A stretch of DNA of 64,000 bases from Candidatus Nitrosopelagicus sp. (GTDB lineage: Archaea; Thermoproteota; Nitrososphaeria; Nitrososphaerales; Nitrosopumilaceae): contig JAOMCQ010000002.1 of the NCBI GenBank assembly GCA_028345095.1, forward strand, positions 1 to 64,000. Reading direction: 5' to 3'. How positions within the stretch are numbered: the stretch's first letter is position 1; every line of letters starts with the position of its first letter. The position numbers and the translations under genes are program-made. A model generated the notes under the pieces. That model had not been told where the DNA came from and did not search any database. It worked only from the letters and a program-made list of their open reading frames with translations. Shown here one piece after another: positions 1 to 64,000 of this stretch.

Positions 1-1568
1 TTTATTTTTAATTTTTCAAATCCAGCATCATTCGAATCAAAAATTTTAGTCAAATATGGATAATTTTGATAATCATAGTATAATGTGTCTTTAATTGGAT
101 GTAATAATCCAGGTTTTTGATTACTTATGATATATTTCAAATTATGATCTTTACCATTGATTAGTAGTTCTTCAATAGTTTTTCCACTTGGTGCAAAAGT
201 AGATTCATACGATGTATCAGAAATTTTGGTTATACTTGAGTTAATCTTATAGTTTTCAAATGATTTAGAAATTAATAAATAATTAATATAGTCTAAACTA
301 CCTTCAGAATCTCGTAGTGTAACACCGTTTAAATTATTTAAAACAAAATTACCAAATTCTAATTTTTCTGATTCTAATTCAGAATCAGGTGCAAATCTAA
401 TAACTACAATTGATGATAGAATTATGATGGTGATTATTACGCCTATCAAGAAGATATCTTTTTGTTTTCGTGAAAATGAGAAAGTGCTTAGTCCGTATTC
501 AACAACTCTTTGAAGTGGAATTACAGAAAAGATCATAAAAAATGGCAGTAAATACAAAACAAATCTCCTATCAGGAACTATTGCCATTGTAAAACTAAGA
601 AGTGCGATTGATGTCAAGATAAAAATCCAATTTGATTTTATTAGATTTGATTTTTGATCAAAAGCGCGTAATGAAAATAAAATTCCAAAAGGAATGAAAA
701 CCACTAGATATGGAAGAGTCATACTTGCAGTAACTGCTAAAACATTGTATAACCCAGTAATGAAAAAATTATTTATGAATGAAAATATTCCATTTTCTTC
801 TATGTAATCAAATGCAGTAATTTTTTCATTATTTCCAATTGCTTCTAACATTAATTCATAACTTCCTGCAAAAACAGCATCTTTGTAAACAGAATAGAAT
901 GGATCATCAAAAGCTTCATTCCTTTCAATTAAAATTGGAGAAATTATTAAAAGAAATGCCGCTATTGCAATACCATAATTTGTAAAAAATTTCCAGGATT
1001 TTTTGTAAGTAAGGAAATAGATCAAAGATATAACAATAAAAACCCAAACACCATTAATTCTCGTCCAATATGCAATTCCAGCAAGAATTAATGAAATAAT
1101 AATAAATCTTGAATTTTGATTTAAAATAAAATAAAATGCACTAATTATAGCCAAAATAAAGAGTGGTTCTGTTAATCCCAATGTGGAATTATAATTTAGA
1201 TGTGGTTCAAATGCAAAGAAACTTGCCAGAACTAAAGAATAACGATGATCAAAGAATTTTCTTCCAATTAGATACATTACAGGAATTGATAATATTCCGA
1301 TTGACATGCTCAGTATTCTTATAGTATTTGAATAATCAAAGAAATTGTCTGAATTAATAAAATTAAAAAACATAGAGACAAATAATGACCATCCCATTCC
1401 CCGATGAATTGATTGAGAATAATCACCGTTTGTATGAGCAATTGCAAAAAGTGTATAATCTAAATTATCTGAATTTACAGGAATAGAAAAATCAACAACA
1501 GATAATTTAAAACCAAGTGAAATTATGGAGATTATTATTAAAACAGATATAATTTTTTTTTTATTCAA
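1..1568 (-). CDS. GT-C fold membrane glycosyltransferase (PMT/ArnT-like), partial
   Basis: The frame is open from a TTG at 1568 to the left edge, about 522 residues, with no stop in the window; the 3' end is missing. The protein begins with a membrane segment, followed by an outside loop rich in Asp (VNSDNLDYT) and a GWSLF motif, then many hydrophobic segments and a soluble tail. This is the pattern of PMT/ArnT-type GT-C enzymes, which move a sugar from a lipid-phosphate donor to an acceptor outside the membrane. The TTG overlaps the TGA of the GT2 gene as TTGA, so the two are probably cotranscribed and the GT2 enzyme may make the lipid-linked donor. The loop resembles that of the protein at 42239-43885, a likely paralogue. 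Substrate unknown. Confidence 0.75.
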   Translation of the reverse strand, partial: MNKKKIISVLIIISIISLGFKLSVVDFSIPVNSDNLDYTLFAIAHTNGDYSQSIHRGMGWSLFVSMFFNFINSDNFFDYSNTIRILSMSIGILSIPVMYLIGRKFFDHRYSLVLASFFAFEPHLNYNSTLGLTEPLFILAIISAFYFILNQNSRFIIISLILAGIAYWTRINGVWVFIVISLIYFLTYKKSWKFFTNYGIAIAAFLLIISPILIERNEAFDDPFYSVYKDAVFAGSYELMLEAIGNNEKITAFDYIEENGIFSFINNFFITGLYNVLAVTASMTLPYLVVFIPFGILFSLRAFDQKSNLIKSNWIFILTSIALLSFTMAIVPDRRFVLYLLPFFMIFSVIPLQRVVEYGLSTFSFSRKQKDIFLIGVIITIIILSSIVVIRFAPDSELESEKLEFGNFVLNNLNGVTLRDSEGSLDYINYLLISKSFENYKINSSITKISDTSYESTFAPSGKTIEELLINGKDHNLKYIISNQKPGLLHPIKDTLYYDYQNYPYLTKIFDSNDAGFEKLKI

Positions 1569-2239
1569 TTCTTTTTCCAGTGGATAAATTCTTTGATAAT
1601 ACCTAAACTTAGTGATGCGCCAACTGGCAAAGGTTTCATTTTTCTAACTCCTCCAATTCTTGCACCTTCATTTCCAATAATTTCACATATTTTCTGACGC
1701 TTTTTTAGTCCTCTAATACACATTTGTTGAATCGCAATAAGACTCATCTCATCAAAATTAAGATCTTGAAAAGTTTTTTTTGACATAATTCTTAATTCAA
1801 CAAGACAATCGGTCAGATGGCCTCCAAAAAATGTATTGACTAAAAAAGCAAACATTCTATTTCCAAATGCATCGATTGGTCCAGCATCTAGGTTTATCGA
1901 GCCTTTACCAAATCTAGTAGCTGCAACTTGATCACAGTTTTCCTTAAATTTTTCAATTATTTTAGGTATTTTTTCTGGCTCATCATTTCCATCTGGACCA
2001 AAAAGAATAAAGTTATCAGATTTAATTGCATTTACACCTTCTATTATTCCTGCTCCAAGACCTTTTTGTTTCTGAATAATTACTTTAAATCCCATCTTTT
2101 CTGCTTCTTCAATTGTTCCATCAGTAGAACCGCCGTCAACAAAGATAATTTCATCTACCCATTCTTTTTTTATTCGTGGTACCACATTTTTTACACCTAT
2201 AACCTCATCTAATGTAGTGATAATAAGAGCAGTAGACAC
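1565..2239 (-). CDS. GT2 family glycosyltransferase, dolichyl-phosphate sugar synthase type
   Basis: A soluble 224-residue GT-A enzyme. The N-terminus has the GT2 nucleotide-binding pattern (ALIITTLDE, then FVDGGSTDGT near residues 33-42), and FGPDGNDEP near 74-82 takes the place of the DxD motif. Short single-domain members of this family transfer a sugar from a nucleotide donor to dolichyl phosphate or a similar lipid on the cytoplasmic side. The start is GTG at 2239; no in-frame ATG lies close by. It overlaps the following membrane glycosyltransferase by four bases, which suggests a donor-making and donor-using pair. Which sugar is used cannot be read from the sequence. Confidence 0.8.
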   Translation of the reverse strand: MSTALIITTLDEVIGVKNVVPRIKKEWVDEIIFVDGGSTDGTIEEAEKMGFKVIIQKQKGLGAGIIEGVNAIKSDNFILFGPDGNDEPEKIPKIIEKFKENCDQVAATRFGKGSINLDAGPIDAFGNRMFAFLVNTFFGGHLTDCLVELRIMSKKTFQDLNFDEMSLIAIQQMCIRGLKKRQKICEIIGNEGARIGGVRKMKPLPVGASLSLGIIKEFIHWKKN

Positions 2240-2377
2240 GCACTGAAGAAATTTTTTAATTATATAAGTCGTACTTCAAAATTATGGTGTGTCTGTAATC
2301 TTAAAAGTTGATCAATTAGAAGACATTTGTTCAAGTGTTAGAAAATTTTTCAAGAATGTAAGTAAATTTGTGGAATC

Positions 2378-2387
2378 TTTTTAATAC
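2378..2387 (+). promoter_or_regulatory. TATA-like box before aepX
   Basis: TTTTTAATAC is centred about 28 bases before the ATG of the PEP mutase gene at 2411. That spacing would put the transcription start at or next to the start codon, giving a leaderless mRNA. The surrounding 2240-2410 gap between divergent genes shows nothing else I recognise. Assigned by pattern only. Confidence 0.35.
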
Positions 2388-2410
2388 TTTAATTTGAATG
2401 AAAATTACGA

Positions 2411-3307
2411 ATGTCAAAGAATAAACAATTACGAAAAAAATTAGAAAGTAATTCCTTAGTCAAAGTTGGTGGTGCATTTGATGCGATGTCTGCTAAATTA
2501 GTTGAAAATGCAGGTTTTGATGCAATTTGGGCAGGTAGCTTTGCAATATCAGCAACTCATGCATTACCAGATGCAAGCATTTTAACAATGACAGAATTTT
2601 TCAATGTTGCATCAAGTATGGAGGATGCATGTAATATTCCAATTATTGCAGATTGTGATACGGGTTATGGAGGACCAAGTAATGTTAGCCACTTGGTGAA
2701 AAAATATGAAAATGCTGGAATTTCATCTATATGCATAGAAGATAAAATATTTCCAAAACAAAATAGTTTGCTTGAAGGGGGGAAAAATGAATTATTACCT
2801 GAAAAAGAATTTGTAGCAAAAATTTTAGCAGCTAACGAAGCAAAAAATGATAAAGATTTTTTGGTTATTGCAAGAGTGGAAGCATTAATTTCAGATTTAG
2901 GAATGAATGAAGCAATTAAACGAGCAGATGCATATGAAAAAGCAGGTGCAGATGCAATTTTAATTCATTCTAAACAAAAAACCCCTGATGAGATTTTTGA
3001 ATTTGCAGATACATGGAAAGGGAGTTTACCAATTATTGCAATACCAACAACTTATGATAGTGTGAAGATTTCAGATTTATCAAAACATAAAATTAAAATG
3101 GCAATTTATGCAAACCAGACATTACGTGCATCTCATGCATCTATGATTAGATTATTAAAAGAAATGAAAAATGTGGAAAAAATTTCAGACGTTAAAGAAA
3201 GAATGTCAACTATGAGTGAAATATTCGAATTACAAAAAATGTATGATGTTAAAACTAAAGAGAAAGATATAGAAGAAGAATTGAAAAAACTTGGTTATGT
3301 TAATTGA
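2411..3307 (+). CDS. aepX: Phosphoenolpyruvate phosphomutase (PEP mutase)
   Basis: Converts phosphoenolpyruvate to phosphonopyruvate, forming the C-P bond; this is the entry step of nearly all phosphonate pathways. The 298-residue protein belongs to the isocitrate lyase/PEP mutase superfamily: GGAFDAMSAKL near residue 20, the metal-binding DCDTGYGG at 81-88, and EDKIFPKQNS at 110-119. The EDK-x5-NS signature separates true PEP mutases from the lyases of the superfamily. The length is normal for the family. The next gene starts inside its stop codon (TTGA at 3304-3307), so it leads an operon with the decarboxylase subunits and the cytidylyltransferase. Confidence 0.95.
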   Translation: MSKNKQLRKKLESNSLVKVGGAFDAMSAKLVENAGFDAIWAGSFAISATHALPDASILTMTEFFNVASSMEDACNIPIIADCDTGYGGPSNVSHLVKKYENAGISSICIEDKIFPKQNSLLEGGKNELLPEKEFVAKILAANEAKNDKDFLVIARVEALISDLGMNEAIKRADAYEKAGADAILIHSKQKTPDEIFEFADTWKGSLPIIAIPTTYDSVKISDLSKHKIKMAIYANQTLRASHASMIRLLKEMKNVEKISDVKERMSTMSEIFELQKMYDVKTKEKDIEEELKKLGYVN

Positions 3308-3792
3308 CAGATAATTTTCAAGATCAAATGTTTGATTTTTTATTTAGAAAAGGAATTGAAAATTTTGTAGGAGTTCCGGATTCAACATTAAAACAATTTA
3401 TTTCACACGGACTAAAATCTAAAAAAATCATTATTACAACCAGAGAAGAAGAGGCAATTGGAATTAGTGCAGGTATGATACTAGCAAAAAGTCCAACATT
3501 AGTATTTATGCAAAATGCAGGATTTGCAAATTCATTAAGTACAATAACATCTCTAATACAATTATACAAATTTCCGTTAATATTTTTAATTGGTTGGAGA
3601 GGTTTTAAGAAAAATGATGCCCCAGAGCATAAGAAAATTGGACAAATACAACCAAAATTATTGAAAGATATAGGATTGCAAACTAGAATTATCAACAAAA
3701 ATAATTGGAAAAAATTTTCTTCATGGGCTATTAACAAAATGAAAAATGGAGATTCATGTGCACTTGTAATACCGAGGGAATTTATTGATTAG
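3304..3792 (+). CDS. ppd: Phosphonopyruvate decarboxylase, alpha subunit (TPP Pyr domain)
   Basis: With the next gene, decarboxylates phosphonopyruvate to phosphonoacetaldehyde using thiamine diphosphate, which pulls the unfavourable PEP mutase reaction forward. The 162 residues form only the N-terminal Pyr domain: FVGVPDSTLKQF near 22-33, then TREEEAIGISAGM with the Glu that activates the cofactor, and NAGFANS. The start is TTG at 3304, overlapping the aepX stop. The usual phosphonopyruvate decarboxylase is one chain of about 380 residues; here it is split, as in the ComD/ComE sulfopyruvate decarboxylase. Sulfopyruvate decarboxylase is therefore the main alternative, but adjacency to PEP mutase favours phosphonopyruvate. 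Confidence 0.88.
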   Translation: MTDNFQDQMFDFLFRKGIENFVGVPDSTLKQFISHGLKSKKIIITTREEEAIGISAGMILAKSPTLVFMQNAGFANSLSTITSLIQLYKFPLIFLIGWRGFKKNDAPEHKKIGQIQPKLLKDIGLQTRIINKNNWKKFSSWAINKMKNGDSCALVIPREFID

Positions 3793-4336
3793 AAAAAAAG
3801 CAATTGAAATTTGTATAGGTGAAATTGGGAATTCACCAATAGTAGCAGCTAATGGATTCATTAGTAGGGATTTATTCAATGTCAAAGATAAAAAAACAAA
3901 TTTTTACATGATTGGTTCTATGGGATTAGCTTCATCTATTGGATTAGGAATTGCATTGAAAAAACCAAGAAAGAAAATTTTTATTTTTGATGGAGATGGA
4001 AATATTCTAATGAATCTTGGTTCATTAGCTACTATAGGAAAAATTAGTCCAAATAATTTAATTCATTTAGTTTTTGATAATTCTATTCATGAATCAACAG
4101 GTGGACAGCCTACAGGTTCTGATGTAATATCAATTGAAAAAATCGCTAGAGCGTGTAATTATAAACATGTGTTTAAGGTATCAACAAAAAATGGAATAGT
4201 AAAAATTTTAGATAAAATTAAAAAATATTCAGGTCTAACTTTAATCTTAATAAAAATTGAGAAAGGAAATTCAATAGGAAATAGAATATCAAAAACGCCT
4301 AAAAATATTAAAGATGGATTTATAAAAAATTTATAG
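3785..4336 (+). CDS. ppd: Phosphonopyruvate decarboxylase, beta subunit (TPP-binding domain)
   Basis: The C-terminal half of the split decarboxylase, 183 residues. It carries the diphosphate- and magnesium-binding motif GDGNILMNLGSL near residues 76-87, followed by FDNSIHESTGGQ, typical of phosphonopyruvate and sulfopyruvate decarboxylases. The start is TTG at 3785, eight bases before the end of the alpha gene and in a different frame. Both halves are intact and start and stop at the natural domain boundary, so this looks like two subunits and not a frameshift. The two proteins must associate, because the active site of this family lies between Pyr and PP domains. Confidence 0.88.
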   Translation: MIRKKAIEICIGEIGNSPIVAANGFISRDLFNVKDKKTNFYMIGSMGLASSIGLGIALKKPRKKIFIFDGDGNILMNLGSLATIGKISPNNLIHLVFDNSIHESTGGQPTGSDVISIEKIARACNYKHVFKVSTKNGIVKILDKIKKYSGLTLILIKIEKGNSIGNRISKTPKNIKDGFIKNL

Positions 4337-4338
4337 AA

Positions 4339-5088
4339 ATGAAAGCAATAATAATTGCTGCAGGTTCAGGACAACGAATTAGTAAATATGTAAAATCTAT
4401 ACCAAAATCATTGATAAATGTTAATGGTAAAGCAATAATTGATTATCAAATTAGAGCGTTAAAACAAGCTGGAATCAATGAGATTATTATAGTGACAGGA
4501 AAATTTGGTGAAAAATTTAAAATGAAAGATATTCAATATGTTAAAGATCCAGATCATCAAAATCATGATATTTTGGGAAGTTTAATGGAAGCAAAAGAAT
4601 TTTTAAAAGATGAGGTCATTGTTTTGTATTCAGATATCATATTTGAATACAAAATTATTAAACAAATTTTAGATTCAAAAAAGAATATTTCAATTGCTAT
4701 TGATAATAATTGGGAACAACATTATGAAGGACGAACAGAACATCCAAAATCAGAAGCAGAGAATGTTCTAATTAATGAAAAAAAGGAAATTGTGGAAATT
4801 AGAAAAAACATTGAAAATAAAAATAATAATGTAGGAGAATTTTTAGGAATAATAAAATTTTCAAAACAAGGGGGAGATATTTTTATTAAAAAATATGAAA
4901 ATGCAATTCGTAAAGAAAAGAAAAAATTTCATGATGCATCATCAATTTCAAAGGCATATTTGACAGATATGCTTCAAGAGTTAATTGAACAAGGTGTAAA
5001 AATTGAGCCTGTATTTATTTCAGGCAAATGGTCTGAAATTGATACAATGCAAGATTTGAAAAGAGCTGAAAAACTATTTTCAAATTAA
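4339..5088 (+). CDS. Nucleotidyltransferase, probable phosphonate (PntC-like) cytidylyltransferase
   Basis: A 249-residue sugar-phosphate-type nucleotidyltransferase. IIAAGSGQRI (residues 4-13) with PKSLINVNGK is the NTP-binding signature, LYSDIIF near 95-101 supplies a metal-binding Asp, and SEIDTMQDLKRAEK near the end is typical of the choline-phosphate cytidylyltransferase group. In phosphonate clusters such enzymes (PntC) join CMP to 2-aminoethyl- or 2-hydroxyethylphosphonate so it can be transferred to a glycan or lipid. The gene follows the decarboxylase by two bases and closes the operon; it overlaps tail-to-tail with the opposite-strand gene by four bases. CMP-hydroxyethylphosphonate as product is inferred from context. 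Confidence 0.8.
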   Translation: MKAIIIAAGSGQRISKYVKSIPKSLINVNGKAIIDYQIRALKQAGINEIIIVTGKFGEKFKMKDIQYVKDPDHQNHDILGSLMEAKEFLKDEVIVLYSDIIFEYKIIKQILDSKKNISIAIDNNWEQHYEGRTEHPKSEAENVLINEKKEIVEIRKNIENKNNNVGEFLGIIKFSKQGGDIFIKKYENAIRKEKKKFHDASSISKAYLTDMLQELIEQGVKIEPVFISGKWSEIDTMQDLKRAEKLFSN

Positions 5089-6209
5089 TCATGCGTATTC
5101 ATTATAATCTGTAATTCTTTCCAAAGAATTTCTTCCATGCTTTCTCCAGTATCGATAATATTGGTTTTTTCATATGGATCAGCTTCAAGATTATACAATT
5201 CTTTAGAATTATCATATTCATTGAATATTAATTTCCATTTTGAAGTACGAATTGATTTTACATTTGGTTCTTTTGGAGGAGATTTCTCATAAAGAGGATG
5301 TCCAGTTTCAGTGAATGCATAATTTTCAGGAATTGATTCACCGTTGATTAGGGGAAGTAATGATATACCATCTAATTTATTGCAATTTTGCTCTATAGGA
5401 ATTTTCAGATAATCAAGAATAGTAGGCATAAAATCTATGGTTCTAGTTTGTTGTTTTATTTCAAGTTGAGACAGATCATTTGCTAAAAAATATGTGAATG
5501 TTCTTAATGTATAATCATAACAAAATGCACCATAAGCATGCTCACCAAATTTTTCACCAGTACTAACTCCATGATCGGACATTATTATAATCAATGAGTT
5601 TTTATCTAATTGTAATTTTTTTATTTCATCTAAAATTGATTCAATATAATTTTCTGCTTTTTGAAATAATCTAGAATATCTTTTTTTATTTTTATCCACA
5701 TTTTCAAAAAATTCTTTACTGTGATTCCTATATACATCAAGAACTTCATTTTTTATTCCAGTGTGTATATTGCTATAATGTAAATAGACAAAGAAATTGT
5801 TTTTATTAGATGATATTGATAAATTATGAAGTATTTCTTTATGTCTACTTGTTAAATCATCATTATTTTCATCATGCACAACAAATTCATCAAAACCTTG
5901 TTTTGGAATAACTAATTGGTTTATGACATCTGCCTGGGTGTAATAATCATTTTCGTGTAAATACTCAGTGAGTGTCTTAAACTGATTTTTTTTAAATTTA
6001 AAAGTTGACCAGTAGCTATTAGTTCCAGTTCTAGTTCCATAACTACCACTAAAAACAGCATGCATTGCAGCTATTGTATGAGGTCCATATGTAATTGATT
6101 GAGAAAGAAATACAGAATTAGATTTAATTTTAGAGAAAATTTTAGATTTTAATGCATAATCTAGACGTCCACCGTCTATCATAATCATGATTAGGTTTTT
6201 TTTAGTCAT
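5085..6209 (-). CDS. Alkaline-phosphatase-superfamily enzyme (sulfatase/phosphotransferase type)
   Basis: A 374-residue protein with the metal-binding core of the superfamily: MIDGGRLDY (Asp12), a nucleophile region GPHTIAAMH (Thr45), SDHGVSTGE and, downstream, FGEHAYG. A Thr nucleophile in place of the Cys/Ser-x-Pro-x-Arg of true sulfatases points to a phosphodiesterase, phosphonate hydrolase or phospho(no)transferase. I see no signal peptide or membrane helix, so it should be cytoplasmic. It lies 19 bases after mpnS on the same strand and is probably cotranscribed with it. A role in moving a phosphonate to or from an activated carrier is inferred. A similar enzyme lies on the other side of mpnS. 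Confidence 0.78.
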   Translation of the reverse strand: MTKKNLIMIMIDGGRLDYALKSKIFSKIKSNSVFLSQSITYGPHTIAAMHAVFSGSYGTRTGTNSYWSTFKFKKNQFKTLTEYLHENDYYTQADVINQLVIPKQGFDEFVVHDENNDDLTSRHKEILHNLSISSNKNNFFVYLHYSNIHTGIKNEVLDVYRNHSKEFFENVDKNKKRYSRLFQKAENYIESILDEIKKLQLDKNSLIIIMSDHGVSTGEKFGEHAYGAFCYDYTLRTFTYFLANDLSQLEIKQQTRTIDFMPTILDYLKIPIEQNCNKLDGISLLPLINGESIPENYAFTETGHPLYEKSPPKEPNVKSIRTSKWKLIFNEYDNSKELYNLEADPYEKTNIIDTGESMEEILWKELQIIMNTHD

Positions 6210-6228
6210 AGTATTTAATTTTCATAAT

Positions 6229-7599
6229 CTAACTTTTACCTTTTTTATCAAACCAAGGCATAGTTTCAGAAATAGCACGTTTTGTATGTTCTTTTCCAAC
6301 AATAGATAATTCACGCTGAGAATCACCAGGTATTTTTCCTGCAACTCTTAAAATCAGAATCTTTCCATTTCCTCTAAAGCTATGCTTAATGAATGGTTTA
6401 ATGTATAATGAATCATTTGGATAGATATCTTCACTGTATTTTATTTCATTTATTTCCCAATTCAAAGTGATAGGTGTATCACCTACATTGTAAACATATT
6501 GGTGTAATCCAAATTCTAAATCTAATTCAGAATCATTAGAATTAAGTAAATCAACTTCAAAAGATTTTGAAAAAGGGAGTGCAGTAGTAGATGCTAGTTC
6601 ACGAAATTCATAAGATTTAGTTTTTTCAGGATAAAACCAAATTTTTGTATCTTTATGATTTTTAATTATTACTTTATTTTCAATTTTGTCATTTGGTAAT
6701 AAATCCCTAACATTAATTGTCAATGCAGCAGAAATTTTTTGTAGTTGTGAAAGCTCTGGAATAATTGAACTTGATTCAAACGATTCTAATTCTTTGAGAG
6801 AAATATCAGTTCTTTTAGCTAATTCTTCCAAAGAAATACTAGATAGTTTACGATTAAATTTTAGTAAAGAACCACTCGCAGATTTGATTGATGAAAAATC
6901 TAATGCAAATTCTGAACCTAAATTATGCATTGAAGATAATTCTTGTTGTGGCTCCCCGGTAAGTTTTCCTCCATATGTTAATGCAAGAATTAATCCTTTT
7001 GATTTTGAATCAGATCTTGTTGCAAAAGTATGTGGCACAAATGGAGTAATATACATTGAATCACCAGTATTCATTACTGCTGTTTGTTTTTTACCATCTT
7101 TGTCTTTATAATAAAAATTAACATTTCCAATAAAATATGTAAATTGATGTAAAAAATGACCGTTATTCCACTGTACAGAATTATTTTCAGAATCATTATC
7201 AGTTACATTACATAATTCAAGTATCCATTCTGGACGAAATGGTGCACTTTTACTCATCGCAGTATCACGATATTCATAATAAGGTTTTCCAGCACGATAC
7301 ATAATTCTAGAAGTTTTTTCTGAATCTTTAGAGGACATAATTTTTATTCCTTTAGGACAATCATCTTCAATTATGAAAAAATCTCTTTTATTAACAGGCC
7401 AAATTTTTATTGCTTTTTCAATGATGTCTTGAGGTAAATCAGTATCACCTTTAATTATAGAATTAATTAGTTCTAATGAAACATCAAGTTCTTTTGCAGC
7501 ATCTTCAGGTCTACGCTTAATATCATTAAGAATTCCAAGAAAATTTGAAGCTGTTCTTAATCTATTTAAATCCTCAAGAGAATTTCTTGGATCTAACAT
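6229..7599 (-). CDS. mpnS: Methylphosphonate synthase
   Basis: Converts 2-hydroxyethylphosphonate and O2 to methylphosphonate with a non-haem iron centre. The 456-residue protein has the duplicated layout of the HEPD/MpnS family: helix-turn-helix about 15-75, cupin about 100-210, second helix-turn-helix about 240-300, second cupin about 310-440. In the first cupin, His148 and Gln152 lie in NNGHFLHQF and His190 in PFVPHTFATR. This matches in residue and number the 2-His-1-Gln iron site known from N. maritimus MpnS; hydroxyethylphosphonate dioxygenase has Glu instead. The ATG at 7599 follows a TATA-like box by about 26 bases. The pathway genes on both sides agree. Confidence 0.94.
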   Translation of the reverse strand: MLDPRNSLEDLNRLRTASNFLGILNDIKRRPEDAAKELDVSLELINSIIKGDTDLPQDIIEKAIKIWPVNKRDFFIIEDDCPKGIKIMSSKDSEKTSRIMYRAGKPYYEYRDTAMSKSAPFRPEWILELCNVTDNDSENNSVQWNNGHFLHQFTYFIGNVNFYYKDKDGKKQTAVMNTGDSMYITPFVPHTFATRSDSKSKGLILALTYGGKLTGEPQQELSSMHNLGSEFALDFSSIKSASGSLLKFNRKLSSISLEELAKRTDISLKELESFESSSIIPELSQLQKISAALTINVRDLLPNDKIENKVIIKNHKDTKIWFYPEKTKSYEFRELASTTALPFSKSFEVDLLNSNDSELDLEFGLHQYVYNVGDTPITLNWEINEIKYSEDIYPNDSLYIKPFIKHSFRGNGKILILRVAGKIPGDSQRELSIVGKEHTKRAISETMPWFDKKGKS

Positions 7600-7620
7600 A
7601 TGAAATGTATCATTGGGTGT

Positions 7621-7630
7621 TAATTATAAT
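7621..7630 (-). promoter_or_regulatory. TATA-like box before mpnS
   Basis: Read on the minus strand, ATTATAATTA is centred about 26 bases before the mpnS ATG. A second TATA-like stretch (AATATAAC) lies about ten bases further upstream. The position fits a leaderless transcript. The short gap after the upstream same-strand gene means mpnS could also be reached by read-through. Confidence 0.35.
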
Positions 7631-7661
7631 TTGTTATATTTTTTGACGATAAAAATGATTT

Positions 7662-9011
7662 TTACATATATCCCATTTTTTTTAATTCTTCAGAAATAAT
7701 TTTATCCTCTTCTTCGCTAAGGTGTTCTTCTAGTTTTGAAGAATTTTGTTGGATTTCATCTAGTGTTTGTTCCATCTTTTGTATTACACTAGGATAATCT
7801 TTTGCAATGTTGTTATTTTCATCTGGATCGTTTTCTAGATTGTATAAATGCACATTTTTTTTTGTATTAGATGAATTCCTAAAATATTTGAACTTATTTG
7901 TACGTAATCCAATCTTGTCTAAAGGAGATTTTTCTTGGTAAGGTATGGTATGAAGAAATATGTCTTTTTCAATTATATCATTACCGTTGATTAATTCAGT
8001 TAAGCTTTCATTGTATTTGGTTTTTCGATATGGAATTTCTACAAGTGATAAAATAGTCGGAAAAATTTGTAAAGTTGAAATTTGTTTAGATATTATTTGT
8101 GATTTGAGGTTCAGACCAGAAATGAAAAATGGAATATGTAACATTTCATCATATAATGATAATGTAAAATATGGATCTCTTGAACGTTTTTGATAATTAG
8201 TTAACTGCTTACTAGCTTGTTCGGATTTTATATTTCCTAAAGATTTTTTTATTTTTCCAAATAATTTACCGCTTGCGTTATGTGTTGCATTTGGTAAAAT
8301 TTTTTTTCCAATACTTTTGACTGATTTAAATTCTGGTTCGTATTGAAATGCAGCTTTATCATCATGAGGGATTCGTTCACCATGATCAGCGGTCAATACC
8401 AATAATGTATTATTGAAATTTACATGTTCAGAGATTTTTTGTAGGTAATGATCAATAGAAGATACTGTTTGCGAATATAGTGAATCACCAAAAACATCAG
8501 TTTGAAATTCTTCAATTTTTGAAGGTTTTTTTCCTTCACGCAATGGATGTAAATCAAATAAATGAATATAACAAAACCAAGGTTGTTTATTTTTTAATAA
8601 ATTTAATAATGATATTATTTTTTGAGTCATTCCAGTTGGAAGAGTTTCATATGGAGGATTATTATCAAATGTACAATCATTATTTTGAAAATATTCTTTA
8701 AGTGGTTTTAAGGATGTTAGATTTGGAATTAATCCAGATATATAATATCCAGAATTTTTTAAGTTTTGTATATGATTATCTTCTAATAACATTAATTTTC
8801 TCGATCTAATTCCAGTTTCAAATTGAAACTTTGAATTAAAAGTACAGTTTAAAGAAATTATAGTACCATCTGCAGATGCGTATGTATTTTTGAAGTATGG
8901 GCCTTTGGTTAATAATGAATCAAGAAATGGTGTATTTGATTTCTTATTATCACCAAAACATTGGTCAGCTCTTAGACCATCAACTAAAATAAATAGTATA
9001 TTTGTAGGCAT
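7662..9011 (-). CDS. Alkaline-phosphatase-superfamily enzyme, second copy
   Basis: A 449-residue sulfatase-fold protein. Metal and nucleophile motifs are FILVDGLRADQ (Asp11), SADGTIISL (Thr as likely nucleophile) and LTADHGERIPHDD. The frame is open for 46 codons upstream, but that extension crosses the divergent promoter and the next gene, so I take the ATG at 9011 (MPTNILFILVDG), which places the motif where the family has it. No signal peptide is visible. It shares only the superfamily core with the protein at 5085-6209. Its place between mpnS and the reductase suggests a phosphonate or phosphodiester substrate; the exact reaction is unknown. Confidence 0.8.
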   Translation of the reverse strand: MPTNILFILVDGLRADQCFGDNKKSNTPFLDSLLTKGPYFKNTYASADGTIISLNCTFNSKFQFETGIRSRKLMLLEDNHIQNLKNSGYYISGLIPNLTSLKPLKEYFQNNDCTFDNNPPYETLPTGMTQKIISLLNLLKNKQPWFCYIHLFDLHPLREGKKPSKIEEFQTDVFGDSLYSQTVSSIDHYLQKISEHVNFNNTLLVLTADHGERIPHDDKAAFQYEPEFKSVKSIGKKILPNATHNASGKLFGKIKKSLGNIKSEQASKQLTNYQKRSRDPYFTLSLYDEMLHIPFFISGLNLKSQIISKQISTLQIFPTILSLVEIPYRKTKYNESLTELINGNDIIEKDIFLHTIPYQEKSPLDKIGLRTNKFKYFRNSSNTKKNVHLYNLENDPDENNNIAKDYPSVIQKMEQTLDEIQQNSSKLEEHLSEEEDKIISEELKKMGYM

Positions 9012-9023
9012 TATGAAAATTAA

Positions 9024-9041
9024 TTTATAACAAGTTATAAA
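9024..9041. promoter_or_regulatory. Palindromic divergent TATA pair
   Basis: TTTATAAC and GTTATAAA form a perfect inverted repeat with eight-base arms and a two-base centre, between divergent genes. On each strand one arm is a TATA-like box centred about 26 bases from the start codon (ATG 9011 minus, ATG 9064 plus), so one element may serve both leaderless transcripts. The palindrome could also be an operator. Confidence 0.5.
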
Positions 9042-9063
9042 AAATATCCCACTGAAAGAAATT

Positions 9064-9996
9064 ATGTATACTATAAAACAACCAAAAGAGATAATATTTG
9101 GAAAAAATTCTTGTAAAGAGTATACTTTTCCTGATAATAGTTTAGTCATAACATCAAATGGTGCAATAAAAAGAGGATGGATTGAGTATTTGGGAATTAA
9201 AAATTATTTTTTGTTTGATAGTGTAGAACCTAATCCATCAATAGAAACAGTAAATGAAATAATTAATGAATTTCAAAATAGTAATTTTTCATGTATTATT
9301 GGAATGGGAGGAGGAAGTAGTTTAGATGTTGCAAAATTTGTGAGTCATAAATTACATAAAAAAAAGATTATGATTCCAACAACGTTTGGTAGTGGTAGTG
9401 AAGTAACAAGGATTTCAGTTCTAAAAGTAGATGGTAAGAAAAAAAGTTTTCATAATGATGAACTTTTTGCAGATAGTGCAATTATTGATTCATTTTTCAT
9501 TTATAATTCTCCAACGGAAATAATAAAAAATTCTGCAATTGATGCATTAGCACAATGTTCAGAGGGATTTGATAGTAAAAATGGTAATTACTATACAAAA
9601 TTTCTTTGTAATTATGCATTTGAATTATTAGAAGCGGGGGTGATGAATATGGATCATGAAAAAATAGTTAAAGGGTCATTAGTATCAGGATTAGGTTTTG
9701 GGAATTGTTCTACAACGTTAGGACATGCATTATCATATGTTTTTTCTAATGAGGGATATTCACATGGACATGCACTTTCACATACAACATTATTAGCACA
9801 TGAATTTAATAAATCAAAATATTATGAAAGATTCAAAAAAATAGTAGAAAAATTAAAATTTTCTAGAATTAAACTGGAACAAAATTATGTTGAAGCGTCA
9901 GAATTGATTTTGAGTGATAGAAAGCATTTAGATAACAATCCATTAGAAATAACAAAAAATGACATCATATCATTATTAAAAAAAATTAATGATTAA
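9064..9996 (+). CDS. Iron-type alcohol dehydrogenase, probable phosphonoacetaldehyde reductase
   Basis: Expected to reduce phosphonoacetaldehyde to 2-hydroxyethylphosphonate, the substrate of MpnS, with NAD(P)H. The 310-residue protein is a group III (iron-dependent) dehydrogenase: MGGGSSLDVAK at 81-91 binds the dinucleotide, TTFGSGSEVT at 106-115 is diagnostic, and metal ligands are Asp160, His221 and His234. The usual fourth ligand, His four residues after Asp160, is Gln164 here. It is shorter than typical members (about 380), mainly in the C-terminal helical domain. It is read away from the mpnS side from a shared divergent promoter. Function rests on family plus cluster. Confidence 0.85.
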   Translation: MYTIKQPKEIIFGKNSCKEYTFPDNSLVITSNGAIKRGWIEYLGIKNYFLFDSVEPNPSIETVNEIINEFQNSNFSCIIGMGGGSSLDVAKFVSHKLHKKKIMIPTTFGSGSEVTRISVLKVDGKKKSFHNDELFADSAIIDSFFIYNSPTEIIKNSAIDALAQCSEGFDSKNGNYYTKFLCNYAFELLEAGVMNMDHEKIVKGSLVSGLGFGNCSTTLGHALSYVFSNEGYSHGHALSHTTLLAHEFNKSKYYERFKKIVEKLKFSRIKLEQNYVEASELILSDRKHLDNNPLEITKNDIISLLKKIND

Positions 9997-10032
9997 ATAA
10001 ATGAAATTTTTTACATAGTGAAATTGATATAG

Positions 10033-10548
10033 TTGGGAAATAGATTTTTCAATATGGGAGATAACCTTGCATTCCGTTCATGGTATTATTTTAGACAGGG
10101 ATGGAGCACATATTTTGCATTTATTTTTGCAGCAGTAAACACACTAACTGTTACATATTTCTTGGCAATTGAGAGCTATCCTGAGCTAAAGTTAATTTTT
10201 CCATCATTTCCAATATATGTTGGAATAATCACTTTGATTGGAGTTCCATTACTTGTGTTCATAGGATATTTACATTTCAAAAGATCAGCTGCATATAGAT
10301 CTGAAGCAGATATTATTTTTGAAGTCAATCCATTTGTAAGAAGAATGCTGGTGAATACAGAATTATTAATTCAATTAAATCTACAACTAACCGAAAATAT
10401 GATAGCATCATCTAAAAATGAAAAGATGTCCCAAGATGAAATTAAAAATCTTGAGAAATTGAAAAAAGAATTAGAACAGTTAATTGATAACAGATCTTTT
10501 TCAAATAAGATGGATTTAGAATATTTAAAAAAGAACATCTCAACTTAG
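10033..10548 (+). CDS. Hypothetical two-helix membrane protein
   Basis: 171 residues, family not recognised. After a short aromatic N-terminus there are two membrane helices (about 27-46 and 61-81), then a charged region with a helical, coiled-coil-like stretch around 125-155 rich in Lys and Glu. The start may be TTG at 10033 or the ATG seven codons later. It follows the reductase by about 35 bases and precedes a WbqC-like gene by a dozen, so it could be an operon member, but nothing ties it to phosphonates directly. The C-terminal region is probably cytoplasmic. Confidence 0.65.
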   Translation: MGNRFFNMGDNLAFRSWYYFRQGWSTYFAFIFAAVNTLTVTYFLAIESYPELKLIFPSFPIYVGIITLIGVPLLVFIGYLHFKRSAAYRSEADIIFEVNPFVRRMLVNTELLIQLNLQLTENMIASSKNEKMSQDEIKNLEKLKKELEQLIDNRSFSNKMDLEYLKKNIST

Positions 10549-10560
10549 TAATTAGCTCAA

Positions 10561-11238
10561 TTGATTATTTCCATACATCAACCAAATTACTTGCCTTATC
10601 CAGGTTTTTTTCACAAAGTAAGTCATTCAGATGTATTGATAGTTCAAGATGTTACAAAATTTGATGAAAGATTTTCAAATCGAAATAAGATTATTTCGTC
10701 AACTGAATGGACATGGCTTACAGTGCCAATTAAAAAAAATCATAAAGACTATTTGTTAAAAGATGTTCAAATTTTTAATGATTTAAAATGGAATAAAGTT
10801 CATAGAAAAAAATTAGAAAGTGCATACAATAAATCAAATTTTTTTAATAAGTATAATACTGATTTGAATTTGATACTGGAACAAAAATGGGAAATGTTAT
10901 TAGAATTAAACATGACAATAATAAAAAAAATTAATGATTGGTTAAAAATTAAGACTAAGATAATTTATGAATCAGAATTAGGAATAGAAGGTGAAGCGAC
11001 AAACAGATTGATAAATATCTGTAAAGCAGTAAATGCAGATGTGTATCTATCAGGAGATATGGGACATGATTATCTAAATGAAGAATTATTCAAACAAAAT
11101 GAAATAGAATTAAGATATCAAAATTATACACCAAAACAATATAATCAAATATTATCTAGAGAGTTTATTCCAAATTTATCAATCATAGATATGTTATCTA
11201 ATATAGGACATGAAGAAGTTAGAAAAATTCTGAATTAA
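10561..11238 (+). CDS. WbqC-like family protein
   Basis: 225 residues matching the WbqC-like family at its signature N-terminus: SIHQPNYLPYPGFFHKV, then VQDVTKFDERFSNRN and a later LSGDMGHDYL. Members sit in O-antigen and other surface-polysaccharide clusters and in some natural-product clusters; their reaction is not well established, though transfer of an acyl or aminoacyl group to a sugar has been proposed. The start is TTG at 10561. It overlaps the tail of the opposite-strand methyltransferase gene by four bases. Context supports modification of a surface sugar or the phosphonate glycan. Confidence 0.8.
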   Translation: MIISIHQPNYLPYPGFFHKVSHSDVLIVQDVTKFDERFSNRNKIISSTEWTWLTVPIKKNHKDYLLKDVQIFNDLKWNKVHRKKLESAYNKSNFFNKYNTDLNLILEQKWEMLLELNMTIIKKINDWLKIKTKIIYESELGIEGEATNRLINICKAVNADVYLSGDMGHDYLNEELFKQNEIELRYQNYTPKQYNQILSREFIPNLSIIDMLSNIGHEEVRKILN

Positions 11239-12092
11239 GATATATTCTTTTTTCTAATTTGTATTCTAATTTCTATTCCATTATCACCATCAGTTTTTTT
11301 GAATGGATAAAATGGACATATCTGTTTACTGAAAGAGGGAAAATATTTTTTTATGGTTAATTGTCCTCTGCCTTCTATTCGAACAAATTCTCTATAAGAT
11401 TCACATTTAATAATTTCTAGATTATTTTTTTCAACAAGAGTTTTCAAAGTATTTTTTGTATAATGATATGAAGATGCATTATCAAAAACTGATTGATTTA
11501 ATATTTTTGGGTTTTGACAATCAGGTACTGCAATGAAAATAAATCCATTGTTTGAAAGTAGTTCGCTACATTTTTGAAGAAGTAAATCAGGTCTTACCAA
11601 ATGTTCAAAAACGTGTGAAAGCCAAATAATATCAAATTTTGTATTTATTTTGAGATCTTCAGCAAATCCTTGAATGCATTTACCATAAATTAATTTATCA
11701 TTGATAAAATCAACATATTTTGAATTTGCCTCAACACCGGTTACAGAAAATCCTTTATTTTCAAATAAACGTAAAGCCAAACCAGTACCAGGACCAATTT
11801 CTAAAAGATTTTTTGATTCATTGAACAAAGGAAAACAATAATCAAAATGTGATTTCCAGAGATTCATCAAGTAGCTACCGTGATTTGTTTTATGATCTAA
11901 GTCAATTGTGTCTTTAATTTCTCCGACAGGAGTAGCATTTGCATAGTACTTCTTCATTGTTTTATCTAATTGTTCAATAGATTCACCAGTCGCAATTAAT
12001 TTACAAGAATTACATTGTGTTATGGGAATTTCTAAAAAAGAATTATCGAATATGATAGAATTTGATGAGCTTCCACATGAAATACAAGTCAT
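11235..12092 (-). CDS. SAM-dependent class I methyltransferase with N-terminal zinc ribbon
   Basis: 285 residues. The N-terminus has a four-Cys zinc-ribbon pattern (CISCG near residue 3, CNSCK near 27). The central Rossmann fold carries the SAM-binding motif LEIGPGTGLAL near 97-107, an acidic VTGVEANSKY strand end, and FDIIWLSHVFEHL near 155, typical of Methyltransf_11/23 proteins. The C-terminus resembles enzymes that methylate sugars or small molecules in polysaccharide clusters. ATG at 12092. It is divergent from the PIG-L gene. The substrate cannot be stated; an O- or C-methyl group on a surface sugar is the natural guess. Confidence 0.8.
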   Translation of the reverse strand: MTCISCGSSSNSIIFDNSFLEIPITQCNSCKLIATGESIEQLDKTMKKYYANATPVGEIKDTIDLDHKTNHGSYLMNLWKSHFDYCFPLFNESKNLLEIGPGTGLALRLFENKGFSVTGVEANSKYVDFINDKLIYGKCIQGFAEDLKINTKFDIIWLSHVFEHLVRPDLLLQKCSELLSNNGFIFIAVPDCQNPKILNQSVFDNASSYHYTKNTLKTLVEKNNLEIIKCESYREFVRIEGRGQLTIKKYFPSFSKQICPFYPFKKTDGDNGIEIRIQIRKKNIS

Positions 12093-12232
12093 GATTATAT
12101 TGATTGAATGCTATATTCAATGTTTACTTTACAATAAAAAAATTAGTAAGATAAAGTCAGAATACCAATAGATAATAAACTAATAATCTCTTCTACACAA
12201 TGACTAAATAGTATATATTAAAATTTCAGTAT

Positions 12233-12922
12233 ATGAAAAATTTTAAAAATGAACGATTATTAATTATCGCACCACATGCTGATGATGAAGTACTTGGATG
12301 TGGAGGTTTAATTGCAAAAGTTAAAGAAGATGGTGGAAAAGTGTATGTTCTAATTTTTAATGTAAGTTCAATTGAGAAATATGATAATGAAAAATTTACT
12401 GAAAAAAGAAAAAAAGAAACTGAAAATGCTATGAAATTTCTTAAAGTTGATGATTATGTAACAGTTTTTGATTCACCAGAAGATAACAGATATTTGGATG
12501 CAAAACCTCTTCACTCGTTAATTAGTAAAATTGAGACAGAAACTAAAGTATCCTTAACTAAAATTAAACCAACAATTGTTGCAATACCAACAATAAATTC
12601 TCATCATCAGGATCATTTACATGTACATAAAGCATGTATTGCTGCACTTAGACCATTAAGTACACCAATAGCAAATGTTGTTTTATCATATGAAGCACCA
12701 GAACATAGTAGATGGTCAACTAGTGGAGTATTTGAGCCAAATCTCTATATTGATATTTCAAAATATTTAACAAAAAAAATTCAAGGATTTTACAAATACA
12801 AATCTCAAATAAAGATTCGAGGTAGAGATAAAACAACAATTACTAATCATGCAGAATATAGAGGAAAAGAAGTCGGAAGAAAGTATTGTGAAGCATATTT
12901 TGTTCATAGATTTACAATATAG
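12233..12922 (+). CDS. PIG-L/LmbE-type N-acetyl deacetylase
   Basis: 229 residues. The zinc-binding signature APHADDEVLGCGG at 13-25 is the AHPDDE motif of the LmbE/PIG-L family, and NSHHQDHLHVH near 122-132 supplies the third zinc ligand. These enzymes remove acetyl groups from N-acetylated amino sugars, often GlcNAc attached to a lipid or small molecule. An AT-rich TATA-like run lies just upstream (about 12211-12220), but only about 17 bases from the ATG, closer than usual. It is followed after 36 bases by a nucleotide-sugar epimerase/dehydratase. A surface amino-sugar substrate is inferred. Confidence 0.88.
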   Translation: MKNFKNERLLIIAPHADDEVLGCGGLIAKVKEDGGKVYVLIFNVSSIEKYDNEKFTEKRKKETENAMKFLKVDDYVTVFDSPEDNRYLDAKPLHSLISKIETETKVSLTKIKPTIVAIPTINSHHQDHLHVHKACIAALRPLSTPIANVVLSYEAPEHSRWSTSGVFEPNLYIDISKYLTKKIQGFYKYKSQIKIRGRDKTTITNHAEYRGKEVGRKYCEAYFVHRFTI

Positions 12923-12958
12923 ACAAAGACAAATACTGAATAATTTAAGATATAGATA

Positions 12959-13933
12959 ATGAAAACTTTTTCTGGAAAAAATATTCTTGTTACAGGAGCA
13001 GATGGATTTGTCGCAAGTCATTTATGTGAACATTTGGTTTCAAAAAATGCTAAAGTTATAGCATTATTACGAAGAAATTCAGGTGGAATTTTTAAAAATC
13101 TGAATGAAATAAAAAAATCAGTTAAAATCAAATGGGGAGATACACAGGATCTTTCGCTTTTAACAGAAACAACAAAAAATGTAGATATCATATATCATTT
13201 GGCAGCACAAAGTCATGTGGGACACTCACTCTATAATCCATATGAAACAGTAACAAATGATGTATTATCCACATTAAATGTAGTAGAAGCTGCAAGAAAA
13301 AATGATGTAAAAAGAGTGATTCATGCAGGAAGCTCAGAGATTTATGGTGATCCAAAATATGTTCCAATAGATACAAAACATCCATTACAACCTAGAAGTC
13401 CATATGCAGCTGCAAAAGCATCTGCAGAAAATATTCTTGAATCATACTTTCATACATATGGACTACCCATTGTCATGTCAAGATTTTTCAATATTTTTGG
13501 TCCACGGCAAGGATTAGATCAGGCTATACCTAAATTCATTTTACAGGCACTAAATGGACGAAATATTACAATATATGGAGATGGAAAACAAACTAGAGAT
13601 TATACCTATGTAGATGATGCAGTAAATGCATATTCAAAATTAGGATTAATTCCAAATCTAGAAGGGAAAGTAATGAATTTTGGAACAGGAAAAGAAATTC
13701 AGATTAGAAAGTTAGCAAAATTAATTATAGAATTATGTGATTCAAATTCAAAATTAAAATTTTCAAAGAATTTGAGAAGTGGTGAAACACCAAGATTACT
13801 ATGTAATTCAAATACTGCAAAAAAATTAACTAAATGGAAACCAACTATATCCTTCGAAGAAGGTGTAAAAAGAACCATAGAATATTACAAAGATAAAACT
13901 CATCTTATAGATAATATTCCATATATGTTGTAA
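12959..13933 (+). CDS. NAD-dependent nucleotide-sugar epimerase/dehydratase
   Basis: 324-residue extended short-chain dehydrogenase. NAD-binding TGADGFVASHL is at 12-22; the active site shows GSSEIYG near 122-128 and YAAAK (Tyr/Lys pair) near 148-152; RFFNIFGPRQG near 175-185 and DYTYVDDAV near 219 are typical of GDP-mannose 4,6-dehydratases and UDP-sugar 4-epimerases. The N-terminal TGADGF and the layout lean towards the GDP-mannose 4,6-dehydratase group, but the family cannot be settled by eye. A GDP-mannose-hydrolase-like Nudix protein nearby would fit GDP-sugar metabolism. It converges on the opposite-strand gene with four bases between. Confidence 0.85.
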   Translation: MKTFSGKNILVTGADGFVASHLCEHLVSKNAKVIALLRRNSGGIFKNLNEIKKSVKIKWGDTQDLSLLTETTKNVDIIYHLAAQSHVGHSLYNPYETVTNDVLSTLNVVEAARKNDVKRVIHAGSSEIYGDPKYVPIDTKHPLQPRSPYAAAKASAENILESYFHTYGLPIVMSRFFNIFGPRQGLDQAIPKFILQALNGRNITIYGDGKQTRDYTYVDDAVNAYSKLGLIPNLEGKVMNFGTGKEIQIRKLAKLIIELCDSNSKLKFSKNLRSGETPRLLCNSNTAKKLTKWKPTISFEEGVKRTIEYYKDKTHLIDNIPYML

Positions 13934-13937
13934 ATTT

Positions 13938-14843
13938 TTAAGAATTTTTTAGTTCTTCAAATATAGATTCTAATCTTGATTTCATATTATCAGAATTTTT
14001 CCATGAAAAGTTTTTTTGAATTTTAGATGTAGATGTGTACGGAATATTTGGTAGCTTATCAGTATCAGATTGTTTTTTTAATAATATAGATAGATTGTAC
14101 TTGTTTTTAGCTATATTTTTCATATTAATTGCTAAATCATTAATAGAAATCCTAGATTCATTTGATATATTATAAATTTCATTTTTAGGTTTTTTACTAA
14201 CAATTTGATTGAGTATATTTAAAAAATCATCAATGTGAACAAAATCAACTAATTGTTTTCCATCTCCATATAGGGATATCTCTCGATTTGAAAAAATATT
14301 TAAAATGAATTTGTCAATCACATTATTGAATTTTGCATCAAAAAAGTGTTGATGACCATAAATATTTGACATTCTTAAAATTGTATAAGGTAGATTGCTT
14401 TTCATTAATAGTGTCTCTTGTTCAAAACGAAATTTTCCATATAATGTTTCAGGATTTGGAGTACAATCTTCAGAATTCATTTCAGAATCAGAATAAACAA
14501 AGGCGGTGGATAACAAAAGAAAATTACATTTTTTATTGTCAATTAATTTCAAAAGTTTTTTAAAATCATCAATATTGATTTTTTTATAGAGATCAGAGTT
14601 TTCTAAACAATCTACAACACCTCCTGTGTTAATACAGTAACAAATGAGATCTACATCTCTGGATAATTTTTTTATTAAATTTTCATTTTTTAAGTCATCT
14701 TGAAAAAATTTTATTTTTCTATTTTTAAAATTCAATTTTGAAGAATTATTTCCATGATCAATACAAGTTATATTATGAGTTTTAGATAATGAAAATGCAA
14801 TTTCACTTCCTAAGTATCCAGTTCCAAGAATTAAAATTTTCAT
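13938..14843 (-). CDS. NAD-dependent epimerase/dehydratase family protein
   Basis: 301 residues, short-chain dehydrogenase fold. N-terminal GTGYLGSEIA (residues 7-16) binds NAD(P). A Ser/Thr and the Tyr-Lys pair appear in LLSTAFVYSDSE and TLYGKFRFE, RMSNIYG follows near 157, and YGDGKQLVDFVHIDD near 195 is shared with sugar epimerases and dTDP-4-keto reductases. It is only distantly related to the neighbour at 12959-13933. It precedes nothing in tight linkage on its strand; the glycosyltransferase starting at 16068 ends 28 bases upstream of it, so the two may be cotranscribed. Product unknown. Confidence 0.78.
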   Translation of the reverse strand: MKILILGTGYLGSEIAFSLSKTHNITCIDHGNNSSKLNFKNRKIKFFQDDLKNENLIKKLSRDVDLICYCINTGGVVDCLENSDLYKKINIDDFKKLLKLIDNKKCNFLLLSTAFVYSDSEMNSEDCTPNPETLYGKFRFEQETLLMKSNLPYTILRMSNIYGHQHFFDAKFNNVIDKFILNIFSNREISLYGDGKQLVDFVHIDDFLNILNQIVSKKPKNEIYNISNESRISINDLAINMKNIAKNKYNLSILLKKQSDTDKLPNIPYTSTSKIQKNFSWKNSDNMKSRLESIFEELKNS

Positions 14844-14871
14844 TTTCTAGATGTTAGATAATAAAATCATA

Positions 14872-16068
14872 TTAATTAATTCCTAACAAATTTTTAAATT
14901 TTTTAAAATATAATCTATTACCAATAAGAAAAAGGGTTAATCTAAATTTCATGTTAATTTTTGGTGTATTTTTTTTTATTTTTGGATACTTTTGGTGTAT
15001 TTGTAAGAAGAAATTATCCCACCACTTAGCCACAAGTTCTGGGTCAGATATTTGCTTTGCAAAACTATATTCTTTTTCAAATAATTCATCTCGAAAGTTT
15101 TTATCTTCAACTATTTTATCAATAACTTTTGCAATCTCTGCTGGTTCGTTTGATGTAGGTAACATTGGAGAATTTAATTCTGTAGTTCCTGAAAATATTT
15201 TCATATTTTTATTAGTGTATTGAAGTATAGGCTTTTTACAAAAGATTCCTTCTAATTCTATCAATGCGTAAGTGCCGATACGCATATTTCCCATAACAGC
15301 ATCTGCAAAATTATAATATTTTGCCATATCTTCTCGAGAGATCATTGGAATAAATTTTACTTGTTTAGGTTTTGTTTTAATTAATTCATCTTTAATTTTT
15401 AATTCCTCCTTTGTTGATACATCAAACCATTCAACTTGCATGATTTCAAAATCAGATTTACATAAAGGCAATGCTTTCCAGATAAGATCTGTACCTTTTG
15501 GTTTTCCCATTCTTTGTGGACTAAAAAATATAAATTTGTTTTTTGATTTGTTAAGTGGTGCTGGATTTGTATTAAAAATAGAAGTATCAATTGGCATCAT
15601 ATCTAATTTAATCCCATTTTTTGTGTATTTTTTTAAATGTTCAAATACCCAAGTGTAAGCTAAATGAAAATTTGCATTTTCAAAACATTTTCTATAAAAT
15701 AATCTTTCAAGAAAATTCAATGTGTGTAATGGTTCCGTAAACCATTCTTCTTTAGAGTTCTTTACAAATCGTGGTGCATCTATATCTCGTCCAACATAAA
15801 AAACAGAATAATTTAGATCTGCAAGATATGCAATTCTTTCTCCGGTTCCCATAGTAATGCAGACATCAAAATCATCAGCTATCTCATTAACTCTTTTTAG
15901 ATGATCTTTAACTTTATAATTTGGAAAAGTTTCAACATCTTTTTCGTATGTAAAAATCCCTGCTCCATCCTTAAAAAAATTTATTATATGAATTTCTGCT
16001 TTTGTATACTTTCGTAAGGTTTGTAATATATTTCCAATATCACCAATAGCTAAAACTCTTAGTGTCAT
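14872..16068 (-). CDS. GT-B fold glycosyltransferase (GT4-like)
   Basis: 398 residues. The C-terminal half has the GT4 pattern: FIFFSPQRMGKPKGTDL near 176-192, KFIPMISREDMAKYYNFADAV near 240-260, and an acidic region ALIELEGIFCKKP near 270 in place of the usual E-x7-E nucleotide-sugar site. The N-terminal half is an acceptor-binding Rossmann domain. No membrane helix. Expected to add a sugar to a surface glycan on the cytoplasmic side. Faces away from the plus-strand genes after it, leaving a 95-base divergent gap. Donor and acceptor unknown. Confidence 0.75.
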   Translation of the reverse strand: MTLRVLAIGDIGNILQTLRKYTKAEIHIINFFKDGAGIFTYEKDVETFPNYKVKDHLKRVNEIADDFDVCITMGTGERIAYLADLNYSVFYVGRDIDAPRFVKNSKEEWFTEPLHTLNFLERLFYRKCFENANFHLAYTWVFEHLKKYTKNGIKLDMMPIDTSIFNTNPAPLNKSKNKFIFFSPQRMGKPKGTDLIWKALPLCKSDFEIMQVEWFDVSTKEELKIKDELIKTKPKQVKFIPMISREDMAKYYNFADAVMGNMRIGTYALIELEGIFCKKPILQYTNKNMKIFSGTTELNSPMLPTSNEPAEIAKVIDKIVEDKNFRDELFEKEYSFAKQISDPELVAKWWDNFFLQIHQKYPKIKKNTPKINMKFRLTLFLIGNRLYFKKFKNLLGIN

Positions 16069-16163
16069 TAAATAACAATGAATTTATCCTATTATTTACC
16101 ATTATTACTAAATTAAATATATCAAATGAAAAGCAGATATAATAATAAAAAAATTGCATTAAT

Positions 16164-16919
16164 ATGAAAAAAAATAATGATGTTGTTGCAGGTTTAGGAG
16201 AAATAGGCACCCCTCTAAAAAAAATTTTTTCTAAAGACCTAGAAGTATTAGGTTATGATACAAATCAAAAATTAATGACTGTAAAAGAAAGAAAATTTGT
16301 AGAATCTGTTGATGTTCGATTCTTACATATCTGTATACCATTTAACAAAAATTTTATTAAATCAGTAAAAAATTTAATTAAAAAATTCAAACCAAAATGT
16401 ATCATAATACATAGTACCGTAGAACCTAATACTACAAAAAAAATACAGAATAATTCAGATATTCCAGTCATATACAGTCCAATTAGGGGAGTACATAGAA
16501 GAATGCAAAATGATCTTAAAAGATATACAAAATATTTTGCAATAGAAAAAAATGCACCAAAACTTAGATGGGCTACAAAAAATTATTCAGATTCATTAAA
16601 AAAATGTGGAGTAAAAACAAAAAGAATGTCTAGTCCAGTGACATTGGAATTAGGAAAAATTATTTGTGATACCTCATATTATGGATGGTTAATTACTTAT
16701 GCACAATTGAGTAATATTATTGCAAAAGATCATAATGTAAAATATGATGAAATGTGGGAGTTCTCAGAAGAAATTCATAAGTATCTGGGCAATAGACCAA
16801 AAATGTTTCCAGGTATAATTGGAGGTCACTGTGTTATACCAAATCTAGATTTAATACACAATCAAACATTGGATTTAATTAAAAAAACTAATGACATCTA
16901 TACAAAAAGGAAGAAATAA
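16164..16919 (+). CDS. Short UDP-glucose/UDP-ManNAc-dehydrogenase-like protein
   Basis: 251 residues, against about 430 for the family. The N-terminal Rossmann domain (AGLGEIGTPL at 9-18, LHICIPFNK, HSTVEPNTT) and the central helical domain (LELGKIICDTSYYGW) are present. The protein ends soon after IIGGHCVIP, which corresponds to the catalytic Cys region (GGHC) of UDP-ManNAc dehydrogenases. The C-terminal sugar-nucleotide domain is missing, although the stop is clean and the next gene begins two bases later. It may be a minimal family of its own, a partner subunit, or a degenerate enzyme. Part of a three-gene run with the Nudix and methyltransferase-like genes. Confidence 0.7.
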   Translation: MKKNNDVVAGLGEIGTPLKKIFSKDLEVLGYDTNQKLMTVKERKFVESVDVRFLHICIPFNKNFIKSVKNLIKKFKPKCIIIHSTVEPNTTKKIQNNSDIPVIYSPIRGVHRRMQNDLKRYTKYFAIEKNAPKLRWATKNYSDSLKKCGVKTKRMSSPVTLELGKIICDTSYYGWLITYAQLSNIIAKDHNVKYDEMWEFSEEIHKYLGNRPKMFPGIIGGHCVIPNLDLIHNQTLDLIKKTNDIYTKRKK

Positions 16920-16921
16920 TT

Positions 16922-17353
16922 TTGATGAAAAAATCATCAACTAAAAATTATGAAAAATTTATCAAAGTTTTTCCATTTTCTTGTGTTGATGTATTATTAT
17001 TCAAGAATGATGCAATACTCTTAACAAAAAGAACACGAAATCCATACAAGAACTATTGGCATCTTCCAGGTCACATGATTAAAAAAAATGAATCAATGAG
17101 ACAAGCTGTAAAACGTGCTGGAAAAAATGAATTAAGTCTTGATGTGACAATTAAAAAATATGTAGGAGTGTATGAAAGTCTTAATTCCTTTCGTCATGAT
17201 ATTTCCCATGGATTTATAGTGAAAATTAAGTCAGGAGATATTAAAACTGATTTTCAAAGTAAAGAAATGAAATTTTTTAAGAGAATTCCAAGAGATACTA
17301 TCCCTCATCAAAAGAAAATGATTAAAGAAGCAAAAAGAATTTTGAAAATTTAA
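16922..17353 (+). CDS. Nudix protein resembling GDP-mannose mannosyl hydrolase
   Basis: 143 residues, Nudix fold. The Nudix box is altered: PGHMIKKNES, then KRAGKNELSL, so the usual G-x5-E-x7-REUxEExGU lacks several acidic residues. The same changes, aligned position by position, mark GDP-mannose mannosyl hydrolase (PGGRVQKDET..RLTMAEL), which hydrolyses GDP-mannose at the sugar and not at a pyrophosphate. FRHDISHGFIV near 90 also fits that group. The start is ATG at 16925 or 16922 (two consecutive). The next gene starts inside its stop codon (TAATG). A role in balancing GDP-sugars is inferred. Confidence 0.75.
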   Translation: MMKKSSTKNYEKFIKVFPFSCVDVLLFKNDAILLTKRTRNPYKNYWHLPGHMIKKNESMRQAVKRAGKNELSLDVTIKKYVGVYESLNSFRHDISHGFIVKIKSGDIKTDFQSKEMKFFKRIPRDTIPHQKKMIKEAKRILKI

Positions 17354-18009
17354 TGACGGATATGCAAGATTTAGACACTAGATGGGAAAAAGGTACGAAT
17401 GAATTAATTTCAAGATTATTAGAAAAAGGCATAAAATTTTCAAATCTAAAATGTCTTGAAATTTTTGGTCGTGATGGGACATGGCATGTGTCAATATTTG
17501 CTAAGTTAGTAAAATCAATGGAAATTTGGGAGATTGATGAGAAATGGAAAGATGAATTACAAAAAAATTTTTCAAAATCAGATATAAAAATTATAGATTC
17601 AATAAAAACAATAAAAAATAATTTAGAACTTCCGAAAGTTGACATATTATTAATTGATAATCCAATGAATTTGTACGGAAATGAAAATAGTCAAGAGAAT
17701 AGATATTGCGAACATTTTGATATGATTGAGGAGATTAAGAAATTTTGTAATAAAAAAATTCTTGTAATTTTTAATGTAAATCGTCATCCATTTGATTATA
17801 ATTTATATCCAGAATGGAGAAAACGTAGAGAACAGTTTTACATGAATACAGAAACAGATAATCTAAGCATAGAATTTTTACATAAATTTTATGAACAATT
17901 ATTTGAAAAGTTGGGATTTAATATTATTTTTAACATTAATGTTACAAGAGTTTTTTTTAAGAAAATTGATATGACACACTACTTTGCATATTATCTCGAA
18001 TTGAAATAA
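17353..18009 (+). CDS. Methyltransferase-like Rossmann protein
   Basis: 218 residues, no family named with confidence. The order of elements suggests a class I SAM-dependent fold: a glycine-containing loop after the first strand (CLEIFGRDGTWH near 35-46), an acidic end to the second strand (EIWEIDEKW), and LPKVDILLIDNP near 92-103 as motif IV. The first loop is not the standard GxGxG, so binding of SAM is uncertain. It starts at the ATG inside the Nudix stop codon (TAATG) and is the last gene of the three-gene run. A sugar or small-molecule methyltransferase is the likeliest reading. Confidence 0.6.
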   Translation: MTDMQDLDTRWEKGTNELISRLLEKGIKFSNLKCLEIFGRDGTWHVSIFAKLVKSMEIWEIDEKWKDELQKNFSKSDIKIIDSIKTIKNNLELPKVDILLIDNPMNLYGNENSQENRYCEHFDMIEEIKKFCNKKILVIFNVNRHPFDYNLYPEWRKRREQFYMNTETDNLSIEFLHKFYEQLFEKLGFNIIFNINVTRVFFKKIDMTHYFAYYLELK

Positions 18010-18054
18010 TTTAAAAAAAAAGTATTTTTTAAAAAGATAGTTTTGGTGAAGTAA

Positions 18055-18912
18055 TTATTTTGAAAGCTCAAGTAACGCTTTAGCTCGTTTATAGTGGACT
18101 TCATCAATCATTTTTCCATCAACTACAATTGCACCTCTTCCCTTCTTCGTTGATTTTTCATATTCTTTAACCACTAATTTAGACCAAGAAATTTCTGAAG
18201 AATTAGGATGAAATATTTTATGAGTTATCTTGATCTGATCAGGATGGATTATGCTTTTTCCTGAATAACCTAATTCTTTTCCCAATTTGCAATCTTTCTC
18301 TAAACCTTTTTCATCCTTAATTTCTTGCCAAATTCCATCTATAGCAGTAACTCCTGCTGCAGCTGCTGCAACAGGCACTTTGTATCTAGAATATTTTCCA
18401 CCAATTGGATTACCTTTCGTATATTCAATTTGCATGTCGTTCAATAAATCAAATATTCCAAATACTATAGCATCAATTCTCTTACTTGATGATGCAATTT
18501 CATAGCAGTTTATCACACCTAAAGCAGATTCTATAGAAGGAATTAAGCGTATTTTTTTCAATTTTCTTTTCTTTTCTAGATTAAAAATTATTTTTTCAAT
18601 TTTTTTTAATTCTTTTGCTGAACCAACTTTTGGTATTACTATGCCATCCAGTCCTTTTTGAACAATTTTTTCTAGATCATTAGGAACTTTACCAGACTGA
18701 GGAGAATTAGTTCTAACAAAAACTGACGCTTTGAAATCTTTACGTTCTTTCAATTTTTTTGAGATTAAGATTCTAGCGTTTTGTTTTTCTTTGTCAGGTA
18801 CAGAATCTTCTAAATCAAAACAAATAATATCGCCAGAGAGTGATTTTGCTTTTTCTAAGAATCGTGGATTATTTCCTGGTACAAAAACTAGACTTCGAAA
18901 AAGATTTGTCAT
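18055..18912 (-). CDS. HpcH/HpaI aldolase / citrate lyase beta-like protein
   Basis: 285 residues, TIM-barrel family that includes citrate lyase beta subunit, malyl-CoA and citramalyl-CoA lyases. RSLVFVPGNNPRF at 6-18, CFDLEDSVPDKEK at 31-43 and RLIPSIESALG near 122-132 (catalytic Glu) are typical; the C-terminus has the KSIIHPDQI motif that contacts CoA in this family. It would cleave or form a C-C bond in a CoA thioester such as malyl-CoA or citramalyl-CoA. It lies seven bases after the MDR dehydrogenase gene on the same strand, so both belong to one operon, possibly in acyl-CoA metabolism. Confidence 0.85.
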   Translation of the reverse strand: MTNLFRSLVFVPGNNPRFLEKAKSLSGDIICFDLEDSVPDKEKQNARILISKKLKERKDFKASVFVRTNSPQSGKVPNDLEKIVQKGLDGIVIPKVGSAKELKKIEKIIFNLEKKRKLKKIRLIPSIESALGVINCYEIASSSKRIDAIVFGIFDLLNDMQIEYTKGNPIGGKYSRYKVPVAAAAAGVTAIDGIWQEIKDEKGLEKDCKLGKELGYSGKSIIHPDQIKITHKIFHPNSSEISWSKLVVKEYEKSTKKGRGAIVVDGKMIDEVHYKRAKALLELSK

Positions 18913-18919
18913 TAAATGA

Positions 18920-19996
18920 CTATGCGCCTTCAGGCTTCAAAAGGATTTTGCCGAAGAACTTACCAGATAGCATTTTTGTGTGAGCCTCTGCTGCTTGCTC
19001 AAATGTATAAACTGAGTCAACTGCGGCTTTAATTTTTCCTTGACCCATCCAGTATAGACCTTCATCAAGTTCAGCCTTTGTTCCTTGTGTTGAACCTAGA
19101 ACATTAATTCCTTTAAAGAATATGTGTCTAAGATCGATTTTGGCATCATAGCCTGTTGTTGCGCCACATGAAACTAGAGTTGCACCGTATTTGAGCAATT
19201 GTAGTTGCTTGTTAAAGTGAGTTTCACCAATATGATCAAATGATAAATCAATTCCTGGTGCTTGACCTTTTGTTTTAGCAATTTCTTTTGAAATTTTGAA
19301 GACTTGTTTACTCCAGTCTTCTTGTCTATGATCTACTGCATGATCTGCACCTAATTCAAGACATTTATCAAGTTTGTCAGGACTAGCAGTTGCAATAACA
19401 TCACAGTTGTATAATTTAGCAATTTGAATTGCAAAACTTCCAACACCAGAACCACCACCCATAACAAGTACGGTTTGACCTGGAGTAATTTTTGCTCTTC
19501 CAACTAACATGTGCCATGAGGTTAAAATTGTCATGGATGCTGCTGCTGCATCTTCATATGATACTCCTTCTGGAATATGTGAAACATTAACTTCTGGTAG
19601 ATGAACTTCTTCACTGTATGCACCCCATAGCGGGCCGGTTTGGAAACCCCAAACTTGTCTTCTGGTACAATCAAATTCTCTTCCGCTTGTACAAGCACTA
19701 CAAACTCTGCATGCTAGATTAGAATGAGAAACAACTCTATCACCAACTTTGAAACCTTTTACATCTTCACCAACTGCAATAACATCTCCTGCAACATCAG
19801 AACCTGAAACGTGTGGTAGAGGAATTGCAATTGGAACACCTCTCATTCCCCAAATATCATTATAGTTTAGAGCAGATGCTTTATTTGTAAAAACTACCTC
19901 ATCTGGTTTTGGCTTTGGTGAATCAATGTCTTCAACCTTGAGGATTTTTGCATAATCGTCGTCAGGTGCATATTCACGGTATACAACTGCTTTCAT
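18920..19996 (-). CDS. Zinc-type MDR oxidoreductase (possible enoyl/acryloyl-CoA reductase)
   Basis: 358 residues of the medium-chain dehydrogenase superfamily. The catalytic domain includes LPHVSGSDVAGDV near 60-72 and a structural zinc site with four Cys (CRVCSACTSGREFDC near 96-110). The Rossmann domain has VMGGGSGVGSFAIQ near 173-186, and NVLGSTQGTKAE near 303 is usual for the group. Crotonyl/acryloyl-CoA reductases and quinone reductases belong to the same branch. Linkage to a CitE-like lyase, and the 3-hydroxypropionate/4-hydroxybutyrate cycle of thaumarchaea, make an acryloyl-CoA reductase role conceivable, but I cannot show it from sequence. Confidence 0.8.
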   Translation of the reverse strand: MKAVVYREYAPDDDYAKILKVEDIDSPKPKPDEVVFTNKASALNYNDIWGMRGVPIAIPLPHVSGSDVAGDVIAVGEDVKGFKVGDRVVSHSNLACRVCSACTSGREFDCTRRQVWGFQTGPLWGAYSEEVHLPEVNVSHIPEGVSYEDAAAASMTILTSWHMLVGRAKITPGQTVLVMGGGSGVGSFAIQIAKLYNCDVIATASPDKLDKCLELGADHAVDHRQEDWSKQVFKISKEIAKTKGQAPGIDLSFDHIGETHFNKQLQLLKYGATLVSCGATTGYDAKIDLRHIFFKGINVLGSTQGTKAELDEGLYWMGQGKIKAAVDSVYTFEQAAEAHTKMLSGKFFGKILLKPEGA

Positions 19997-20036
19997 AATT
20001 TCGACGTGATTTACCCCTAATTATATTTTTTTGAGA

Positions 20037-20324
20037 TCAGATTCTATTGATTTTAAAATCTTTTTTTGGTTGTTGAGCAGATAATAGAATTTGCTTTAAT
20101 TGATCATCTGTGATTTGGCCAGGAGATTTACCTTGACTAGCAAGACCTAATAGATAATTTTCAACCATATTTGCTAGATCAGGTTTTACCATTTTGACAT
20201 TGTTTAGTCTTAATCTAGCTTCAGAAGTAAGAAGTTGTTTGAGTAACATATCTTTTTGTGCATTAATTTGATCCTCATTTGGTTGATTATTTGGATCAGG
20301 TGCTGGTTCACTCATTTCTAACAC
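20037..20324 (-). CDS. PDCD5-family DNA-binding protein
   Basis: About 95 residues matching the archaeal PDCD5 (TFAR19) family: an acidic, low-complexity N-terminus, LTSEARLRLNNVKMVKP near 31-47, MVENYLLGLASQGK near 53-66, and the basic KKDFKINR tail. Archaeal members are small three-helix proteins that bind DNA; their cellular job is not firmly known. The gene follows S19e, a conserved archaeal pairing. A GTG at 20324 overlaps the S19e TAG by one base; an ATG at 20315 is the alternative start and gives MSEPAPDP. Confidence 0.88.
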   Translation of the reverse strand: MLEMSEPAPDPNNQPNEDQINAQKDMLLKQLLTSEARLRLNNVKMVKPDLANMVENYLLGLASQGKSPGQITDDQLKQILLSAQQPKKDFKINRI

Positions 20325-20779
20325 TAAGAATAAATTTTTAGTTTTGGTGTTGATTGTATAAGTTCACCTAAGATTTCAGTTGCAAGTTTATCTAATTTTT
20401 GCATTCCTTGACGACTAACAACTCTTCCTTTCTTTTCTACTTGTTCAACATAACCTAATTTTTCTAATCCATGAATTGCATTTCTAATTATTGCACCACT
20501 TGCATCTCGGTGATGACGTGCACCATAATACATTTTGCGTTTACCGTCGCCATAAATTGTTCTAAGATCATTTACGGTGAGAGGACCATGAAGGTATATT
20601 TTTCTCATTATAGATGCACATCTAGTATACCACCAATCAGGTTGTTGTGGAGGTTTATCCGCATGTGCACCAGTCTTGACAAAAGATGACCAAACAGGTG
20701 CAGGAATCTCTTCATTTTTTAGTATCTCAGTTAGTCTTGTGATAAATTCCTGTGCAGGTACGTCAAAAACTTTAGCCAT
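20324..20779 (-). CDS. rps19e: 30S ribosomal protein S19e
   Basis: 151 residues, close to the usual length. FDVPAQEFITRL at 5-16, the conserved PDWWYTRCASIMRKIYLHGP near 48-67, and GARHHRDASGAIIRNAIHGLEK near 86 are the family's most conserved stretches. S19e is an archaeal/eukaryotic protein of the small-subunit head with a role in 18S/16S maturation. The ATG at 20779 is preceded by a good TATA-like box at the leaderless distance. Downstream is PDCD5; upstream is the RNase P protein gene, an arrangement seen in archaeal core regions. Confidence 0.97.
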   Translation of the reverse strand: MAKVFDVPAQEFITRLTEILKNEEIPAPVWSSFVKTGAHADKPPQQPDWWYTRCASIMRKIYLHGPLTVNDLRTIYGDGKRKMYYGARHHRDASGAIIRNAIHGLEKLGYVEQVEKKGRVVSRQGMQKLDKLATEILGELIQSTPKLKIYS

Positions 20780-20800
20780 TAGGGAAAAATTCGATAATCG

Positions 20801-20810
20801 TCTTATAAAT
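20801..20810 (-). promoter_or_regulatory. TATA box of the S19e-PDCD5 operon
   Basis: On the minus strand ATTTATAAGA is centred about 26 bases before the S19e ATG. It is the clearest archaeal TATA box in the window, in a 30-base gap, and implies a leaderless transcript. Confidence 0.55.
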
Positions 20811-21109
20811 CATTGAGAAATAATCTTCCGATATGTGTGGTTACAGTATGAACATGTTATTCGTATAGATTTTGGTTTTGAACCAATACGTATTTTTGAT
20901 GCGATCCCAGGAGCAATGAATTTTTTACATTTTTTACAAAAACTAGAACTAATTTCAAATGGCATTTTAATTTTAAATTTCATACTAATTTTTTTAGCAA
21001 TTTCAGCCTGCCTTTGAGCTAACCCGGGATTATTATTTACATTTGATAATGCATTATTGAACAGAATTTCTATACGCTTCATTGCTATCTGTTTTTTTGA
21101 GTTTTTCAT
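20810..21109 (-). CDS. rnp4: Ribonuclease P protein component 4 (Rpp21/Rpr2 family)
   Basis: 99 residues. Two Cys pairs form the zinc ribbon: CKKCKKF near 58-64 and CSYCNHTYRK near 85-94. The upstream helical half has AMKRIEILFNNAL and PGLAQRQAEIAKKI, matching archaeal Rnp4/Rpp21. It binds the RNase P RNA with Rnp1 and helps mature tRNA 5' ends. Both start and length are normal. It is read in the same direction as the tRNA-Gly gene just upstream, and its stop abuts the S19e promoter. Confidence 0.92.
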   Translation of the reverse strand: MKNSKKQIAMKRIEILFNNALSNVNNNPGLAQRQAEIAKKISMKFKIKMPFEISSSFCKKCKKFIAPGIASKIRIGSKPKSIRITCSYCNHTYRKIISQ

Positions 21110-21149
21110 AGTGTAATGTATTAGGATTATTTAGAAATAAATCAATATA

Positions 21150-21223
21150 TGCAGTCAGCGGGATTCGAACCCGCGTCACAGGGTTGGAAACCCCGAATAC
21201 TAACCAGGCTATACTATGACTGC
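21150..21223 (-). tRNA. tRNA-Gly (anticodon UCC)
   Basis: Read on the minus strand, the seven-base acceptor arms GCAGTCA and TGACTGC pair exactly. The anticodon arm CGGGG/CCCTG closes a seven-base loop TTTCCAA, giving anticodon UCC at 21188-21186. The T arm GCGGG-TTCGAAT-CCCGC is standard, and the D arm has three pairs with the invariant GG. The discriminator base is A at 21150. CCA is not encoded and no intron is present. Confidence 0.95.
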
Positions 21224-21245
21224 ATAAGGATTAAAAAAAAATTAC

Positions 21246-21914
21246 CTAAATAAAAATGGTTTTTTCGTATTCATAAACAAGTCTGCTTGCTACAAGATGT
21301 GCTTCCAAAGAAGAATCATGGATTGAAAATGATGTTTCAATTATTTTTTGATTTTCTTTGTTAAAATGCCCTTTTTGAAATCCACCTATAAAAATACATG
21401 AATTTTCTTTAGTTTGATGAATTAATTTTTCAAAAGTGATCTTTTGACCTTCAGTTGTTAGTCCAATTACTTCATCTGGTTTAATTTTAGATATTAATTT
21501 TGATAAAGACGAATTTTCCATTTCCATTAAAATTTCAGTTTCTGATTCAATTTTTTTAGTAAGAAATAATTTTTCTATTAATCCTTGAAATCTATGATAA
21601 GATTTTGGTAATTTAACATGATTACTAATAGAAATCACCTCATCATTTACTGTATGAATAAATACTTTGATTTTATTTTCATAAAATGCAGGAGTTGTAC
21701 AAATAGATAGTAATGTCAAATGTAGAATATCTGGTCTACCACGTTTTATTTCATTTTTTAGTCCTTTCATTGCAGCAAAATGCCATGAATTATCTAGTAG
21801 TGTTTTTGATGGAATTTTTTTGAATTTTTTTGAATATGATGTAACTGATGGATGGTTGTGCATACTTTCAGGTATTAATTCAAGAGATGATTCCACAAGA
21901 ATTATTGTAAGCAT
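21246..21914 (-). CDS. nep1: rRNA small subunit pseudouridine N1-methyltransferase Nep1
   Basis: 222 residues of the SPOUT-class Nep1/Emg1 family, which methylates N1 of a pseudouridine in helix 35 of 16S rRNA and aids 30S assembly. The N-terminal ILVESSLELIP and HNHPSVTSY, then RGRPDILHLTLL near 59-70 and LPKSYHRFQGLIEKL near 102-116, are the family landmarks; the C-terminal FIGGFQKGHF is the knotted SAM-binding loop. ATG at 21914, four bases after the stop of the membrane-anchored protein gene, so it may be cotranscribed with it. The tRNA lies 22 bases beyond its stop. Confidence 0.95.
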   Translation of the reverse strand: MLTIILVESSLELIPESMHNHPSVTSYSKKFKKIPSKTLLDNSWHFAAMKGLKNEIKRGRPDILHLTLLSICTTPAFYENKIKVFIHTVNDEVISISNHVKLPKSYHRFQGLIEKLFLTKKIESETEILMEMENSSLSKLISKIKPDEVIGLTTEGQKITFEKLIHQTKENSCIFIGGFQKGHFNKENQKIIETSFSIHDSSLEAHLVASRLVYEYEKTIFI

Positions 21915-21918
21915 TTCA

Positions 21919-23043
21919 TTATTTAGAAATATTTGTTTTTAATTGTGTCCATGCAGGTTTTATATTTTCATTTTTATCTATTAGGCCAGAATTACATATA
22001 TATTCGTCAACTCGTTCAAGACGAAATGAATTACTAGTAAAACCAGAACCTTGAATAGTTTCTATGTCGTGAGATACACAACTACCTTTTGGTTTATCAA
22101 ATAATCTAGAAATTGTGAAAAATTCTATTTGAGATTCATTTTCTTCAAAGAAATTTAGACTTGATTTGATAAATTTTTCTTGGTCTAAGTTATTTCCGTT
22201 TACAAAATCAGATGTACTCCAACTAATTTCAAAAAACGCTAATTTTTGTGAAGGGAAAATTTCTAGAGTTTTTTCAATATCTTCAATTGCCTGTTGAGGA
22301 GTTCTATCAATATCTCCAACAGTGTCAGTAGGTTTGTAGGAGAGAGCTATAAAATCACCCATTTCTAATTTTGGAGTTAATTCAAATGAACCACCAGGTT
22401 CCATGCCTTTGTTTATAATATTCTCAAGTGACATACTATTTCCAATCTTTACATTTGGATGGTTTGATTTTATTTCTGTAGAAATTCCATTAAAGAATTC
22501 AACATACAAAGGTATTGAAGCAGATGCACGTTGAAAATGATAATCTATATCTCCAGCAAATATTACATAATCTATATTATCATATCTATAAAGAATTTCA
22601 TTTAATACACGAATTGTATCATTTTCTAAAGATTTACCCAATACTTGATTTCCCATCCATGATGGAAATGGACCTAACCTATCTGCATTGATTACTGAAA
22701 AGAAAAGAGTTGTTTTAAAATTATATTTTTCATTTAATTTCATCATAATATCAGTAACACGCCAATCAAAATTTCCTTTTTCAGGTTCAAGATGATTCCA
22801 ATGTATATACAAATTTGTTCGTCCAGCTCCAGATGTTGATGCAATTTTGTATGAATTTTCTAAATCATCAATAGTTTGAGGAGGATTCACGGTGTTAATT
22901 ACCAATCCAATTTTTTTGTTTTGGTAAATTAGTTCATTTGATAATGAGCTAGTATCAACTGAATCACTTTTTGTTATAAAATATGCAGATGCGCCACCAA
23001 TTGCAATAACTAAGATTGCAATTCCAATAATTTTACTATTCAA
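21919..23043 (-). CDS. Exported, membrane-anchored glycosyl-hydrolase-like protein
   Basis: 374 residues. A single N-terminal hydrophobic helix (about 4-23) with no clear cleavage site should anchor it outside the membrane. The rest looks like a TIM-barrel of the clan A glycoside hydrolase kind: TNLYIHWNHLEPEKGNFDW near 76-94 is the common start-of-barrel motif, FAGDIDYHF near 162 and AFFEISWSTSDF near 270 lie where acidic catalytic residues would be. It matches no named family by eye. TTG start at 23043. Its place between nep1 and the ribonucleotide reductase gives no clue to the substrate. Confidence 0.65.
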   Translation of the reverse strand: MNSKIIGIAILVIAIGGASAYFITKSDSVDTSSLSNELIYQNKKIGLVINTVNPPQTIDDLENSYKIASTSGAGRTNLYIHWNHLEPEKGNFDWRVTDIMMKLNEKYNFKTTLFFSVINADRLGPFPSWMGNQVLGKSLENDTIRVLNEILYRYDNIDYVIFAGDIDYHFQRASASIPLYVEFFNGISTEIKSNHPNVKIGNSMSLENIINKGMEPGGSFELTPKLEMGDFIALSYKPTDTVGDIDRTPQQAIEDIEKTLEIFPSQKLAFFEISWSTSDFVNGNNLDQEKFIKSSLNFFEENESQIEFFTISRLFDKPKGSCVSHDIETIQGSGFTSNSFRLERVDEYICNSGLIDKNENIKPAWTQLKTNISK

Positions 23044-23086
23044 TATATCTTGAAAATAGTTTGTATTCTAAAATGTTGTTATCTTA

Positions 23087-25741
23087 TTATCCAGAGGTAC
23101 AACCACTGTATCCACATTCAATACAAATATGGCATCCTTCAGTTAAAACAAGAGTGTTTTTGCAAGTTGGACATAATTTTTCTTCAACATCAGGCTCTGC
23201 TACAACATGATTTTCGTGAGGAAGTTCTTGCGGAGCTGTTACTTTTAGTGCTTCATTGATTTGTTTTAGAATATATGGATTTTTAATATTATTTGTAATG
23301 TAGTCATGTAGATAATCAGTTGCTGTAACTTCAAAGGTTTTTTGAGAATTTTCACCAGTCATGTGTAAAACTTGTTTATGTCTTGAACCGTCACGATAAA
23401 CTGTAATTCCTTTGAGACCTAATTCATGTGCTAATAGATATGCGGCTTTAACATCTTCTGCAGAAACATCATTTGGCATATTGATTGTTTTTGCAATTGC
23501 ATTTCCAATCCAATCTTGCCATACCGCTTGAGCCATTAAATGATCAGTCCAGTGAATATCCATAGCTGTAACAAAGATATTTTGAATCCATTCTGGAATT
23601 TCATCAATTCCTTTAACTGAACCATAATTATCAGCAACTTTTGCCAATAATTCCTCACTGTAAAGACCATTTTCTCTTAGAACTTCTTCAAATATTTTAT
23701 TTGTATAAAAGAATCGTCCAACAGTAACGCGTTTTTCAAATACAAGAGCAAATGTTGGTTCCATTCCATTTGAACAATCTGCTAACATAGATAGTGTTCC
23801 GGTTGGTGCAACAGTTGTTGTAAGAACATGTCTAACTCCATGTTTCTGAATTTTTGCAATTAGAGCGTCCCAATCATAATAATGTCGTTGTTTTGGTTTT
23901 TCATAATAACCAGCAATCGGGATTTTACCTTCAGGATATTCTGTCTTTGAACAAAGTGGGAATGCTCCACGAGATTGTGCTAAAGCAACACTTTCTTCCA
24001 TTGAATAATATGATAATGCTTCTGATAATTTACTCATAAACTCATAACCTTCTTTTGAGTTGTATGAAATTCTTAATTTGTATAATAAATCTGCTACGCC
24101 CATTACACCAAGACCAATTCTTCGTGATTCTTTTGATGCAACATTAATCTCTGGAACCGGATAATGATTTACATCAATTACATTGTCTAAGAAACGAGTC
24201 GTCTTTCTAACAATTTCTTCATATTTCTGCCAGTCAAATTCGTATTGACCATCTGCAGTTCTTTTTGTAAGATTTGCTAAATTAATGGATCCTAAATTAC
24301 AAGATTCGTAAGGATAAAGACTTTGTTCACCACATGGGTTTGTTGCACGAAGTGGTCCACCACGTGCTTTTGCAAATACATTATACTTGTTAATTAAATC
24401 AAAGAAGATTAGACCAGGTTCTGCACTTTTCCATGCAGATGTTGCAATAAGATCAATTAGGTGATGTGCATTGATTTCACGTACTGGGCTACCATCTCTA
24501 GTGCTTCGTAATGTATATGCACCATCATCACTATCTACAAGTGCACTCCAAAAGTCACCCCAAACACCAACACTGACATTAAAGTTCTCTAAAACGCCTG
24601 GTTCTGTTTTGTTAGTAATGAATTTCTCAATATCTGGATGAGATACATCCATAATTCCCATGTTTGCACCTCTTCTCTTACCTCCTTGTTTAATGACATC
24701 AGTTACAGTATTGATAATATTCATGAATGATACAGGTCCAGAAGCAACTCCAGAGGTGGATGCAACAATATCACCTTCCTCTCTTAATTCTGAATAGTTT
24801 ATTCCAACACCGCCACCTGATTTGAAAATTAATGCTGCATCAGAAGTTGTTTTCATAATTTTACCCATGTCATCAGGCATTCCCAATACAAAACATGCTG
24901 ACAATTGTCCAAGACGTCCACCAGCATTCATCATGGTAGGTGAGTTTGGCAAGAAGACTTGGTTGACCATTAGATCAAAGTATTCTGTAATTCTTGCACC
25001 ATAATCAATAAATTCTTTTGCTGCAAGTTTTGTTAATAGATCTTTAAAGCTAATTTTTGCTTGACCTTTTTGTGCTATATCGATATAGCCATTTACTAAA
25101 CCTCTGAAATGATATTGGTTAAGATAATATTCATCAATTTTAAATTTGTAGTTGAACTGATCCAATTTTGTGAGATATTCTTTTGCCTCTTCAATATTTT
25201 GTGGTGTATTTCCTGTTGGATTGAATATGGAAGAATCATGTAAAAGATCACCAATTGTAATTAAAACTGCAACTCTTTCAAACAATTGAGTTGGACTTTC
25301 AGTAATCTCATTTTTATTATTTCTGAATAGGTATCTAGATGCCAATACTCTAAGACAATTAAGATCAAATTCTTTTGAAACAGGATCTAGAACTTTAGTA
25401 TTAAGAACCTTCATTTTCTCATCACGAATCTTTCTTCTCTCATGTCTGTACAAGATGTATGATTTTGCGATTTCACTGTGTCCTTGCTCTATTAAGGTAG
25501 ATTCAACCATATCTTGAATATCTTCTACACTAGGTGGGTTTTCAGTACCGAATCCTTGAGATGATAATTTGCCTAAGACTCCGTTTGTCAAGTTTTGTGC
25601 AAGGTCACGATCACCTTCGCTTGTTGCAAGCAGTGCTTTATAGATCGCATTTGTAATTTTATCCTGATCAAATTTTGTTGTGTCTCCATTTCTCTTTCGA
25701 ATTTCTGCGAAAGATGACTCTATCTGTGAATTTTCAGCCAA
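23087..25741 (-). CDS. nrdJ: Adenosylcobalamin-dependent ribonucleotide reductase (class II)
   Basis: Reduces ribonucleoside di- or triphosphates to deoxyribonucleotides with coenzyme B12 as radical source. 884 residues: an ATP-cone (about 10-100, starting EIRKRNGDTTKF) for allosteric control; then the barrel with GGGVGINYSELREEGD near 315, and NPCGEQSLYPYESCNLGSIN near 466-485 holding active-site Cys, Glu and Asn; and a C-terminal zinc module CPTC...CIECG ending in the redox-active GCTSG. No intein is present. TTG start at 25741, with a GGGGAT ribosome-binding stretch about eight bases upstream. The HTH/ATP-cone gene lies just upstream in the same direction. Confidence 0.95.
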   Translation of the reverse strand: MAENSQIESSFAEIRKRNGDTTKFDQDKITNAIYKALLATSEGDRDLAQNLTNGVLGKLSSQGFGTENPPSVEDIQDMVESTLIEQGHSEIAKSYILYRHERRKIRDEKMKVLNTKVLDPVSKEFDLNCLRVLASRYLFRNNKNEITESPTQLFERVAVLITIGDLLHDSSIFNPTGNTPQNIEEAKEYLTKLDQFNYKFKIDEYYLNQYHFRGLVNGYIDIAQKGQAKISFKDLLTKLAAKEFIDYGARITEYFDLMVNQVFLPNSPTMMNAGGRLGQLSACFVLGMPDDMGKIMKTTSDAALIFKSGGGVGINYSELREEGDIVASTSGVASGPVSFMNIINTVTDVIKQGGKRRGANMGIMDVSHPDIEKFITNKTEPGVLENFNVSVGVWGDFWSALVDSDDGAYTLRSTRDGSPVREINAHHLIDLIATSAWKSAEPGLIFFDLINKYNVFAKARGGPLRATNPCGEQSLYPYESCNLGSINLANLTKRTADGQYEFDWQKYEEIVRKTTRFLDNVIDVNHYPVPEINVASKESRRIGLGVMGVADLLYKLRISYNSKEGYEFMSKLSEALSYYSMEESVALAQSRGAFPLCSKTEYPEGKIPIAGYYEKPKQRHYYDWDALIAKIQKHGVRHVLTTTVAPTGTLSMLADCSNGMEPTFALVFEKRVTVGRFFYTNKIFEEVLRENGLYSEELLAKVADNYGSVKGIDEIPEWIQNIFVTAMDIHWTDHLMAQAVWQDWIGNAIAKTINMPNDVSAEDVKAAYLLAHELGLKGITVYRDGSRHKQVLHMTGENSQKTFEVTATDYLHDYITNNIKNPYILKQINEALKVTAPQELPHENHVVAEPDVEEKLCPTCKNTLVLTEGCHICIECGYSGCTSG

Positions 25742-25832
25742 TTATAATCCCCAAGAACATGTTAAACGGATGAGCTAAAAAACTCTTTGGCAATTATTTT
25801 TCTAACAATGGGTAAATAAAATTCACAACGGT

Positions 25833-25846
25833 ACGAAAAACTTCGT
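25833..25846. repeat. Inverted repeat upstream of nrdJ (copy 1)
   Basis: ACGAA-AAAC-TTCGT, five-base arms. It shares the ACGAA half-site with the longer palindrome 65 bases further from nrdJ. It sits about 95 bases before the nrdJ start codon, where an operator could act. Confidence 0.4.
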
Positions 25847-25910
25847 TTTAGCTATTTTCATAGTGGAAACATCAAAAAGAAGATTTTAACATTAGATCAA
25901 AAAATGATCG

Positions 25911-25925
25911 AAACGAATTTCGTTT
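25911..25925. repeat. Palindrome upstream of nrdJ (copy 2)
   Basis: AAACGAA-T-TTCGTTT, a perfect palindrome with seven-base arms around one base, in the 243-base gap between nrdJ and the HTH/ATP-cone gene. Shares ACGAA/TTCGT with copy 1. Unlike the bacterial NrdR box in sequence. It could be an operator or, in RNA, a small hairpin. Confidence 0.45.
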
Positions 25926-25984
25926 TAAAATTAGTACAACAACCAAAAATGGAATAAGACTCTAATTTTTGTGTCTAGAAAATT

Positions 25985-28063
25985 CTAATTTTTAATTTTA
26001 ATTGGTTTGAATGACGAAATTAGTGAAGATGCTTTTTCAAGTACTTTTTTGATATCTGCATCTTTTGTTTTTGCCTCAAATGGTAACTTAACAAGTAAAC
26101 CACCATCTAATATCTTCGAGATTTTGTTATAGTCAGATATAATTTCACTTTTGGAAGTTAATTTATCAAGTTCCCCAGAGTTTAACTCTAATCCTTGAGA
26201 ATAGAGATTACCATCTAAGACATCCATTATAGAATTTTTACCATATTTTTCACTGTCAAGTGTAACAAATCTTGTTAATTCATCACTATCAACCATAGCA
26301 ATAGAAACATCAATTCCAATTTCTTGACCTTTTTTATGTGCTATATCAACTGCTGTTTGTAAAACCTTGTTTAGAATTTCTTTTCCTTCTTTGTCTTCTT
26401 TATGTCCAAGTATTTTGTGTATTGCTTCTTTTAGTCCAACAAAATTAAGAACTAAAGATGAATTACTTTTTTGCATAAATTGTGTTTTTTCTGCTAGTAT
26501 TGGATTTACACCACGTCGAATTAAATCAGATACATCTTTTTTACGAGTTGCCATTGCAGTAATTGCAGGTTTCATTAGTAATACAAGTCTAGCTCTAAAG
26601 TAAGTTTCATCTTTACTTGATTCAAGTGCTAAACGTGGAAGATTGATAGTTAATGATCCTAGTTTTATTGATGGTTCAGAAGTTTTATTAGAATTTCGTA
26701 TTGCATTAGTTGAACACATACCTTTTGAGAAAGTTATATTACCACCAAGTGATACGGTTTGTGCAAGTATTTCTGAATGATCTGCAACTTTTCCTTTTTC
26801 ATAATCAACAATTAAACCAATTTTTGGTGAAGGAGTTAGATTTACAAAAGTATTGTATGCTGAGAAAATTGTATTAATTAATTTTTTATCGGTTAAAAGT
26901 GGTATTCTAAAAGATAACACTGTTGGTGATTTATCTAAACTAATCGATGTAGAAGACATTGTAAAAACATCTACAAGCATCTTTTCAATATCAGATGTAT
27001 TCTTTGAGAATTTACCAAGTACTGTAGTTAAATCATCAATTACTACTTCTTGTGATGATTCTTTTGATACTAGATTGAAGATCATTGGTAATAATTTACT
27101 CAAATCATCAAGTGTTTTTGGTGCAGAAACTCGTGTAACACCAGGACACTTACCTTTTAATTCAATACCATCATCGATTAGATCCTTAAGATTTAGAAAT
27201 ATGGTATCAGGAATTAGCGACCATAAACCAAGATTAGATATGTGTAGTTCTCCAGATAAATGAGAATCTGCTATATCTTTTGGTAATGAATTTGTGAGTA
27301 AATATTCTGCTAATGTGTTTTTTCCACTAGTGAAAAGTACATCTTCAACACCATTTCGGATATTTTCAACATTTGTGAACATTTCTTGAACTTCAAACAC
27401 AGGCATTCCAAGTCTTGCAAGTTTATTTCGATATTCTTCATGACCATGTTCTAGTAGAACATTATTTACCATTTCACGAATTAGTGAACCAGTGAGATAT
27501 GTTGTTTGAAATTTGTATATTCTATTTTCTACTTCTTCAGTAATTTTTTGTGATAATTCAAGTGGAAGACTTCCTTCTCGAACTAATGATTGAATTATTT
27601 TATCAGAATTAAATTCTTCAATTGAATCATGTGATGTTCTAACATACATTTTTCCACTTTCTATAATAGATCGTTCTTCGATTTGTCTTGCTAGACTTAG
27701 AACCAATTTTCCTAGATTTGTTATAGTATAACGTCTTTCAGACTTGTTTAATGCAACTAGAGACTGTCTGAGTAGTTTTCTCAGATGATATGCAAATTTA
27801 CCACTTTCTTTTTTTGATTTAAAGCCTGCAAGAGATTTTAGCTCAGAATAAGTTAGAGGGCCTTTAGAGTTTAAAATTCTTAAAATATCAATTCTGTTTG
27901 GACTAGCCATAACAGAGAATATCATTCTAACACGTTTTGATGTAGATTGTAGACGACCATCACCTGGAGAATCATCATCCACTTCTAGATCTAAATCATC
28001 ATCAACATCATCATCAACATCCATGTTTAATTCTTCTTCAAAATCTGCATCCTGCTTCCCCAT
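25985..28063 (-). CDS. HTH, ATP-cone and NrdD-like fusion protein (possible dNTP-sensing regulator)
   Basis: 692 residues in four parts: an acidic tail (about 8-34); a winged helix of ArsR type (about 43-125, MASPNRIDILRILNSKGPL); an ATP-cone (about 139-225, KMYVRTSHDSIEEFNSDKI); and a long region resembling anaerobic reductase NrdD (LPKDIADSHLSGELHI near 260, GGNITFSKGM further on). The end shows no glycyl-radical motif (RVxGY) and no C-terminal zinc Cys set, so it should be inactive as a reductase. An HTH plus ATP-cone is also the logic of bacterial NrdR. Just upstream of nrdJ, it is a candidate regulator of dNTP supply. ATG at 28063. Confidence 0.75.
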   Translation of the reverse strand: MGKQDADFEEELNMDVDDDVDDDLDLEVDDDSPGDGRLQSTSKRVRMIFSVMASPNRIDILRILNSKGPLTYSELKSLAGFKSKKESGKFAYHLRKLLRQSLVALNKSERRYTITNLGKLVLSLARQIEERSIIESGKMYVRTSHDSIEEFNSDKIIQSLVREGSLPLELSQKITEEVENRIYKFQTTYLTGSLIREMVNNVLLEHGHEEYRNKLARLGMPVFEVQEMFTNVENIRNGVEDVLFTSGKNTLAEYLLTNSLPKDIADSHLSGELHISNLGLWSLIPDTIFLNLKDLIDDGIELKGKCPGVTRVSAPKTLDDLSKLLPMIFNLVSKESSQEVVIDDLTTVLGKFSKNTSDIEKMLVDVFTMSSTSISLDKSPTVLSFRIPLLTDKKLINTIFSAYNTFVNLTPSPKIGLIVDYEKGKVADHSEILAQTVSLGGNITFSKGMCSTNAIRNSNKTSEPSIKLGSLTINLPRLALESSKDETYFRARLVLLMKPAITAMATRKKDVSDLIRRGVNPILAEKTQFMQKSNSSLVLNFVGLKEAIHKILGHKEDKEGKEILNKVLQTAVDIAHKKGQEIGIDVSIAMVDSDELTRFVTLDSEKYGKNSIMDVLDGNLYSQGLELNSGELDKLTSKSEIISDYNKISKILDGGLLVKLPFEAKTKDADIKKVLEKASSLISSFKPIKIKN

Positions 28064-28126
28064 TGAATTTGTAAAGAAAAATTAGCTAATAAGGGTTCTT
28101 GTCACTAGTAGACGGATAAAAAAAGA

Positions 28127-28288
28127 TTATTTCTCTTCAACATCCAAAGAAAATTCTGATGTCGACAGAGTTTGGTTGCATGATGGACATTTATTATTGT
28201 AATGTTTTAAAACATCCTTGACAGATTTTAACATTTTCATTGCAGAGATCTTTTCACCACATTTTCCACAAACAATTTCTACTGACAT
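28127..28288 (-). CDS. Small zinc-ribbon protein (53 residues)
   Basis: An ATG at 28288 opens 53 codons ending at TAA. Two CxxC knuckles, CGKCGEK (residues 7-13) and CPSCNQT (34-40), 24 residues apart, form a likely zinc ribbon, with a helix between and an acidic tail. A TATA-like stretch (TTTTAATTGT on the minus strand) is centred about 26 bases upstream. The spacing of the two knuckles and the sensible start support a real gene. Function unknown; small zinc ribbons in archaea often serve transcription or translation. Confidence 0.7.
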   Translation of the reverse strand: MSVEIVCGKCGEKISAMKMLKSVKDVLKHYNNKCPSCNQTLSTSEFSLDVEEK

Positions 28289-28356
28289 AATAGATCAGTT
28301 TTCCAATGACAATTAAAAATTATGCAAATTTTTTTTAATAAATTCAATAAAATTAT

Positions 28357-28722
28357 TTACAGTTTTTCTAAGACAATTCCACGTTCATCAAAACCCGTGA
28401 TTTTCACAGAAGTTCCAATTGGTAAATCTTCAGGAGTAGGTATTTTACCTAGAAATCCAGATACTCTTATCCCAGAATCATCTAATTCCATGACAACCCA
28501 AGCATATGGAGCTAAATTTTCAAATCCTGCAGGTGGCACAGTCATTATCGTATATGTGATAACCTTTCCAGTTCCTTTTAGAATAGAATCTTCAAATCCT
28601 TTGTTTCCGCATTTTTTACAGTAATAGACAGTTGCCAAATGTAACTCACCACATTTAGTACACTTTCTAGCAAGAACATTACCAGCTTTTGCTGCTTCTA
28701 TAAATTCAGGTTTTGCAGACAA
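28357..28722 (-). CDS. DUF35 OB-fold protein with rubredoxin-like zinc ribbon
   Basis: About 121 residues: an N-terminal helix (FIEAAKAGN), a zinc ribbon with two CxxC pairs (CTKCGE and CKKCGN), and an OB fold (GTGKVITYTIMTVPP). DUF35 proteins pair with archaeal thiolases; a DUF35 protein holds acetoacetyl-CoA thiolase and HMG-CoA synthase together in methanogens. I choose TTG at 28722, one base after the thiolase stop, giving MSAKPEF. The in-frame ATG at 28773 would overlap the thiolase by 50 bases and add an unmatched extension. No HMG-CoA synthase gene is in the window. Confidence 0.85.
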   Translation of the reverse strand: MSAKPEFIEAAKAGNVLARKCTKCGELHLATVYYCKKCGNKGFEDSILKGTGKVITYTIMTVPPAGFENLAPYAWVVMELDDSGIRVSGFLGKIPTPEDLPIGTSVKITGFDERGIVLEKL

Positions 28723-28723
28723 T

Positions 28724-29884
28724 TTACACACTTTGGAATACGTGAACTGCACAACTGGCTCCAGTAGCACCAAAGTTTTGTGTCAATCCAATCTTTGCAT
28801 CGTTAACGGTTCTATCACCCGATTTTCCTGTAAGTTGCTCAAATACTTCAACTACTTGGCCAACACCAGTTGCACCAATTGGGTGTCCTTTTGATTTTAA
28901 ACCACCAGACGGATTAATAGAAATTGAACCATTTAATTTGGTTTCACCGTTTCGTGCAGCTGTTGCACCAGTACCTTTTTCAAAGAAACCTAAATCTTCG
29001 CTGTCAACTACTTCTGCAACAGTAAAACAATCATGAACTTCAGCAAAATCAACATCTTTTGCAGTAATTCCAGCCATCTTGTATGCTGCTGCTGCTGCAA
29101 TCTTTGTACTTGGAATAGTTGTCAATTGTTCACGTCCTTGTAATGCAGCAGGTGAACCTCCACGACCTGAACCAATCACTTTAACGTAGTCTTTTGAATG
29201 CTCTTTAGCAAATTTTTCATTACAAAGAATAACAGAACTTGCTCCATCAGAGAATGGACAACAATCATATAATTTTAAAGGACTGGCAACAACTGCAGAT
29301 TTCATTACATCATCAATACTAATTTTTTTTCTCAAATGTGCTTTAGGATTTAATATGCCATTTTCATGGTTTTTTACTGCGACACTTGCAAGATCTTCTT
29401 CAGTTGCATCAAATTCATTTAGATACGCACGTGCCATTGATGCAAACAAACCCGGAAATGATGCACCTGCTTGACCTTCATAAAAGAAATCAGAACAATA
29501 AGAAAAATAAGTTGTTGTCCAATCAGTGCCTGTATGTGTAACTTTTTCAGTACCAGTAACTAATACAGCATCATAAAATCCTGCTGCAACATTTGCAAAT
29601 GCTTCTCTAAATGAAACGGAACCACTACCACATGCAGATTCAATAGAAAGTGAAGGACATTCAGAAATTCCTAAATTACTCATAACTACAGGACCCAAGT
29701 GGACCTGTTTGTCTGCTACACCAAATACATTAGAAATGTAACCTGCTTCAATCTCTTTAGGTTCAATTCCTGCACTTTCAATTGCACCCACAGATGCTTG
29801 CAGAGTGATATCAGAAATACTATCATCTAGTTTACCATATTTGGTACTACCTCCACCTAAAACACAAACGCTTTCTCGTTCCAC
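28724..29884 (-). CDS. Thiolase (acetyl-CoA acetyltransferase family)
   Basis: 386 residues of the archaeal/SCP2-like thiolase group. The nucleophile Cys is in SIESACGSGS near 79-88; HDCFTVAE near 283 and GGLKSKGHPIGATG near 328-341 bring the two catalytic His motifs; NFGATGASCAVHVF closes the protein. Condenses or cleaves acetoacetyl-CoA-like thioesters. Downstream linkage to DUF35 points to the acetoacetyl-CoA/mevalonate step; a role in the 3-hydroxypropionate/4-hydroxybutyrate cycle is the alternative. GTG start at 29884, with a TATA-like box at the leaderless distance. Confidence 0.9.
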   Translation of the reverse strand: MERESVCVLGGGSTKYGKLDDSISDITLQASVGAIESAGIEPKEIEAGYISNVFGVADKQVHLGPVVMSNLGISECPSLSIESACGSGSVSFREAFANVAAGFYDAVLVTGTEKVTHTGTDWTTTYFSYCSDFFYEGQAGASFPGLFASMARAYLNEFDATEEDLASVAVKNHENGILNPKAHLRKKISIDDVMKSAVVASPLKLYDCCPFSDGASSVILCNEKFAKEHSKDYVKVIGSGRGGSPAALQGREQLTTIPSTKIAAAAAYKMAGITAKDVDFAEVHDCFTVAEVVDSEDLGFFEKGTGATAARNGETKLNGSISINPSGGLKSKGHPIGATGVGQVVEVFEQLTGKSGDRTVNDAKIGLTQNFGATGASCAVHVFQSV

Positions 29885-29905
29885 GAAAATTTGCTGACCT
29901 AGTCC

Positions 29906-29914
29906 CTATAAAAA
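29906..29914 (-). promoter_or_regulatory. TATA box of the thiolase-DUF35 operon
   Basis: On the minus strand TTTTTATAG is centred about 26 bases before the thiolase GTG, the same spacing as for S19e. Indicates a leaderless transcript. Confidence 0.45.
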
Positions 29915-29956
29915 TTGATCAAGTAATTTCATAAACATGAATCTATATGAAATGAT

Positions 29957-30397
29957 ATGATTAAAAAAATACAAGTTTCTATGATAGAATCAGAAAAACG
30001 AAACGTTACAAAATCAAGTAAAAAAATCATAAATAATTTTAAGATAGAAGTTGATCAATACTATGATGAAAAAGGATTCATTTCATTTTCTGCAAAGAGT
30101 AAGAAATACATAGTTTTAGGAACAAATTCACCGAAAGAAGGAATTTGTGAGTGTCCAGAGTGTCATACTGGACAGCTATCAGTCATAAAATCAAATACAA
30201 CAAAGAAACGATTCATTGGGTGTACAAATTATCAAAATGGATGTAAAGCATCTGCTCCACTTTTACAAAAAGCAATGCTAAAAGTTCTAAAAACTAAATG
30301 TCCAAAATGTCAATGGCCAACTGTTATTTTCAGATATTCAAGAAAACAAGAATGGAAAAGACAGTGTGCAAATATGAAATGTAAGACTAGATCTTAG
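29957..30397 (+). CDS. Free-standing topoisomerase-type zinc-ribbon protein
   Basis: 146 residues. A basic N-terminal half is followed by two C4 zinc modules like those at the C-terminus of type IA topoisomerases: CECPECHTGQLSV with FIGCTNYQNGC near 69-95, and CPKCQWPTV with CANMKC near 114-143. No catalytic topoisomerase domain is present, so this is a separate nucleic-acid-binding protein and not a fragment with a visible parent. The last 11 bases overlap the end of the opposite-strand amidase gene. Function beyond DNA or RNA binding is unknown. Confidence 0.72.
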   Translation: MIKKIQVSMIESEKRNVTKSSKKIINNFKIEVDQYYDEKGFISFSAKSKKYIVLGTNSPKEGICECPECHTGQLSVIKSNTTKKRFIGCTNYQNGCKASAPLLQKAMLKVLKTKCPKCQWPTVIFRYSRKQEWKRQCANMKCKTRS

Positions 30398-31196
30398 ATA
30401 GAGAATAGATATCAGTTCGTCTGTTCTTCAACAATGGAAGTTTTTTTCTAATTTCATGTACTTTTTCTAGAGAGATATTGACATAGCCAATTCCTTGTCG
30501 TTTTTTCATATCTAATAATACACGTCCATAAGGATCAACTACTAAACTTCGTCCTGAATAAATATGACCAAGATGATCAGGTGCGATAACATAGCAACCA
30601 TTTTCAATTGCACGTGATTTATTTAATGTTAACCAATGTTCTTCTTTCATTGGACCATTAACCCAGGCAGATGGTACAACTAAAATTTCTGTTCCAGATA
30701 ATGCTAATCTTCTCGACATTTCTGGAAATCTTAAATCATAACATATTAGCATGCCCATTTTTCCAACAGATGTTTTTGTTGGGAGTGGTATTTCTGTACC
30801 AGATGACATTTTATCAGATTCTTTGAAACCTAAAGCATCGTAAAGATGAATTTTTCGATATTTCCCAGTTACTTTACCTTTTTTATTTATAATGAATGAT
30901 GTATCATATACACGATCCTTTTTCCTACTTTTTTCATACATTGTGCCTACTATACCAATGGAATTATCCTTAGCAGATTGTGCAATTGCAGAAACAAATT
31001 CTCCAGTGATGGTTTCTGCTTCTTGTGCAACTTGTCTTGCTGTTTGTTTTGATGTGGTATAAAACATCATGTATTCTGGAAAAGTACACATATCTGCACC
31101 ATTTTTTGCTGCTTTTTTTATATAATCCAGAATTTTTAGAAGATTTTTTACTTTTTCAGTTGATGCTTTGAATTGAACAAGTGCAATCTTTGACAT
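30387..31196 (-). CDS. Carbon-nitrogen hydrolase (nitrilase superfamily)
   Basis: 269 residues. The catalytic triad is visible: Glu in TFPEYMMF near 40, Lys in KYRKIHLYD near 114, and Cys in LICYDLRFPE near 150-159. The length and sequence style match archaeal/omega-amidase-like members that hydrolyse small amides or deaminated glutamine. Substrate cannot be assigned from sequence. ATG at 31196. It starts 45 bases from the stop of the next gene on the same strand. Confidence 0.9.
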   Translation of the reverse strand: MSKIALVQFKASTEKVKNLLKILDYIKKAAKNGADMCTFPEYMMFYTTSKQTARQVAQEAETITGEFVSAIAQSAKDNSIGIVGTMYEKSRKKDRVYDTSFIINKKGKVTGKYRKIHLYDALGFKESDKMSSGTEIPLPTKTSVGKMGMLICYDLRFPEMSRRLALSGTEILVVPSAWVNGPMKEEHWLTLNKSRAIENGCYVIAPDHLGHIYSGRSLVVDPYGRVLLDMKKRQGIGYVNISLEKVHEIRKKLPLLKNRRTDIYSLSKI

Positions 31197-31241
31197 AGTA
31201 CATAGAAAAGTTATGAAGATAAAAGTTGATACTTTATTTTA

Positions 31242-31829
31242 TTAATGAATTATTTTGTATACAGTGATACCAGTTGGTTCTGACTTGTACAAAAATTTTA
31301 AATTTTTAGGTATTTCAGGATTTGTAGGATCAGATAAAATTTTTAGTCTTTCATGTAAAGTATCATCACGTGTTTGTTTATCTTTTGTTGGATAATAAAC
31401 GAGATAATCAGGAATAAGATTACTTTTATCATAATGATTACTAGGATGACTGTTAATATCTGAAAAGTACAATTCGTATTCAGACCAATTTGTACGATGT
31501 ATGAATTCATTAAATGAATCAGTGTCTTTACCTTCATAGAAACCACTGTAAATCATTTTACTGTTTGCATAATATGCAACAACAGATTTACCTGTCATTA
31601 CATAACTATTTTCGATGTTTGGTTGACTAGATAAAACATCTCCAACCATTTTCCACTCAATTCCTGCAGGTGGATTAAACTTTGATTCTTCAAATAATTC
31701 TAGAAACTCAGTAGTTATACTACTAAAATTTTGATCATATAGATGATTTTCAATAGATTTGTATGAGTGTCCAAGATTTATGGTGAAAATTATTATTAAT
31801 ATTAAAATTATGAATTTTTTATATTTCAT
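31242..31829 (-). CDS. Hypothetical membrane-anchored outside domain linked to a GT-C enzyme
   Basis: 195 residues. One N-terminal hydrophobic helix (about 5-22), then a soluble part with many aromatic residues (VVAYYANSKMIYSGFYEGKD, IPDYLVYYPTKD) that resembles the C-terminal outside domain found on many PMT/ArnT-type transferases. The ATG overlaps the stop of the upstream transferase as ATGA, so the two are translated together. Likely a detached soluble domain of that transferase. No enzyme motif is visible. Confidence 0.65.
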   Translation of the reverse strand: MKYKKFIILILIIIFTINLGHSYKSIENHLYDQNFSSITTEFLELFEESKFNPPAGIEWKMVGDVLSSQPNIENSYVMTGKSVVAYYANSKMIYSGFYEGKDTDSFNEFIHRTNWSEYELYFSDINSHPSNHYDKSNLIPDYLVYYPTKDKQTRDDTLHERLKILSDPTNPEIPKNLKFLYKSEPTGITVYKIIH

Positions 31830-33145
31830 AGTTTTTTCTCCGTTTTGTTTGAAGATTTGATTATTTTAGAAAATATTTTTGGTAATACTTCTATAAAAAA
31901 TACAGAACTCAATATTGGAATAAATATCCACATTGGAAGTAAATGTTCAGGTTTACTAACAGGTATTATTGAGATGAATAAAAGATAGATTAATGGCGTA
32001 ATCAAAATAGGTAATAAATTACTTTGAATTTTTGGAAGATTTAGTGCAGTTATACAAATTAATGGTAAAATTATAAGAGCAAAATAATGTATTTCTAGAT
32101 CACCCAGTATCAATATACAAATTAAAGTTACGAGTGATACTAAACCTGTAATTATAAGATTTAATTTATTAAATGAAATTTTTAGAATGTATAATAGTCC
32201 AATAAAAACAGGTATTATTCCAATGTATGGTAATATAGGAATAATGGATAAATTGCTTATAGTATCAAAATTGAATAATTTATTAGGATTATGATAAAAT
32301 AAATTATAAAAATAATTTTTTATGAAGAGTTCATCTTTGCCAGGGAATTCAAATTCATTTGTTGTTGCAATGTTTTGTTTTATTTTTTCAATAATTTCTG
32401 GAGATGGTTTATATTTTGATTTTACCATCTGTTCAAAGCTTGAGTTTGAATCTAATATGATCCCATGTGTTTGAAAATTATATAATAACATCGGACTAAC
32501 AACAAATGTAAAAATAATTATTAATAATCCTGCAAATACAAGATTTTTTTTGATTTGTTTATTACGAATAACTAAAAAGACGACAAAGGCAACTAAAATC
32601 AATCCACTTTGATATCTAAATGTGAAAGCAATTCCTAGAAGAATACCAATACACAAAATATACTTTAGATTGATATTTTTTTTAGTAATAAAAAAGAATG
32701 ATGAAAAAATTAGAAATATTGGAATTATTTCATTTAATGTTTGTAAAGATAGTATACCAATTCTAGGTGTAAAAACAATAAACAGTTGACCTATCAAAGC
32801 AATTTTTGCACCAAAAATATTCTTTATTGTAAAATAAGATATTGCTACAATGCCTGTTCCTGCAAAAAGAGAGATTAGTTTAGCGCTTAGAAATGCATCT
32901 CCAGTTAATGAATTAACTAATGCATAAAATATTGGTCCACCTAAACCTGCATTTAGTATTTTGACATTTTTACCATTACCAGATAAGATATCTTCTCCTA
33001 AATTTGAGTAAATAAGATAATCTCCATTTGTCCAATAATCATGATGAAAAAATGCTACAAATCCTATGACTAAGAGAAAAACTAGAGATATGAAAATGGA
33101 GTATTTGTCAAAAGATCTGGTATTGTTAGAATCTATTTTTTGCAT
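31826..33145 (-). CDS. GT-C fold membrane glycosyltransferase (PMT/GT39-like)
   Basis: 439 residues with about ten to eleven membrane helices. After the first helix comes an outside loop with acidic residues (NGDYLIYSNLGEDIL), a Gly-rich stretch (NAGLGGPIFYALV) and an Arg-containing TFRYQSGLIL motif, as in PMT/ArnT enzymes. It should move a lipid-linked sugar to a protein or glycan acceptor outside the membrane. It lacks the soluble C-terminal domain seen in longer members; the overlapping next gene may supply it. Third GT-C enzyme of the window. Confidence 0.75.
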   Translation of the reverse strand: MQKIDSNNTRSFDKYSIFISLVFLLVIGFVAFFHHDYWTNGDYLIYSNLGEDILSGNGKNVKILNAGLGGPIFYALVNSLTGDAFLSAKLISLFAGTGIVAISYFTIKNIFGAKIALIGQLFIVFTPRIGILSLQTLNEIIPIFLIFSSFFFITKKNINLKYILCIGILLGIAFTFRYQSGLILVAFVVFLVIRNKQIKKNLVFAGLLIIIFTFVVSPMLLYNFQTHGIILDSNSSFEQMVKSKYKPSPEIIEKIKQNIATTNEFEFPGKDELFIKNYFYNLFYHNPNKLFNFDTISNLSIIPILPYIGIIPVFIGLLYILKISFNKLNLIITGLVSLVTLICILILGDLEIHYFALIILPLICITALNLPKIQSNLLPILITPLIYLLFISIIPVSKPEHLLPMWIFIPILSSVFFIEVLPKIFSKIIKSSNKTEKKL

Positions 33146-33217
33146 TGAGACACGTTCATAATTTGCTGATGATTTGTGAATATATCTTTTAATGATAATA
33201 AATCAGTAAGAATGTCA

Positions 33218-34243
33218 TTAACTCCAAATTATATACCAAAAAAATGTTAAACCATATCTAATTGCACGAATTTTTTTGTCAGATTGTGTTTTTGATATAC
33301 CAATTCTTTTTTTAAATGTAATAGGAATTTCAACTATTTTTAAATTATTTCGTATTCCAATCATTGTCATTAAAATTGCAAAAAGACCGCTTTCACTACT
33401 TATAATTGGTTCATTAGTATTAGGTTTAGAAAATTGATTGACAATTTTTTCTAGTGATTCTCGTCGTATGCATCTATACATGCAACCAACATCAGTTAGC
33501 TCAACAACACCTAAATGCTGAATTGAAAAAAATTTTAATTGTATTAATTTTGCTAGAAAATAATTTCCCCAAACATAAAATGTAGAGTTCTGATTACCCT
33601 TTTCAGATAAAACCTGAATTTGTCTAGTACCAATAACCATATGACAATTATTTAGATATGGAATCATTTTTTCTAAGTCATCACCACTAAAAGTTCCATC
33701 ACATTCTGAGAAAACAATAATATTTGCATTTGAATTTAAAGATTCTTTCATTCCAACAACACATGAATGAGCAAAACCTTTGTTCTCTTTTTTTTCTATT
33801 ACCTGTGCACCACAAGATTTTGCAATTTCAACAGTTTTATCAGAACTATGATTGTCCACAATCAAAATATTTGTTACAAATTTCTGATTTTTATAATCAT
33901 TAATTACTTTCTCAACAATTTGTTCTTCATTAAATGTTGGAATGATAACAAAGATTTTTGGTTCTGAAATTGTATTAGAACTTAAATAATGTAATTTAGG
34001 ATCAGTTTTATAGAATTTTCTTCTAAAAATGAAAATTAATGTACTAGAAATCCAAATTGAATCTAAAAGAAGTATCCATTTAAGATACGTTGAAAAATAA
34101 ACATTTTCAGCAAAAGTAGAACCAACCATCAAAGTTTGTACGCCTTCAACGATGAAGAAATACAAATTTGTTATAGCCCAACTTGCATTAATTATTATTA
34201 ATGCAAAAAATGAAAGAACGATCAGTGCATAAATTAATCCCAT
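33218..34243 (-). CDS. Membrane-bound GT2 glycosyltransferase
   Basis: 341 residues. Two N-terminal membrane helices (about 2-25 and 50-70) precede a GT-A domain: FVIIPTFNEEQIV near 93-105, VDNHSSDKT near 126-134, SECDGTFSGDD near 175-185 (DxD-like), and a late GISKTQSDKKIRA loop similar to dolichyl-phosphate sugar synthases. Probably makes a lipid-linked sugar donor for the membrane transferases nearby. The 58-base gap to rfbF is a divergent promoter region. Confidence 0.78.
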   Translation of the reverse strand: MGLIYALIVLSFFALIIINASWAITNLYFFIVEGVQTLMVGSTFAENVYFSTYLKWILLLDSIWISSTLIFIFRRKFYKTDPKLHYLSSNTISEPKIFVIIPTFNEEQIVEKVINDYKNQKFVTNILIVDNHSSDKTVEIAKSCGAQVIEKKENKGFAHSCVVGMKESLNSNANIIVFSECDGTFSGDDLEKMIPYLNNCHMVIGTRQIQVLSEKGNQNSTFYVWGNYFLAKLIQLKFFSIQHLGVVELTDVGCMYRCIRRESLEKIVNQFSKPNTNEPIISSESGLFAILMTMIGIRNNLKIVEIPITFKKRIGISKTQSDKKIRAIRYGLTFFWYIIWS

Positions 34244-34302
34244 GATTCAAAATTGATGAAGTGGTAATACTTATGACTTGGGATCAACGGATATAAATAA
34301 AA

Positions 34303-35007
34303 ATGAAATGTGTTATTTTAGCTGGCGGTTATGGAACCAGAATTTCTGAAGAGTCAAATTTAAAGCCAAAACCTATGATCGAGATAGGTAAAAAACCGAT
34401 TTTATGGCATATAATGAAAATTTACTCATATCATAAAATTGATGATTTCGTAATTTGTGGAGGATACAAAGGTGAGATGATCAAAGATTATTTTGAAAAA
34501 TCAGATTTTTCACCACTAAATATTGAAGTCATTGATACAGGATTAGATACTATGACCGGTGGTAGACTAAAAAGAATTCAAGACAAAATTGATGATACTT
34601 TTTGTTTAACTTATGGAGATGGAGTTAGTAATATCAACATATCAAATTTAATATCATTTCATAAAGAAAAAAAATCCATAGGGACATTAACAGCAATTCA
34701 TCCACCAGAAAGATATGGTGTTTTGAATCTATCAGAAGATAACGTAATAGAATTTCATGAGAAACATAGAGGAGAATCCTCTTGGATTAATGGTGGATTT
34801 TTTGTGTTTGAACCAACAATTTTTGATTATTTATCTGATGGAGATGCAACTATTTTAGAAAGAACACCGCTAGAAAATTTAGCAAAAGATAAAAAATTAA
34901 CTGCGTTTAAACATAATGGATTTTGGCAATCTATGGATACATTGAGAGAGAAAGAGTTGTTAGAAAAGTTATGGGATTCAAAAAAAGCACCTTGGAAAAT
35001 TTGGTAA
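34303..35007 (+). CDS. rfbF: Glucose-1-phosphate cytidylyltransferase
   Basis: Makes CDP-glucose from CTP and glucose 1-phosphate. 234 residues, a little shorter than the usual 255. LAGGYGTRISEESNLKPKPM at 6-25 is the nucleotide-binding signature, WHIMKIYSYHKIDDFVICGGYKG near 35-57 and YGDGVSN near 107 are diagnostic of RfbF, and GFWQSMDTLREKELLE lies near the end. First of a tight same-strand series (gap 13 bases) leading through CDP-glucose 4,6-dehydratase and the RfbH-type dehydratase. Confidence 0.93.
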   Translation: MKCVILAGGYGTRISEESNLKPKPMIEIGKKPILWHIMKIYSYHKIDDFVICGGYKGEMIKDYFEKSDFSPLNIEVIDTGLDTMTGGRLKRIQDKIDDTFCLTYGDGVSNINISNLISFHKEKKSIGTLTAIHPPERYGVLNLSEDNVIEFHEKHRGESSWINGGFFVFEPTIFDYLSDGDATILERTPLENLAKDKKLTAFKHNGFWQSMDTLREKELLEKLWDSKKAPWKIW

Positions 35008-35020
35008 ATGTGAATGAAAA

Positions 35021-36118
35021 ATGTTTAATGAAATTTATAAAGATAAAACTGTTCTTGTGACTGGACATACAGGATTTCAAGGAGGATGGTTATCATTATG
35101 GTTAAGAAAATTAGGTGCTAATGTTATCGGGTATTCACTAGAACCACCAACAGAATTATCATTTTTCGAAAGTGTTGAATTAAAAAACGATATTGAACAT
35201 GTAATTGGAGATATACGCGATCAAGAGAAATTGAAACAAATTATAACTAAATACAAACCTGAAATTATTTTTCATTTAGCAGCACAATCGTTAGTTAGGA
35301 AATCCTATAAAGAACCTACTGAGACATTTGAAACGAATATTTTAGGTACAGTAAATATTTTGGAAATTATTAGAAAAGCAGAATATGTTAAAACCGGGAT
35401 GATCATGACTAGTGATAAATGTTATGACAACAAGGATAACAAAAAACCACATATTGAAATTGATCCTATGGGAGGTTTTGATCCATATAGCGCGAGCAAA
35501 GGAGCAACAGAATTAGTTACATCATCTTATAGAAATTCATTTTTTAAAAATGAAAAATTAATTAGAGGAATTGCTACAGCGCGTGCCGGAAATGTGATTG
35601 GTGGAGGAGATTGGTCTGAAGATAGAATTATTCCAGATTCCATAAAGAGATTATCAGATAATGACGACATATTGATAAGAAATCCTGAATCAAAAAGACC
35701 TTGGCAATATGTATTAGAATCAATATCCGGAATACTTTGGTTAACAGCAAAATTATATCAAGAACCAACTAAATTCGATCAAGGATGGAACTTTGGACCA
35801 GAATCATATGAAAACACTTTGACAGTTAAAGAATTAGTTACAAAAATTATTCGAGAATGGGATTCAAAAAATACTTACAAAATTGATAAAAAGGACACCA
35901 AATTGCATGAATCAGATATACTACTTTTAGATTCATCTAAAGCCAAAAATGAATTAGGATGGAAAAATGTTTTAAAAATTGACGAAGTAATTTCAGAAAC
36001 TATTTCCTGGTACAAAGCTCATAAAAATGGAAGAGAGAATATGAAAGAATTTTCACTAAAACAAATTGAAAAATATAGTATCAAAGCAGCAGAAGATAAT
36101 TTAATCTGGACAAATTAG
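35021..36118 (+). CDS. rfbG: CDP-glucose 4,6-dehydratase
   Basis: Converts CDP-glucose to CDP-4-keto-6-deoxyglucose. 365 residues of the extended short-chain dehydrogenase family: GHTGFQGGWLSLWLRKLG at 15-32 is the NAD-binding loop specific to this enzyme, HLAAQSLVRKSYKEP near 86-100, MTSDKCYDNK near 128-137 (active-site region) and YSASKGATEL near 157 with the Tyr/Lys pair; the RPWQYVLESISGI motif lies near 225. Preceded by rfbF and followed eight bases later by the rfbH homologue. Confidence 0.94.
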   Translation: MFNEIYKDKTVLVTGHTGFQGGWLSLWLRKLGANVIGYSLEPPTELSFFESVELKNDIEHVIGDIRDQEKLKQIITKYKPEIIFHLAAQSLVRKSYKEPTETFETNILGTVNILEIIRKAEYVKTGMIMTSDKCYDNKDNKKPHIEIDPMGGFDPYSASKGATELVTSSYRNSFFKNEKLIRGIATARAGNVIGGGDWSEDRIIPDSIKRLSDNDDILIRNPESKRPWQYVLESISGILWLTAKLYQEPTKFDQGWNFGPESYENTLTVKELVTKIIREWDSKNTYKIDKKDTKLHESDILLLDSSKAKNELGWKNVLKIDEVISETISWYKAHKNGRENMKEFSLKQIEKYSIKAAEDNLIWTN

Positions 36119-36126
36119 AGTATAAA

Positions 36127-37332
36127 ATGACAGAAAATTCTGAAATTGAGAGAGTTCCTTATGGATTAGCAGTTCACGATCATGAAGAAGAAGAAGCAGT
36201 TTTGGAAGTAATAAAAAACCATAAAACGATAATGGGAGAAAAAGTTAAAAAATTTGAAGAAAATATTGCATCTTTATTTGGAAAACAATTTGGAACTATG
36301 GTTAATTCAGGTTCTTCTGCAAATTTATTAGCATTTGAAATTTTAGATGTCCCAAAAGATTCAGAAGTAATAACACCAATACTTACATTTGCAACAACAC
36401 TTTCACCAATTATTAAAAAAGGATTAATTCCTGTTTTTGTTGATGTAGAACCTAATACCTACATTGTGAATGTAGATGAAATAGAACAAGCGATTACAAA
36501 CAAAACTTGTGCATTAATGATACCATCATTACTAGGTAATATTCCGGATTTAGTTCGATTAAGAAAGATTGCAGATGATAATGATCTTATTTTCATTGAG
36601 GATTCTGCGGATACACTAGGAGCTACATTTAATCAAATTCCTACAGGAAAATTTTCAGATATATCAACTACTAGTTTCTATGGATCGCATATTATTACTG
36701 CAGCTGGAGAAGGAGGAATGATATGTAGCAATAATGAAAAATGGAATGAAAAATGTAAGATCCTACGAGGATGGGGAAGAACATCTGCAATCAATGAATC
36801 AGAAAAATTAGAAGATCGATTTAGTACAAAATTAGATGATATTCCATATGATTCAAAATTTATCTTTGAAGAAATGGGATATAATTTTCTACCAAGTGAA
36901 ATTAGTGCAGCATTTGGATTAGTACAATTAAAAAAATTAAAAATATTTGCGGAAATTCGTAAGAAAAATTTTAATGAATTAAACTCATTTTTTAGTTCTA
37001 TTGATTTTTTTGAAACTCCAAAACAATTATCAAATGTAGAAACTTCGTGGTTAGCATTTCCTTTAACTATTACATCAAATGCACCATTTACAAGATTAGA
37101 AATTGTTAAACATTTGGAATCATATGGAATTCAAACTAGACCTGTATTTTCAGGAAATATTTTAAGACAACCAGGTTTTAAAAATATTAAATATAAAGAT
37201 CTGGGAAAAGAATACAAAGTTGCAAATAATATAATGAAAAATTCATTTCTAATTGGCTGCAATCATGGACTTGATGAACGACATATGAATAGAATAAAGA
37301 TGGCATTTACATCTTTTTTAGAGAATAAATAG
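36127..37332 (+). CDS. rfbH: CDP-4-keto-6-deoxyglucose 3-dehydratase (RfbH/E1 type)
   Basis: A DegT/StrS-fold PLP enzyme of 401 residues in which the usual Schiff-base Lys is replaced by His188 (SFYGSHIITAAGEGG). That change marks the E1/RfbH (DdhC) dehydratases, which use PMP and remove the C3 hydroxyl of CDP-4-keto-6-deoxyglucose; transaminases of this fold keep Lys. SGSSANLLAF near 61-70 binds the cofactor phosphate. Known systems need an iron-sulfur flavoprotein reductase (E3, DdhD/AscD) as partner; I find none in the window. E1 enzymes carry a 2Fe-2S cluster; the Cys ligands cannot be assigned by eye. Confidence 0.88.
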   Translation: MTENSEIERVPYGLAVHDHEEEEAVLEVIKNHKTIMGEKVKKFEENIASLFGKQFGTMVNSGSSANLLAFEILDVPKDSEVITPILTFATTLSPIIKKGLIPVFVDVEPNTYIVNVDEIEQAITNKTCALMIPSLLGNIPDLVRLRKIADDNDLIFIEDSADTLGATFNQIPTGKFSDISTTSFYGSHIITAAGEGGMICSNNEKWNEKCKILRGWGRTSAINESEKLEDRFSTKLDDIPYDSKFIFEEMGYNFLPSEISAAFGLVQLKKLKIFAEIRKKNFNELNSFFSSIDFFETPKQLSNVETSWLAFPLTITSNAPFTRLEIVKHLESYGIQTRPVFSGNILRQPGFKNIKYKDLGKEYKVANNIMKNSFLIGCNHGLDERHMNRIKMAFTSFLENK

Positions 37333-37380
37333 AATCAATGTATAAAACATCTTTAATAATTTTACATTACAAGTAGTAAT

Positions 37381-38556
37381 ATGAAAAAACTATCAAGAAT
37401 TGCTTCACGTATTGATGGACAGCCCATGTTTAAACTGCTGGAAAAAGCACAAAAACTTGAGAAAGAAGGGAAAAAAATTATACATTTTGAGATAGGTGAT
37501 CCAGATTTTGCCACTCCAAAAAATATTTCAGATGCTGCAATTAATGCAATTAAAAATGAAAATACACATTATGTAAGTTCGTTTGGTTTAACAGAATTTC
37601 GAGAAAAAATATGTGAAGCCACACAAAAATCTAGAGGATTTAAACCAGATCTGGATCAAGTACTTATTACTCCTGGAGCAAATATTGCAATATTTTATGC
37701 TATTAGTTGTATAGTTAACCCGGGAGAGGAAATAATTGTTCCAGATCCTGGGTTTCCAACTTATTATTCAACAATCAAGATGTGTGATGCAGTACCTATA
37801 CGAGTACCTCTACTTGAGTCTAATAATTTTAGAATGAATCCTAAAGATATAGAAAATTCCATTACAGAAAAAACAAGAATGATTATAATTAATTCTCCAC
37901 AAAATCCAACTGGTTCTGTAATGACAGAAGAAGAAATTAAAATGACGTATGAGATTGCAAAAAAACATGAAATTTTTCTTTACAGTGATGAAATTTATGC
38001 CAGAATGATCTATAAAAATTCAGTTTTTAATTCACCGTCTATTTTTGATAAATGCCAAGAGTATACAATTATTTCAAATGGATTTAGTAAAGCATTTGCC
38101 ATGACAGGATGGAGATTAGGCGCAGTAATTGGACCATCATATATTATTGAAAAAATGAGATTATTACTTGAAACAACATCTTCATGTGTTCCACCATTTA
38201 TACAAAAAGCTGGAATAGAAGCTATTGAAGGAGAACAAACATTACAAAAAAAGATGTATGAAGAATATGAAATTAGAAGAGATCTTATTGTGAATGGAAT
38301 TAATTCAATTTCAGGATTAAGTTGTGTTGTTCCAGGAGGAGCATTCTATGTTTTTGTAAATATTAAAAAAACTGGAATGACAAGTGAAGAATTTTGTGAT
38401 TATATGCTTGAGGATTCAGGTGTTGCCATGCTACCAGGTACTAGTTTTGGTCAATTTGGAGAAGGATTTGTTAGAATTTGTTATGCAGTAGGACAAAGTG
38501 ACATTAATGATGCAATGCAAAGGATCAAAATATCAATAAACAAGTTAAATTTTTAA
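37381..38556 (+). CDS. Class I/II aminotransferase (aspartate aminotransferase-like)
   Basis: 391 residues, fold-type I PLP enzyme. GDPDFATPK near 40-48, SPQNPTGS near 178-185, and NGFSKAFAMTGWRLG near 238-252 with the PLP Lys; the C-terminal Arg (FVRICYA) binds the substrate carboxylate. It lies between rfbH and the TPP enzyme in the same direction, 48 and 5 bases away. It could supply pyruvate from alanine to the TPP enzyme, or act on a product of it; it is not of the DegT type that aminates sugars. Confidence 0.85.
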   Translation: MKKLSRIASRIDGQPMFKLLEKAQKLEKEGKKIIHFEIGDPDFATPKNISDAAINAIKNENTHYVSSFGLTEFREKICEATQKSRGFKPDLDQVLITPGANIAIFYAISCIVNPGEEIIVPDPGFPTYYSTIKMCDAVPIRVPLLESNNFRMNPKDIENSITEKTRMIIINSPQNPTGSVMTEEEIKMTYEIAKKHEIFLYSDEIYARMIYKNSVFNSPSIFDKCQEYTIISNGFSKAFAMTGWRLGAVIGPSYIIEKMRLLLETTSSCVPPFIQKAGIEAIEGEQTLQKKMYEEYEIRRDLIVNGINSISGLSCVVPGGAFYVFVNIKKTGMTSEEFCDYMLEDSGVAMLPGTSFGQFGEGFVRICYAVGQSDINDAMQRIKISINKLNF

Positions 38557-38561
38557 CAATT

Positions 38562-40355
38562 ATGCGCGTAGCTGATTTTGTAGCAAAATTCATTTTAGAA
38601 GAACTAAATGTTAATCACGTATTTACGTTAACTGGAGCGGGAATAATGCACTTGACTGATGGATTAGCCTGTAATAAAAAATTAAAAACAATTTGTCCAC
38701 ATCATGAACAAACATCATCTATGGCTCTAGAGGCATATTCACGTGCTACTGAAAATATTGGAGTTGGAATATTTACAACAGGTCCAGGAAGTACAAATGC
38801 AATTACAGGATTAGCAGGAGCATGGCAAGATTCCGTTCCATGTCTGTTTATTTCTGGACAAGTAAAGAAATCAGAATCTTCATCACTTTCAGGTGTAAAA
38901 AATTTACGTCAATTTGGAGTTCAAGAATTAGACATAATTCCAATTGTAAAATCAATAACAAAATATGCTGTAACTGTAACTGAACCTGAAAAAATTAGAT
39001 TTGAATTAGAAAAAGCAACACATATTGCAAAATCAGGAAGACCAGGACCAGTATGGATTGAGATTCCAATGGATATTCAAAGTGCACAGATTGACGAAAA
39101 CTTAGTTGGTTTTGATCTAAAAAATAATGAAATTCCAAGTACAGATAATGAAAAAATAAAAAAGGTTTTAGAAATAATGAAAAATTCAAAACGTCCTGTG
39201 ATTATATCAGGACAAGGAGTAAGAATTTCCAAGAGTATGAAACAATTGTTAGAATTTGTAAAATTATTAAACATTCCAGTTGTTACACCATATTTAGGAA
39301 TTGATACAATTAATCATAAGGAAAAATTCTTTATTGGTAAGGTAGGAGTGAAGGGAGAACGTGCAGCAAATCTTGCAATGCAAAATTCAGATCTAATAAT
39401 TTCAATAGGTTCCAGTTTACACGTTTCAGTTATTGGTTATAACTATAAACAATTTGCAAGAGCTGCAAAAAAAATTGTTGTTGATATAGATGAGATTTCT
39501 CACAAAAAAAGGACGATTGATATAGATTTATTCATAAAAAGTGATGCAAAAGATTTCTTAGATAAATTATTAGAGACATGTAGAAATAATATTCCAAATA
39601 ATTATCAAGAATGGTTAGAAAAATGTAATGAATGGAAGAAAAAATATCGTACTTGTCTTCCAGAATACAAAGATGCAAAAGAAAAAATAAATTCTTATTA
39701 TTTTATTAATAGAGTGTGTGAAAATTCAAAATCTGGTGACATATTTGTGGCAGATGCAGGAGGAACATTTTATGCAGTATCTCAAGGAATAGAATTGACT
39801 AAACCAAATCAACGATATATTCCATCTAGTGCAATGGCAACAATGGGATACAGCTTACCAGCAGCAATTGGAATTTCAATTGCAACAAATGAGAGAGTTA
39901 TTGCATTCACAGGAGATGGTTCATTACAACAAAATATTCAGGAATTTCAAACCCTAGTAGAATATAATCTTCCTGTAAAATTATTTGTTTTTAATAATGA
40001 TGGTTATCACTCCATTAGAACATCACAAACAAATTATTTTGAAAAAAGGTACGTAGGTGAAAGTTCAAAATCTGGAATTTCGTTCCCGGATACCATTAAA
40101 GTTGCGGAAGCATATGGTCTCAAAGCATTCAGAGTAAGTCAATCTAGCGACATAGACAATGTTGTAAAACAAGTTTTAGAATATGATGGTCCAGCCATAT
40201 GTGATGTAATTACTATCAGAGAACAAGAAATAATACCTACAGTTGCATCTAAAGTTAACGAAGATGGAAGTATGTCATCAAGACCATTAGAAGATATGTA
40301 TCCATTTTTAGATAGAAGTGAATATAAAAATAATCTTTACGTAGACGAAGTTTGA
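38562..40355 (+). CDS. Acetolactate-synthase-like TPP enzyme (YerE-like candidate)
   Basis: 597 residues with the three domains of the acetolactate synthase family. TLTGAGIMHLTDGLA near 23-37, the activating Glu in CPHHEQTSSMALEAYSR near 45-61, the central Rossmann domain, and the TPP motif GDGSLQQNIQEFQT...FNNDGYHS near 450-490. In bacterial CDP-3,6-dideoxyhexose clusters a related enzyme, YerE, transfers a two-carbon unit from pyruvate to the sugar C4 ketone, giving the branched sugar yersiniose. Its place after rfbFGH, five bases downstream of the aminotransferase gene, makes the same role likely. True valine/isoleucine biosynthesis is the alternative but would be out of place. Confidence 0.82.
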   Translation: MRVADFVAKFILEELNVNHVFTLTGAGIMHLTDGLACNKKLKTICPHHEQTSSMALEAYSRATENIGVGIFTTGPGSTNAITGLAGAWQDSVPCLFISGQVKKSESSSLSGVKNLRQFGVQELDIIPIVKSITKYAVTVTEPEKIRFELEKATHIAKSGRPGPVWIEIPMDIQSAQIDENLVGFDLKNNEIPSTDNEKIKKVLEIMKNSKRPVIISGQGVRISKSMKQLLEFVKLLNIPVVTPYLGIDTINHKEKFFIGKVGVKGERAANLAMQNSDLIISIGSSLHVSVIGYNYKQFARAAKKIVVDIDEISHKKRTIDIDLFIKSDAKDFLDKLLETCRNNIPNNYQEWLEKCNEWKKKYRTCLPEYKDAKEKINSYYFINRVCENSKSGDIFVADAGGTFYAVSQGIELTKPNQRYIPSSAMATMGYSLPAAIGISIATNERVIAFTGDGSLQQNIQEFQTLVEYNLPVKLFVFNNDGYHSIRTSQTNYFEKRYVGESSKSGISFPDTIKVAEAYGLKAFRVSQSSDIDNVVKQVLEYDGPAICDVITIREQEIIPTVASKVNEDGSMSSRPLEDMYPFLDRSEYKNNLYVDEV

Positions 40356-40359
40356 TTTA

Positions 40360-41271
40360 ATGACAGAAAAAAAGAATAAGGTTGGAATTTTAGGTGGAAC
40401 CGGTCACATAGGTAAAAATTTAATTTATTATTTTTCAAAAAATAATAAATATGAATTAAATTTATTTTCACGAGATGTGACAAGTACTAAAAATATTACA
40501 AATGAATTTAAGAATATCAATGTAGACAATTATGATAAATTAAATTCGTATGAATTAGATACTGTGATCAATTGTGTTGGAATTAGTAACCCAACAAAAA
40601 TTTTAGATGATAAAATAGATTTTAAAAAAATAACAGACAAGTATGATGAACAAGTTTTATTGTATTTAAAAAAATTTTCAGATTCATTATATATCAATAT
40701 AAGTAGCGGAGCAGTATATGGAGAAAATTTTACAAATAATGTAAACGAAAAATCAACGATAACAACAATGCAGGAGATTAATCCGTATGCAGAATCTAAA
40801 ATTTCTATCGAAAAAAAACATAGAAAATTAAGCGATAATAATATAATTGATTTAAGAGTTTTTAATTTTTTTAGTAGATACATAAATCTGAATACAAATT
40901 TTTTATTATGTCAGTTAGTAAATGCCATAAAAAATAAAACCATATTCATCACAGACAGTAATGATATTACCAGAGATTTTATTCATCCTAGTGATCTTTT
41001 TAATTTAATTGAAAAATGTATTAAAAAAAATACAATAAATGATGTATTTGATGTTTACAGTAAAAAACCAATTTCAAAGTTTGAGATTATAGATCTATTT
41101 GAAAAAAAATATGATTTAGGATTTAAAATTACAAATAATATCATAGAAATATCACCTACAGGTGTAAAACAAAATTATTTTTCTTCATCACAAAAAGCAG
41201 GAAAAATTGGATATGAGCCAGAATTCACATCTTTTGAAACAATTCAGGATGAAATAAAATTTCTTTTATAA
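40360..41271 (+). CDS. NAD(P)-dependent sugar epimerase/reductase (SDR)
   Basis: 303 residues. GGTGHIGKNLIYYF at 12-25 binds NAD(P); NISSGAVYGE near 110-119 and NPYAESKISIE near 145 provide the Ser and Tyr-Lys active site. DFIHPSDLFNLIE near 205 is the common late motif. It follows the TPP enzyme by four bases. In the yersiniose pathway the last step, reduction of the acetyl side chain (YerF), is done by a protein of this family, which this gene would fit. Sequence is divergent enough that other nucleotide-sugar reactions remain possible. Confidence 0.78.
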   Translation: MTEKKNKVGILGGTGHIGKNLIYYFSKNNKYELNLFSRDVTSTKNITNEFKNINVDNYDKLNSYELDTVINCVGISNPTKILDDKIDFKKITDKYDEQVLLYLKKFSDSLYINISSGAVYGENFTNNVNEKSTITTMQEINPYAESKISIEKKHRKLSDNNIIDLRVFNFFSRYINLNTNFLLCQLVNAIKNKTIFITDSNDITRDFIHPSDLFNLIEKCIKKNTINDVFDVYSKKPISKFEIIDLFEKKYDLGFKITNNIIEISPTGVKQNYFSSSQKAGKIGYEPEFTSFETIQDEIKFLL

Positions 41272-41330
41272 AAATAATTCATTAGTACATTTTATACGTG
41301 AATATATGCTCATTCTATAAAGGGATATAT

Positions 41331-42218
41331 TTGAAAATTACAGTAGGAATACCAGCATTTAATGAAGAAAAGAATATTGCCTCAATTCTTGTTAAATTAA
41401 AAAAAATTGCAGATAATGTTATTGTCTGTAATGATGGTTCAACTGATGCAACAGGTACTATAGCTGAAGAATTAGGTGCAACAGTGATCAATCACACAAA
41501 GAATCAGGGTTATGGGGCAGGAATACGAAGCATTTTTTTGAAAGCAAAAGAAGTACAAACGGATGTCTTAATCACATTAGATTCTGATGGTCAACATGAT
41601 GTTAATGATATAGAGAAGTTGATAGAACCAATTGAGAATGGGAAATGTGATTTAGTTATTGGATCAAGATTTTTAGAAGAAAATGTGAAAAATGTCCCAA
41701 ATTATAGAAAAATTGGAATTAATGTTATTACAAAAGTTACGAATGCGACATTAAAAAATAAATTAACGGATTCACAAAGTGGATTTAGAGCATATAATAA
41801 AAAAATAATTTCAGAAATTACTCCATCAGAATTAGGAATGGGAGTTTCAACAGAAATTTTGATTAAAGCTAGCAATAAAGAGTTCATAATTGGTGAAGTT
41901 CCAATTACAGTAAGTTATGAAGGAAATACATCCACACATAACCCAGTCTCTCACGGAACATCAGTATTATTCAGCACTTTAAAATTTACATCAATAGAGC
42001 ATCCATTGAAATTTTATGGAATTCCAGCGGCAATTTTTTTGATTATAGGAATTACATTTGTGGTATGGTCAATTCAGATTTTTTCAGAAGGTGGACGACT
42101 TGTGACAAATATCACACTAATTGGTGCTTCAATGACTATTTTAGGAGTAATTTTGAGTATAGCGGCAATACTTCTTTATTCGTTAGTAAGCGTAGTTAGA
42201 GAAAATAATTCAAAATAA
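41331..42218 (+). CDS. GT2 glycosyltransferase with two C-terminal membrane helices
   Basis: About 295 residues. GT-A domain: TVGIPAFNEEKNI at 4-16, CNDGSTDATG near 39-48, LDSDGQHDV near 86-94 (DxD), SQSGFRAY near 150. Two membrane helices follow (about 232-255, 262-286). Dolichyl-phosphate glucose/mannose synthase-like proteins of archaea have this layout. I take TTG at 41331 (MKITVGIP), with a GGGA motif about nine bases upstream; a GTG at 41298 would add 11 residues that do not match the family. Confidence 0.83.
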   Translation: MKITVGIPAFNEEKNIASILVKLKKIADNVIVCNDGSTDATGTIAEELGATVINHTKNQGYGAGIRSIFLKAKEVQTDVLITLDSDGQHDVNDIEKLIEPIENGKCDLVIGSRFLEENVKNVPNYRKIGINVITKVTNATLKNKLTDSQSGFRAYNKKIISEITPSELGMGVSTEILIKASNKEFIIGEVPITVSYEGNTSTHNPVSHGTSVLFSTLKFTSIEHPLKFYGIPAAIFLIIGITFVVWSIQIFSEGGRLVTNITLIGASMTILGVILSIAAILLYSLVSVVRENNSK

Positions 42219-42238
42219 TTCTTTAAGATTTTTTGAAA

Positions 42239-43885
42239 TTAGATTTCATCAAATAATTTAAAATTAATTTTATAGACTTTAACTTTATAATCATAACCAT
42301 GTTCTTCGGAATTAAATTCTTCATTAAGATATGAAGGAATATTTCCATTAAAGATATTTTTCAAAAATTGTGGTCTTGAAGTTTTATCATCAACTACAAT
42401 ATGAGTTAAAACTCTATTTTCATCACATGTATTAGAAAATATTTGAATTTCAGAGCATTGTATTTTTTCAGGATTAAATTCTAAAATGAATTCTTCCAAT
42501 GAGTTAAAATCATTGACAGTTCTATGATCACCAAATTCTAGAGAACCCCAATCTGAAATGGAGTTTTTTGTTACTGGAAATTCATAATTATGTAAAGTTG
42601 AAACACCAAGATATTTAGATTCAGGAAAGTATGTGTTTACCCCATCAGATATGATTGAAATTTCTTGTGCAATTTCAAAAGCTTCAATTTCATGTTCAAA
42701 ATTTAAATTTTGATAATCAATAAACCCAACACTACCTAGAATAATAAAAGAAATCATAAAAATACCAATTATTTTTGGGCGTTTAATTCTAGTTTGTATT
42801 TCATAAAGTGCAATTACAGCGACTAGAGATAAAATTGGATATAAAACATACAAGTATTTGGTATCCTGTATGCCTCTTGAGTATGCATAAAATGCAGGTA
42901 TAAGCATGAAAATCAATGATAGAATTATTGTTGTTTTACGATGATTTCTATTTTTAAATAAAAGAATAAATCCCATTGGAACTAGAACTGTAAAAAGTGG
43001 AATCAGTATCCATCCAAAATATTGAACTAGATTATAGAATCCTTTTACAATCATTGAAATAAACTCAGAAGGATTATTTTCATTAGTTGTACGATATACT
43101 TCTAATGGTTGTATTACACCATGACTGACAAAAGAATCATGACCTTGTCCGGGTATCAGATAACCTTGGACATCCTTTGTTGATTCAGCATGTAGGTATG
43201 CAAATGGGATCAGTATTATAATAAAAATTAAAATAGGAATTACTGTTTTTGGTAGAATAAATTTTTCTTTTTTAAATTTTATAAAAAATATTATTAGAAA
43301 TGGAATTAGTAAAACCATTCCTTCATATCTAACTAATGTAAAAAGTGCTAAGATTGCAAATGATGCATAAATTAATTTTCTATTTTCACTAAGTAGAAAA
43401 AATAATGATGTTGAAAATAGAAAAATGAATGGAGTAATTGTTCCACCTATCCATGAATCCATTATTAATCGTGGGGAAAGAATAAAAAATAATGCGGCAA
43501 GCAGACTATAAGGAATTGAAACAAATTTTCTGCATAGAAGATAAACTGGAACAATAGTTGAAACAGATATTATTATTCCTAAGACTCTTTGAAGTATCAT
43601 ATAATCAAGAATTTTTTCTGATTCAAATAGTGAAAAAAATATTGAAATAAACATGGACCAAGATGTATTTGGAAAATTATATCCAGATGGTATATTTCCT
43701 AAAATACTCATATCAGCCGCATACCAAAAAAATGATTCTGTATCTAGAGTAAGAGGCAATTGATATGGGAAATAGATTAAACGAAAGGTAAGACCAACTA
43801 TACCAATTAATAATAAAAGTAACCAATGATATGAAAAAATAAAATTTTTAATATCAAATGTGTTTAAATTATTTTTTGTATTCAT
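42239..43885 (-). CDS. GT-C fold membrane glycosyltransferase with outside domain
   Basis: 548 residues with about eleven membrane helices, then an outside C-terminal domain from about 380. The first outside loop has LDTESFFWYAADM (acidic residues for the lipid-phosphate donor) and NTSWSMFISIFFSLF. The latter resembles the GWSLFVSMFF of the left-edge protein, so the two are likely paralogues. An Arg-Tyr pair (VRYEGMVLL) after the mid helices is common to this group. Expected to glycosylate a protein or lipid-linked glycan outside the membrane. Tail-to-tail with the GT2 gene (20-base gap). Confidence 0.78.
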   Translation of the reverse strand: MNTKNNLNTFDIKNFIFSYHWLLLLLIGIVGLTFRLIYFPYQLPLTLDTESFFWYAADMSILGNIPSGYNFPNTSWSMFISIFFSLFESEKILDYMILQRVLGIIISVSTIVPVYLLCRKFVSIPYSLLAALFFILSPRLIMDSWIGGTITPFIFLFSTSLFFLLSENRKLIYASFAILALFTLVRYEGMVLLIPFLIIFFIKFKKEKFILPKTVIPILIFIIILIPFAYLHAESTKDVQGYLIPGQGHDSFVSHGVIQPLEVYRTTNENNPSEFISMIVKGFYNLVQYFGWILIPLFTVLVPMGFILLFKNRNHRKTTIILSLIFMLIPAFYAYSRGIQDTKYLYVLYPILSLVAVIALYEIQTRIKRPKIIGIFMISFIILGSVGFIDYQNLNFEHEIEAFEIAQEISIISDGVNTYFPESKYLGVSTLHNYEFPVTKNSISDWGSLEFGDHRTVNDFNSLEEFILEFNPEKIQCSEIQIFSNTCDENRVLTHIVVDDKTSRPQFLKNIFNGNIPSYLNEEFNSEEHGYDYKVKVYKINFKLFDEI

Positions 43886-43961
43886 TGCTAATTAGGAAAT
43901 TTTTCTTTTAATTAATTCTCCATTTTTAGTAAAAAAGGATTCGGCATAAAAGATAAAAAGT

Positions 43962-44795
43962 TCATAATGAATTTGTTTCCATATAATTCTCAAAAGATGT
44001 AAAATCAAAATTTTCCAATAATTCATTCATTCGTGAATATGCTTTTTTGATATTATGAAAAGTCACAAAATTCGGTTTAAATGGAAGTGCGATGTCAGGC
44101 ATAAATTCAGGAGTTAACTCCCATGAATGAATGAAAAATGTTGCTGGAATGTTATTTTTTTCATAATTTTTTATTGTATTTTTTGTGATTTTCATAGGCA
44201 AAGAACGAAGATAAAATCCACCCGCAGCAGGGATTTTTTTTCCAAAGAATTTCTTTATGGCTAGCGGAAATTCAATTATTTTGCCATTAATGTCATTTTT
44301 GTCTAGAGAATTTTGACTGATTCTATATGGACCTTCTTGTGCAGTAGGCATTCCGTAAAGATCTGATTTTGCAGGAACAATACTACTATCATAAACATAA
44401 TGATGTTTTTCTAATTTATCAATAAGCCAAGAACTATTTTGATTAAGAGAAAAAGTTGGAGCACGGAAACCTTTTGATTTTCCATCGGATAAGTTATCAA
44501 ATTCATCTAACTCATCATCAAATTTTTCAGAAAAATTTGATGAATCTAATCGGTCATGATGCATAGTATGAAAAGCAATTTCATGACCATTATCAATTAT
44601 CTTATCAAGTAATTCAGGGTTGTCATAAAGAAGTTCACCAACTAAAAAAAATGTTGCTGATGTTTCATTTTTATTTAATAATTCTAAAATTTTATCCATA
44701 CCTTGAAACATTGTTGGTTTTTTCTCTGTTGTAATGTATGGTTGAACTAATTGTGGATGATACCAATCTTCAAAATCAATTCCTAAAATATTCAT
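43962..44795 (-). CDS. Polysaccharide deacetylase (NodB-type)
   Basis: 277 residues of the carbohydrate esterase 4 fold. GIDFEDWYHP at 5-14 carries the catalytic Asp, FHTMHHDRLD near 72-81 the zinc-binding His pair, FRAPTFS near 104-110 and IVPAKSDLYG follow, and FFIHSWELTPEF near 215 is the late His motif. The DFEDWYH start marks the group found with exosortase and other polysaccharide systems. Removes N-acetyl groups from an amino sugar. No signal peptide is visible. It lies nine bases after an acetyltransferase-type gene, suggesting deacetylation and re-acylation of the same sugar. Confidence 0.87.
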   Translation of the reverse strand: MNILGIDFEDWYHPQLVQPYITTEKKPTMFQGMDKILELLNKNETSATFFLVGELLYDNPELLDKIIDNGHEIAFHTMHHDRLDSSNFSEKFDDELDEFDNLSDGKSKGFRAPTFSLNQNSSWLIDKLEKHHYVYDSSIVPAKSDLYGMPTAQEGPYRISQNSLDKNDINGKIIEFPLAIKKFFGKKIPAAGGFYLRSLPMKITKNTIKNYEKNNIPATFFIHSWELTPEFMPDIALPFKPNFVTFHNIKKAYSRMNELLENFDFTSFENYMETNSL

Positions 44796-44804
44796 TATAA
44801 TCTA

Positions 44805-45338
44805 TTAATGATTTATTTTTTTTACAACTCTTGCAGGGTTGCCTATTGCAATACAATAATCTGGAATATCTTGTGTGACAACACTTCTTGGAGATATTAT
44901 AGAATTTTCTCCAACAGTTACACCAGCAATAATTATTGCACCAGGATTAATTACTGCGCCAGATTTTATTTTAACTTTTGAAATTTTTCTAGGAAATTCA
45001 CCTTGTTTTAAAAAAAGATTTGCAGATGGATTACTATGTGCAAATATCATTGAATTTGAACCAAGAGTGACATTATTACCAATTTCTACCATTTGTGGAT
45101 AGATAAGATCAATTAAGACATATGGGTTAAAATGACAGTTTTTTCCAATTTTAACACCACGTGCTTTTTGCATCTGAATTGAAAAATTTGAACTTGGGGA
45201 AGAATATGATAGAGAATGAAGAATCCAACTTCGTAAAAATTTTAATTTCATCTTAAGACGGCCAAAACTTCCAGAATAGCCATAGTATTCCATTACTTCT
45301 TTCTCATTTATTGGGAAAGCATCATTTTCATCACTCAT
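44805..45338 (-). CDS. Hexapeptide-repeat acyltransferase
   Basis: 177 residues. The C-terminal half is a left-handed beta-helix of imperfect hexapeptides (VEIGNNVTLG, VKIKSGAVINPGAIIIAGVTVGEN), and IFAHSNPSA near 113 contains the likely catalytic His. Ends in NPARVVKKI, typical of the WcaF/Maa group. Transfers an acyl group, normally from acetyl-CoA, to a sugar hydroxyl or amine. It is divergent from the FkbH-ACP cassette and precedes a polysaccharide deacetylase, so an acyl-ACP donor made next door is possible (inference). Confidence 0.85.
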   Translation of the reverse strand: MSDENDAFPINEKEVMEYYGYSGSFGRLKMKLKFLRSWILHSLSYSSPSSNFSIQMQKARGVKIGKNCHFNPYVLIDLIYPQMVEIGNNVTLGSNSMIFAHSNPSANLFLKQGEFPRKISKVKIKSGAVINPGAIIIAGVTVGENSIISPRSVVTQDIPDYCIAIGNPARVVKKINH

Positions 45339-45504
45339 ACAAATTTCGTTTGATTTTTGCTTCTAAAGCTTACTGATAAAAAATTGATGATCTTTTTACC
45401 AATAATGATATTTCTCTTCATAATCATAAGAATGAGACATTTTCATTAGATGACTGAAGTTTCCTACACAAGATTTATTGTTGAAATTGAAATTTAGTGA
45501 ATAA

Positions 45505-47250
45505 ATGGAAAAAAAACTATCAGAATACCTATCATTAGCTAAAAATATCAATATTTCAAAAAATGAGAAAAAGATTAAGGTTGGAATTCTTGGGAGTTTC
45601 ACGTTAAATGGATTAGATGAATGTCTTAAGGTAAAATGTTCAGAGCAAAATATTGATTACGAATCATACATAGGAAACTATAATCAATATAATCAAGAAA
45701 TTCTTAATTCAGAAAGTGGATTATACAAATTTGAACCAGATATTACATTTTTAATAATTGATAATAGAACAATTCTTGGAGATTTATTTCATAATCCATA
45801 TTCAGTATCAGATAAAAAACGTAGAGAAATAGTTGATGAAAAATTTGGAGAAATAAAAAATCTGATAGAGATTTTCCAAGAGAAATTAAATAAAAAATTA
45901 GTAATATGTAATTTTCATATTCCTTATTTTTCTTCAATTGGAATAATTGAAAATAAATCTGATTTTGGATTTCACGAGATGATAAACGAATTAAATAAAA
46001 AATTAGTTAATTTTGTAAAAGTAAAAAATTCTATATTTATTTTCGATTATAATCAATTCGTGGTAAAACATGGTGAAAAAAATGTTTTTAATTATAAACA
46101 ATTTTTTCTTGGAGACATAAAAATTGCATTTGATTATATTCCATTTTTTGCTAATGATTTAATTGGATATATCAAACCAATTTTAGGTCTTAACAAAAAA
46201 TGTATTGTGTTAGATCTTGATAACACATTATGGGGTGGAATTGTAGGTGAAGATGGATTTGATGGGATAGAACTTGGACATTCATCAAATGGAAAAGCAT
46301 TTGTAGAATTTCAAAAACAACTTTTATCATTATGGCAACAAGGAATTATTCTTGCAATTAATAGTAAAAATAATTTAGATGATGCAATTAAAGTAATTAA
46401 AGAACATCCAGATATGATATTAAGAGAAAAACATTTTGCCAGTATCAAAATTAATTGGAATGATAAAGCTCAAAATTTAGTTGATATTTCAGAAGAAATT
46501 AATATTGGATTCAATAGTATGGTTTTTTTTGATGATGATAAATTAAATCAAGAAAGAATAAGAAATGAATTTCCAGAAGTGTTGACTATTGATTTGCCAA
46601 AGGATCCATCTCAATATACAGAAATACTAACAGATCTTAATGATTTCAATGTATTACAGAATACAGAAGAGGATTCAAAGAGAGGAGAAATGTATGCACA
46701 GCAAAGACAACGTAATCAATTCAAAGAGACAGTTTCAAATTTGGAACAGTTTTTAAATCAATTAGAAATTAAAGTAAAGATTAAAAAATCAAATGAGTTT
46801 ACAATTCCTCGAATCTCTCAACTTACCTTAAAAACTAATCAATTCAATTTAACGACAAGGAGATATCAAGAAGAAGATATCAAGAAATTTGTCAATGATG
46901 GTAATTATTTAGTTGGATGTGCTCAAGTAACAGACAAGTTTGGGGATAACGGTATTACAGGGGCATTTATTGTAAAGAAAGAAAATAACATATGGACATT
47001 GGACACATTTCTTTTGAGCTGTAGGGTCATGGGTCGAGGTGTTGAAGATGCAATTTTATCACATATTATTGATGATGCAAAAAGGAACAATGTAAAAGAA
47101 GTAAAGGCAGAGTTCATACACACTGCAAAAAATAAACCAGCAGAAAATTTTTTGAAAGATTTTGGATTCATTAAACAAGAAAATTATTGGAACTATAAAT
47201 TAAATAATGATGTAGAATATCCAAATCACTTGGAGATGGAAGTAGAATAA
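45505..47250 (+). CDS. FkbH-like HAD phosphatase/acyl transferase with GNAT domain
   Basis: 581 residues: an N-terminal region (1-225) with an SGNH-like start (KVGILGSFTLNG), the HAD-IIIC domain with LDLDNTLWGG at 236-245 (catalytic Asp237 and Asp239), and a C-terminal GNAT-like part (ISQLTLKTNQFNLTTRRY, then VMGRGVEDA). FkbH-type enzymes take 1,3-bisphosphoglycerate, remove phosphate and load the glyceryl group onto an ACP; relatives in surface-glycan loci make hydroxyacyl-ACP. An ACP gene begins in its stop codon (TAATG). ATG at 45505. Confidence 0.88.
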   Translation: MEKKLSEYLSLAKNINISKNEKKIKVGILGSFTLNGLDECLKVKCSEQNIDYESYIGNYNQYNQEILNSESGLYKFEPDITFLIIDNRTILGDLFHNPYSVSDKKRREIVDEKFGEIKNLIEIFQEKLNKKLVICNFHIPYFSSIGIIENKSDFGFHEMINELNKKLVNFVKVKNSIFIFDYNQFVVKHGEKNVFNYKQFFLGDIKIAFDYIPFFANDLIGYIKPILGLNKKCIVLDLDNTLWGGIVGEDGFDGIELGHSSNGKAFVEFQKQLLSLWQQGIILAINSKNNLDDAIKVIKEHPDMILREKHFASIKINWNDKAQNLVDISEEINIGFNSMVFFDDDKLNQERIRNEFPEVLTIDLPKDPSQYTEILTDLNDFNVLQNTEEDSKRGEMYAQQRQRNQFKETVSNLEQFLNQLEIKVKIKKSNEFTIPRISQLTLKTNQFNLTTRRYQEEDIKKFVNDGNYLVGCAQVTDKFGDNGITGAFIVKKENNIWTLDTFLLSCRVMGRGVEDAILSHIIDDAKRNNVKEVKAEFIHTAKNKPAENFLKDFGFIKQENYWNYKLNNDVEYPNHLEMEVE

Positions 47251-47489
47251 TGTCAAAAGAGGTTTATGGCATAGTTGCTAAAGTATTCTCAATTTCGGAA
47301 TCAGATGTCAATGACTCTTCCAGTCCAGAGAATATTGAATCATGGGATTCATTTAATGGCCTAATACTTGTTGATGAACTTGAATCTCATTATAATATCA
47401 AATTTACAATTTCAGAAATTACAAATGTTAAGAATGTTGCAGACATAAAAAAACATCTAAAAAATCATAATGTTGAATTAAATGAATGA
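47250..47489 (+). CDS. Acyl carrier protein
   Basis: 79 residues. ESWDSFNGLILVDELE at 30-45 holds Ser34, the phosphopantetheine attachment site; the usual DSL is DSF here. The acidic helices II and III and overall length match ACPs and stand-alone carrier proteins. Archaea generally make no fatty acids with ACP, so the carrier must serve a special pathway. It overlaps the FkbH gene by one base and the MaoC gene by eight, so the four genes form one unit. The AcpS at its end would modify Ser34. Confidence 0.92.
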   Translation: MSKEVYGIVAKVFSISESDVNDSSSPENIESWDSFNGLILVDELESHYNIKFTISEITNVKNVADIKKHLKNHNVELNE

Positions 47490-47913
47490 TGAATTATTAG
47501 AATATACCTTTGACAAAATAGAAATAGGATTAAAAAAGGATTTTCAAATAAAAATTACTGAATCTTTAGTTAATGATTTTGCAAAAATATCTGGTGATTT
47601 TAGCCCAATTCATATGAATGAGAATTATGCAAAAGGAACAATTTTCAAAAAAAGAATTGTTCATGGAATGTTACTATCATCTCTATTATCCAGAATTCAG
47701 GGGATGTATTTACCAGGAAAACATGCATTATATTTTTCCCAATCATTGAATTTTCGAAATCCATGTTTCATTGATGATATAATTACAGTTTCAGGTACGG
47801 TAATTGCTAAAAGTGAATCCACAAAAATTTTAAAAATTGAATCAATAATAAAAAATCAAAATAATGAAATTATTGTATCAGGAATAGGTCGTGTAATTGT
47901 AAGAGATGATTGA
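47482..47913 (+). CDS. MaoC-like (R)-specific enoyl-thioester hydratase
   Basis: 143 residues, hot-dog fold. The catalytic Asp39/His44 pair sits in SGDFSPIHMNENYA, and RIVHGMLLSSLLS near 58-70 is the overhanging helix motif of the PhaJ/MaoC family. These enzymes hydrate a trans-2-enoyl-CoA (or -ACP) to the (R)-3-hydroxy compound or run in reverse. ATG at 47482, overlapping the ACP gene by eight bases. With ACP it could form or dehydrate a 3-hydroxyacyl group destined for a sugar. Confidence 0.88.
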   Translation: MNDELLEYTFDKIEIGLKKDFQIKITESLVNDFAKISGDFSPIHMNENYAKGTIFKKRIVHGMLLSSLLSRIQGMYLPGKHALYFSQSLNFRNPCFIDDIITVSGTVIAKSESTKILKIESIIKNQNNEIIVSGIGRVIVRDD

Positions 47914-48259
47914 AATATTTGGAATTGGAATAGATATAGTAAATATTCAAAAATTTAAGAAAAAACCTTTTAAAAAAAATCAAAATTTCTACAAACGAAT
48001 TTTTTCTGAATCAGAAATTGAATATTGTTTAAAATTTAAAAATCCATATGAAAGATTTGCGGGTAAATTTGCAATTAAAGAGGCAGTGACAAAGTCTATC
48101 CAAACTAAGATTGGTTTTTCACAAATTGAAATTTCATATAATAAATCAAAACCAGTCATAAAACTAAAAAAAGTATCAAAAAAATATGAATTTATTATTT
48201 CAATTTCACATGAGAGTGACTTTGCAATTGCGGTCGTAATCTCAGAAAATATTAACTAA
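47906..48259 (+). CDS. acpS: Holo-ACP synthase (4'-phosphopantetheinyl transferase, AcpS type)
   Basis: 117 residues, the AcpS size. GIGIDIVNIQKF at 6-17 has Asp10, and FAGKFAIKEAVTKS at 51-64 has Glu59, the two magnesium-binding residues of the family. It transfers phosphopantetheine from CoA to the ACP serine. The ATG lies eight bases before the end of the MaoC gene. Presence of both carrier and activating enzyme in one operon shows that the carrier protein is meant to be used. It converges with the opposite GT2 gene, overlapping by eight bases. Confidence 0.92.
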   Translation: MIEIFGIGIDIVNIQKFKKKPFKKNQNFYKRIFSESEIEYCLKFKNPYERFAGKFAIKEAVTKSIQTKIGFSQIEISYNKSKPVIKLKKVSKKYEFIISISHESDFAIAVVISENIN

Positions 48260-49292
48260 TTTTTTGTTTAACTCTTTTACTCAGCCTAGTTAATATAGAA
48301 TTGAATGTAGTATTCATTGAGTTTTGTGATACATTAGTTGGTACAAAAATTTGATCAGGAAATTCTTGGATAAGTTTATCATCTGAAATTATTTTGAGAT
48401 TTTCTAATTCAGTATATTTTTTTTCAATTAGTTCCTTATTATTTCGAATATCTAATTCTGCTTTAATCTTTGCACCAAGAAATCCTTTTGAAATGTAAAA
48501 TGCCCAAACAAACAAATCTACTAAAATCAATGAAAGATTCATTTTTTTATATGTGCTTTTAGAAAAATGAGTGAGAAGACAGTATTTTCGATTTCGCTCT
48601 AACCAATAAAATTTCTTTGATGACCATTTTAATGAATAACTTTCAACATGAAATATTTTTGATTTTGGTACATAGTATGAATTTATTCCAAGTTGTGCTG
48701 CACGCCAACCCAAATCTAGATCATCGTGATATAAAAATAGAAAATCATCTAACAGCCCAACTTTTTGAAAAACAGTTTTTGAAGTGAAAAGACACGTTCC
48801 AGATGCATAACCAATTTTTTCAATATGCTCTTCTTTTGAAATATTCTTTTTTCCTTTATCCCTAGCAAATCCAAATCCAAAGACGTGGATCATATTACCA
48901 GTACTCTGTATAATATCAGTCTCATTTAATGAAAGAATTTTTGGTTGATATAATCCATCTCCGAATTCATTATGTGCAGAAATTAATTCATTAATCCAAT
49001 TAGGTTCAACAATTGTATCTGGATTTAATATAACAAGAAAATCACCTTTTGCTTCTCTAATACCTATGTTATTTCCTTCACAGTATCCAAAATTTTTTTT
49101 ATTTTGAATTAATTTAATATCAGGATATTTTTCTTTACATATTTCCTGACTTTTATCCGTTGAAATATTATCAACCACAATTATTTCTAGATTTTGATAT
49201 ATTGATTTTTTAATAGAATTAATACAATTAAGCAGTAATTCTCCAGCATTGTAATTTAGAACAATAATACTGATTAATGGTTGTTCATTCAT
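48252..49292 (-). CDS. GT2 glycosyltransferase (rhamnosyltransferase-like)
   Basis: 346 residues. SIIVLNYNAGELLLNC at 8-23, VDNISTDKS near 41-49, NPDTIVEPNWINE near 94-106 (DxD-like), and LFLYHDDLDLGWRAAQLG near 187-204 with the ED/DD acidic pair. This fits the GT2 group of rhamnosyl- and other surface-glycan transferases. A possible amphipathic or membrane segment lies near 250-270. The dTDP-hexose genes next door on the same strand may supply its donor. Confidence 0.85.
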   Translation of the reverse strand: MNEQPLISIIVLNYNAGELLLNCINSIKKSIYQNLEIIVVDNISTDKSQEICKEKYPDIKLIQNKKNFGYCEGNNIGIREAKGDFLVILNPDTIVEPNWINELISAHNEFGDGLYQPKILSLNETDIIQSTGNMIHVFGFGFARDKGKKNISKEEHIEKIGYASGTCLFTSKTVFQKVGLLDDFLFLYHDDLDLGWRAAQLGINSYYVPKSKIFHVESYSLKWSSKKFYWLERNRKYCLLTHFSKSTYKKMNLSLILVDLFVWAFYISKGFLGAKIKAELDIRNNKELIEKKYTELENLKIISDDKLIQEFPDQIFVPTNVSQNSMNTTFNSILTRLSKRVKQKIS

Positions 49293-49344
49293 ATTTCAAA
49301 TTTTTCAACTTAGATATTTACTGTTACTAATCAAAAAGTTTCTC

Positions 49345-50388
49345 TTATAACGATATTTTTGATCCTTCCCCAAGTAGGAAAATTTTTTCATCTCCTGAGG
49401 AATTGTCTGTAATTTCTGAATTATTTGCAATAATACTATTTTTAATTTCTGCAGTAGAATTGATTTTACAATTTTCCATTATAATTGAATTTTCTATGCT
49501 GGATGCAAAGATAGTTGTATTATTACCAACACTAACATTTGGACCAATTGAAGAACCTGAAGAGATGTGACAATTCTCTCCAATTGTAACTAGACCATTA
49601 ATTTTTACATTTGATTCAATTATAGTACCTTCTCCAACTATATGATCTTCTATTCCTTTTTCAAGACGTTTTAATATTTTTTTAATGATTTCTCCATTAG
49701 CATGTAAAATATCATCTGGAGTTCCAGTATCCTTCCAATAATCAGTTATAGTTTCATAACTAATATTATTATTTTGTTTCAATAAATTATCTAATGCATC
49801 TGTTATTTCAAATTCATTACGCCAAGATGGCTTCAAATTATCTATGATTTCAAAGATTAATGGCGTTAGCAAGTAAATTCCAGTAACTGCAAGATTTGAT
49901 GAAGGATTTTTTGGTTTTTCTGTAATTTTTAAGATTTTTTTATTTTCAATATCTGCTATTCCAAATCTACTTGGATTATCTACTTCACAGAGCAAAACTG
50001 TAGCATCATAATCTGAATTTTTGAAATTTTCAACAAAATCTGTTATAGGTTTTTGTATAATATTATCTCCAAGAAAAACAAGGAATTTTTCATTATTTAC
50101 AAATTTCTTGCATAAACTAATTGCATGAGCAATACCTCGAGGTTCATCTTGTTCAATGTATGTTATATTTACACCAAATTTTTTTCCATTCCCATAATAC
50201 TCTTTAACTTTGTTTGAACCCACACCACCAATTATGATTGCAATTTCATCAATGCCTGCTTCTTTAATTGAATCTAAACAATATTCAGACATTGGTTTAT
50301 TTGCAATAGGTAAAAGTTGTTTTGGTCCAGTATGAGTAAGTGGTCTTAATCGAGTTCCGTGACCTCCATGAAGAATTATTCCTTTCAT
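49345..50388 (-). CDS. rmlA: Glucose-1-phosphate thymidylyltransferase, long form
   Basis: 347 residues: a nucleotidyltransferase domain (LHGGHGTRLRPLTHTGPKQL at 6-25, FLGDNIIQKP near 104) and a C-terminal left-handed helix of hexapeptides (VGEGTIIESNVKINGLVTIG near 250). The long archaeal/bacterial RmlA-type enzyme couples dTTP with glucose 1-phosphate; sugar-1-phosphate specificity is not certain. Located 23 bases after rmlB on the same strand, which supports a dTDP-hexose role. Confidence 0.88.
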   Translation of the reverse strand: MKGIILHGGHGTRLRPLTHTGPKQLLPIANKPMSEYCLDSIKEAGIDEIAIIIGGVGSNKVKEYYGNGKKFGVNITYIEQDEPRGIAHAISLCKKFVNNEKFLVFLGDNIIQKPITDFVENFKNSDYDATVLLCEVDNPSRFGIADIENKKILKITEKPKNPSSNLAVTGIYLLTPLIFEIIDNLKPSWRNEFEITDALDNLLKQNNNISYETITDYWKDTGTPDDILHANGEIIKKILKRLEKGIEDHIVGEGTIIESNVKINGLVTIGENCHISSGSSIGPNVSVGNNTTIFASSIENSIIMENCKINSTAEIKNSIIANNSEITDNSSGDEKIFLLGEGSKISL

Positions 50389-50411
50389 ATTATATCAAAA
50401 TATTATGACAA

Positions 50412-51407
50412 TTAATTAGAACTTTTCCAAGGAGTTGTGTCTTGTACAGTTTCTAAGTGAATTTTATTTAGAATTTCAGGATTATTGAGATACCAATTAA
50501 TTGTATTTTTCAATCCATCATCAAAACTGGTTTTTATTTTCCATCCTAAATCATTAGATATTTTTTGAGAATCCATACTATATCTGAGATCATGCCCAGG
50601 TCTATCCTCTACAAATTTGATTAGATTTTGGGGTTTATTCATTAATTTAAGAATTTTATTTACAATTGTTAGATTATCGACTTCGTTGTTTGCAGAAATA
50701 TTATAGGATTCACCAGATTTGCCGTTGAGTAATGCCATTAGAACAGCATCACAATGATCATCAACATGAATCCAATCTCTAATGTTAACACCTTTTCCAT
50801 AAATTGGAATCTCATTAGATTGATTTGCTAAAATAATTACTTTTGGTATTAATTTTTCAGGAAATTGTCGTGGACCATAATTATTAGTACATCTAGTAAT
50901 TATCACATCAGAATTATGTGTACTAACATAAGATTTTATCAAAAGTTCAGCAGCAGCCTTAGTTGCAGCATATGGATTGGATGGATTAAGTTGAGATTTT
51001 TCAGTAGCAGTACCAGTTGATAAGCTACCAAATACCTCATCAGTAGAAATTTGTATCATTCGTTTTTTTTGTTTTGTTATAATATCAAGAATAGTAAATG
51101 AACCTCGAATATTAGATACTAGAAAAGGATCTGCATTATCTATACTACGATCTACAAAAGATTCTGCTGCAAAGTTTACAACTGCATCACATTTTGAAAT
51201 TAATTCTTCCATTAATCGTCTATTTGTTATATTGCCTTTTACAAATTCATATTTTTCATTATTTTGAATTTCTGATAGATTGTTTTTATCTGCTCCATGT
51301 AATTCTGCATCTACATTAATTATCTCAAAATTGCTTGATTCCTTTAATAATTTCAATATGAAATTGCTACCAATAAAGCCTAAACCTCCAGTGACTAATA
51401 ATTTCAT
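50412..51407 (-). CDS. rmlB: dTDP-glucose 4,6-dehydratase
   Basis: 331 residues. TGGLGFIGSNFILKLL at 5-20 (NAD), NFAAESFVDRSIDNA near 78-92, QISTDEVFGSL near 118-128 and NPYAATKAAAELL near 143-155 (Tyr/Lys) are the diagnostic motifs. Produces dTDP-4-keto-6-deoxyglucose. No RmlD-type reductase or classical RmlC epimerase follows; instead a cupin (51525-51977) is divergent to it. Starts at ATG 51407 and shares a 117-base intergenic region with the cupin gene. Confidence 0.93.
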   Translation of the reverse strand: MKLLVTGGLGFIGSNFILKLLKESSNFEIINVDAELHGADKNNLSEIQNNEKYEFVKGNITNRRLMEELISKCDAVVNFAAESFVDRSIDNADPFLVSNIRGSFTILDIITKQKKRMIQISTDEVFGSLSTGTATEKSQLNPSNPYAATKAAAELLIKSYVSTHNSDVIITRCTNNYGPRQFPEKLIPKVIILANQSNEIPIYGKGVNIRDWIHVDDHCDAVLMALLNGKSGESYNISANNEVDNLTIVNKILKLMNKPQNLIKFVEDRPGHDLRYSMDSQKISNDLGWKIKTSFDDGLKNTINWYLNNPEILNKIHLETVQDTTPWKSSN

Positions 51408-51448
51408 AATAAAATAAACAGATTTTCTAGATTAATAAAATCTTGTAA

Positions 51449-51475
51449 TGATTCATTATCATTTTCTATGAATCA
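51449..51475. repeat. Inverted repeat between rmlB and cupin gene
   Basis: TGATTCAT and ATGAATCA, perfect eight-base arms separated by 11 bases, centred in the divergent gap. The spacing gives about two helical turns between half-sites, as for a dimeric regulator. A second, weaker inverted repeat (AGATTTT/AAAATCT) lies at 51420-51443. Confidence 0.4.
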
Positions 51476-51524
51476 ATATAATTAAGTCCAAACTTTTATT
51501 GGTAAATCAAGTTATTTTTTCATA

Positions 51525-51977
51525 ATGGATAATGAAAAATTTATCATCAGATTAGAAAAACATGATACTAAAGCAGTATCAAATGAAAAAATTAATGGTT
51601 CTCTAACAGTAATTTGGAGAGATTGGGACCAGATCTTAGAAAAAAATCCAGAAATGGTTTACGTGAGTAATGTGAATACAGGTGAGATCAAAGGTCCACA
51701 TATCCATACTAAACGAAATAGCTATTTCACATGTATACATGGAGAAGTATTATTCATCATTAAAGATGAAAATGGAAATTATATAGAAATCATTTCAAAT
51801 GAAAAAGAACCAATACTTGTGCATGTACCAAAAAATGTACCATCAGCACACATCAATCTTTCAAAAAATACATCAAGTGTTTTAGCATTAGCAGATGTTG
51901 CATGGAGACCAGACGACAATGAAATGAAAAATATAGAATTTTTAGATTACGATTGGAAAAAATGGAAAAAAGTTTGA
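51525..51977 (+). CDS. Cupin nucleotide-sugar isomerase-like protein (FdtA/WxcM-type)
   Basis: 150 residues. A single cupin: GPHIHTKRNSYFTCIHGEVLFII near 55-77 and VHVPKNVPSAHINLS near 104-118 match the dTDP-sugar 3,4-ketoisomerase and RmlC-like group. FdtA-type enzymes rearrange dTDP-4-keto-6-deoxyglucose to the 3-keto isomer, which suits a partner of RmlB. RmlC-type 3,5-epimerase is the alternative; its Tyr/His pair is not clear by eye. A TATA-like TTTTATT is about 28 bases before the ATG. Confidence 0.7.
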   Translation: MDNEKFIIRLEKHDTKAVSNEKINGSLTVIWRDWDQILEKNPEMVYVSNVNTGEIKGPHIHTKRNSYFTCIHGEVLFIIKDENGNYIEIISNEKEPILVHVPKNVPSAHINLSKNTSSVLALADVAWRPDDNEMKNIEFLDYDWKKWKKV

Positions 51978-53806
51978 ATGAAAATAATAAAAATTTGATA
52001 ATACTTTTTGATTCAAATTTTGATATTTCAAAACTAAAAAAGTTTAATAAAAACTCAATAGTTATTTCGCTTGATTTTGATTCACATAAAATATTATTAA
52101 AAAAAAATATTGAACATATTACATCAGATAGTTTTTTAACAACAGAAAATTATTTTGAGATATGGAAAAAATCATTTTTATTTTCAAAATGGTATGAAAA
52201 TTCAACTCTTGAAGATATTTTACAATATAAAAATATCAATTTAGGAAAATTATTTTATATAGAATTTCATTATCATTTGCTACCAAATTTAAAAAAAGTT
52301 ATTGAATTAGATAACATATGTAAAAAATATAAAAAATATAAAATTATTGCACCATCATCACTTTCATCATTATTAGCACAAATTCATGAGAATATTGATT
52401 ACATGGAAGTTGAAGAAAATTTAGAGGATTTACTATATAATAAAATTGATTTTCAATTAACAAAGTCTCTTAATTTAAGAATATCAAAAGACTCGTATGA
52501 AAAAATTAAAAATCTTTCAGATAAAGTAACTTCAAAATTATTTAATTCAAAAAATAAAATTACAAAAAAACAAATTATGTTAGCTGAATTTGATATAATA
52601 AAATATAAAAAATTATTAGAATTATCATCCAAAAATGATATACAATTTACTTTGTTCAATAGAAGAAGACCATATATTTGGAATAAATCATCATATTCAG
52701 TCATAAAAACATCAGGATGTATCATTTCAGGTGAATATGATAAAGAAATAAAATTAAAAATTAAAAATAATCAAAATAATTTTAAAAAAAATATTGAAAC
52801 AGTTTTTAATAATGAAAAGTTTTTTGGAGAATTTTTTACAATTAGAAATGTTTCATTCTGGAACTTGATTAAACCAATATTTGTGGAATTATCTAAAAGA
52901 AGAATTCTTGATGCAATTCAAGAGATTGAGATAACAGATCATGTATTAAAGAATTCAAAGGTTTCTGCAATTTTGTTATTATCAGAAAATGGTTTTAATG
53001 AACAAATTATTTTACAAATTTCGAAAAAATATGATATTGAAACAATTTTGTTACAACATGGGATGTATTGGGAGACATTAGAATTGAAGGAAGGAAATAC
53101 GTTTCTGGGAGGGGATTTTCCTATTTTATCAGATAAATTTTTGGTATGGGGAAATGAAACGAAAAGATATGTATCAGAATGCGGATTTGGAGAAAAAACA
53201 CATGTTGTGGGGAGTACAATTTACGATTCACTATTTAGTGAATTACAAATAAAAACTCAAGGAGATTATATTTTATTAGCAACATCATCTCCACAACAAA
53301 ATGAAATTTTTGATTTATCAATAAAGAACTTAGAGGGATATGAAAAAATAATTAAAGAAGTTTGTAATATTTCTGTCAAATTAAAAAAGAAATTGATTAT
53401 TAAACTACATCCATTTCAAGAAGAAAGAGATATTCAAAAAATTGTTAGTGGTTTTGGAGAAAATGTAACAGTAGTAAAAGATACAAAGATATCAGAATTA
53501 ATTAAATCCTGTCAAATATTCTTAGTGAATGATTTTTCAACAACAATGTTAGATTCACTTATACTAGAAAAACCAACAATAGTAATTCAAACCAAAAATA
53601 GACATGATGAAGAAAAACCAACAATTTTCAAATCAGATTGTTGTATAGAATGTAATATCAATACACTTGAAAAAAATATCAAGAAAATTCTTTTAAATAA
53701 TTCACAAAATAAAATGATTGAAAATGGACAAGAATTTGTAAAAAAATACCTATCAAATCAAGGAAATTCTACAATAGCTATTTTAGAATTTCTAAAAACA
53801 AATTAA
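51953..53806 (+). CDS. GT-B capsule/teichoic-acid-type glycosyl or glycerophosphotransferase
   Basis: 617 residues, no membrane helix. The second half resembles surface-polysaccharide enzymes of the capsular and CDP-glycerol glycerophosphotransferase kind: LQHGMYWETLE near 362, WGNETKRYVSECGFGEKTHVVG near 395-416, LIIKLHPFQEERDIQ near 460, and VNDFSTTMLDSLILEKPTIV near 520-539. The N-terminal third is Lys/Asn-rich and unrecognised. It overlaps the cupin gene by 25 bases from ATG 51953; ATG 51962 or a TTG at 51974 touching the cupin stop are alternatives. Confidence 0.68.
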   Translation: MEKMEKSLNENNKNLIILFDSNFDISKLKKFNKNSIVISLDFDSHKILLKKNIEHITSDSFLTTENYFEIWKKSFLFSKWYENSTLEDILQYKNINLGKLFYIEFHYHLLPNLKKVIELDNICKKYKKYKIIAPSSLSSLLAQIHENIDYMEVEENLEDLLYNKIDFQLTKSLNLRISKDSYEKIKNLSDKVTSKLFNSKNKITKKQIMLAEFDIIKYKKLLELSSKNDIQFTLFNRRRPYIWNKSSYSVIKTSGCIISGEYDKEIKLKIKNNQNNFKKNIETVFNNEKFFGEFFTIRNVSFWNLIKPIFVELSKRRILDAIQEIEITDHVLKNSKVSAILLLSENGFNEQIILQISKKYDIETILLQHGMYWETLELKEGNTFLGGDFPILSDKFLVWGNETKRYVSECGFGEKTHVVGSTIYDSLFSELQIKTQGDYILLATSSPQQNEIFDLSIKNLEGYEKIIKEVCNISVKLKKKLIIKLHPFQEERDIQKIVSGFGENVTVVKDTKISELIKSCQIFLVNDFSTTMLDSLILEKPTIVIQTKNRHDEEKPTIFKSDCCIECNINTLEKNIKKILLNNSQNKMIENGQEFVKKYLSNQGNSTIAILEFLKTN

Positions 53807-53873
53807 TTTTTGGTTATAATAGCCCCTATTACTGATACGTATGATTTTTTAATCAATCAAAGTTTAGTTTCAT

Positions 53874-55187
53874 ATGCAAATTGGTATTATAGGATTAGGT
53901 TTTGTTGGATTATCTTTTGCATCAGTATTAGGTTCAAAAGGATATCCAGTTATTGGTGTAGACACAAATCCAGAAAAAATTAAAATGATCTCAAATAATA
54001 AAGCCCCATTTTTTGAACCAAAACTTGATTTATTTTTAAAAAATAGCTTATCAAAGTCGCTCATAATATCAACAAATACTAAAGATACATTGAAAAAATC
54101 AGACATAATATTTCTAACAATAGGTACTCCAAAATCTAAAGATGGTTATATTGATTTGAGTATGTTAAAGAAAGCTGCAAAGGATATAGGTAATTCATTA
54201 AAAAATATAACACAAAAACCAATTATCGTAATTAAAAGTACAGTTATTCCAGGCACTACAGATGAAATTCAAAAGATCATTGAAAAAACATCTGGGAAAA
54301 AAAACGGTAATGGTTTTAGCATATTAACAAATCCAGAATTTTTAAGAGAAGGTAGTGCAATTAATGATACACTAAAACCTCATTTAGTGGTAATTGGAGG
54401 TTCAGAAAAAAATTCTATGGAGAAATTAAAAAAATTTTATGAAAAATTGTATGGAAAAAAAATTAAAATAATTTTAACAAATTCACAAACTGCTGAAATG
54501 ATAAAATATGCAAATAATTCATTTCTTGCGACTAAGATTAGTTTTATAAATCAGATATCTTCTCTGTGTCAAAACATTGCTGGAACTAATGTTGATGACA
54601 TTGCTGAAGCCATAGGAATAGATCCACGAATTGGTAGTGCTTTTCTTAAGGCAGGACCAGGGTATGGCGGTTCATGTTTACCAAAAGATCTATCAACAAT
54701 GATAAAATTTTCTTCAAAAATTGGAGCAGAACCAATCCTTTTGGAAGCAGTAGAAAAAATAAATGAAAATCAAATTGAAAAAATATTTCAAATTATAAAC
54801 AAAAGATTAGGTAAACTAAAAAATAAACAAATAGGTATACTAGGTTTATCGTTTAAGGAAGACAGTGATGATATAAGAGAATCAAGATCTATCAAATTAA
54901 TTAAAATTCTTTTAAAAGAAAAATGTAAAATTAAAGTTCATGATCCAAAAGCAATTACTAATACCAAATTAATTTTTAAAAATAAAATAATTTATTCTAA
55001 TTCAATTTCAACAATAATTGATAAAGCAGATTGTATTGTAATAATGACACCATGGAAAGAATATACTAAATTAGTTAGTAATGATTTTAAAAATATGAAA
55101 AAGAAATTAGTTATAGATACAAGAAGAATATTTTCAAAAAAGAAAATGAATATTGAGTATATAGCTTTAGGAATAGGAGATAACTAG
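53874..55187 (+). CDS. UDP-glucose/UDP-ManNAc 6-dehydrogenase family enzyme
   Basis: 437 residues, full length. GIIGLGFVGLSFASVL at 4-19 (NAD), IKSTVIPGTTDEI near 122-134, TNPEFLREGSA near 151-161, and GPGYGGSCLPKDLSTM near 262-277 with the catalytic Cys; the C-terminal domain ends in DTRRIF. The GYGGSCLPKD form matches UDP-glucose dehydrogenase more than the GGHC form of ManNAc dehydrogenases. Makes a uronic acid nucleotide sugar. Compare the short homologue at 16164-16919, which lacks the third domain. Leads a series with the GH57-like and epimerase genes. Confidence 0.92.
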   Translation: MQIGIIGLGFVGLSFASVLGSKGYPVIGVDTNPEKIKMISNNKAPFFEPKLDLFLKNSLSKSLIISTNTKDTLKKSDIIFLTIGTPKSKDGYIDLSMLKKAAKDIGNSLKNITQKPIIVIKSTVIPGTTDEIQKIIEKTSGKKNGNGFSILTNPEFLREGSAINDTLKPHLVVIGGSEKNSMEKLKKFYEKLYGKKIKIILTNSQTAEMIKYANNSFLATKISFINQISSLCQNIAGTNVDDIAEAIGIDPRIGSAFLKAGPGYGGSCLPKDLSTMIKFSSKIGAEPILLEAVEKINENQIEKIFQIINKRLGKLKNKQIGILGLSFKEDSDDIRESRSIKLIKILLKEKCKIKVHDPKAITNTKLIFKNKIIYSNSISTIIDKADCIVIMTPWKEYTKLVSNDFKNMKKKLVIDTRRIFSKKKMNIEYIALGIGDN

Positions 55188-55235
55188 ATTGTTTAGTCTA
55201 AATTTTGAATTTTTAATAAAGAAACAGGAATAAAA

Positions 55236-57503
55236 TTGGAAAAGTTATCACTATATTCAGTTTTTCATGGAAATTTAAATTATTCTTCCATACCAAGAGA
55301 ATCATATCATGATATAATTGATTTGTGCTATTGGCCTATTTTAAATGCAACAAAAAATTTTGGATTAAGAACAGGAATCGAATTTTCTATCAATACACTT
55401 TCAATAATAAATAAAATTGATCCCTTATTTATTGAAGAATTTAAAAAATTAATCAAAGAAAAAAAATGTGAATTTATTTTTTCTGGTAAAGAACAGATAG
55501 TTTCACCTTTAGTACCTGAAGAAATAAACAAAAAAAATTTTGGATATAAATCTGGACAAGAATTTAAAAAAATTAGTAAGGGAAATATTGCTTATGTACA
55601 TGAACAAGTTTTTAGTAACGGTCTAATACCATTGTATCTTAATTCAGGTTTCAAAAATATAATGATAATTTATGAAACAGCCATGCAGAAAAATGATATA
55701 TCTAGAGTAAATTTTTCTCCATCAAAAATTAAAATTAAAAATGATCAAATTAATGTTATATGGAATAGTCGTTATGCGTATCAAACATTTCAAAAATACA
55801 TACACGGAAAAATTTCCAAAAAAGATTATGTAAGATTTGTATTAAATAAAAAACATTCAAAAAATTATTGTTTCCCATTTTATGGTTCAGATATGGAAAT
55901 TTTTGGTAATGATAATCCAGTTTTAGGATTAACTGGAAAAGGTAATGAAGTGATGAAATTTTATGAAATTATAAAAGAGTTTAGAGATATTGATGAAATA
56001 GAATTTCTACTTCCTTCTGAAATATTAAAAAAATTTTCACCAAAAAATAAAATTATAACATGCACAGGTAAAAATCCAATATTAGGTAAAAAGGAAGAAT
56101 CGATTGTGACCAGATGGGCCACATGTGGACGCGATAATAGCAAAAGTAATTCACTTTGTTATCAGGCATTTAAAAAAATTAATGTTCTAAGCAATTTAGA
56201 AAATAAAAATTCTACATTTGATGATGAGAGTGTAGTGAGATTAATCGATTGTTGGGGTAGTGATTATAGAACACACACTGAAGAGGGAAAATTTGAATTA
56301 TTCAATAAAAATATCAATTCGTTAAATCAAGATTTAGATAAAAAAATCCTGAAAATTAGGAAGAAAAAGATTCATGCCGTAAACTCAGATATTGTAATTT
56401 ATAATCATAGTAGGAATGATTGGAATAACATACCTATTGAAATTAAATTACATTTTAAACCTAGATTTATGAAAAAAGGATTTGATGTTTATCATAAAAA
56501 TAAAAAAATTAAATCACAATTAGAAAATATTAAATTTTTTAGAGATGGATACATCAAAAGCACTACTTTAATTTTAACACCAAAAATTCTAAAAAAGTCT
56601 AAAATTAATATTAAATTAATTAAAAATAATATTTCCTCTCTTACAAAAAAGAATGAAAAAAATATTACAAAAACAAGTAATGTGAAAATTTCTTTATCAA
56701 ACAAAGGTGGTATCATAAATTATTTATCATTTCCAAATATTAGCAAAAAACCTATAATTGATATTAAAAGAATTTCCAAAGATAAAAAAATTAATTTTAA
56801 TAATTTGTTACCAAATCAGATCTTTATTTCTGATAAGAAAGGTAAAAAATTTAGTGATTTACAAGAAACAAATGTAATTTTAGAAAATTATCCTATAAGA
56901 AAAAAATTATCTTGTAATACAAAGTTACCATTTATGAATATTAAAAAAGATGTTTATGTTTATGAAGATATAGCAAGAGTAGATATAAAATACATATTCA
57001 ATTTCAAAGAGTTTAGACCATCAATATTTAGAATGAATTTAATTAATTTAGATCCAAAAAAGTTTAATAAAAAATCATTTAACTATTCAACACATAATGG
57101 TGGAATGTTAGAAAGTTTTTCCTTAAATGATGTAATTTCACATGACAAACCAACAAATAAAAAAATTAGTAGTTCAGGTTGCATAGGTACAACAAACTGT
57201 ATAGTTGATGTTGGAGACAAAAATTATGGAATAACAATTTTTACAGATAAATCAACAACATATTCAGCATGTATGATTAATTCCAACTCTTCATCAAATA
57301 TTCCTACAAGAATTATTAACAGCATATGTGAGTCAGATGATACAACTATGATGCAATGGAAAGGAAGAAAAGAGATCTCATTTTCTATTTTTGGTAGAAA
57401 AAAGAATGAGAAATCCATAGAGAATATATGTGAAAATATGTTTTATGGACTGATTTTTGCGTCCAATAATTCTAATATCATGGTGAATGATGAAAAATTA
57501 TGA
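55236..57503 (+). CDS. GH57-like glycoside hydrolase/transferase
   Basis: 755 residues. The N-terminal part has the ordered GH57 motifs: FHGNLNYSSIP at 10-20, EFIFSGKEQIVSPLVP at 79-94, VHEQVFSNGLIP at 121-132 (Glu123 as nucleophile) and FPFYGSDMEIFG at 213-224 (Asp219). The rest (about 330-755) is a beta-rich region like the C-terminal domains of GH57 and GH38 enzymes. No signal peptide is visible. Acts on alpha-glucan-like or other glycans, with hydrolysis or transfer both possible. The start is TTG at 55236. The next gene starts in its stop codon (ATGA). Confidence 0.72.
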   Translation: MEKLSLYSVFHGNLNYSSIPRESYHDIIDLCYWPILNATKNFGLRTGIEFSINTLSIINKIDPLFIEEFKKLIKEKKCEFIFSGKEQIVSPLVPEEINKKNFGYKSGQEFKKISKGNIAYVHEQVFSNGLIPLYLNSGFKNIMIIYETAMQKNDISRVNFSPSKIKIKNDQINVIWNSRYAYQTFQKYIHGKISKKDYVRFVLNKKHSKNYCFPFYGSDMEIFGNDNPVLGLTGKGNEVMKFYEIIKEFRDIDEIEFLLPSEILKKFSPKNKIITCTGKNPILGKKEESIVTRWATCGRDNSKSNSLCYQAFKKINVLSNLENKNSTFDDESVVRLIDCWGSDYRTHTEEGKFELFNKNINSLNQDLDKKILKIRKKKIHAVNSDIVIYNHSRNDWNNIPIEIKLHFKPRFMKKGFDVYHKNKKIKSQLENIKFFRDGYIKSTTLILTPKILKKSKINIKLIKNNISSLTKKNEKNITKTSNVKISLSNKGGIINYLSFPNISKKPIIDIKRISKDKKINFNNLLPNQIFISDKKGKKFSDLQETNVILENYPIRKKLSCNTKLPFMNIKKDVYVYEDIARVDIKYIFNFKEFRPSIFRMNLINLDPKKFNKKSFNYSTHNGGMLESFSLNDVISHDKPTNKKISSSGCIGTTNCIVDVGDKNYGITIFTDKSTTYSACMINSNSSSNIPTRIINSICESDDTTMMQWKGRKEISFSIFGRKKNEKSIENICENMFYGLIFASNNSNIMVNDEKL

Positions 57504-58459
57504 AAACAGCAATAGTTACAGGTGTAGCAGGTTTCATTGGATCCTCGTTAGCTGAACGATTATTAAAAAATAAATTCAAAGTAGTAGGAATAGATAATTT
57601 TACAAAATACTACCCAAAAAAAATTAAATTAAATAACATTAAATCATTTAGAAAAAATGAAAATTTTTCTTTACTTACAAAGGATATTTTGAATTCAGAT
57701 TTAAGAGGAGTTTTTAACAAAGCAGATTTTCTTTTTCATTTAGCTGCACAACCAGGGGTACGTGCAAGTTGGGGAAAAGATTTTGTAAATTACTCAAAAA
57801 ATAACATTCATGCTACACAAAAATTATTAGAGTATGCCAAAAATACAAAAAGCCTAAAAAAAATTATTTTGGCATCTTCTTCATCAGTATATGGTATTCA
57901 AGATGGAAAGATGAATGAATCTAAAACTAATACAGAACCAGTTTCACCATATGGGGTTAGTAAACTTGCAGTAGAACATTTGGCAAAAGCATATGTAAAA
58001 AATTTTAATTTACCAATAGTTATGTTACGATATTTTACTGTTTATGGTCCCAGACAAAGACCAGATATGGCATTTATGAAGTTCATAATGAAATCACTAC
58101 GTAAAAAACCAATAACAGTCTATGGTAATGGTAATCAAAAAAGGAGTTTTACATATATTGATGATATTATTGATGCAACAATTTCTTCCATAAATGTTTC
58201 GAAGAATGGAGAGATCATAAATGTCGGTGGAGGTAAAATAAATTCAATTAAAAAAAATATAGAGATTCTGAGTAATCTGTTAGAATATGAAATAAAAATT
58301 ATACATGAAGATTTTCCTAATGGAGATGTCAATCGTACAGAAGCAGATACTACAAAAGCTAAAAAATTAATTGGATTTAAACCAAAAATTTCAATAAAAG
58401 ATGGATTAGAATTTCAATATGAATTCGTAAAGAAAAATAAGGGATTATATAATTTTTGA
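57500..58459 (+). CDS. UDP-glucuronate 4-epimerase-like NAD epimerase
   Basis: 319 residues. VTGVAGFIGSSLAERLL at 7-23, GIDNFTKYYPKKIK near 31-44, HLAAQPGVRASW near 80-91 and SSSSVYG near 124, with SPYGVSKLAVE near 146-156 (Tyr/Lys). The IDNF..YY and QPGVR motifs are those of UDP-glucuronate 4-epimerases. Located downstream of a UDP-sugar dehydrogenase, it would make UDP-galacturonate. ATG at 57500, overlapping the preceding stop. Its stop holds the start of the next gene (TTGA). Confidence 0.88.
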   Translation: MKTAIVTGVAGFIGSSLAERLLKNKFKVVGIDNFTKYYPKKIKLNNIKSFRKNENFSLLTKDILNSDLRGVFNKADFLFHLAAQPGVRASWGKDFVNYSKNNIHATQKLLEYAKNTKSLKKIILASSSSVYGIQDGKMNESKTNTEPVSPYGVSKLAVEHLAKAYVKNFNLPIVMLRYFTVYGPRQRPDMAFMKFIMKSLRKKPITVYGNGNQKRSFTYIDDIIDATISSINVSKNGEIINVGGGKINSIKKNIEILSNLLEYEIKIIHEDFPNGDVNRTEADTTKAKKLIGFKPKISIKDGLEFQYEFVKKNKGLYNF

Positions 58460-60834
58460 ATCATAAAATTAATAATAAAATTATTATTTCTATATTCATA
58501 TCATCATTATTATTATTCGTTCCAAATCTTGCTTATGCAGAAAATGTCCCAGATTGGGTAAAAAATACTGCTGGATGGTGGGCAACTGATGCCATATCTG
58601 AAACTGAGTTTGTTAATGCGATTGAATTTTTGATTAAAGATGGAATAATCTCTGTAAAATCAAATTATGCACAAGAACATATTGCAAATCTTTGGATAAA
58701 TGAAAAAATTGATGATGAGGAATTTTTTACAATGTTAAAAAATTCAAAACAAACAAAATATCTTATTAGTTCAGAGAAATCAGAGATTCCAGACTGGCTC
58801 TTAAATAATGCAGGATGGGTTTCTGCACGAATTCTTACAAATTCAGATTTTTTAAATTTTGATACTGAATATGTAAATGATACAGTATCAAAATGTGACA
58901 ATTGTATTGAGAATTTGAACAGTCATGGCTTTAGAGGAAATGAAATTTTAGAAAAAAAACATCAAAACACATATAGAATATTTGCTGTAGGAGGTTCTAC
59001 AACATATGGGACAGGAATAAATGACAATGAAACGTGGCCCGCATACCTACAAAATAAATTCGATGAATTGAATATTGGTAAGAATGTAGAGGTAATTAAT
59101 GCAGGAATTCAAGGAGCTAATTCAAATGTAGAAAAGAAAATGATAGAAAATAAAATTGTAAGATTTGATCCAGATTTAATTTTAATGTATGATGGAGTGA
59201 ACGATAGTAGGATTATTGATGGACAGAATGTTTTAGAGACAATTAATAATTGGAAAGAGGTTTGTGATTTAGGAAATGAAAATGGATTTGATGTTATTAT
59301 TGCAGTTCAACCAACAGCAAATATATCACAAAGAGTTCCTAGTGATCAGGAATTTATAAATTTTTTAACTTATACAAATGAAAATTTGCAAAAATTGGGT
59401 ACATTAGAAACTTTTGAAAAAATAGATGAATACCCAGATCATTTTGCAAAATTAAATCAATGTACAAATGTTGTAGATTTACGAGGAATTTTTGATTATA
59501 TACCAGCAGCACTTTTCATGGATACAACACACCCAAAGGGATTAGGAAATGAAATAATTTCAGAACATATGTTTAATCAAATTATAGAATTTAGTTCAGG
59601 ACAAGAGTTTTCATCAATTGTAATACAACCAATTGATTATAAGAAATATCCAGAATCATTAGAGACCAAAATTTATGCGGTAAATGCTGATTTATCAAAT
59701 AGATCAATGAAGAATTTAGATTTGAAAGGTGCAATATTCTTTGGAACAAATCTTGAAGGTGCTGATTTGGAAGGTGCTGATTTGGAAGGTGCTGATTTAA
59801 GAAATGCTAACCTTAAAGATGCTAAAATAAAAAACACCAATTTGAAAAATGTTAAATTTTTTGATGTGAATTTTGAAAATCAGGATTTAACAAATGATTC
59901 AATATCAAAATTAAATTATAGATTTGTGGATATTTCTAACGCAATGATTTCAGATTTAGATATATCTGAATTGGATTTTTCATTTGCTAATCTTTCTAAT
60001 CAAGATTTATCAAATAAAAATATAGAAAATACTTTATTTGATGGAACTAATCTCACAAATACAAAATTTTCAATTAATGGGTTAAATAAAAAAGAATTTA
60101 ATAATACTGTATTCAATGAAGTAGATTTTTCAAAACTCACTGTAGAATCATCACAATTCAATAGTGTTAAAATTAAAAACAGTAATTTTGAAAGTAGTAA
60201 TTTGTATAAAGTTACATTTAATGATGTAGATTTCACTAAAATTAAAAATAAAAGTTTGAAAAATGCAATAATTGAAGGAACAGCATTTACACATTCAAAT
60301 TTACATGAAATTGAATTTCCAAAAGAGTTAGAGTATAATAATTTTTTTAAGTCTGATTTAGCAGGTGTGGATTTTTCAAATAGTAGAGTGGATGGAACTG
60401 TTTTTATTGAAACAATATTGCATGATGCTAACTTTAAAAATGCTGATATTTCAGGTCAAGTAATACAAGGTGTTTATGAAGACAGTTTGTGGCTTTTTGA
60501 TTTATCTCATTTAGAATTACAAGAAGAATTAATGTCTGAATTAGAAACTTTCATTTTACATATACAAGATATGGAGCAAAATGGAAATGATGTACATATT
60601 TCATTTATTGTTTATAATAATTTTATTGATGCAAAGTTAAAAAATGCTGATTTCCAGAATGCTTCTTTGTGGTATACTAATTTTGCAAATGCAGATTTGA
60701 GAAATGCCAATTTTAGTGGTGCAGATATGAGAGAAGTTTATCTTATTAGTGCTAATTTGGAAGGTGCTAATTTGGAAGGTGCTAATTTGGAAGGTGCTAA
60801 TTTGAATTGTATTAATCATGAAATATGTAATTAA
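58456..60834 (+). CDS. Exported SGNH hydrolase fused to a pentapeptide-repeat domain
   Basis: 792 residues. Signal peptide about 1-28 (LAYA then EN). Two copies of the thaumarchaeal exported-protein module follow, VPDWVKNTAGWW at 31-42 and a degenerate IPDWLLNNAGWV at 111-122. Next an SGNH hydrolase: GGSTTYG (Ser181), NAGIQGANS, YDGVND (Asn249), and DTTHP (Asp356, His359). From about 395 to the end are pentapeptide repeats (A[D/N]L-x-x), forming a right-handed beta-helix. Probably an outside esterase or acyltransferase held to the cell surface. TTG start at 58456 overlaps the previous stop. Confidence 0.85.
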   Translation: MNHKINNKIIISIFISSLLLFVPNLAYAENVPDWVKNTAGWWATDAISETEFVNAIEFLIKDGIISVKSNYAQEHIANLWINEKIDDEEFFTMLKNSKQTKYLISSEKSEIPDWLLNNAGWVSARILTNSDFLNFDTEYVNDTVSKCDNCIENLNSHGFRGNEILEKKHQNTYRIFAVGGSTTYGTGINDNETWPAYLQNKFDELNIGKNVEVINAGIQGANSNVEKKMIENKIVRFDPDLILMYDGVNDSRIIDGQNVLETINNWKEVCDLGNENGFDVIIAVQPTANISQRVPSDQEFINFLTYTNENLQKLGTLETFEKIDEYPDHFAKLNQCTNVVDLRGIFDYIPAALFMDTTHPKGLGNEIISEHMFNQIIEFSSGQEFSSIVIQPIDYKKYPESLETKIYAVNADLSNRSMKNLDLKGAIFFGTNLEGADLEGADLEGADLRNANLKDAKIKNTNLKNVKFFDVNFENQDLTNDSISKLNYRFVDISNAMISDLDISELDFSFANLSNQDLSNKNIENTLFDGTNLTNTKFSINGLNKKEFNNTVFNEVDFSKLTVESSQFNSVKIKNSNFESSNLYKVTFNDVDFTKIKNKSLKNAIIEGTAFTHSNLHEIEFPKELEYNNFFKSDLAGVDFSNSRVDGTVFIETILHDANFKNADISGQVIQGVYEDSLWLFDLSHLELQEELMSELETFILHIQDMEQNGNDVHISFIVYNNFIDAKLKNADFQNASLWYTNFANADLRNANFSGADMREVYLISANLEGANLEGANLEGANLNCINHEICN
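59752..59796 (+). repeat. Tandem 15-base repeat inside the pentapeptide domain (first block)
   Basis: Three units of TTGGAAGGTGCTGAT, the first with one change, encode successive LEGAD pentapeptides. Near-identity at DNA level, including wobble bases, points to recent duplication by slippage. Confidence 0.85.
60757..60801 (+). repeat. Tandem 15-base repeat inside the pentapeptide domain (second block)
   Basis: Three exact units of TTGGAAGGTGCTAAT encode LEGAN pentapeptides at the C-terminus of the same protein. The unit differs from the first block by one base. Confidence 0.88.
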
Positions 60835-60840
60835 TATGAA

Positions 60841-62409
60841 TTAAATTTTGATTTTAATATGAAAATTGTCCAATGAGAATACCCAATTTGATTTATCGTA
60901 AATAGTTCTTATTTCAATAATAAAATCATAATTGACATCTTTTTGTAAAATAGGACCAGAAATTTCTAGTGGTGGAACAACGGATGCAATAAAGGCATTA
61001 TGATCATATTGTCTTTCACCAGAAACTATGATGGAATCAGAATTATCTGTAATTATATTTAGTGTAAATACTTCTTCTTCAACATAGAAAAAATCACTTA
61101 AAATAATTTCATCATTTTTCAATATTTTTAAGAAATATGTGACATTTGGAATAACAGAATTATTAGTTTCATTAATTGTTTCAATCTTTAATTGTTTTTG
61201 GTACTCATTTTGATTATCTAAAAATTCAATTTCTATGTGTATTTTATGATCATCATAAATTTGTGATTGTGTCTCAAAAATTCTTTCCTTAATGTCAATA
61301 ACTGGAGGAACTACAGTTTCTTTGATATCAGTAACAGGTTTCTCAGAAAAAAATTCAAATGAAAAAATACTACTAATCATCAATGATGTCTTATAATTTG
61401 ATAAAAGAAAACGGATCTGATCTTCAAATTTATTTTCGTTTATTTCGTCAGTACTATATGTAGTTGGAATTTTGGATACAAAATCTTTTGGGAAAAATTC
61501 TAAAATTTCATTGTATAAGGCTTTAGCAATAATATTATTTCCCTTATCAGAGACATGTCCTTGATCCCAATAGATAGGTGTAGATTCATTATCAAAAATT
61601 GTTCTTAAATTAATACTCGAGGTACAGTTTTCTAGATCATCTAGGTTTGAAGTATACTTTTCATATTCAGATAAGGAATTCATTAGAGGTATATCATTAT
61701 AGTTTGTGCCTAAAGTAGAATATTCTGTTTCTTGTTTTGTTAGTATTTTATTTCCAAATCCTGCAATTGGTTGTAATGCAATAATAACATCAAAATTATT
61801 TTTTTGCCCTAATTCACACATTAGATTCCAGTTATTATGTAAAGATTCTGCTGTGTTATCTGCACGTAAATCATTCCACCCATCATATACTATTATCATA
61901 TCTGGAGAATAAGTCAATAATTTTCTTTCAAGCATTTTTGTTTCAGCGTATGAATCAGCACCTTGAATTCCTGCATTGATTATTTCAATTTTAAATTCAT
62001 CATTATAATTTTGGAAAAATTCTTGTACATAACCTGGAATTGTTGTTTGATCTGAGGTAGCACCATGACCAAACATTGTGGAGCCTCCTAACATGAAGAT
62101 TCTATAAACATCGTCTAATTTTTCTGACGAGAATTCTTCACCTCTAAATCCTAAACTGTTTATGTTAATTGATTTACTCTGTTGATTAGGAATTAACTCA
62201 TCACCAGAAGTTTTAACTTCATACAGATCAACGCATAACTGACGTCTTTTTTCTTCATCCATATTCATAAAAATTTCATTTTCTTCAAATTCACAATTGA
62301 TTTGTGCAACCCACCATACGTTTGCAATTACCTCTACAACTAGGAATAAAATTAGCAATCCAATTATTCCTAAAAGTGATTGTTTTTTGTATGAAACTTG
62401 GACTGACAT
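60841..62409 (-). CDS. Membrane-anchored SGNH hydrolase
   Basis: 522 residues. One N-terminal membrane helix (about 12-34); SGNH blocks: LGGSTMFGHG (Ser110), NAGIQGADS, YDGWND, and WDQGH with the Asp/His pair. Beyond about 330 is an unrecognised, beta-rich outside domain. The hydrolase half is plainly related to that of the tail-to-tail neighbour (shared NAGIQGA, GFR-G-E and YDG-ND motifs), so the pair arose by duplication. In surface clusters such proteins add or remove acyl groups on sugars. ATG at 62409 overlaps the upstream stop (TAATG). Confidence 0.85.
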   Translation of the reverse strand: MSVQVSYKKQSLLGIIGLLILFLVVEVIANVWWVAQINCEFEENEIFMNMDEEKRRQLCVDLYEVKTSGDELIPNQQSKSININSLGFRGEEFSSEKLDDVYRIFMLGGSTMFGHGATSDQTTIPGYVQEFFQNYNDEFKIEIINAGIQGADSYAETKMLERKLLTYSPDMIIVYDGWNDLRADNTAESLHNNWNLMCELGQKNNFDVIIALQPIAGFGNKILTKQETEYSTLGTNYNDIPLMNSLSEYEKYTSNLDDLENCTSSINLRTIFDNESTPIYWDQGHVSDKGNNIIAKALYNEILEFFPKDFVSKIPTTYSTDEINENKFEDQIRFLLSNYKTSLMISSIFSFEFFSEKPVTDIKETVVPPVIDIKERIFETQSQIYDDHKIHIEIEFLDNQNEYQKQLKIETINETNNSVIPNVTYFLKILKNDEIILSDFFYVEEEVFTLNIITDNSDSIIVSGERQYDHNAFIASVVPPLEISGPILQKDVNYDFIIEIRTIYDKSNWVFSLDNFHIKIKI

Positions 62410-64000
62410 TATCGTTTCACCATAAAATTTTTCATAAATAGATAATCCATATCTGTTTTAGTTAACATGTTATACGCTTGTTCAGGAGTATTTACGATGG
62501 GTTCTCCTTTAACATTCATTGACGTATTGATTATTACTGGAATTCCAGTTAATTTGTAAAACTGAGAAATTAGTTTGTGATATAGAGGATTTGAATTTTT
62601 TGAAACTGTTTGAACTCTACCTGTTCCGTCAACATGAGTAACAGCAGGTATTTTATCAGGTTTTTTCACAGGTGCAACCATAAGCATGTATGGACTAGGA
62701 ATATCTATATCAAAATAATCGGAATAGTATTCTTCTAAAATTGAAGGTGCAAATGGTCTGAAAGATTCCCTATGTTTGATTTTTTCATTTAGTATATCTT
62801 TCATTTCTTTTCTACGTGGATCAGCCAAAATACTTCTATTACCAAGAGCTCTAGGACCCCATTCCATTTTCCCTTGATACCATCCTACAACATTACCTTC
62901 TGAAATTAATTTTGCACATTTTTCAATTGTACTAGTATCATCTAATTCTTCATATTGGATATTTGTAGTATCAAGAAAGTGTTTAATTTCATCATTAGAG
63001 TATGAAGGTCCAACGTAAACATTTTCTATAATAGATTGGGCAGTATCATGTATCATTCTTTTTTGTTTCTTATAAGAAAAATAGAGATACTGTGCACACC
63101 CCACAGCACTTCCCGCATCACCAGGTGATGGTGGAATATGTACATTTTCAAATTGACTTTCTTTTAGAATTCTATAATTTGCAACACCGTTTAACGCAAC
63201 ACCACCGCCAAGACATAGATTTTTACTCTGAGTTTTTTCATATACGTGTTCTACCATTTTTAATAAAATATCTTCAAGTACTTTTTGGGCACTTGCTCCA
63301 ATATCAAAATGAATTTGTTTTGTTTCTTCATTTTCATTTCTTCTTTTTATTCCAAATAATTCTGAAAATTTGGAATTCGTCATAACTTTGTCGTATGTAA
63401 ATGCAAAATATTCCATGTTAAGATGTATACTTCCATCGTTTTTTACATCGATTAGATTATTCCAAATCAGATCATAGTATTTTGGCTTTCCAAAAGAGGC
63501 CAAGCCCATTAATTTGTATTCACCTTCATTTACTTGGAACCCTAAAAAATATGTAAATGCAGAATAAAATAATCCAAGAGAATGAGGCCATCGAATATCT
63601 TGTAGTAATTTTACAGAATTATTATCACCTGTTCCAATAGATGTTGTAGACCATTCTCCTACACCGTCTGTTGTCAAAATTGCGGATTCTTCAAAAGGAG
63701 ATGTAAAAAAACTGTATGCTGCATGGGATAGATGATGTTCAGGAAATATTATATCTCCATGAAAACCTTTCAAACTTTTCTTAATATCATTTTTAATCCA
63801 TAATCGTTTATGTAGCCATTTAGGAATTGTATTTACAAAACTGTACAGCCCACGTGGAGCAACTGCAATATAATTATCCAATAGACGTTCAAATTTTAGA
63901 ACTGGTTTATCGTAAAATGCAACTGAATTAATCTGTTCAGGCAAGATATTTGCCTCTTTCAGACACCAGTCTATAGCTCTTCGTGGAAAATCATCATCAA
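62409..64000 (-). CDS. NodU/CmcH-type carbamoyltransferase, 5' end cut by window
   Basis: The frame stays open to the right edge, so the N-terminus is missing; the first codons in the window read DFPRRAIDWC, typical of about residue 50 of the family. Landmarks: FPEHHLSHAAYSFF (His ligands), LTTDGVGEWST, GGGVALNGVANYR, and the C-terminal YrdC-like WYQGKMEWGPRALGNRS. It moves a carbamoyl group from carbamoyl phosphate (through carbamoyl-AMP) to a sugar hydroxyl. The SGNH gene begins in its stop codon, so both modify the same glycan, probably. Confidence 0.92.
   Translation of the reverse strand, partial: DDDFPRRAIDWCLKEANILPEQINSVAFYDKPVLKFERLLDNYIAVAPRGLYSFVNTIPKWLHKRLWIKNDIKKSLKGFHGDIIFPEHHLSHAAYSFFTSPFEESAILTTDGVGEWSTTSIGTGDNNSVKLLQDIRWPHSLGLFYSAFTYFLGFQVNEGEYKLMGLASFGKPKYYDLIWNNLIDVKNDGSIHLNMEYFAFTYDKVMTNSKFSELFGIKRRNENEETKQIHFDIGASAQKVLEDILLKMVEHVYEKTQSKNLCLGGGVALNGVANYRILKESQFENVHIPPSPGDAGSAVGCAQYLYFSYKKQKRMIHDTAQSIIENVYVGPSYSNDEIKHFLDTTNIQYEELDDTSTIEKCAKLISEGNVVGWYQGKMEWGPRALGNRSILADPRRKEMKDILNEKIKHRESFRPFAPSILEEYYSDYFDIDIPSPYMLMVAPVKKPDKIPAVTHVDGTGRVQTVSKNSNPLYHKLISQFYKLTGIPVIINTSMNVKGEPIVNTPEQAYNMLTKTDMDYLFMKNFMVKR

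Follow-up and report, generated by a model that had tools for sequence, protein, structure and literature searches.

The gene cluster at positions 2411-9996 of the 64,000-nucleotide stretch analysed here (the window; contig JAOMCQ010000002.1 of Candidatus Nitrosopelagicus sp.) raises the question of which phosphonate its products would make and what would become of it. A first-pass annotation had assigned to these exact coordinates a methylphosphonate pathway comprising PEP mutase, a split phosphonopyruvate decarboxylase, a reductase and the methylphosphonate synthase MpnS, and for each of these an open frame with a family match was found at the place given. Three further genes of the cassette, encoding a cytidylyltransferase and two sulfatase-fold proteins (SulfA and SulfB), were missing from that list. 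All eight genes are intact in the list of open reading frames of the window; the host genome assembly consists of 33 contigs and is 66% complete. The pathway reading passed all sequence tests applied (family matches, residues and comparison with the N. maritimus cluster), and the cassette probably makes methylphosphonate and readies it for coupling to a glycan of the cell surface.

Genes for the formation of 2-hydroxyethylphosphonate

PepM (2411-3307, forward strand) would convert PEP to phosphonopyruvate. It matches Pfam PEP_mutase (PF13714) with 189 bits (E 1e-55), and its best NCBIfam model is TIGR02320, with 290.2 bits against a cut-off of 319.55; the phosphonopyruvate hydrolase model gave 267.7 bits. 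E-values of the gene-family searches are so low that chance matches are of no concern. EDKXXXXXNS, the catalytic motif of PEP mutase according to excerpts of PMC6697681 and PMC8931226, reads EDKIFPKQNS in the window and is present in 17 of the 17 aligned rows that cover the site, the 18th row being a fragment.

Formation of phosphonoacetaldehyde would be catalysed by the split decarboxylase, encoded on the forward strand as an alpha, N-terminal TPP half (3304-3792; PF02776; TIGR03297 positions 1-155) and a beta, C-terminal TPP half (3785-4336; PF02775; TIGR03297 positions 171-358). The TIGR03297 scores of 100.5 and 192.9 bits lie below the whole-protein cut-off of 312.5 because each is only half a protein. 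Sulfopyruvate decarboxylase alpha and beta models gave 94.8 and 167.1 bits, respectively, a narrow margin for the alpha half. As judged by locus comparison, the alpha gene adjoins PepM in relatives too. A second PEP mutase candidate of the genome, C23:78564-79400, was rejected, as it reads EDQKWPKRCGH and is without EDKXXXXXNS; KRCGH is a mark of the isocitrate-lyase type. Most PepM matches in the 202 of 250 family genomes that have one are, like this candidate, at ~30% identity.

The probable phosphonoacetaldehyde reductase (9064-9996, forward strand), which would yield 2-hydroxyethylphosphonate (HEP), belongs to the iron-ADH family (PF00465, E 2e-28) and lies within the cassette of family relatives whose contigs extend that far. 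The metal set of iron-dependent ADHs is Asp-His-His-His. The window protein does not show this full set: at the second position it has Gln where a metal-ligand His is usual, as do 13 of its 15 relatives in the alignment (14 of 16 rows in all). Membership of PF00465 itself holds.

Specificity of the oxygenase

In the next step MpnS (6229-7599, reverse strand), with Fe(II) and O2, would cut the C-C bond of HEP to give methylphosphonate. Residues 12-455 match the solved MpnS 6b9s with 632 bits, as compared with 270 bits for the Streptomyces HEPD 6b9r, a member of the same cupin family that can be aligned with it over the full length. The iron triad H148/Q152/H190 is invariant in 16 of 16 aligned rows. 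However, His-Gln-His is identical in 6b9r, and the first-cupin ligand set, by which the first-pass annotation would have recognised a HEPD, is therefore too weak a test. The two enzymes differ in that 6b9r has Leu, Tyr and Gly where the window has F149, H151 and I184. Excerpts of PMC11978286 state that a Phe and Ile pair, with the Phe beside the glutamine, is needed for methylphosphonate synthesis. Both F149 and I184 are present in the window, as is K28, so that the window does not have the Leu and Gly found at these places in 6b9r; I184 is shared by 14 of the 16 rows. At the level of sequence, the gene identities and the specificity markers of MpnS are supported.

Candidate genes for activation and transfer

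The gene at 4339-5088 (forward strand) encodes a MobA/LicC-type nucleotidyltransferase (NTP) of 249 aa with a PF12804 domain, which is common to PntC and LicC. Its best solved matches, LicC (1jyk), a sugar nucleotidyltransferase (2ggo) and PntC-AEPT (6pd1), are nearly tied at 50.8, 50.4 and 48.1 bits, and its N-terminal part aligns with 1jyk and 6pd1. Only local matches were obtained with the sugar enzymes of the window, and NTP is 41% identical to the PepM-fused domain at a Nanoarchaeota MpnS locus. A cytidylyltransferase-type domain lies near, or is fused to, PepM or MpnS at 17 of 18 relative loci and at both IMG/VR loci; the one locus without it, L035, is on a contig of only 4 kb, and its genome has two such domains on another contig (L077). 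Possession of PF12804 in a PepM context fits the PntC type, and NTP is a probable PntC-like CTP:phosphonate cytidylyltransferase. Unlike PntC and LicC, it is stand-alone, and its proposed substrate is methyl- or hydroxyethylphosphonate. Activation of phosphonates as CMP esters is described in parts of PMC6697681, the PntC paper, in the main text of which the terms 'archae' and 'methylphosphonate' do not occur.

SulfA (5085-6209, reverse strand; PF00884) and SulfB (7662-9011, reverse strand; PF00884, 92 bits) have Thr45 and Thr50, respectively, at the nucleophile position. The start of SulfB is probably the Met at 9011, as the first ORF start, 9149, overlaps the reductase gene and relatives begin at the internal Met. 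Thr45, Asp12, Asp212 and His213 of SulfA are invariant in 21 of 21 rows, and residue 50 of SulfB is Thr or Ser in 22 of 22. Structures were predicted with pLDDT 87 (SulfA, an S1 sulfatase fold) and 88 (SulfB), and S1 sulfatases and phosphonate monoester hydrolases match nearly the whole chain at Z of about 30-37, the hydrolase 4uph giving 30.7 with SulfA and 33.1 with SulfB. The SulfA model also matches the lipoteichoic acid synthase LtaP at a similar Z, and no EptA-type transferase is among the structure matches listed for either model. Fold and metal-site Asp/Asp-His place both proteins in the alkaline phosphatase superfamily. They differ from S1 sulfatases and phosphonate monoester hydrolases in the Thr at the nucleophile position, a shorter chain, no predicted signal peptide and the phosphonate gene context.

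Comparison with related clusters

The comparison with N. maritimus that the first-pass annotation had proposed bore out its reading, as the N. maritimus-type cluster (G140/L033) contains the same eight genes, NTP, SulfA and SulfB among them. Its MpnS matches all 457 residues of 6b9s (1049.8 bits). Identity to the window is 58-67%, with the exception of the much more diverged SulfB (35%), and ADH is divergent from PepM in that cluster, whereas in the window it adjoins SulfB at the far end.

In counts tabulated by hand from the searches of 250 family genomes, PepM at at least 53% identity was found in 22, SulfA at at least 50% identity in 20 and an intact MpnS in 11. G117 was counted without PepM and G183 without SulfA because contigs end at those loci. 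A twelfth genome, G193 (L038), holds a remnant in which PepM is frameshifted and MpnS is reduced to its last 47 codons. SulfA accompanies PepM rather than MpnS, being present in 19 of the 22 genomes with PepM and in 1 of the 228 without it. In sister clusters MpnS is replaced by PhyH-type or TauD-type dioxygenases, a B12-radical SAM methylase or a TauD-MpnS fusion, or has no counterpart. An MpnS-family gene occurs in two congeners, G011, where it is without the Ile marker, and G018, where it is a fusion.

A single origin of the whole cassette was rejected, as PepM and the reductase group with a Nitrosopelagicus congener but NTP with Nitrosopumilus. SulfA groups with congener G018 (support 100/96), and in the MpnS tree no branch at the window is starred. 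The p-AU values were 1e-20 for PepM with G059+G193, 3e-6 for ADH, 2e-9 for NTP with G005 and 7e-6 for NTP with G005+G008, whereas those for SulfA (0.056) and MpnS (0.21) do not discriminate. The tested groups were named after the trees had been seen, and the p-values are therefore not pre-planned. By its gene trees the cluster is a mosaic.

Proposed pathway and alternative explanations

The methylphosphonate formed would be activated as a CMP ester by the 249-aa cytidylyltransferase. In the cytosol it would then be transferred, perhaps by SulfA and/or SulfB, to a glycan precursor for which the flanking genes supply the enzymes, and the module as a whole would be an exchangeable unit within a hypervariable glycan island. 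Glycan genes frame the cassette, as previously annotated. On one side lie a family 2 glycosyltransferase (1565-2239, reverse strand; PF00535; AglJ model 94 bits against a cut-off of 325) and a membrane mannosyltransferase-like protein that runs off the window (3-1568, reverse strand; PF13231), and on the other (10033-18009) a protein of unknown function, WbqC, a methyltransferase, a PIG-L deacetylase, two NDP-sugar epimerase/dehydratases, a glycosyltransferase and a NUDIX protein. Parts of PMC9381506 report glycosyltransferase, arylsulfatase and similar genes near mpnS and cite evidence for a methylphosphonate-modified exopolysaccharide. CMP activation and glycan attachment are inferred from gene context; there are good reasons to propose a surface glycan as the acceptor, and the cytidylyltransferase and the island strengthen the case. 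Scans of part of the window genes gave neither LicD nor a CDP-alcohol transferase, leaving the transfer step without a recognised enzyme, and a role for SulfA and SulfB in it is conjecture. The nearly tied NTP matches, a possible hydrolase nature of SulfA and SulfB, the metal-ligand His missing from the reductase and the incomplete genome count against the proposed pathway as a whole.

Formylglycine sulfatases carry the nucleophile motif Cys/Ser-x-Pro-x-Arg. SulfA and SulfB could instead be catabolic, either sulfatases or phosphonate monoester hydrolases, with a role in trimming the glycan and none in synthesis or attachment of the product. This is a serious possibility, though not the favoured one: S1 sulfatases are their nearest folds and phosphonate monoester hydrolases match as well, but the motif is absent, the residues being Thr45-Ile-Ala-Ala-Met in SulfA and Thr50-Ile-Ile-Ser-Leu in SulfB, both predicted models start directly at the catalytic strand and leave no room for a signal peptide, and SulfA tracks PepM. 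Lack of a sulfatase-activating enzyme was discarded as an argument here, as an FGE-family protein is encoded in the host genome and in each of the four relatives searched for it, which favours the hydrolases. It is unlikely that methylphosphonate stays a free small molecule or lipid headgroup. For phosphonyl transfer to a glycan the cassette offers no proven enzyme, a lipid could be served just as well by CMP activation, and in Prochlorococcus SB, according to excerpts of PMC8931226, the phosphonate is in the protein fraction, not in free polysaccharide; however, the glycan island lies on both sides of the cassette, and sugar-type genes surround it in relatives.

Two further readings concern the product and the locus itself. 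A HEPD forming hydroxymethylphosphonate is very improbable given F149, I184 and the scores, even though the cluster relatives G011 and G137 have Gly184, as does 6b9r. An assembly chimera or decaying remnant, suggested by the fragmented assembly and by the true decay in G193, is the least credible of all, as the eight frames are intact, core genes 93-100% identical to those of congeners lie on the same contig at 18055-20779 and the GC content of the cluster (0.26-0.29) resembles that of the rest of the island.

Implications

Hence, methylphosphonate synthesis followed by readying for glycan attachment is preferred. A broader and rather doubtful proposal is a modular archaeal phosphonoglycan machine, in which a fixed core (PepM, split Ppd, ADH, cytidylyltransferase and SulfA) would deliver a CMP-activated phosphonate, a swappable slot, filled by MpnS for the methyl form, would set its chemistry, and SulfA would represent a new class of cytosolic sulfatase-fold phosphonyl transferase with a Thr nucleophile, acting from CMP to the glycan precursor. 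No named archaeal enzyme for phosphonate attachment was found in the open-licence literature searched, and the conserved cytidylyltransferase and SulfA are candidates for it.

Nitrosopelagicus is an abundant open-ocean ammonia oxidiser, and archaeal methylphosphonate releases methane in oxic seawater on its breakdown. The methylphosphonate cluster was already known from a relative; what is new is its occurrence in Nitrosopelagicus, the type species of which is without mpnS according to parts of PMC4830246. Together with the MpnS-family genes of G011 and G018, the intact MpnS indicates that the trait is patchy within this open-ocean genus, having apparently spread through exchange of glycan-island cassettes.

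Gene content of the cassette

The window is the start of a 97-kb contig in an assembly of 895 kb (66% complete), and positions 2411-9996 hold eight genes, all intact. Genes for PepM (2411-3307), both decarboxylase halves (PpdA, 3304-3792; PpdB, 3785-4336) and a nucleotidyltransferase (NTP, 4339-5088) lie on the plus strand, those for SulfA (5085-6209), MpnS (6229-7599) and SulfB (7662-9011) on the minus strand, and that for the reductase (9064-9996) on the plus strand. The first-pass annotation had named five of these, but missed the nucleotidyltransferase and both sulfatase-fold genes. Its claim of a methylphosphonate pathway is correct, as judged by the gene identities at 2411-9996, and is well described. 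Given these identities and the established pathway steps, described in PMC8931226, PEP would be converted to phosphonopyruvate, phosphonoacetaldehyde, 2-hydroxyethylphosphonate and finally methylphosphonate.

The window reductase and its relatives are short (310 aa) Fe-ADHs. Members of this family usually have a His as second metal ligand, and Gln takes its place in 14 of 16 aligned reductases, including all those from the same archaeal family.

Identity of MpnS

The window MpnS scored 632 bits against the solved MpnS 6b9s and 270 bits against HEPD 6b9r. The protein encoded by G140, which we take to be N. maritimus SCM1, aligns with 6b9s across all 457 residues. All 16 MpnS sequences of an alignment have K28, H148, F149, H151, Q152 and H190, and 14 have I184. 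According to PMC11978286, methylphosphonate synthesis requires a 2-His-1-Gln triad together with a Phe and an Ile adjacent to the glutamine. The latter two residues were equated with F149 and I184, both present in the window MpnS, because HEPD 6b9r has Leu and Gly at the corresponding positions. Gly also occupies position 184 in MpnS of L036:2910-4301 (genome G011) and L037:9285-10646 (G137), and since it replaces the required Ile, the product of these two enzymes is uncertain and, on sequence grounds, may not be methylphosphonate. G137 is presumably Ca. N. catalina SPOT01. PMC7490402 places SPOT01 among strains with a complete or nearly complete pathway.

In L035:909-3197, on a contig of Ca. 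Nitrosopelagicus AH-558-N14 shared with L004, a TauD-family dioxygenase and a complete MpnS are encoded together in a single 762-aa frame. This fusion, known from one 4-kb contig and flanked on both sides by SulfA-like genes, possibly makes a further oxidised product.

Proposed activation and attachment to glycan

A cytidylyltransferase-type domain is present in all seven MpnS loci from Woesearchaeota, Nanoarchaeota, Chloroflexi/SAR202, Alteromonadaceae and Elusimicrobiota, fused to PepM in six and adjoining MpnS in the seventh (L011). Mainly for this reason, the window NTP is read as phosphonate-activating. Aligned with the PepM-fused domain of L009, it shows 41% identity along almost its full length, and it matches the window's own sugar nucleotidyltransferases over only ~60 residues. 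Gene context suggests that the phosphonate would be activated as a CMP ester; its transfer to a glycan is suggested by the surrounding glycan island and by what PMC9381506 states for N. maritimus. Any assignment of the transferring enzyme is conjecture.

Genes like those for SulfA and SulfB are annotated as arylsulfatase in these neighbourhoods in PMC9381506. The nucleophile position is Thr in 21/21 SulfA sequences and Thr (19/22) or Ser (3/22) in SulfB, the metal-site Asp and Asp-His are invariant in both, and the formylglycine motif is absent from both window proteins. Predicted models (pLDDT 87 for SulfA, 88 for SulfB) have S1 sulfatase folds in which the chain begins at the catalytic strand, and hence both proteins are probably cytosolic. 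Structure matches include phosphonate monoester hydrolases for both and LtaP for SulfA; each protein may be a transferase or a hydrolase.

Distribution and gene order

Intact MpnS was found in 11 of 250 family genomes, of which three belong to the same genus as the window; a twelfth, G193, has a remnant. No MpnS was found in the near-complete single-contig congener G025, and PMC4830246 reports mpnS as absent from N. brevis. True PepM (at least 53% identity) occurs in 22 and SulfA (at least 50% identity) in 20 of the 250 genomes, and the two occur together in 19 (Fisher p 2e-24, phylogeny not corrected for). Ten genomes without intact MpnS, counting G193, keep PepM and SulfA; SulfA therefore tracks phosphonate synthesis in general.

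Among 18 relative loci compared for gene order, ten (L028-L037) are MpnS loci of the same family, and their cassette is the same as in the window up to contig ends. SulfA is present in nine (L034 has only a 65-aa match) and SulfB in eight (none in L032 or the 4-kb L035). The likeness to the N. maritimus cluster, which the first-pass annotation had proposed to check, was confirmed: all eight cassette genes were matched in L033 of G140, with identities of 67% for PepM, 62% for PpdA, 58% for PpdB, 59% for NTP, 64% for SulfA, 63% for MpnS, 65% for the reductase and 35% for SulfB.

The cassette of G193 (L038) is decayed, with PepM frameshifted, MpnS reduced to its last 47 codons and most of Ppd gone; the SulfA, NTP and reductase frames are still open. 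A protein without Pfam match, encoded at 10033-10548 in the window, recurs near the phosphonate clusters L038, L065, L070 and L073 (48-55% identity).

Other phosphonate clusters

A second thaumarchaeal cluster type (L070, L073, L074, L075 and L077) adds to a PepM/Ppd/NTP core a B12-binding radical SAM protein (KedN5-like, ~690 aa), a NUDIX protein and a second NTP, with SulfA in four of the five loci and a TauD dioxygenase in three. Its gene set brings to mind fosfomycin-type C-methylation of CMP-HEP. Two predicted viral contigs from IMG/VR (L082 and L083), with few PHROG matches, carry an MpnS-like protein (36-37%), a cytidylyltransferase-PepM fusion, an Fe-ADH and LicD; L082 also encodes a B12-radical SAM protein by Pfam, and L083 a neighbour of the same length.

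A probable swappable slot in a variable island

The congener G005 has the same cassette core as the window. At L065:13166-13939, it carries a PhyH dioxygenase gene between SulfA and SulfB, in the place of the window's MpnS; the best NCBIfam model for its product is methylphosphonate hydroxylase, at 152.5 bits, below the cut-off of 500. In trees, the window groups with G005 for PepM (99/98) and the reductase (95/91), and with Nitrosopumilus-type G059/G193/G140 for NTP (96/89). A forced swap of these groupings between the PepM/reductase and NTP trees was rejected, the groups having been picked after the trees were seen. Right of the island, the core genes at 18055-20779 share 93-100% identity with those of G005, and so do the two of them that were covered in G025, whereas the genes adjoining this core differ between the window and its congeners. 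GC content rises from 0.25-0.29 within the island to 0.30-0.35 at 18-30 kb. Given the mixed tree placements, the slot swap in G005, the conserved core beside differing neighbours and the GC content, the best reading is that the cassette forms an exchangeable element within a variable glycan island.

The pathway is a known one and not new in kind; what is new is its placement at genus level and its mosaic build. More surprising is the comparative part, namely the swappable tailoring slot, the phosphonate-linked Thr-type sulfatase-fold enzymes and the Gly184 relatives of MpnS.

Follow-up and report, generated by a model that had tools for sequence, protein, structure and literature searches.

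A putative acyl carrier protein module for C3 acylation of surface glycans in ammonia-oxidising archaea

In the window, the 64,000-nucleotide stretch of Candidatus Nitrosopelagicus sp. (family Nitrosopumilaceae) DNA that we analysed, a cassette of four genes lies within a glycan island next to a divergent pair, and the best explanation of the whole set is probably a dedicated module that places a C3 acyl group on a surface glycan. The contig that bears the window measures 97 kb and comes from a genome of 895 kb, 65.7% complete. The four cassette genes are intact at 45505-48259 on the plus strand, with consecutive overlaps of 1, 8 and 8 nt. The first encodes an FkbH-type loader (45505-47250) with FkbH_N, HAD-IIIC phosphatase and GNAT domains. 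It matches TIGR01686 (E=1.4e-95, 320.2 bits) about twofold above the NCBIfam cut-off of 146.65, and its FkbH_N domain matches PF21211 above cut-off. It is followed by an acyl carrier protein (ACP) with phosphopantetheine residue Ser34 (47250-47489; PF00550, 22.0 bits, cut-off 20.8), a MaoC hot-dog (de)hydratase occupying a variable position that we refer to as the third slot (47482-47913; PF01575, E=4.6e-18, above cut-off), and the holo-ACP synthase AcpS (47906-48259; TIGR00516, 73.2 bits, cut-off 59.8). In their own genome, at its ~66% completeness, the cassette ACP is the sole match to PF00550 above cut-off and AcpS the sole match to PF01648. An earlier note on this DNA had described these four overlapping genes, and their positions, frames, strand and families bear it out. 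As to the extent of the unit, its four genes stand, but it overlooked the pair upstream.

This pair lies on the minus strand. It comprises a left-handed beta-helix hexapeptide acyltransferase resembling LacA and maltose O-acetyltransferase (44805-45338; PF00132), presumably an acyl-ACP:sugar transferase, and a CE4-type polysaccharide deacetylase with DUF3473 (43962-44795; PF01522 and PF11959), predicted to free a sugar amine. Judged from sequence comparison, the functional unit includes both. Downstream of AcpS, synteny defines four conserved neighbours: a GT2 glycosyltransferase (48252-49292, minus; PF00535), the glucose-1-phosphate thymidylyltransferase RmlA-long (49345-50388, minus; TIGR01208, 386 bits, above cut-off), the dTDP-glucose 4,6-dehydratase RmlB (50412-51407, minus; TIGR01181, 414 bits, above cut-off) and an FdtA/WxcM-like dTDP-sugar ketoisomerase (51525-51977, plus; PF05523, 64 bits). 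All flanks of the cassette are genes of NDP-sugar synthesis or glycosyltransferases. The usual order among relatives is deacetylase and hexapeptide enzyme (reverse), FkbH, ACP, slot and AcpS (forward), GT2, RmlA and RmlB (reverse), and FdtA (forward).

About 30 of the 151 family genomes, closed genomes included, have inherited the deacetylase, the hexapeptide enzyme and the cassette parts as a set. FkbH occurs in 28 genomes, AcpS in 34 (among them all 28 with FkbH), the cassette-type hexapeptide acyltransferase in 31, and the DUF3473 deacetylase in 32, its gene overlapping that of the acyltransferase in 30. The hexapeptide enzyme is found together with AcpS in 30 genomes and together with the deacetylase in 30. 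With shared ancestry ignored, Fisher tests over the 151 genomes give p=6e-25 for FkbH and AcpS, p=3e-26 for the hexapeptide enzyme and AcpS, and p=5e-22 for FkbH and the hexapeptide enzyme. In two genomes, G030 and G093, a distance of 15-18 kb separates the deacetylase from the hexapeptide gene, so the link between the two goes beyond adjacency. In another genome the pair is seen and FkbH is missing because the genes stop at a contig end. The survey of thaumarchaeal genomes that the earlier note had suggested recovers the cassette order in dozens of relatives, including four single-contig genomes that are ~99% complete and Ca. Nitrosotenuis chungbukensis MY2. This recurrence, together with catalytic residues that are invariant or nearly so, excludes chance. 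Its distribution among genomes is patchy, which is what one expects for surface-glycan islands.

The catalytic residues are intact, as the earlier note had claimed for the activating enzyme. In FkbH, D237, D239, S287, K321, D343, D344 and C506, the last being part of an SCR motif, are 100% conserved in 103 archaeal and bacterial sequences. Ser34 of the ACP sits in W-D-S-F, and W-x-S-F with its Ser is kept in 31 of 31 aligned ACPs; loss of this residue in relatives, named earlier as a sign against the pathway, is not seen in them. The GiD and KE motifs of AcpS (Asp and Lys-Glu, with the Mg-binding Asp/Glu) are conserved in the aligned homologues, and the catalytic motifs of the deacetylase in 30 homologues. 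The catalytic Asp/His of MaoC, in an sGD..P.H motif aligned to 1iq6, is kept in 17 of 17 aligned homologues. In the hexapeptide enzyme we notice His101, which we take to be the LacA-type catalytic His, and which homologues from Asgard archaea and from f14, a family of the same phylum, also keep. The AF2 model of FkbH (pLDDT 88) depicts a three-part protein, of which the N-terminal and HAD parts match 3slr (BF1531), the best PDB match, and the C-terminus matches GNAT acetyltransferase folds. In the PDB the ACP has a single relative, 2lml, a specialised ACP from Geobacter solved by NMR.

ACP machinery is reported to be absent from most archaea and their common ancestor (PMC3533463). A fatty-acid or polyketide role of the cassette was rejected because of the absence of ketosynthase (KS) and malonyl-CoA:ACP transacylase (MCAT). 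No KS (PF02801) was found in the own genome at ~66% completeness, and only 3 marginal hits across the 151 family genomes; MCAT (PF00698) was found in 0 of 31 genomes. The own MAG being 66% complete, it is the better-completed relatives that carry this argument. The statement of the earlier note that there is no KS holds for the ~66% complete own genome and, apart from the three marginal exceptions, for the family, and a KS-containing fatty acid pathway elsewhere in the genome, which it regarded as decisive against its idea, was not found at this completeness. A dedicated ACP pathway that would equip a surface sugar with a small hydroxyacyl group remains the best reading, as it had supposed.

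One may ask whether the product of the cassette goes into a secreted small molecule or a lipid headgroup instead of a cell-surface glycan. It is for their part in making polyketide and peptide antibiotics that FkbH-ACP pairs are best known (PMC7489565, PMC8949500), and MBOAT O-acyltransferases adjoin some FkbH loci of ammonia-oxidising archaea (AOA) and many bacterial ones. The lack of KS in the own genome, the flanks made up of NDP-sugar and glycosyltransferase genes and the co-inherited deacetylase make such a product very improbable. As the transferase of this locus, an MBOAT was rejected, with 0 matches to PF03062 in an own genome of no more than 66% completeness.

On the basis of these findings, we propose the following route for the C3-acylation module. 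AcpS would turn apo-ACP into holo-ACP. FkbH would dephosphorylate D-1,3-bisphosphoglycerate with its HAD domain and put D-glyceryl on the ACP thiol, the transfer being carried by the GNAT domain with the invariant Cys506. FkbH has been described to charge an ACP with glyceryl taken from 1,3-bisphosphoglycerate (PMC7489565, PMC8949500, PMC3679948), and homology strongly supports this step here; PGK, which provides 1,3-bisphosphoglycerate, is present in the own genome. The third-slot enzyme would then alter the glyceryl thioester at its acidic C2-H. Glyceryl-S-ACP is a 3-hydroxyacyl thioester with such a hydrogen, so that dehydration by MaoC and inversion of C2 by a VOC protein are both possible. 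The MaoC in this window would eliminate the C3 hydroxyl and yield enolpyruvyl/pyruvyl-ACP. Where an SDR is a neighbour, it would reduce pyruvyl-ACP to lactyl-ACP, and the VOC protein of sister genomes would epimerise D- to L-glyceryl. Finally, the deacetylase would strip N-acetyl from the glycan or its precursor, and the hexapeptide enzyme would shift the ACP-borne acyl group onto the freed amine, or onto a nearby hydroxyl; the presence of the deacetylase favours the N-acyl bond. The substrate, the acyl product (pyruvyl, or lactyl with an SDR) and the sugar acceptor are what we infer from this scheme. No SDR adjoins MaoC in this window, and the product here might be pyruvyl or something else. 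The hexapeptide enzyme, with PDB matches 3srt, 4dcl and 1kqa, resembles CoA-dependent O-acetyltransferases and could perform a separate O-acetylation step.

The third slot is exchangeable. It holds MaoC in most family loci, MaoC plus a FabG-like SDR in 3, and a VOC protein in 8, with a broken VOC copy in one more; MaoC and VOC never occur together. The exchange needs at least 3 changes on the FkbH tree. The VOC protein resembles methylmalonyl-CoA epimerase (TIGR03081, 70 bits, below the cut-off of 115).

The loader also varies. Four genomes (G084, G030, G092 and G093) have the hexapeptide enzyme and AcpS without FkbH, and carry between the hexapeptide and ACP genes an AMP-binding ligase of ~480 aa, identified by Pfam in G084 and G030 and by position and size in G092 and G093. 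The ligase stands in the FkbH position, which indicates that the chassis takes different loaders. The acyl group must differ there, and the transferase is therefore not strictly tied to glyceryl. A DltB-like MBOAT with a partner gene adjoins two FkbH loci and one ligase locus. This window has no AMP-ligase loader. We tentatively speculate, at somewhat less than even confidence, that these loci form a modular archaeal system of ACP acyl exchange for surface glycans. In such a system, a constant deacetylase and hexapeptide chassis would be served by interchangeable loaders, either FkbH or an AMP-ligase, and by interchangeable thioester editors, with MaoC leading to pyruvyl/lactyl and VOC to L-glyceryl, which would diversify the acyl group.

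Loci outside the family show related combinations. Thorarchaeota, Heimdallarchaeota, another Asgard MAG and f14 have AcpS-FkbH-ACP with the hexapeptide enzyme, and most of these loci include a VOC protein. Their polysaccharide deacetylase is not of the DUF3473 type but matches DUF2334 and is non-orthologous. That the same pairing occurs with a different deacetylase subfamily is the most compelling argument for deacetylation as part of the pathway. In Spirochaetia, one locus combines FkbH-ACP with a DUF3473 deacetylase. In 67 loci outside the AOA, the neighbourhood of FkbH contained an ACP in 39 and MaoC in 19. Because the models derived from AOA sequences or from single proteins, these counts and those that follow are lower bounds. 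VOC was present in 13 loci and in none together with MaoC (p=0.013), an SDR accompanied 12 of the 19 MaoC proteins (p=3e-5), and the hexapeptide enzyme (16 loci) and MBOAT (18 loci) coincided in none (p=0.004). As a control, only 2 of 281 distant ORFs of the same loci matched the slot or neighbour models. Bacterial loci repeat the series FkbH-ACP-MaoC-SDR, and in Okeania, SAR116 and Nitrospira a fused MaoC-SDR protein lies directly downstream of FkbH or FkbH-ACP.

Two other views of MaoC have to be weighed against these patterns. In the first, glyceryl stays plain on the ACP, MaoC serves for proofreading or as an accessory hot-dog protein, and the group moved is D-glyceryl (L-glyceryl in VOC strains). 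In tetronate and NRPS pathways, FkbH chemistry does end with glyceryl-ACP (PMC7489565, PMC8949500), and pseudaminic acid on the flagellin of C. jejuni NCTC 11168 occurs as a di-O-methylglyceric acid derivative (PMC3958885). The Asp/His pair kept throughout the aligned MaoC homologues and the bacterial linkage to SDR indicate a MaoC that is likely catalytic, and we consider the plain-glyceryl alternative unlikely.

In the second, MaoC hydrates crotonyl-type thioesters with (R)-specificity, so that the group borne by the ACP and destined for an N-acyl sugar is (R)-3-hydroxybutyryl, and FkbH provides a second acyl group or has some other role. The solved structures nearest to MaoC are the (R)-specific enoyl-CoA hydratases 1iq6 (PhaJ) and 5cpg, which makes a different acyl substrate possible. 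The carbon-fixation cycle of AOA passes through crotonyl-CoA, and 3-hydroxybutyryl amides occur in bacterial glycans. On the other hand, FkbH-type cassettes have no CoA-to-ACP transacylase or ligase, the slot exchanges MaoC for an epimerase-like VOC protein, and the coupling of MaoC and SDR to FkbH recurs across bacteria, three times in fused form. We regard a crotonyl substrate as quite unlikely. Judged from chemistry and comparative genomics, the editing of glyceryl alone would account for both the exclusive MaoC/VOC slot and the MaoC-SDR coupling. MaoC had been called a hydratase in the earlier note: the family assignment stands, but the role as a maker of 3-hydroxyacyls probably does not, and with VOC in its place in 8-9 relatives and SDR coupled or fused to it elsewhere, MaoC in this locus probably dehydrates glyceryl-ACP. 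We know of no demonstrated stand-alone example of MaoC/SDR dehydration-reduction or VOC epimerisation of glyceryl-ACP. The bryostatin loading module may be a precedent for glyceryl-to-lactyl conversion, which we treat as a lead only.

The preferred C3-acylation module shares features with several known systems. Like the glyceryl-loading pairs of bafilomycin, tetromadurin and vioprolide, the cassette has an FkbH family protein with the catalytic Asp pair, an adjoining stand-alone ACP and, in its genome, a source of 1,3-bisphosphoglycerate. Unlike the polyketide, tetronate and NRPS pathways in which such pairs work, it has its own AcpS, an archaeal host and a glycan context, without PKS/NRPS, KS or FabH. 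The methoxymalonyl-ACP pathway places two dehydrogenases and an O-methyltransferase beside FkbH-ACP. These are not seen beside the cassette FkbH-ACP, whose neighbours are MaoC, AcpS, the hexapeptide enzyme and the deacetylase, and the tailoring enzyme is instead MaoC, SDR or VOC.

In Nod-factor synthesis (NodB-NodF-NodA), a CE4 deacetylase frees a sugar amine, and an acyl group from a dedicated ACP is put there. The module likewise pairs a CE4 deacetylase with a dedicated ACP, and the deacetylase matches the NodB model weakly (45 bits against a cut-off of 240). It differs in that the hexapeptide enzyme would take the part of NodA, the acyl group would be a C3 hydroxy/oxo acyl and not a fatty acyl, and the loader is FkbH and not NodE or fatty acid synthesis. 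In Dlt D-alanylation (DltA-DltC-DltB), a small acyl group borne on a carrier protein is delivered to a surface polymer; some cassette relatives share the AMP-ligase and the DltB-like MBOAT, whereas this window has neither. Campylobacter flagellin bears a glyceryl-type acid on a surface-protein sugar, as proposed here, but the system is bacterial and the acid is methylated (PMC3958885).

In the literature on FkbH with O-antigen, MaoC or archaeal glycans, we found no description of this module. FkbH-ACP loading is the known part and its setting is new; to this the analysis adds the full extent of the unit, the exchange of slot and loader, and a specific testable chemistry. A lineage-wide, complete and fatty-acid-free ACP module in abundant ammonia oxidisers offers a concrete alternative role for ACP. 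Relative to N-acetyl, the predicted mass shifts of the glycan are +46.005 (N-glyceryl), +30.011 (N-lactyl) and +27.995 Da (N-pyruvyl). AOA glycans, in which these shifts are predicted, have hardly been examined so far, and the one AOA glycan structure considered here, from Nitrososphaera viennensis, has no glyceryl, lactyl or pyruvyl group (PMC12153357). The exchange of slot and loader provides a genetic handle on surface-sugar variation, for which a link to virus or grazer pressure is speculative.

The FkbH tree also bears on the history of the locus. AOA FkbH groups with sequences of Nitrososphaerales, DPANN, Asgard and f14 and one CPR bacterium, at moderate support (SH-aLRT 84) and with some long branches. 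Recent transfer from bacteria is unsupported by this clade, which is archaeal apart from the CPR member. That the cassette is degenerate or a bacterial contaminant without function is barely credible. The MAG is ~66% complete and the FkbH frame is broken in two relatives, but the same order in the ~99% complete single-contig genomes and in MY2, the composition of the clade and the invariant active sites stand against this idea, and contamination as such was rejected on the strength of closed-genome synteny and the tree. Across a sample of 398 genomes of the phylum, FkbH is found in 18, of which 15 belong to this family and 3 to f14.

In four loci of ammonia-oxidising archaea, FkbH is replaced by an AMP-binding ligase, while the hexapeptide acyltransferase, ACP and AcpS remain the same. 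The ligase genes lie at L104:8283-9710, L105:9530-10969, L106:9486-10922 and L107:9400-10848, and the assignment is confirmed by Pfam for the first two. In two other relatives, a DltB-like O-acyltransferase (MBOAT) and a partner are inserted between the hexapeptide and FkbH genes (L034:5882-8288 and L047:10282-12694). The partner (313–316 aa) has no match in Pfam. We notice a second ACP gene in L047.

A second ACP-like gene occurs in genome G117 (L111:2028-4943). It is grouped with genes for a VOC protein, an acyltransferase resembling AAC(3) (PF02522) and an M28-like protein with DUF4910/DUF2172, and AcpS is encoded farther along the same locus. An AAC(3)-like enzyme also occurs in a Nealsonbacteria locus (L148), where it and a radical-SAM B12 protein are paired with FkbH-ACP. 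In genome G128 (L109:5233-9700), a LuxE-type acyl-protein synthetase adjoins AcpS, ACP and an AMP-ligase. This locus represents another archaeal ACP pathway, possibly an unrelated one.

Within the window, a CDP-sugar operon extends from 34303 to 41271. It encodes a glucose-1-phosphate cytidylyltransferase (TIGR02623) and a CDP-glucose 4,6-dehydratase (TIGR02622), both over the cut-off, as well as an RfbH/DdhC-like protein of the aminotransferase fold and a PLP aminotransferase. Two further products are a TPP enzyme similar to acetolactate synthase (38562) and a protein similar to NAD-dependent epimerases (40360). The operon, here in an archaeon, resembles the pathway of a CDP-yersiniose-type branched 3,6-dideoxy sugar. 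At the right end of the glycan island (58456-60834 and 60841-63944), we observed pentapeptide repeats fused to a GDSL-lipase-like protein, and two further proteins, one also GDSL-like and the other a carbamoyltransferase of the NodU/CmcH type. Elsewhere, an NRDD-like protein (25985-28063) carries an ATP-cone and an N-terminal winged-helix/HTH domain, a combination that is an unusual fusion.
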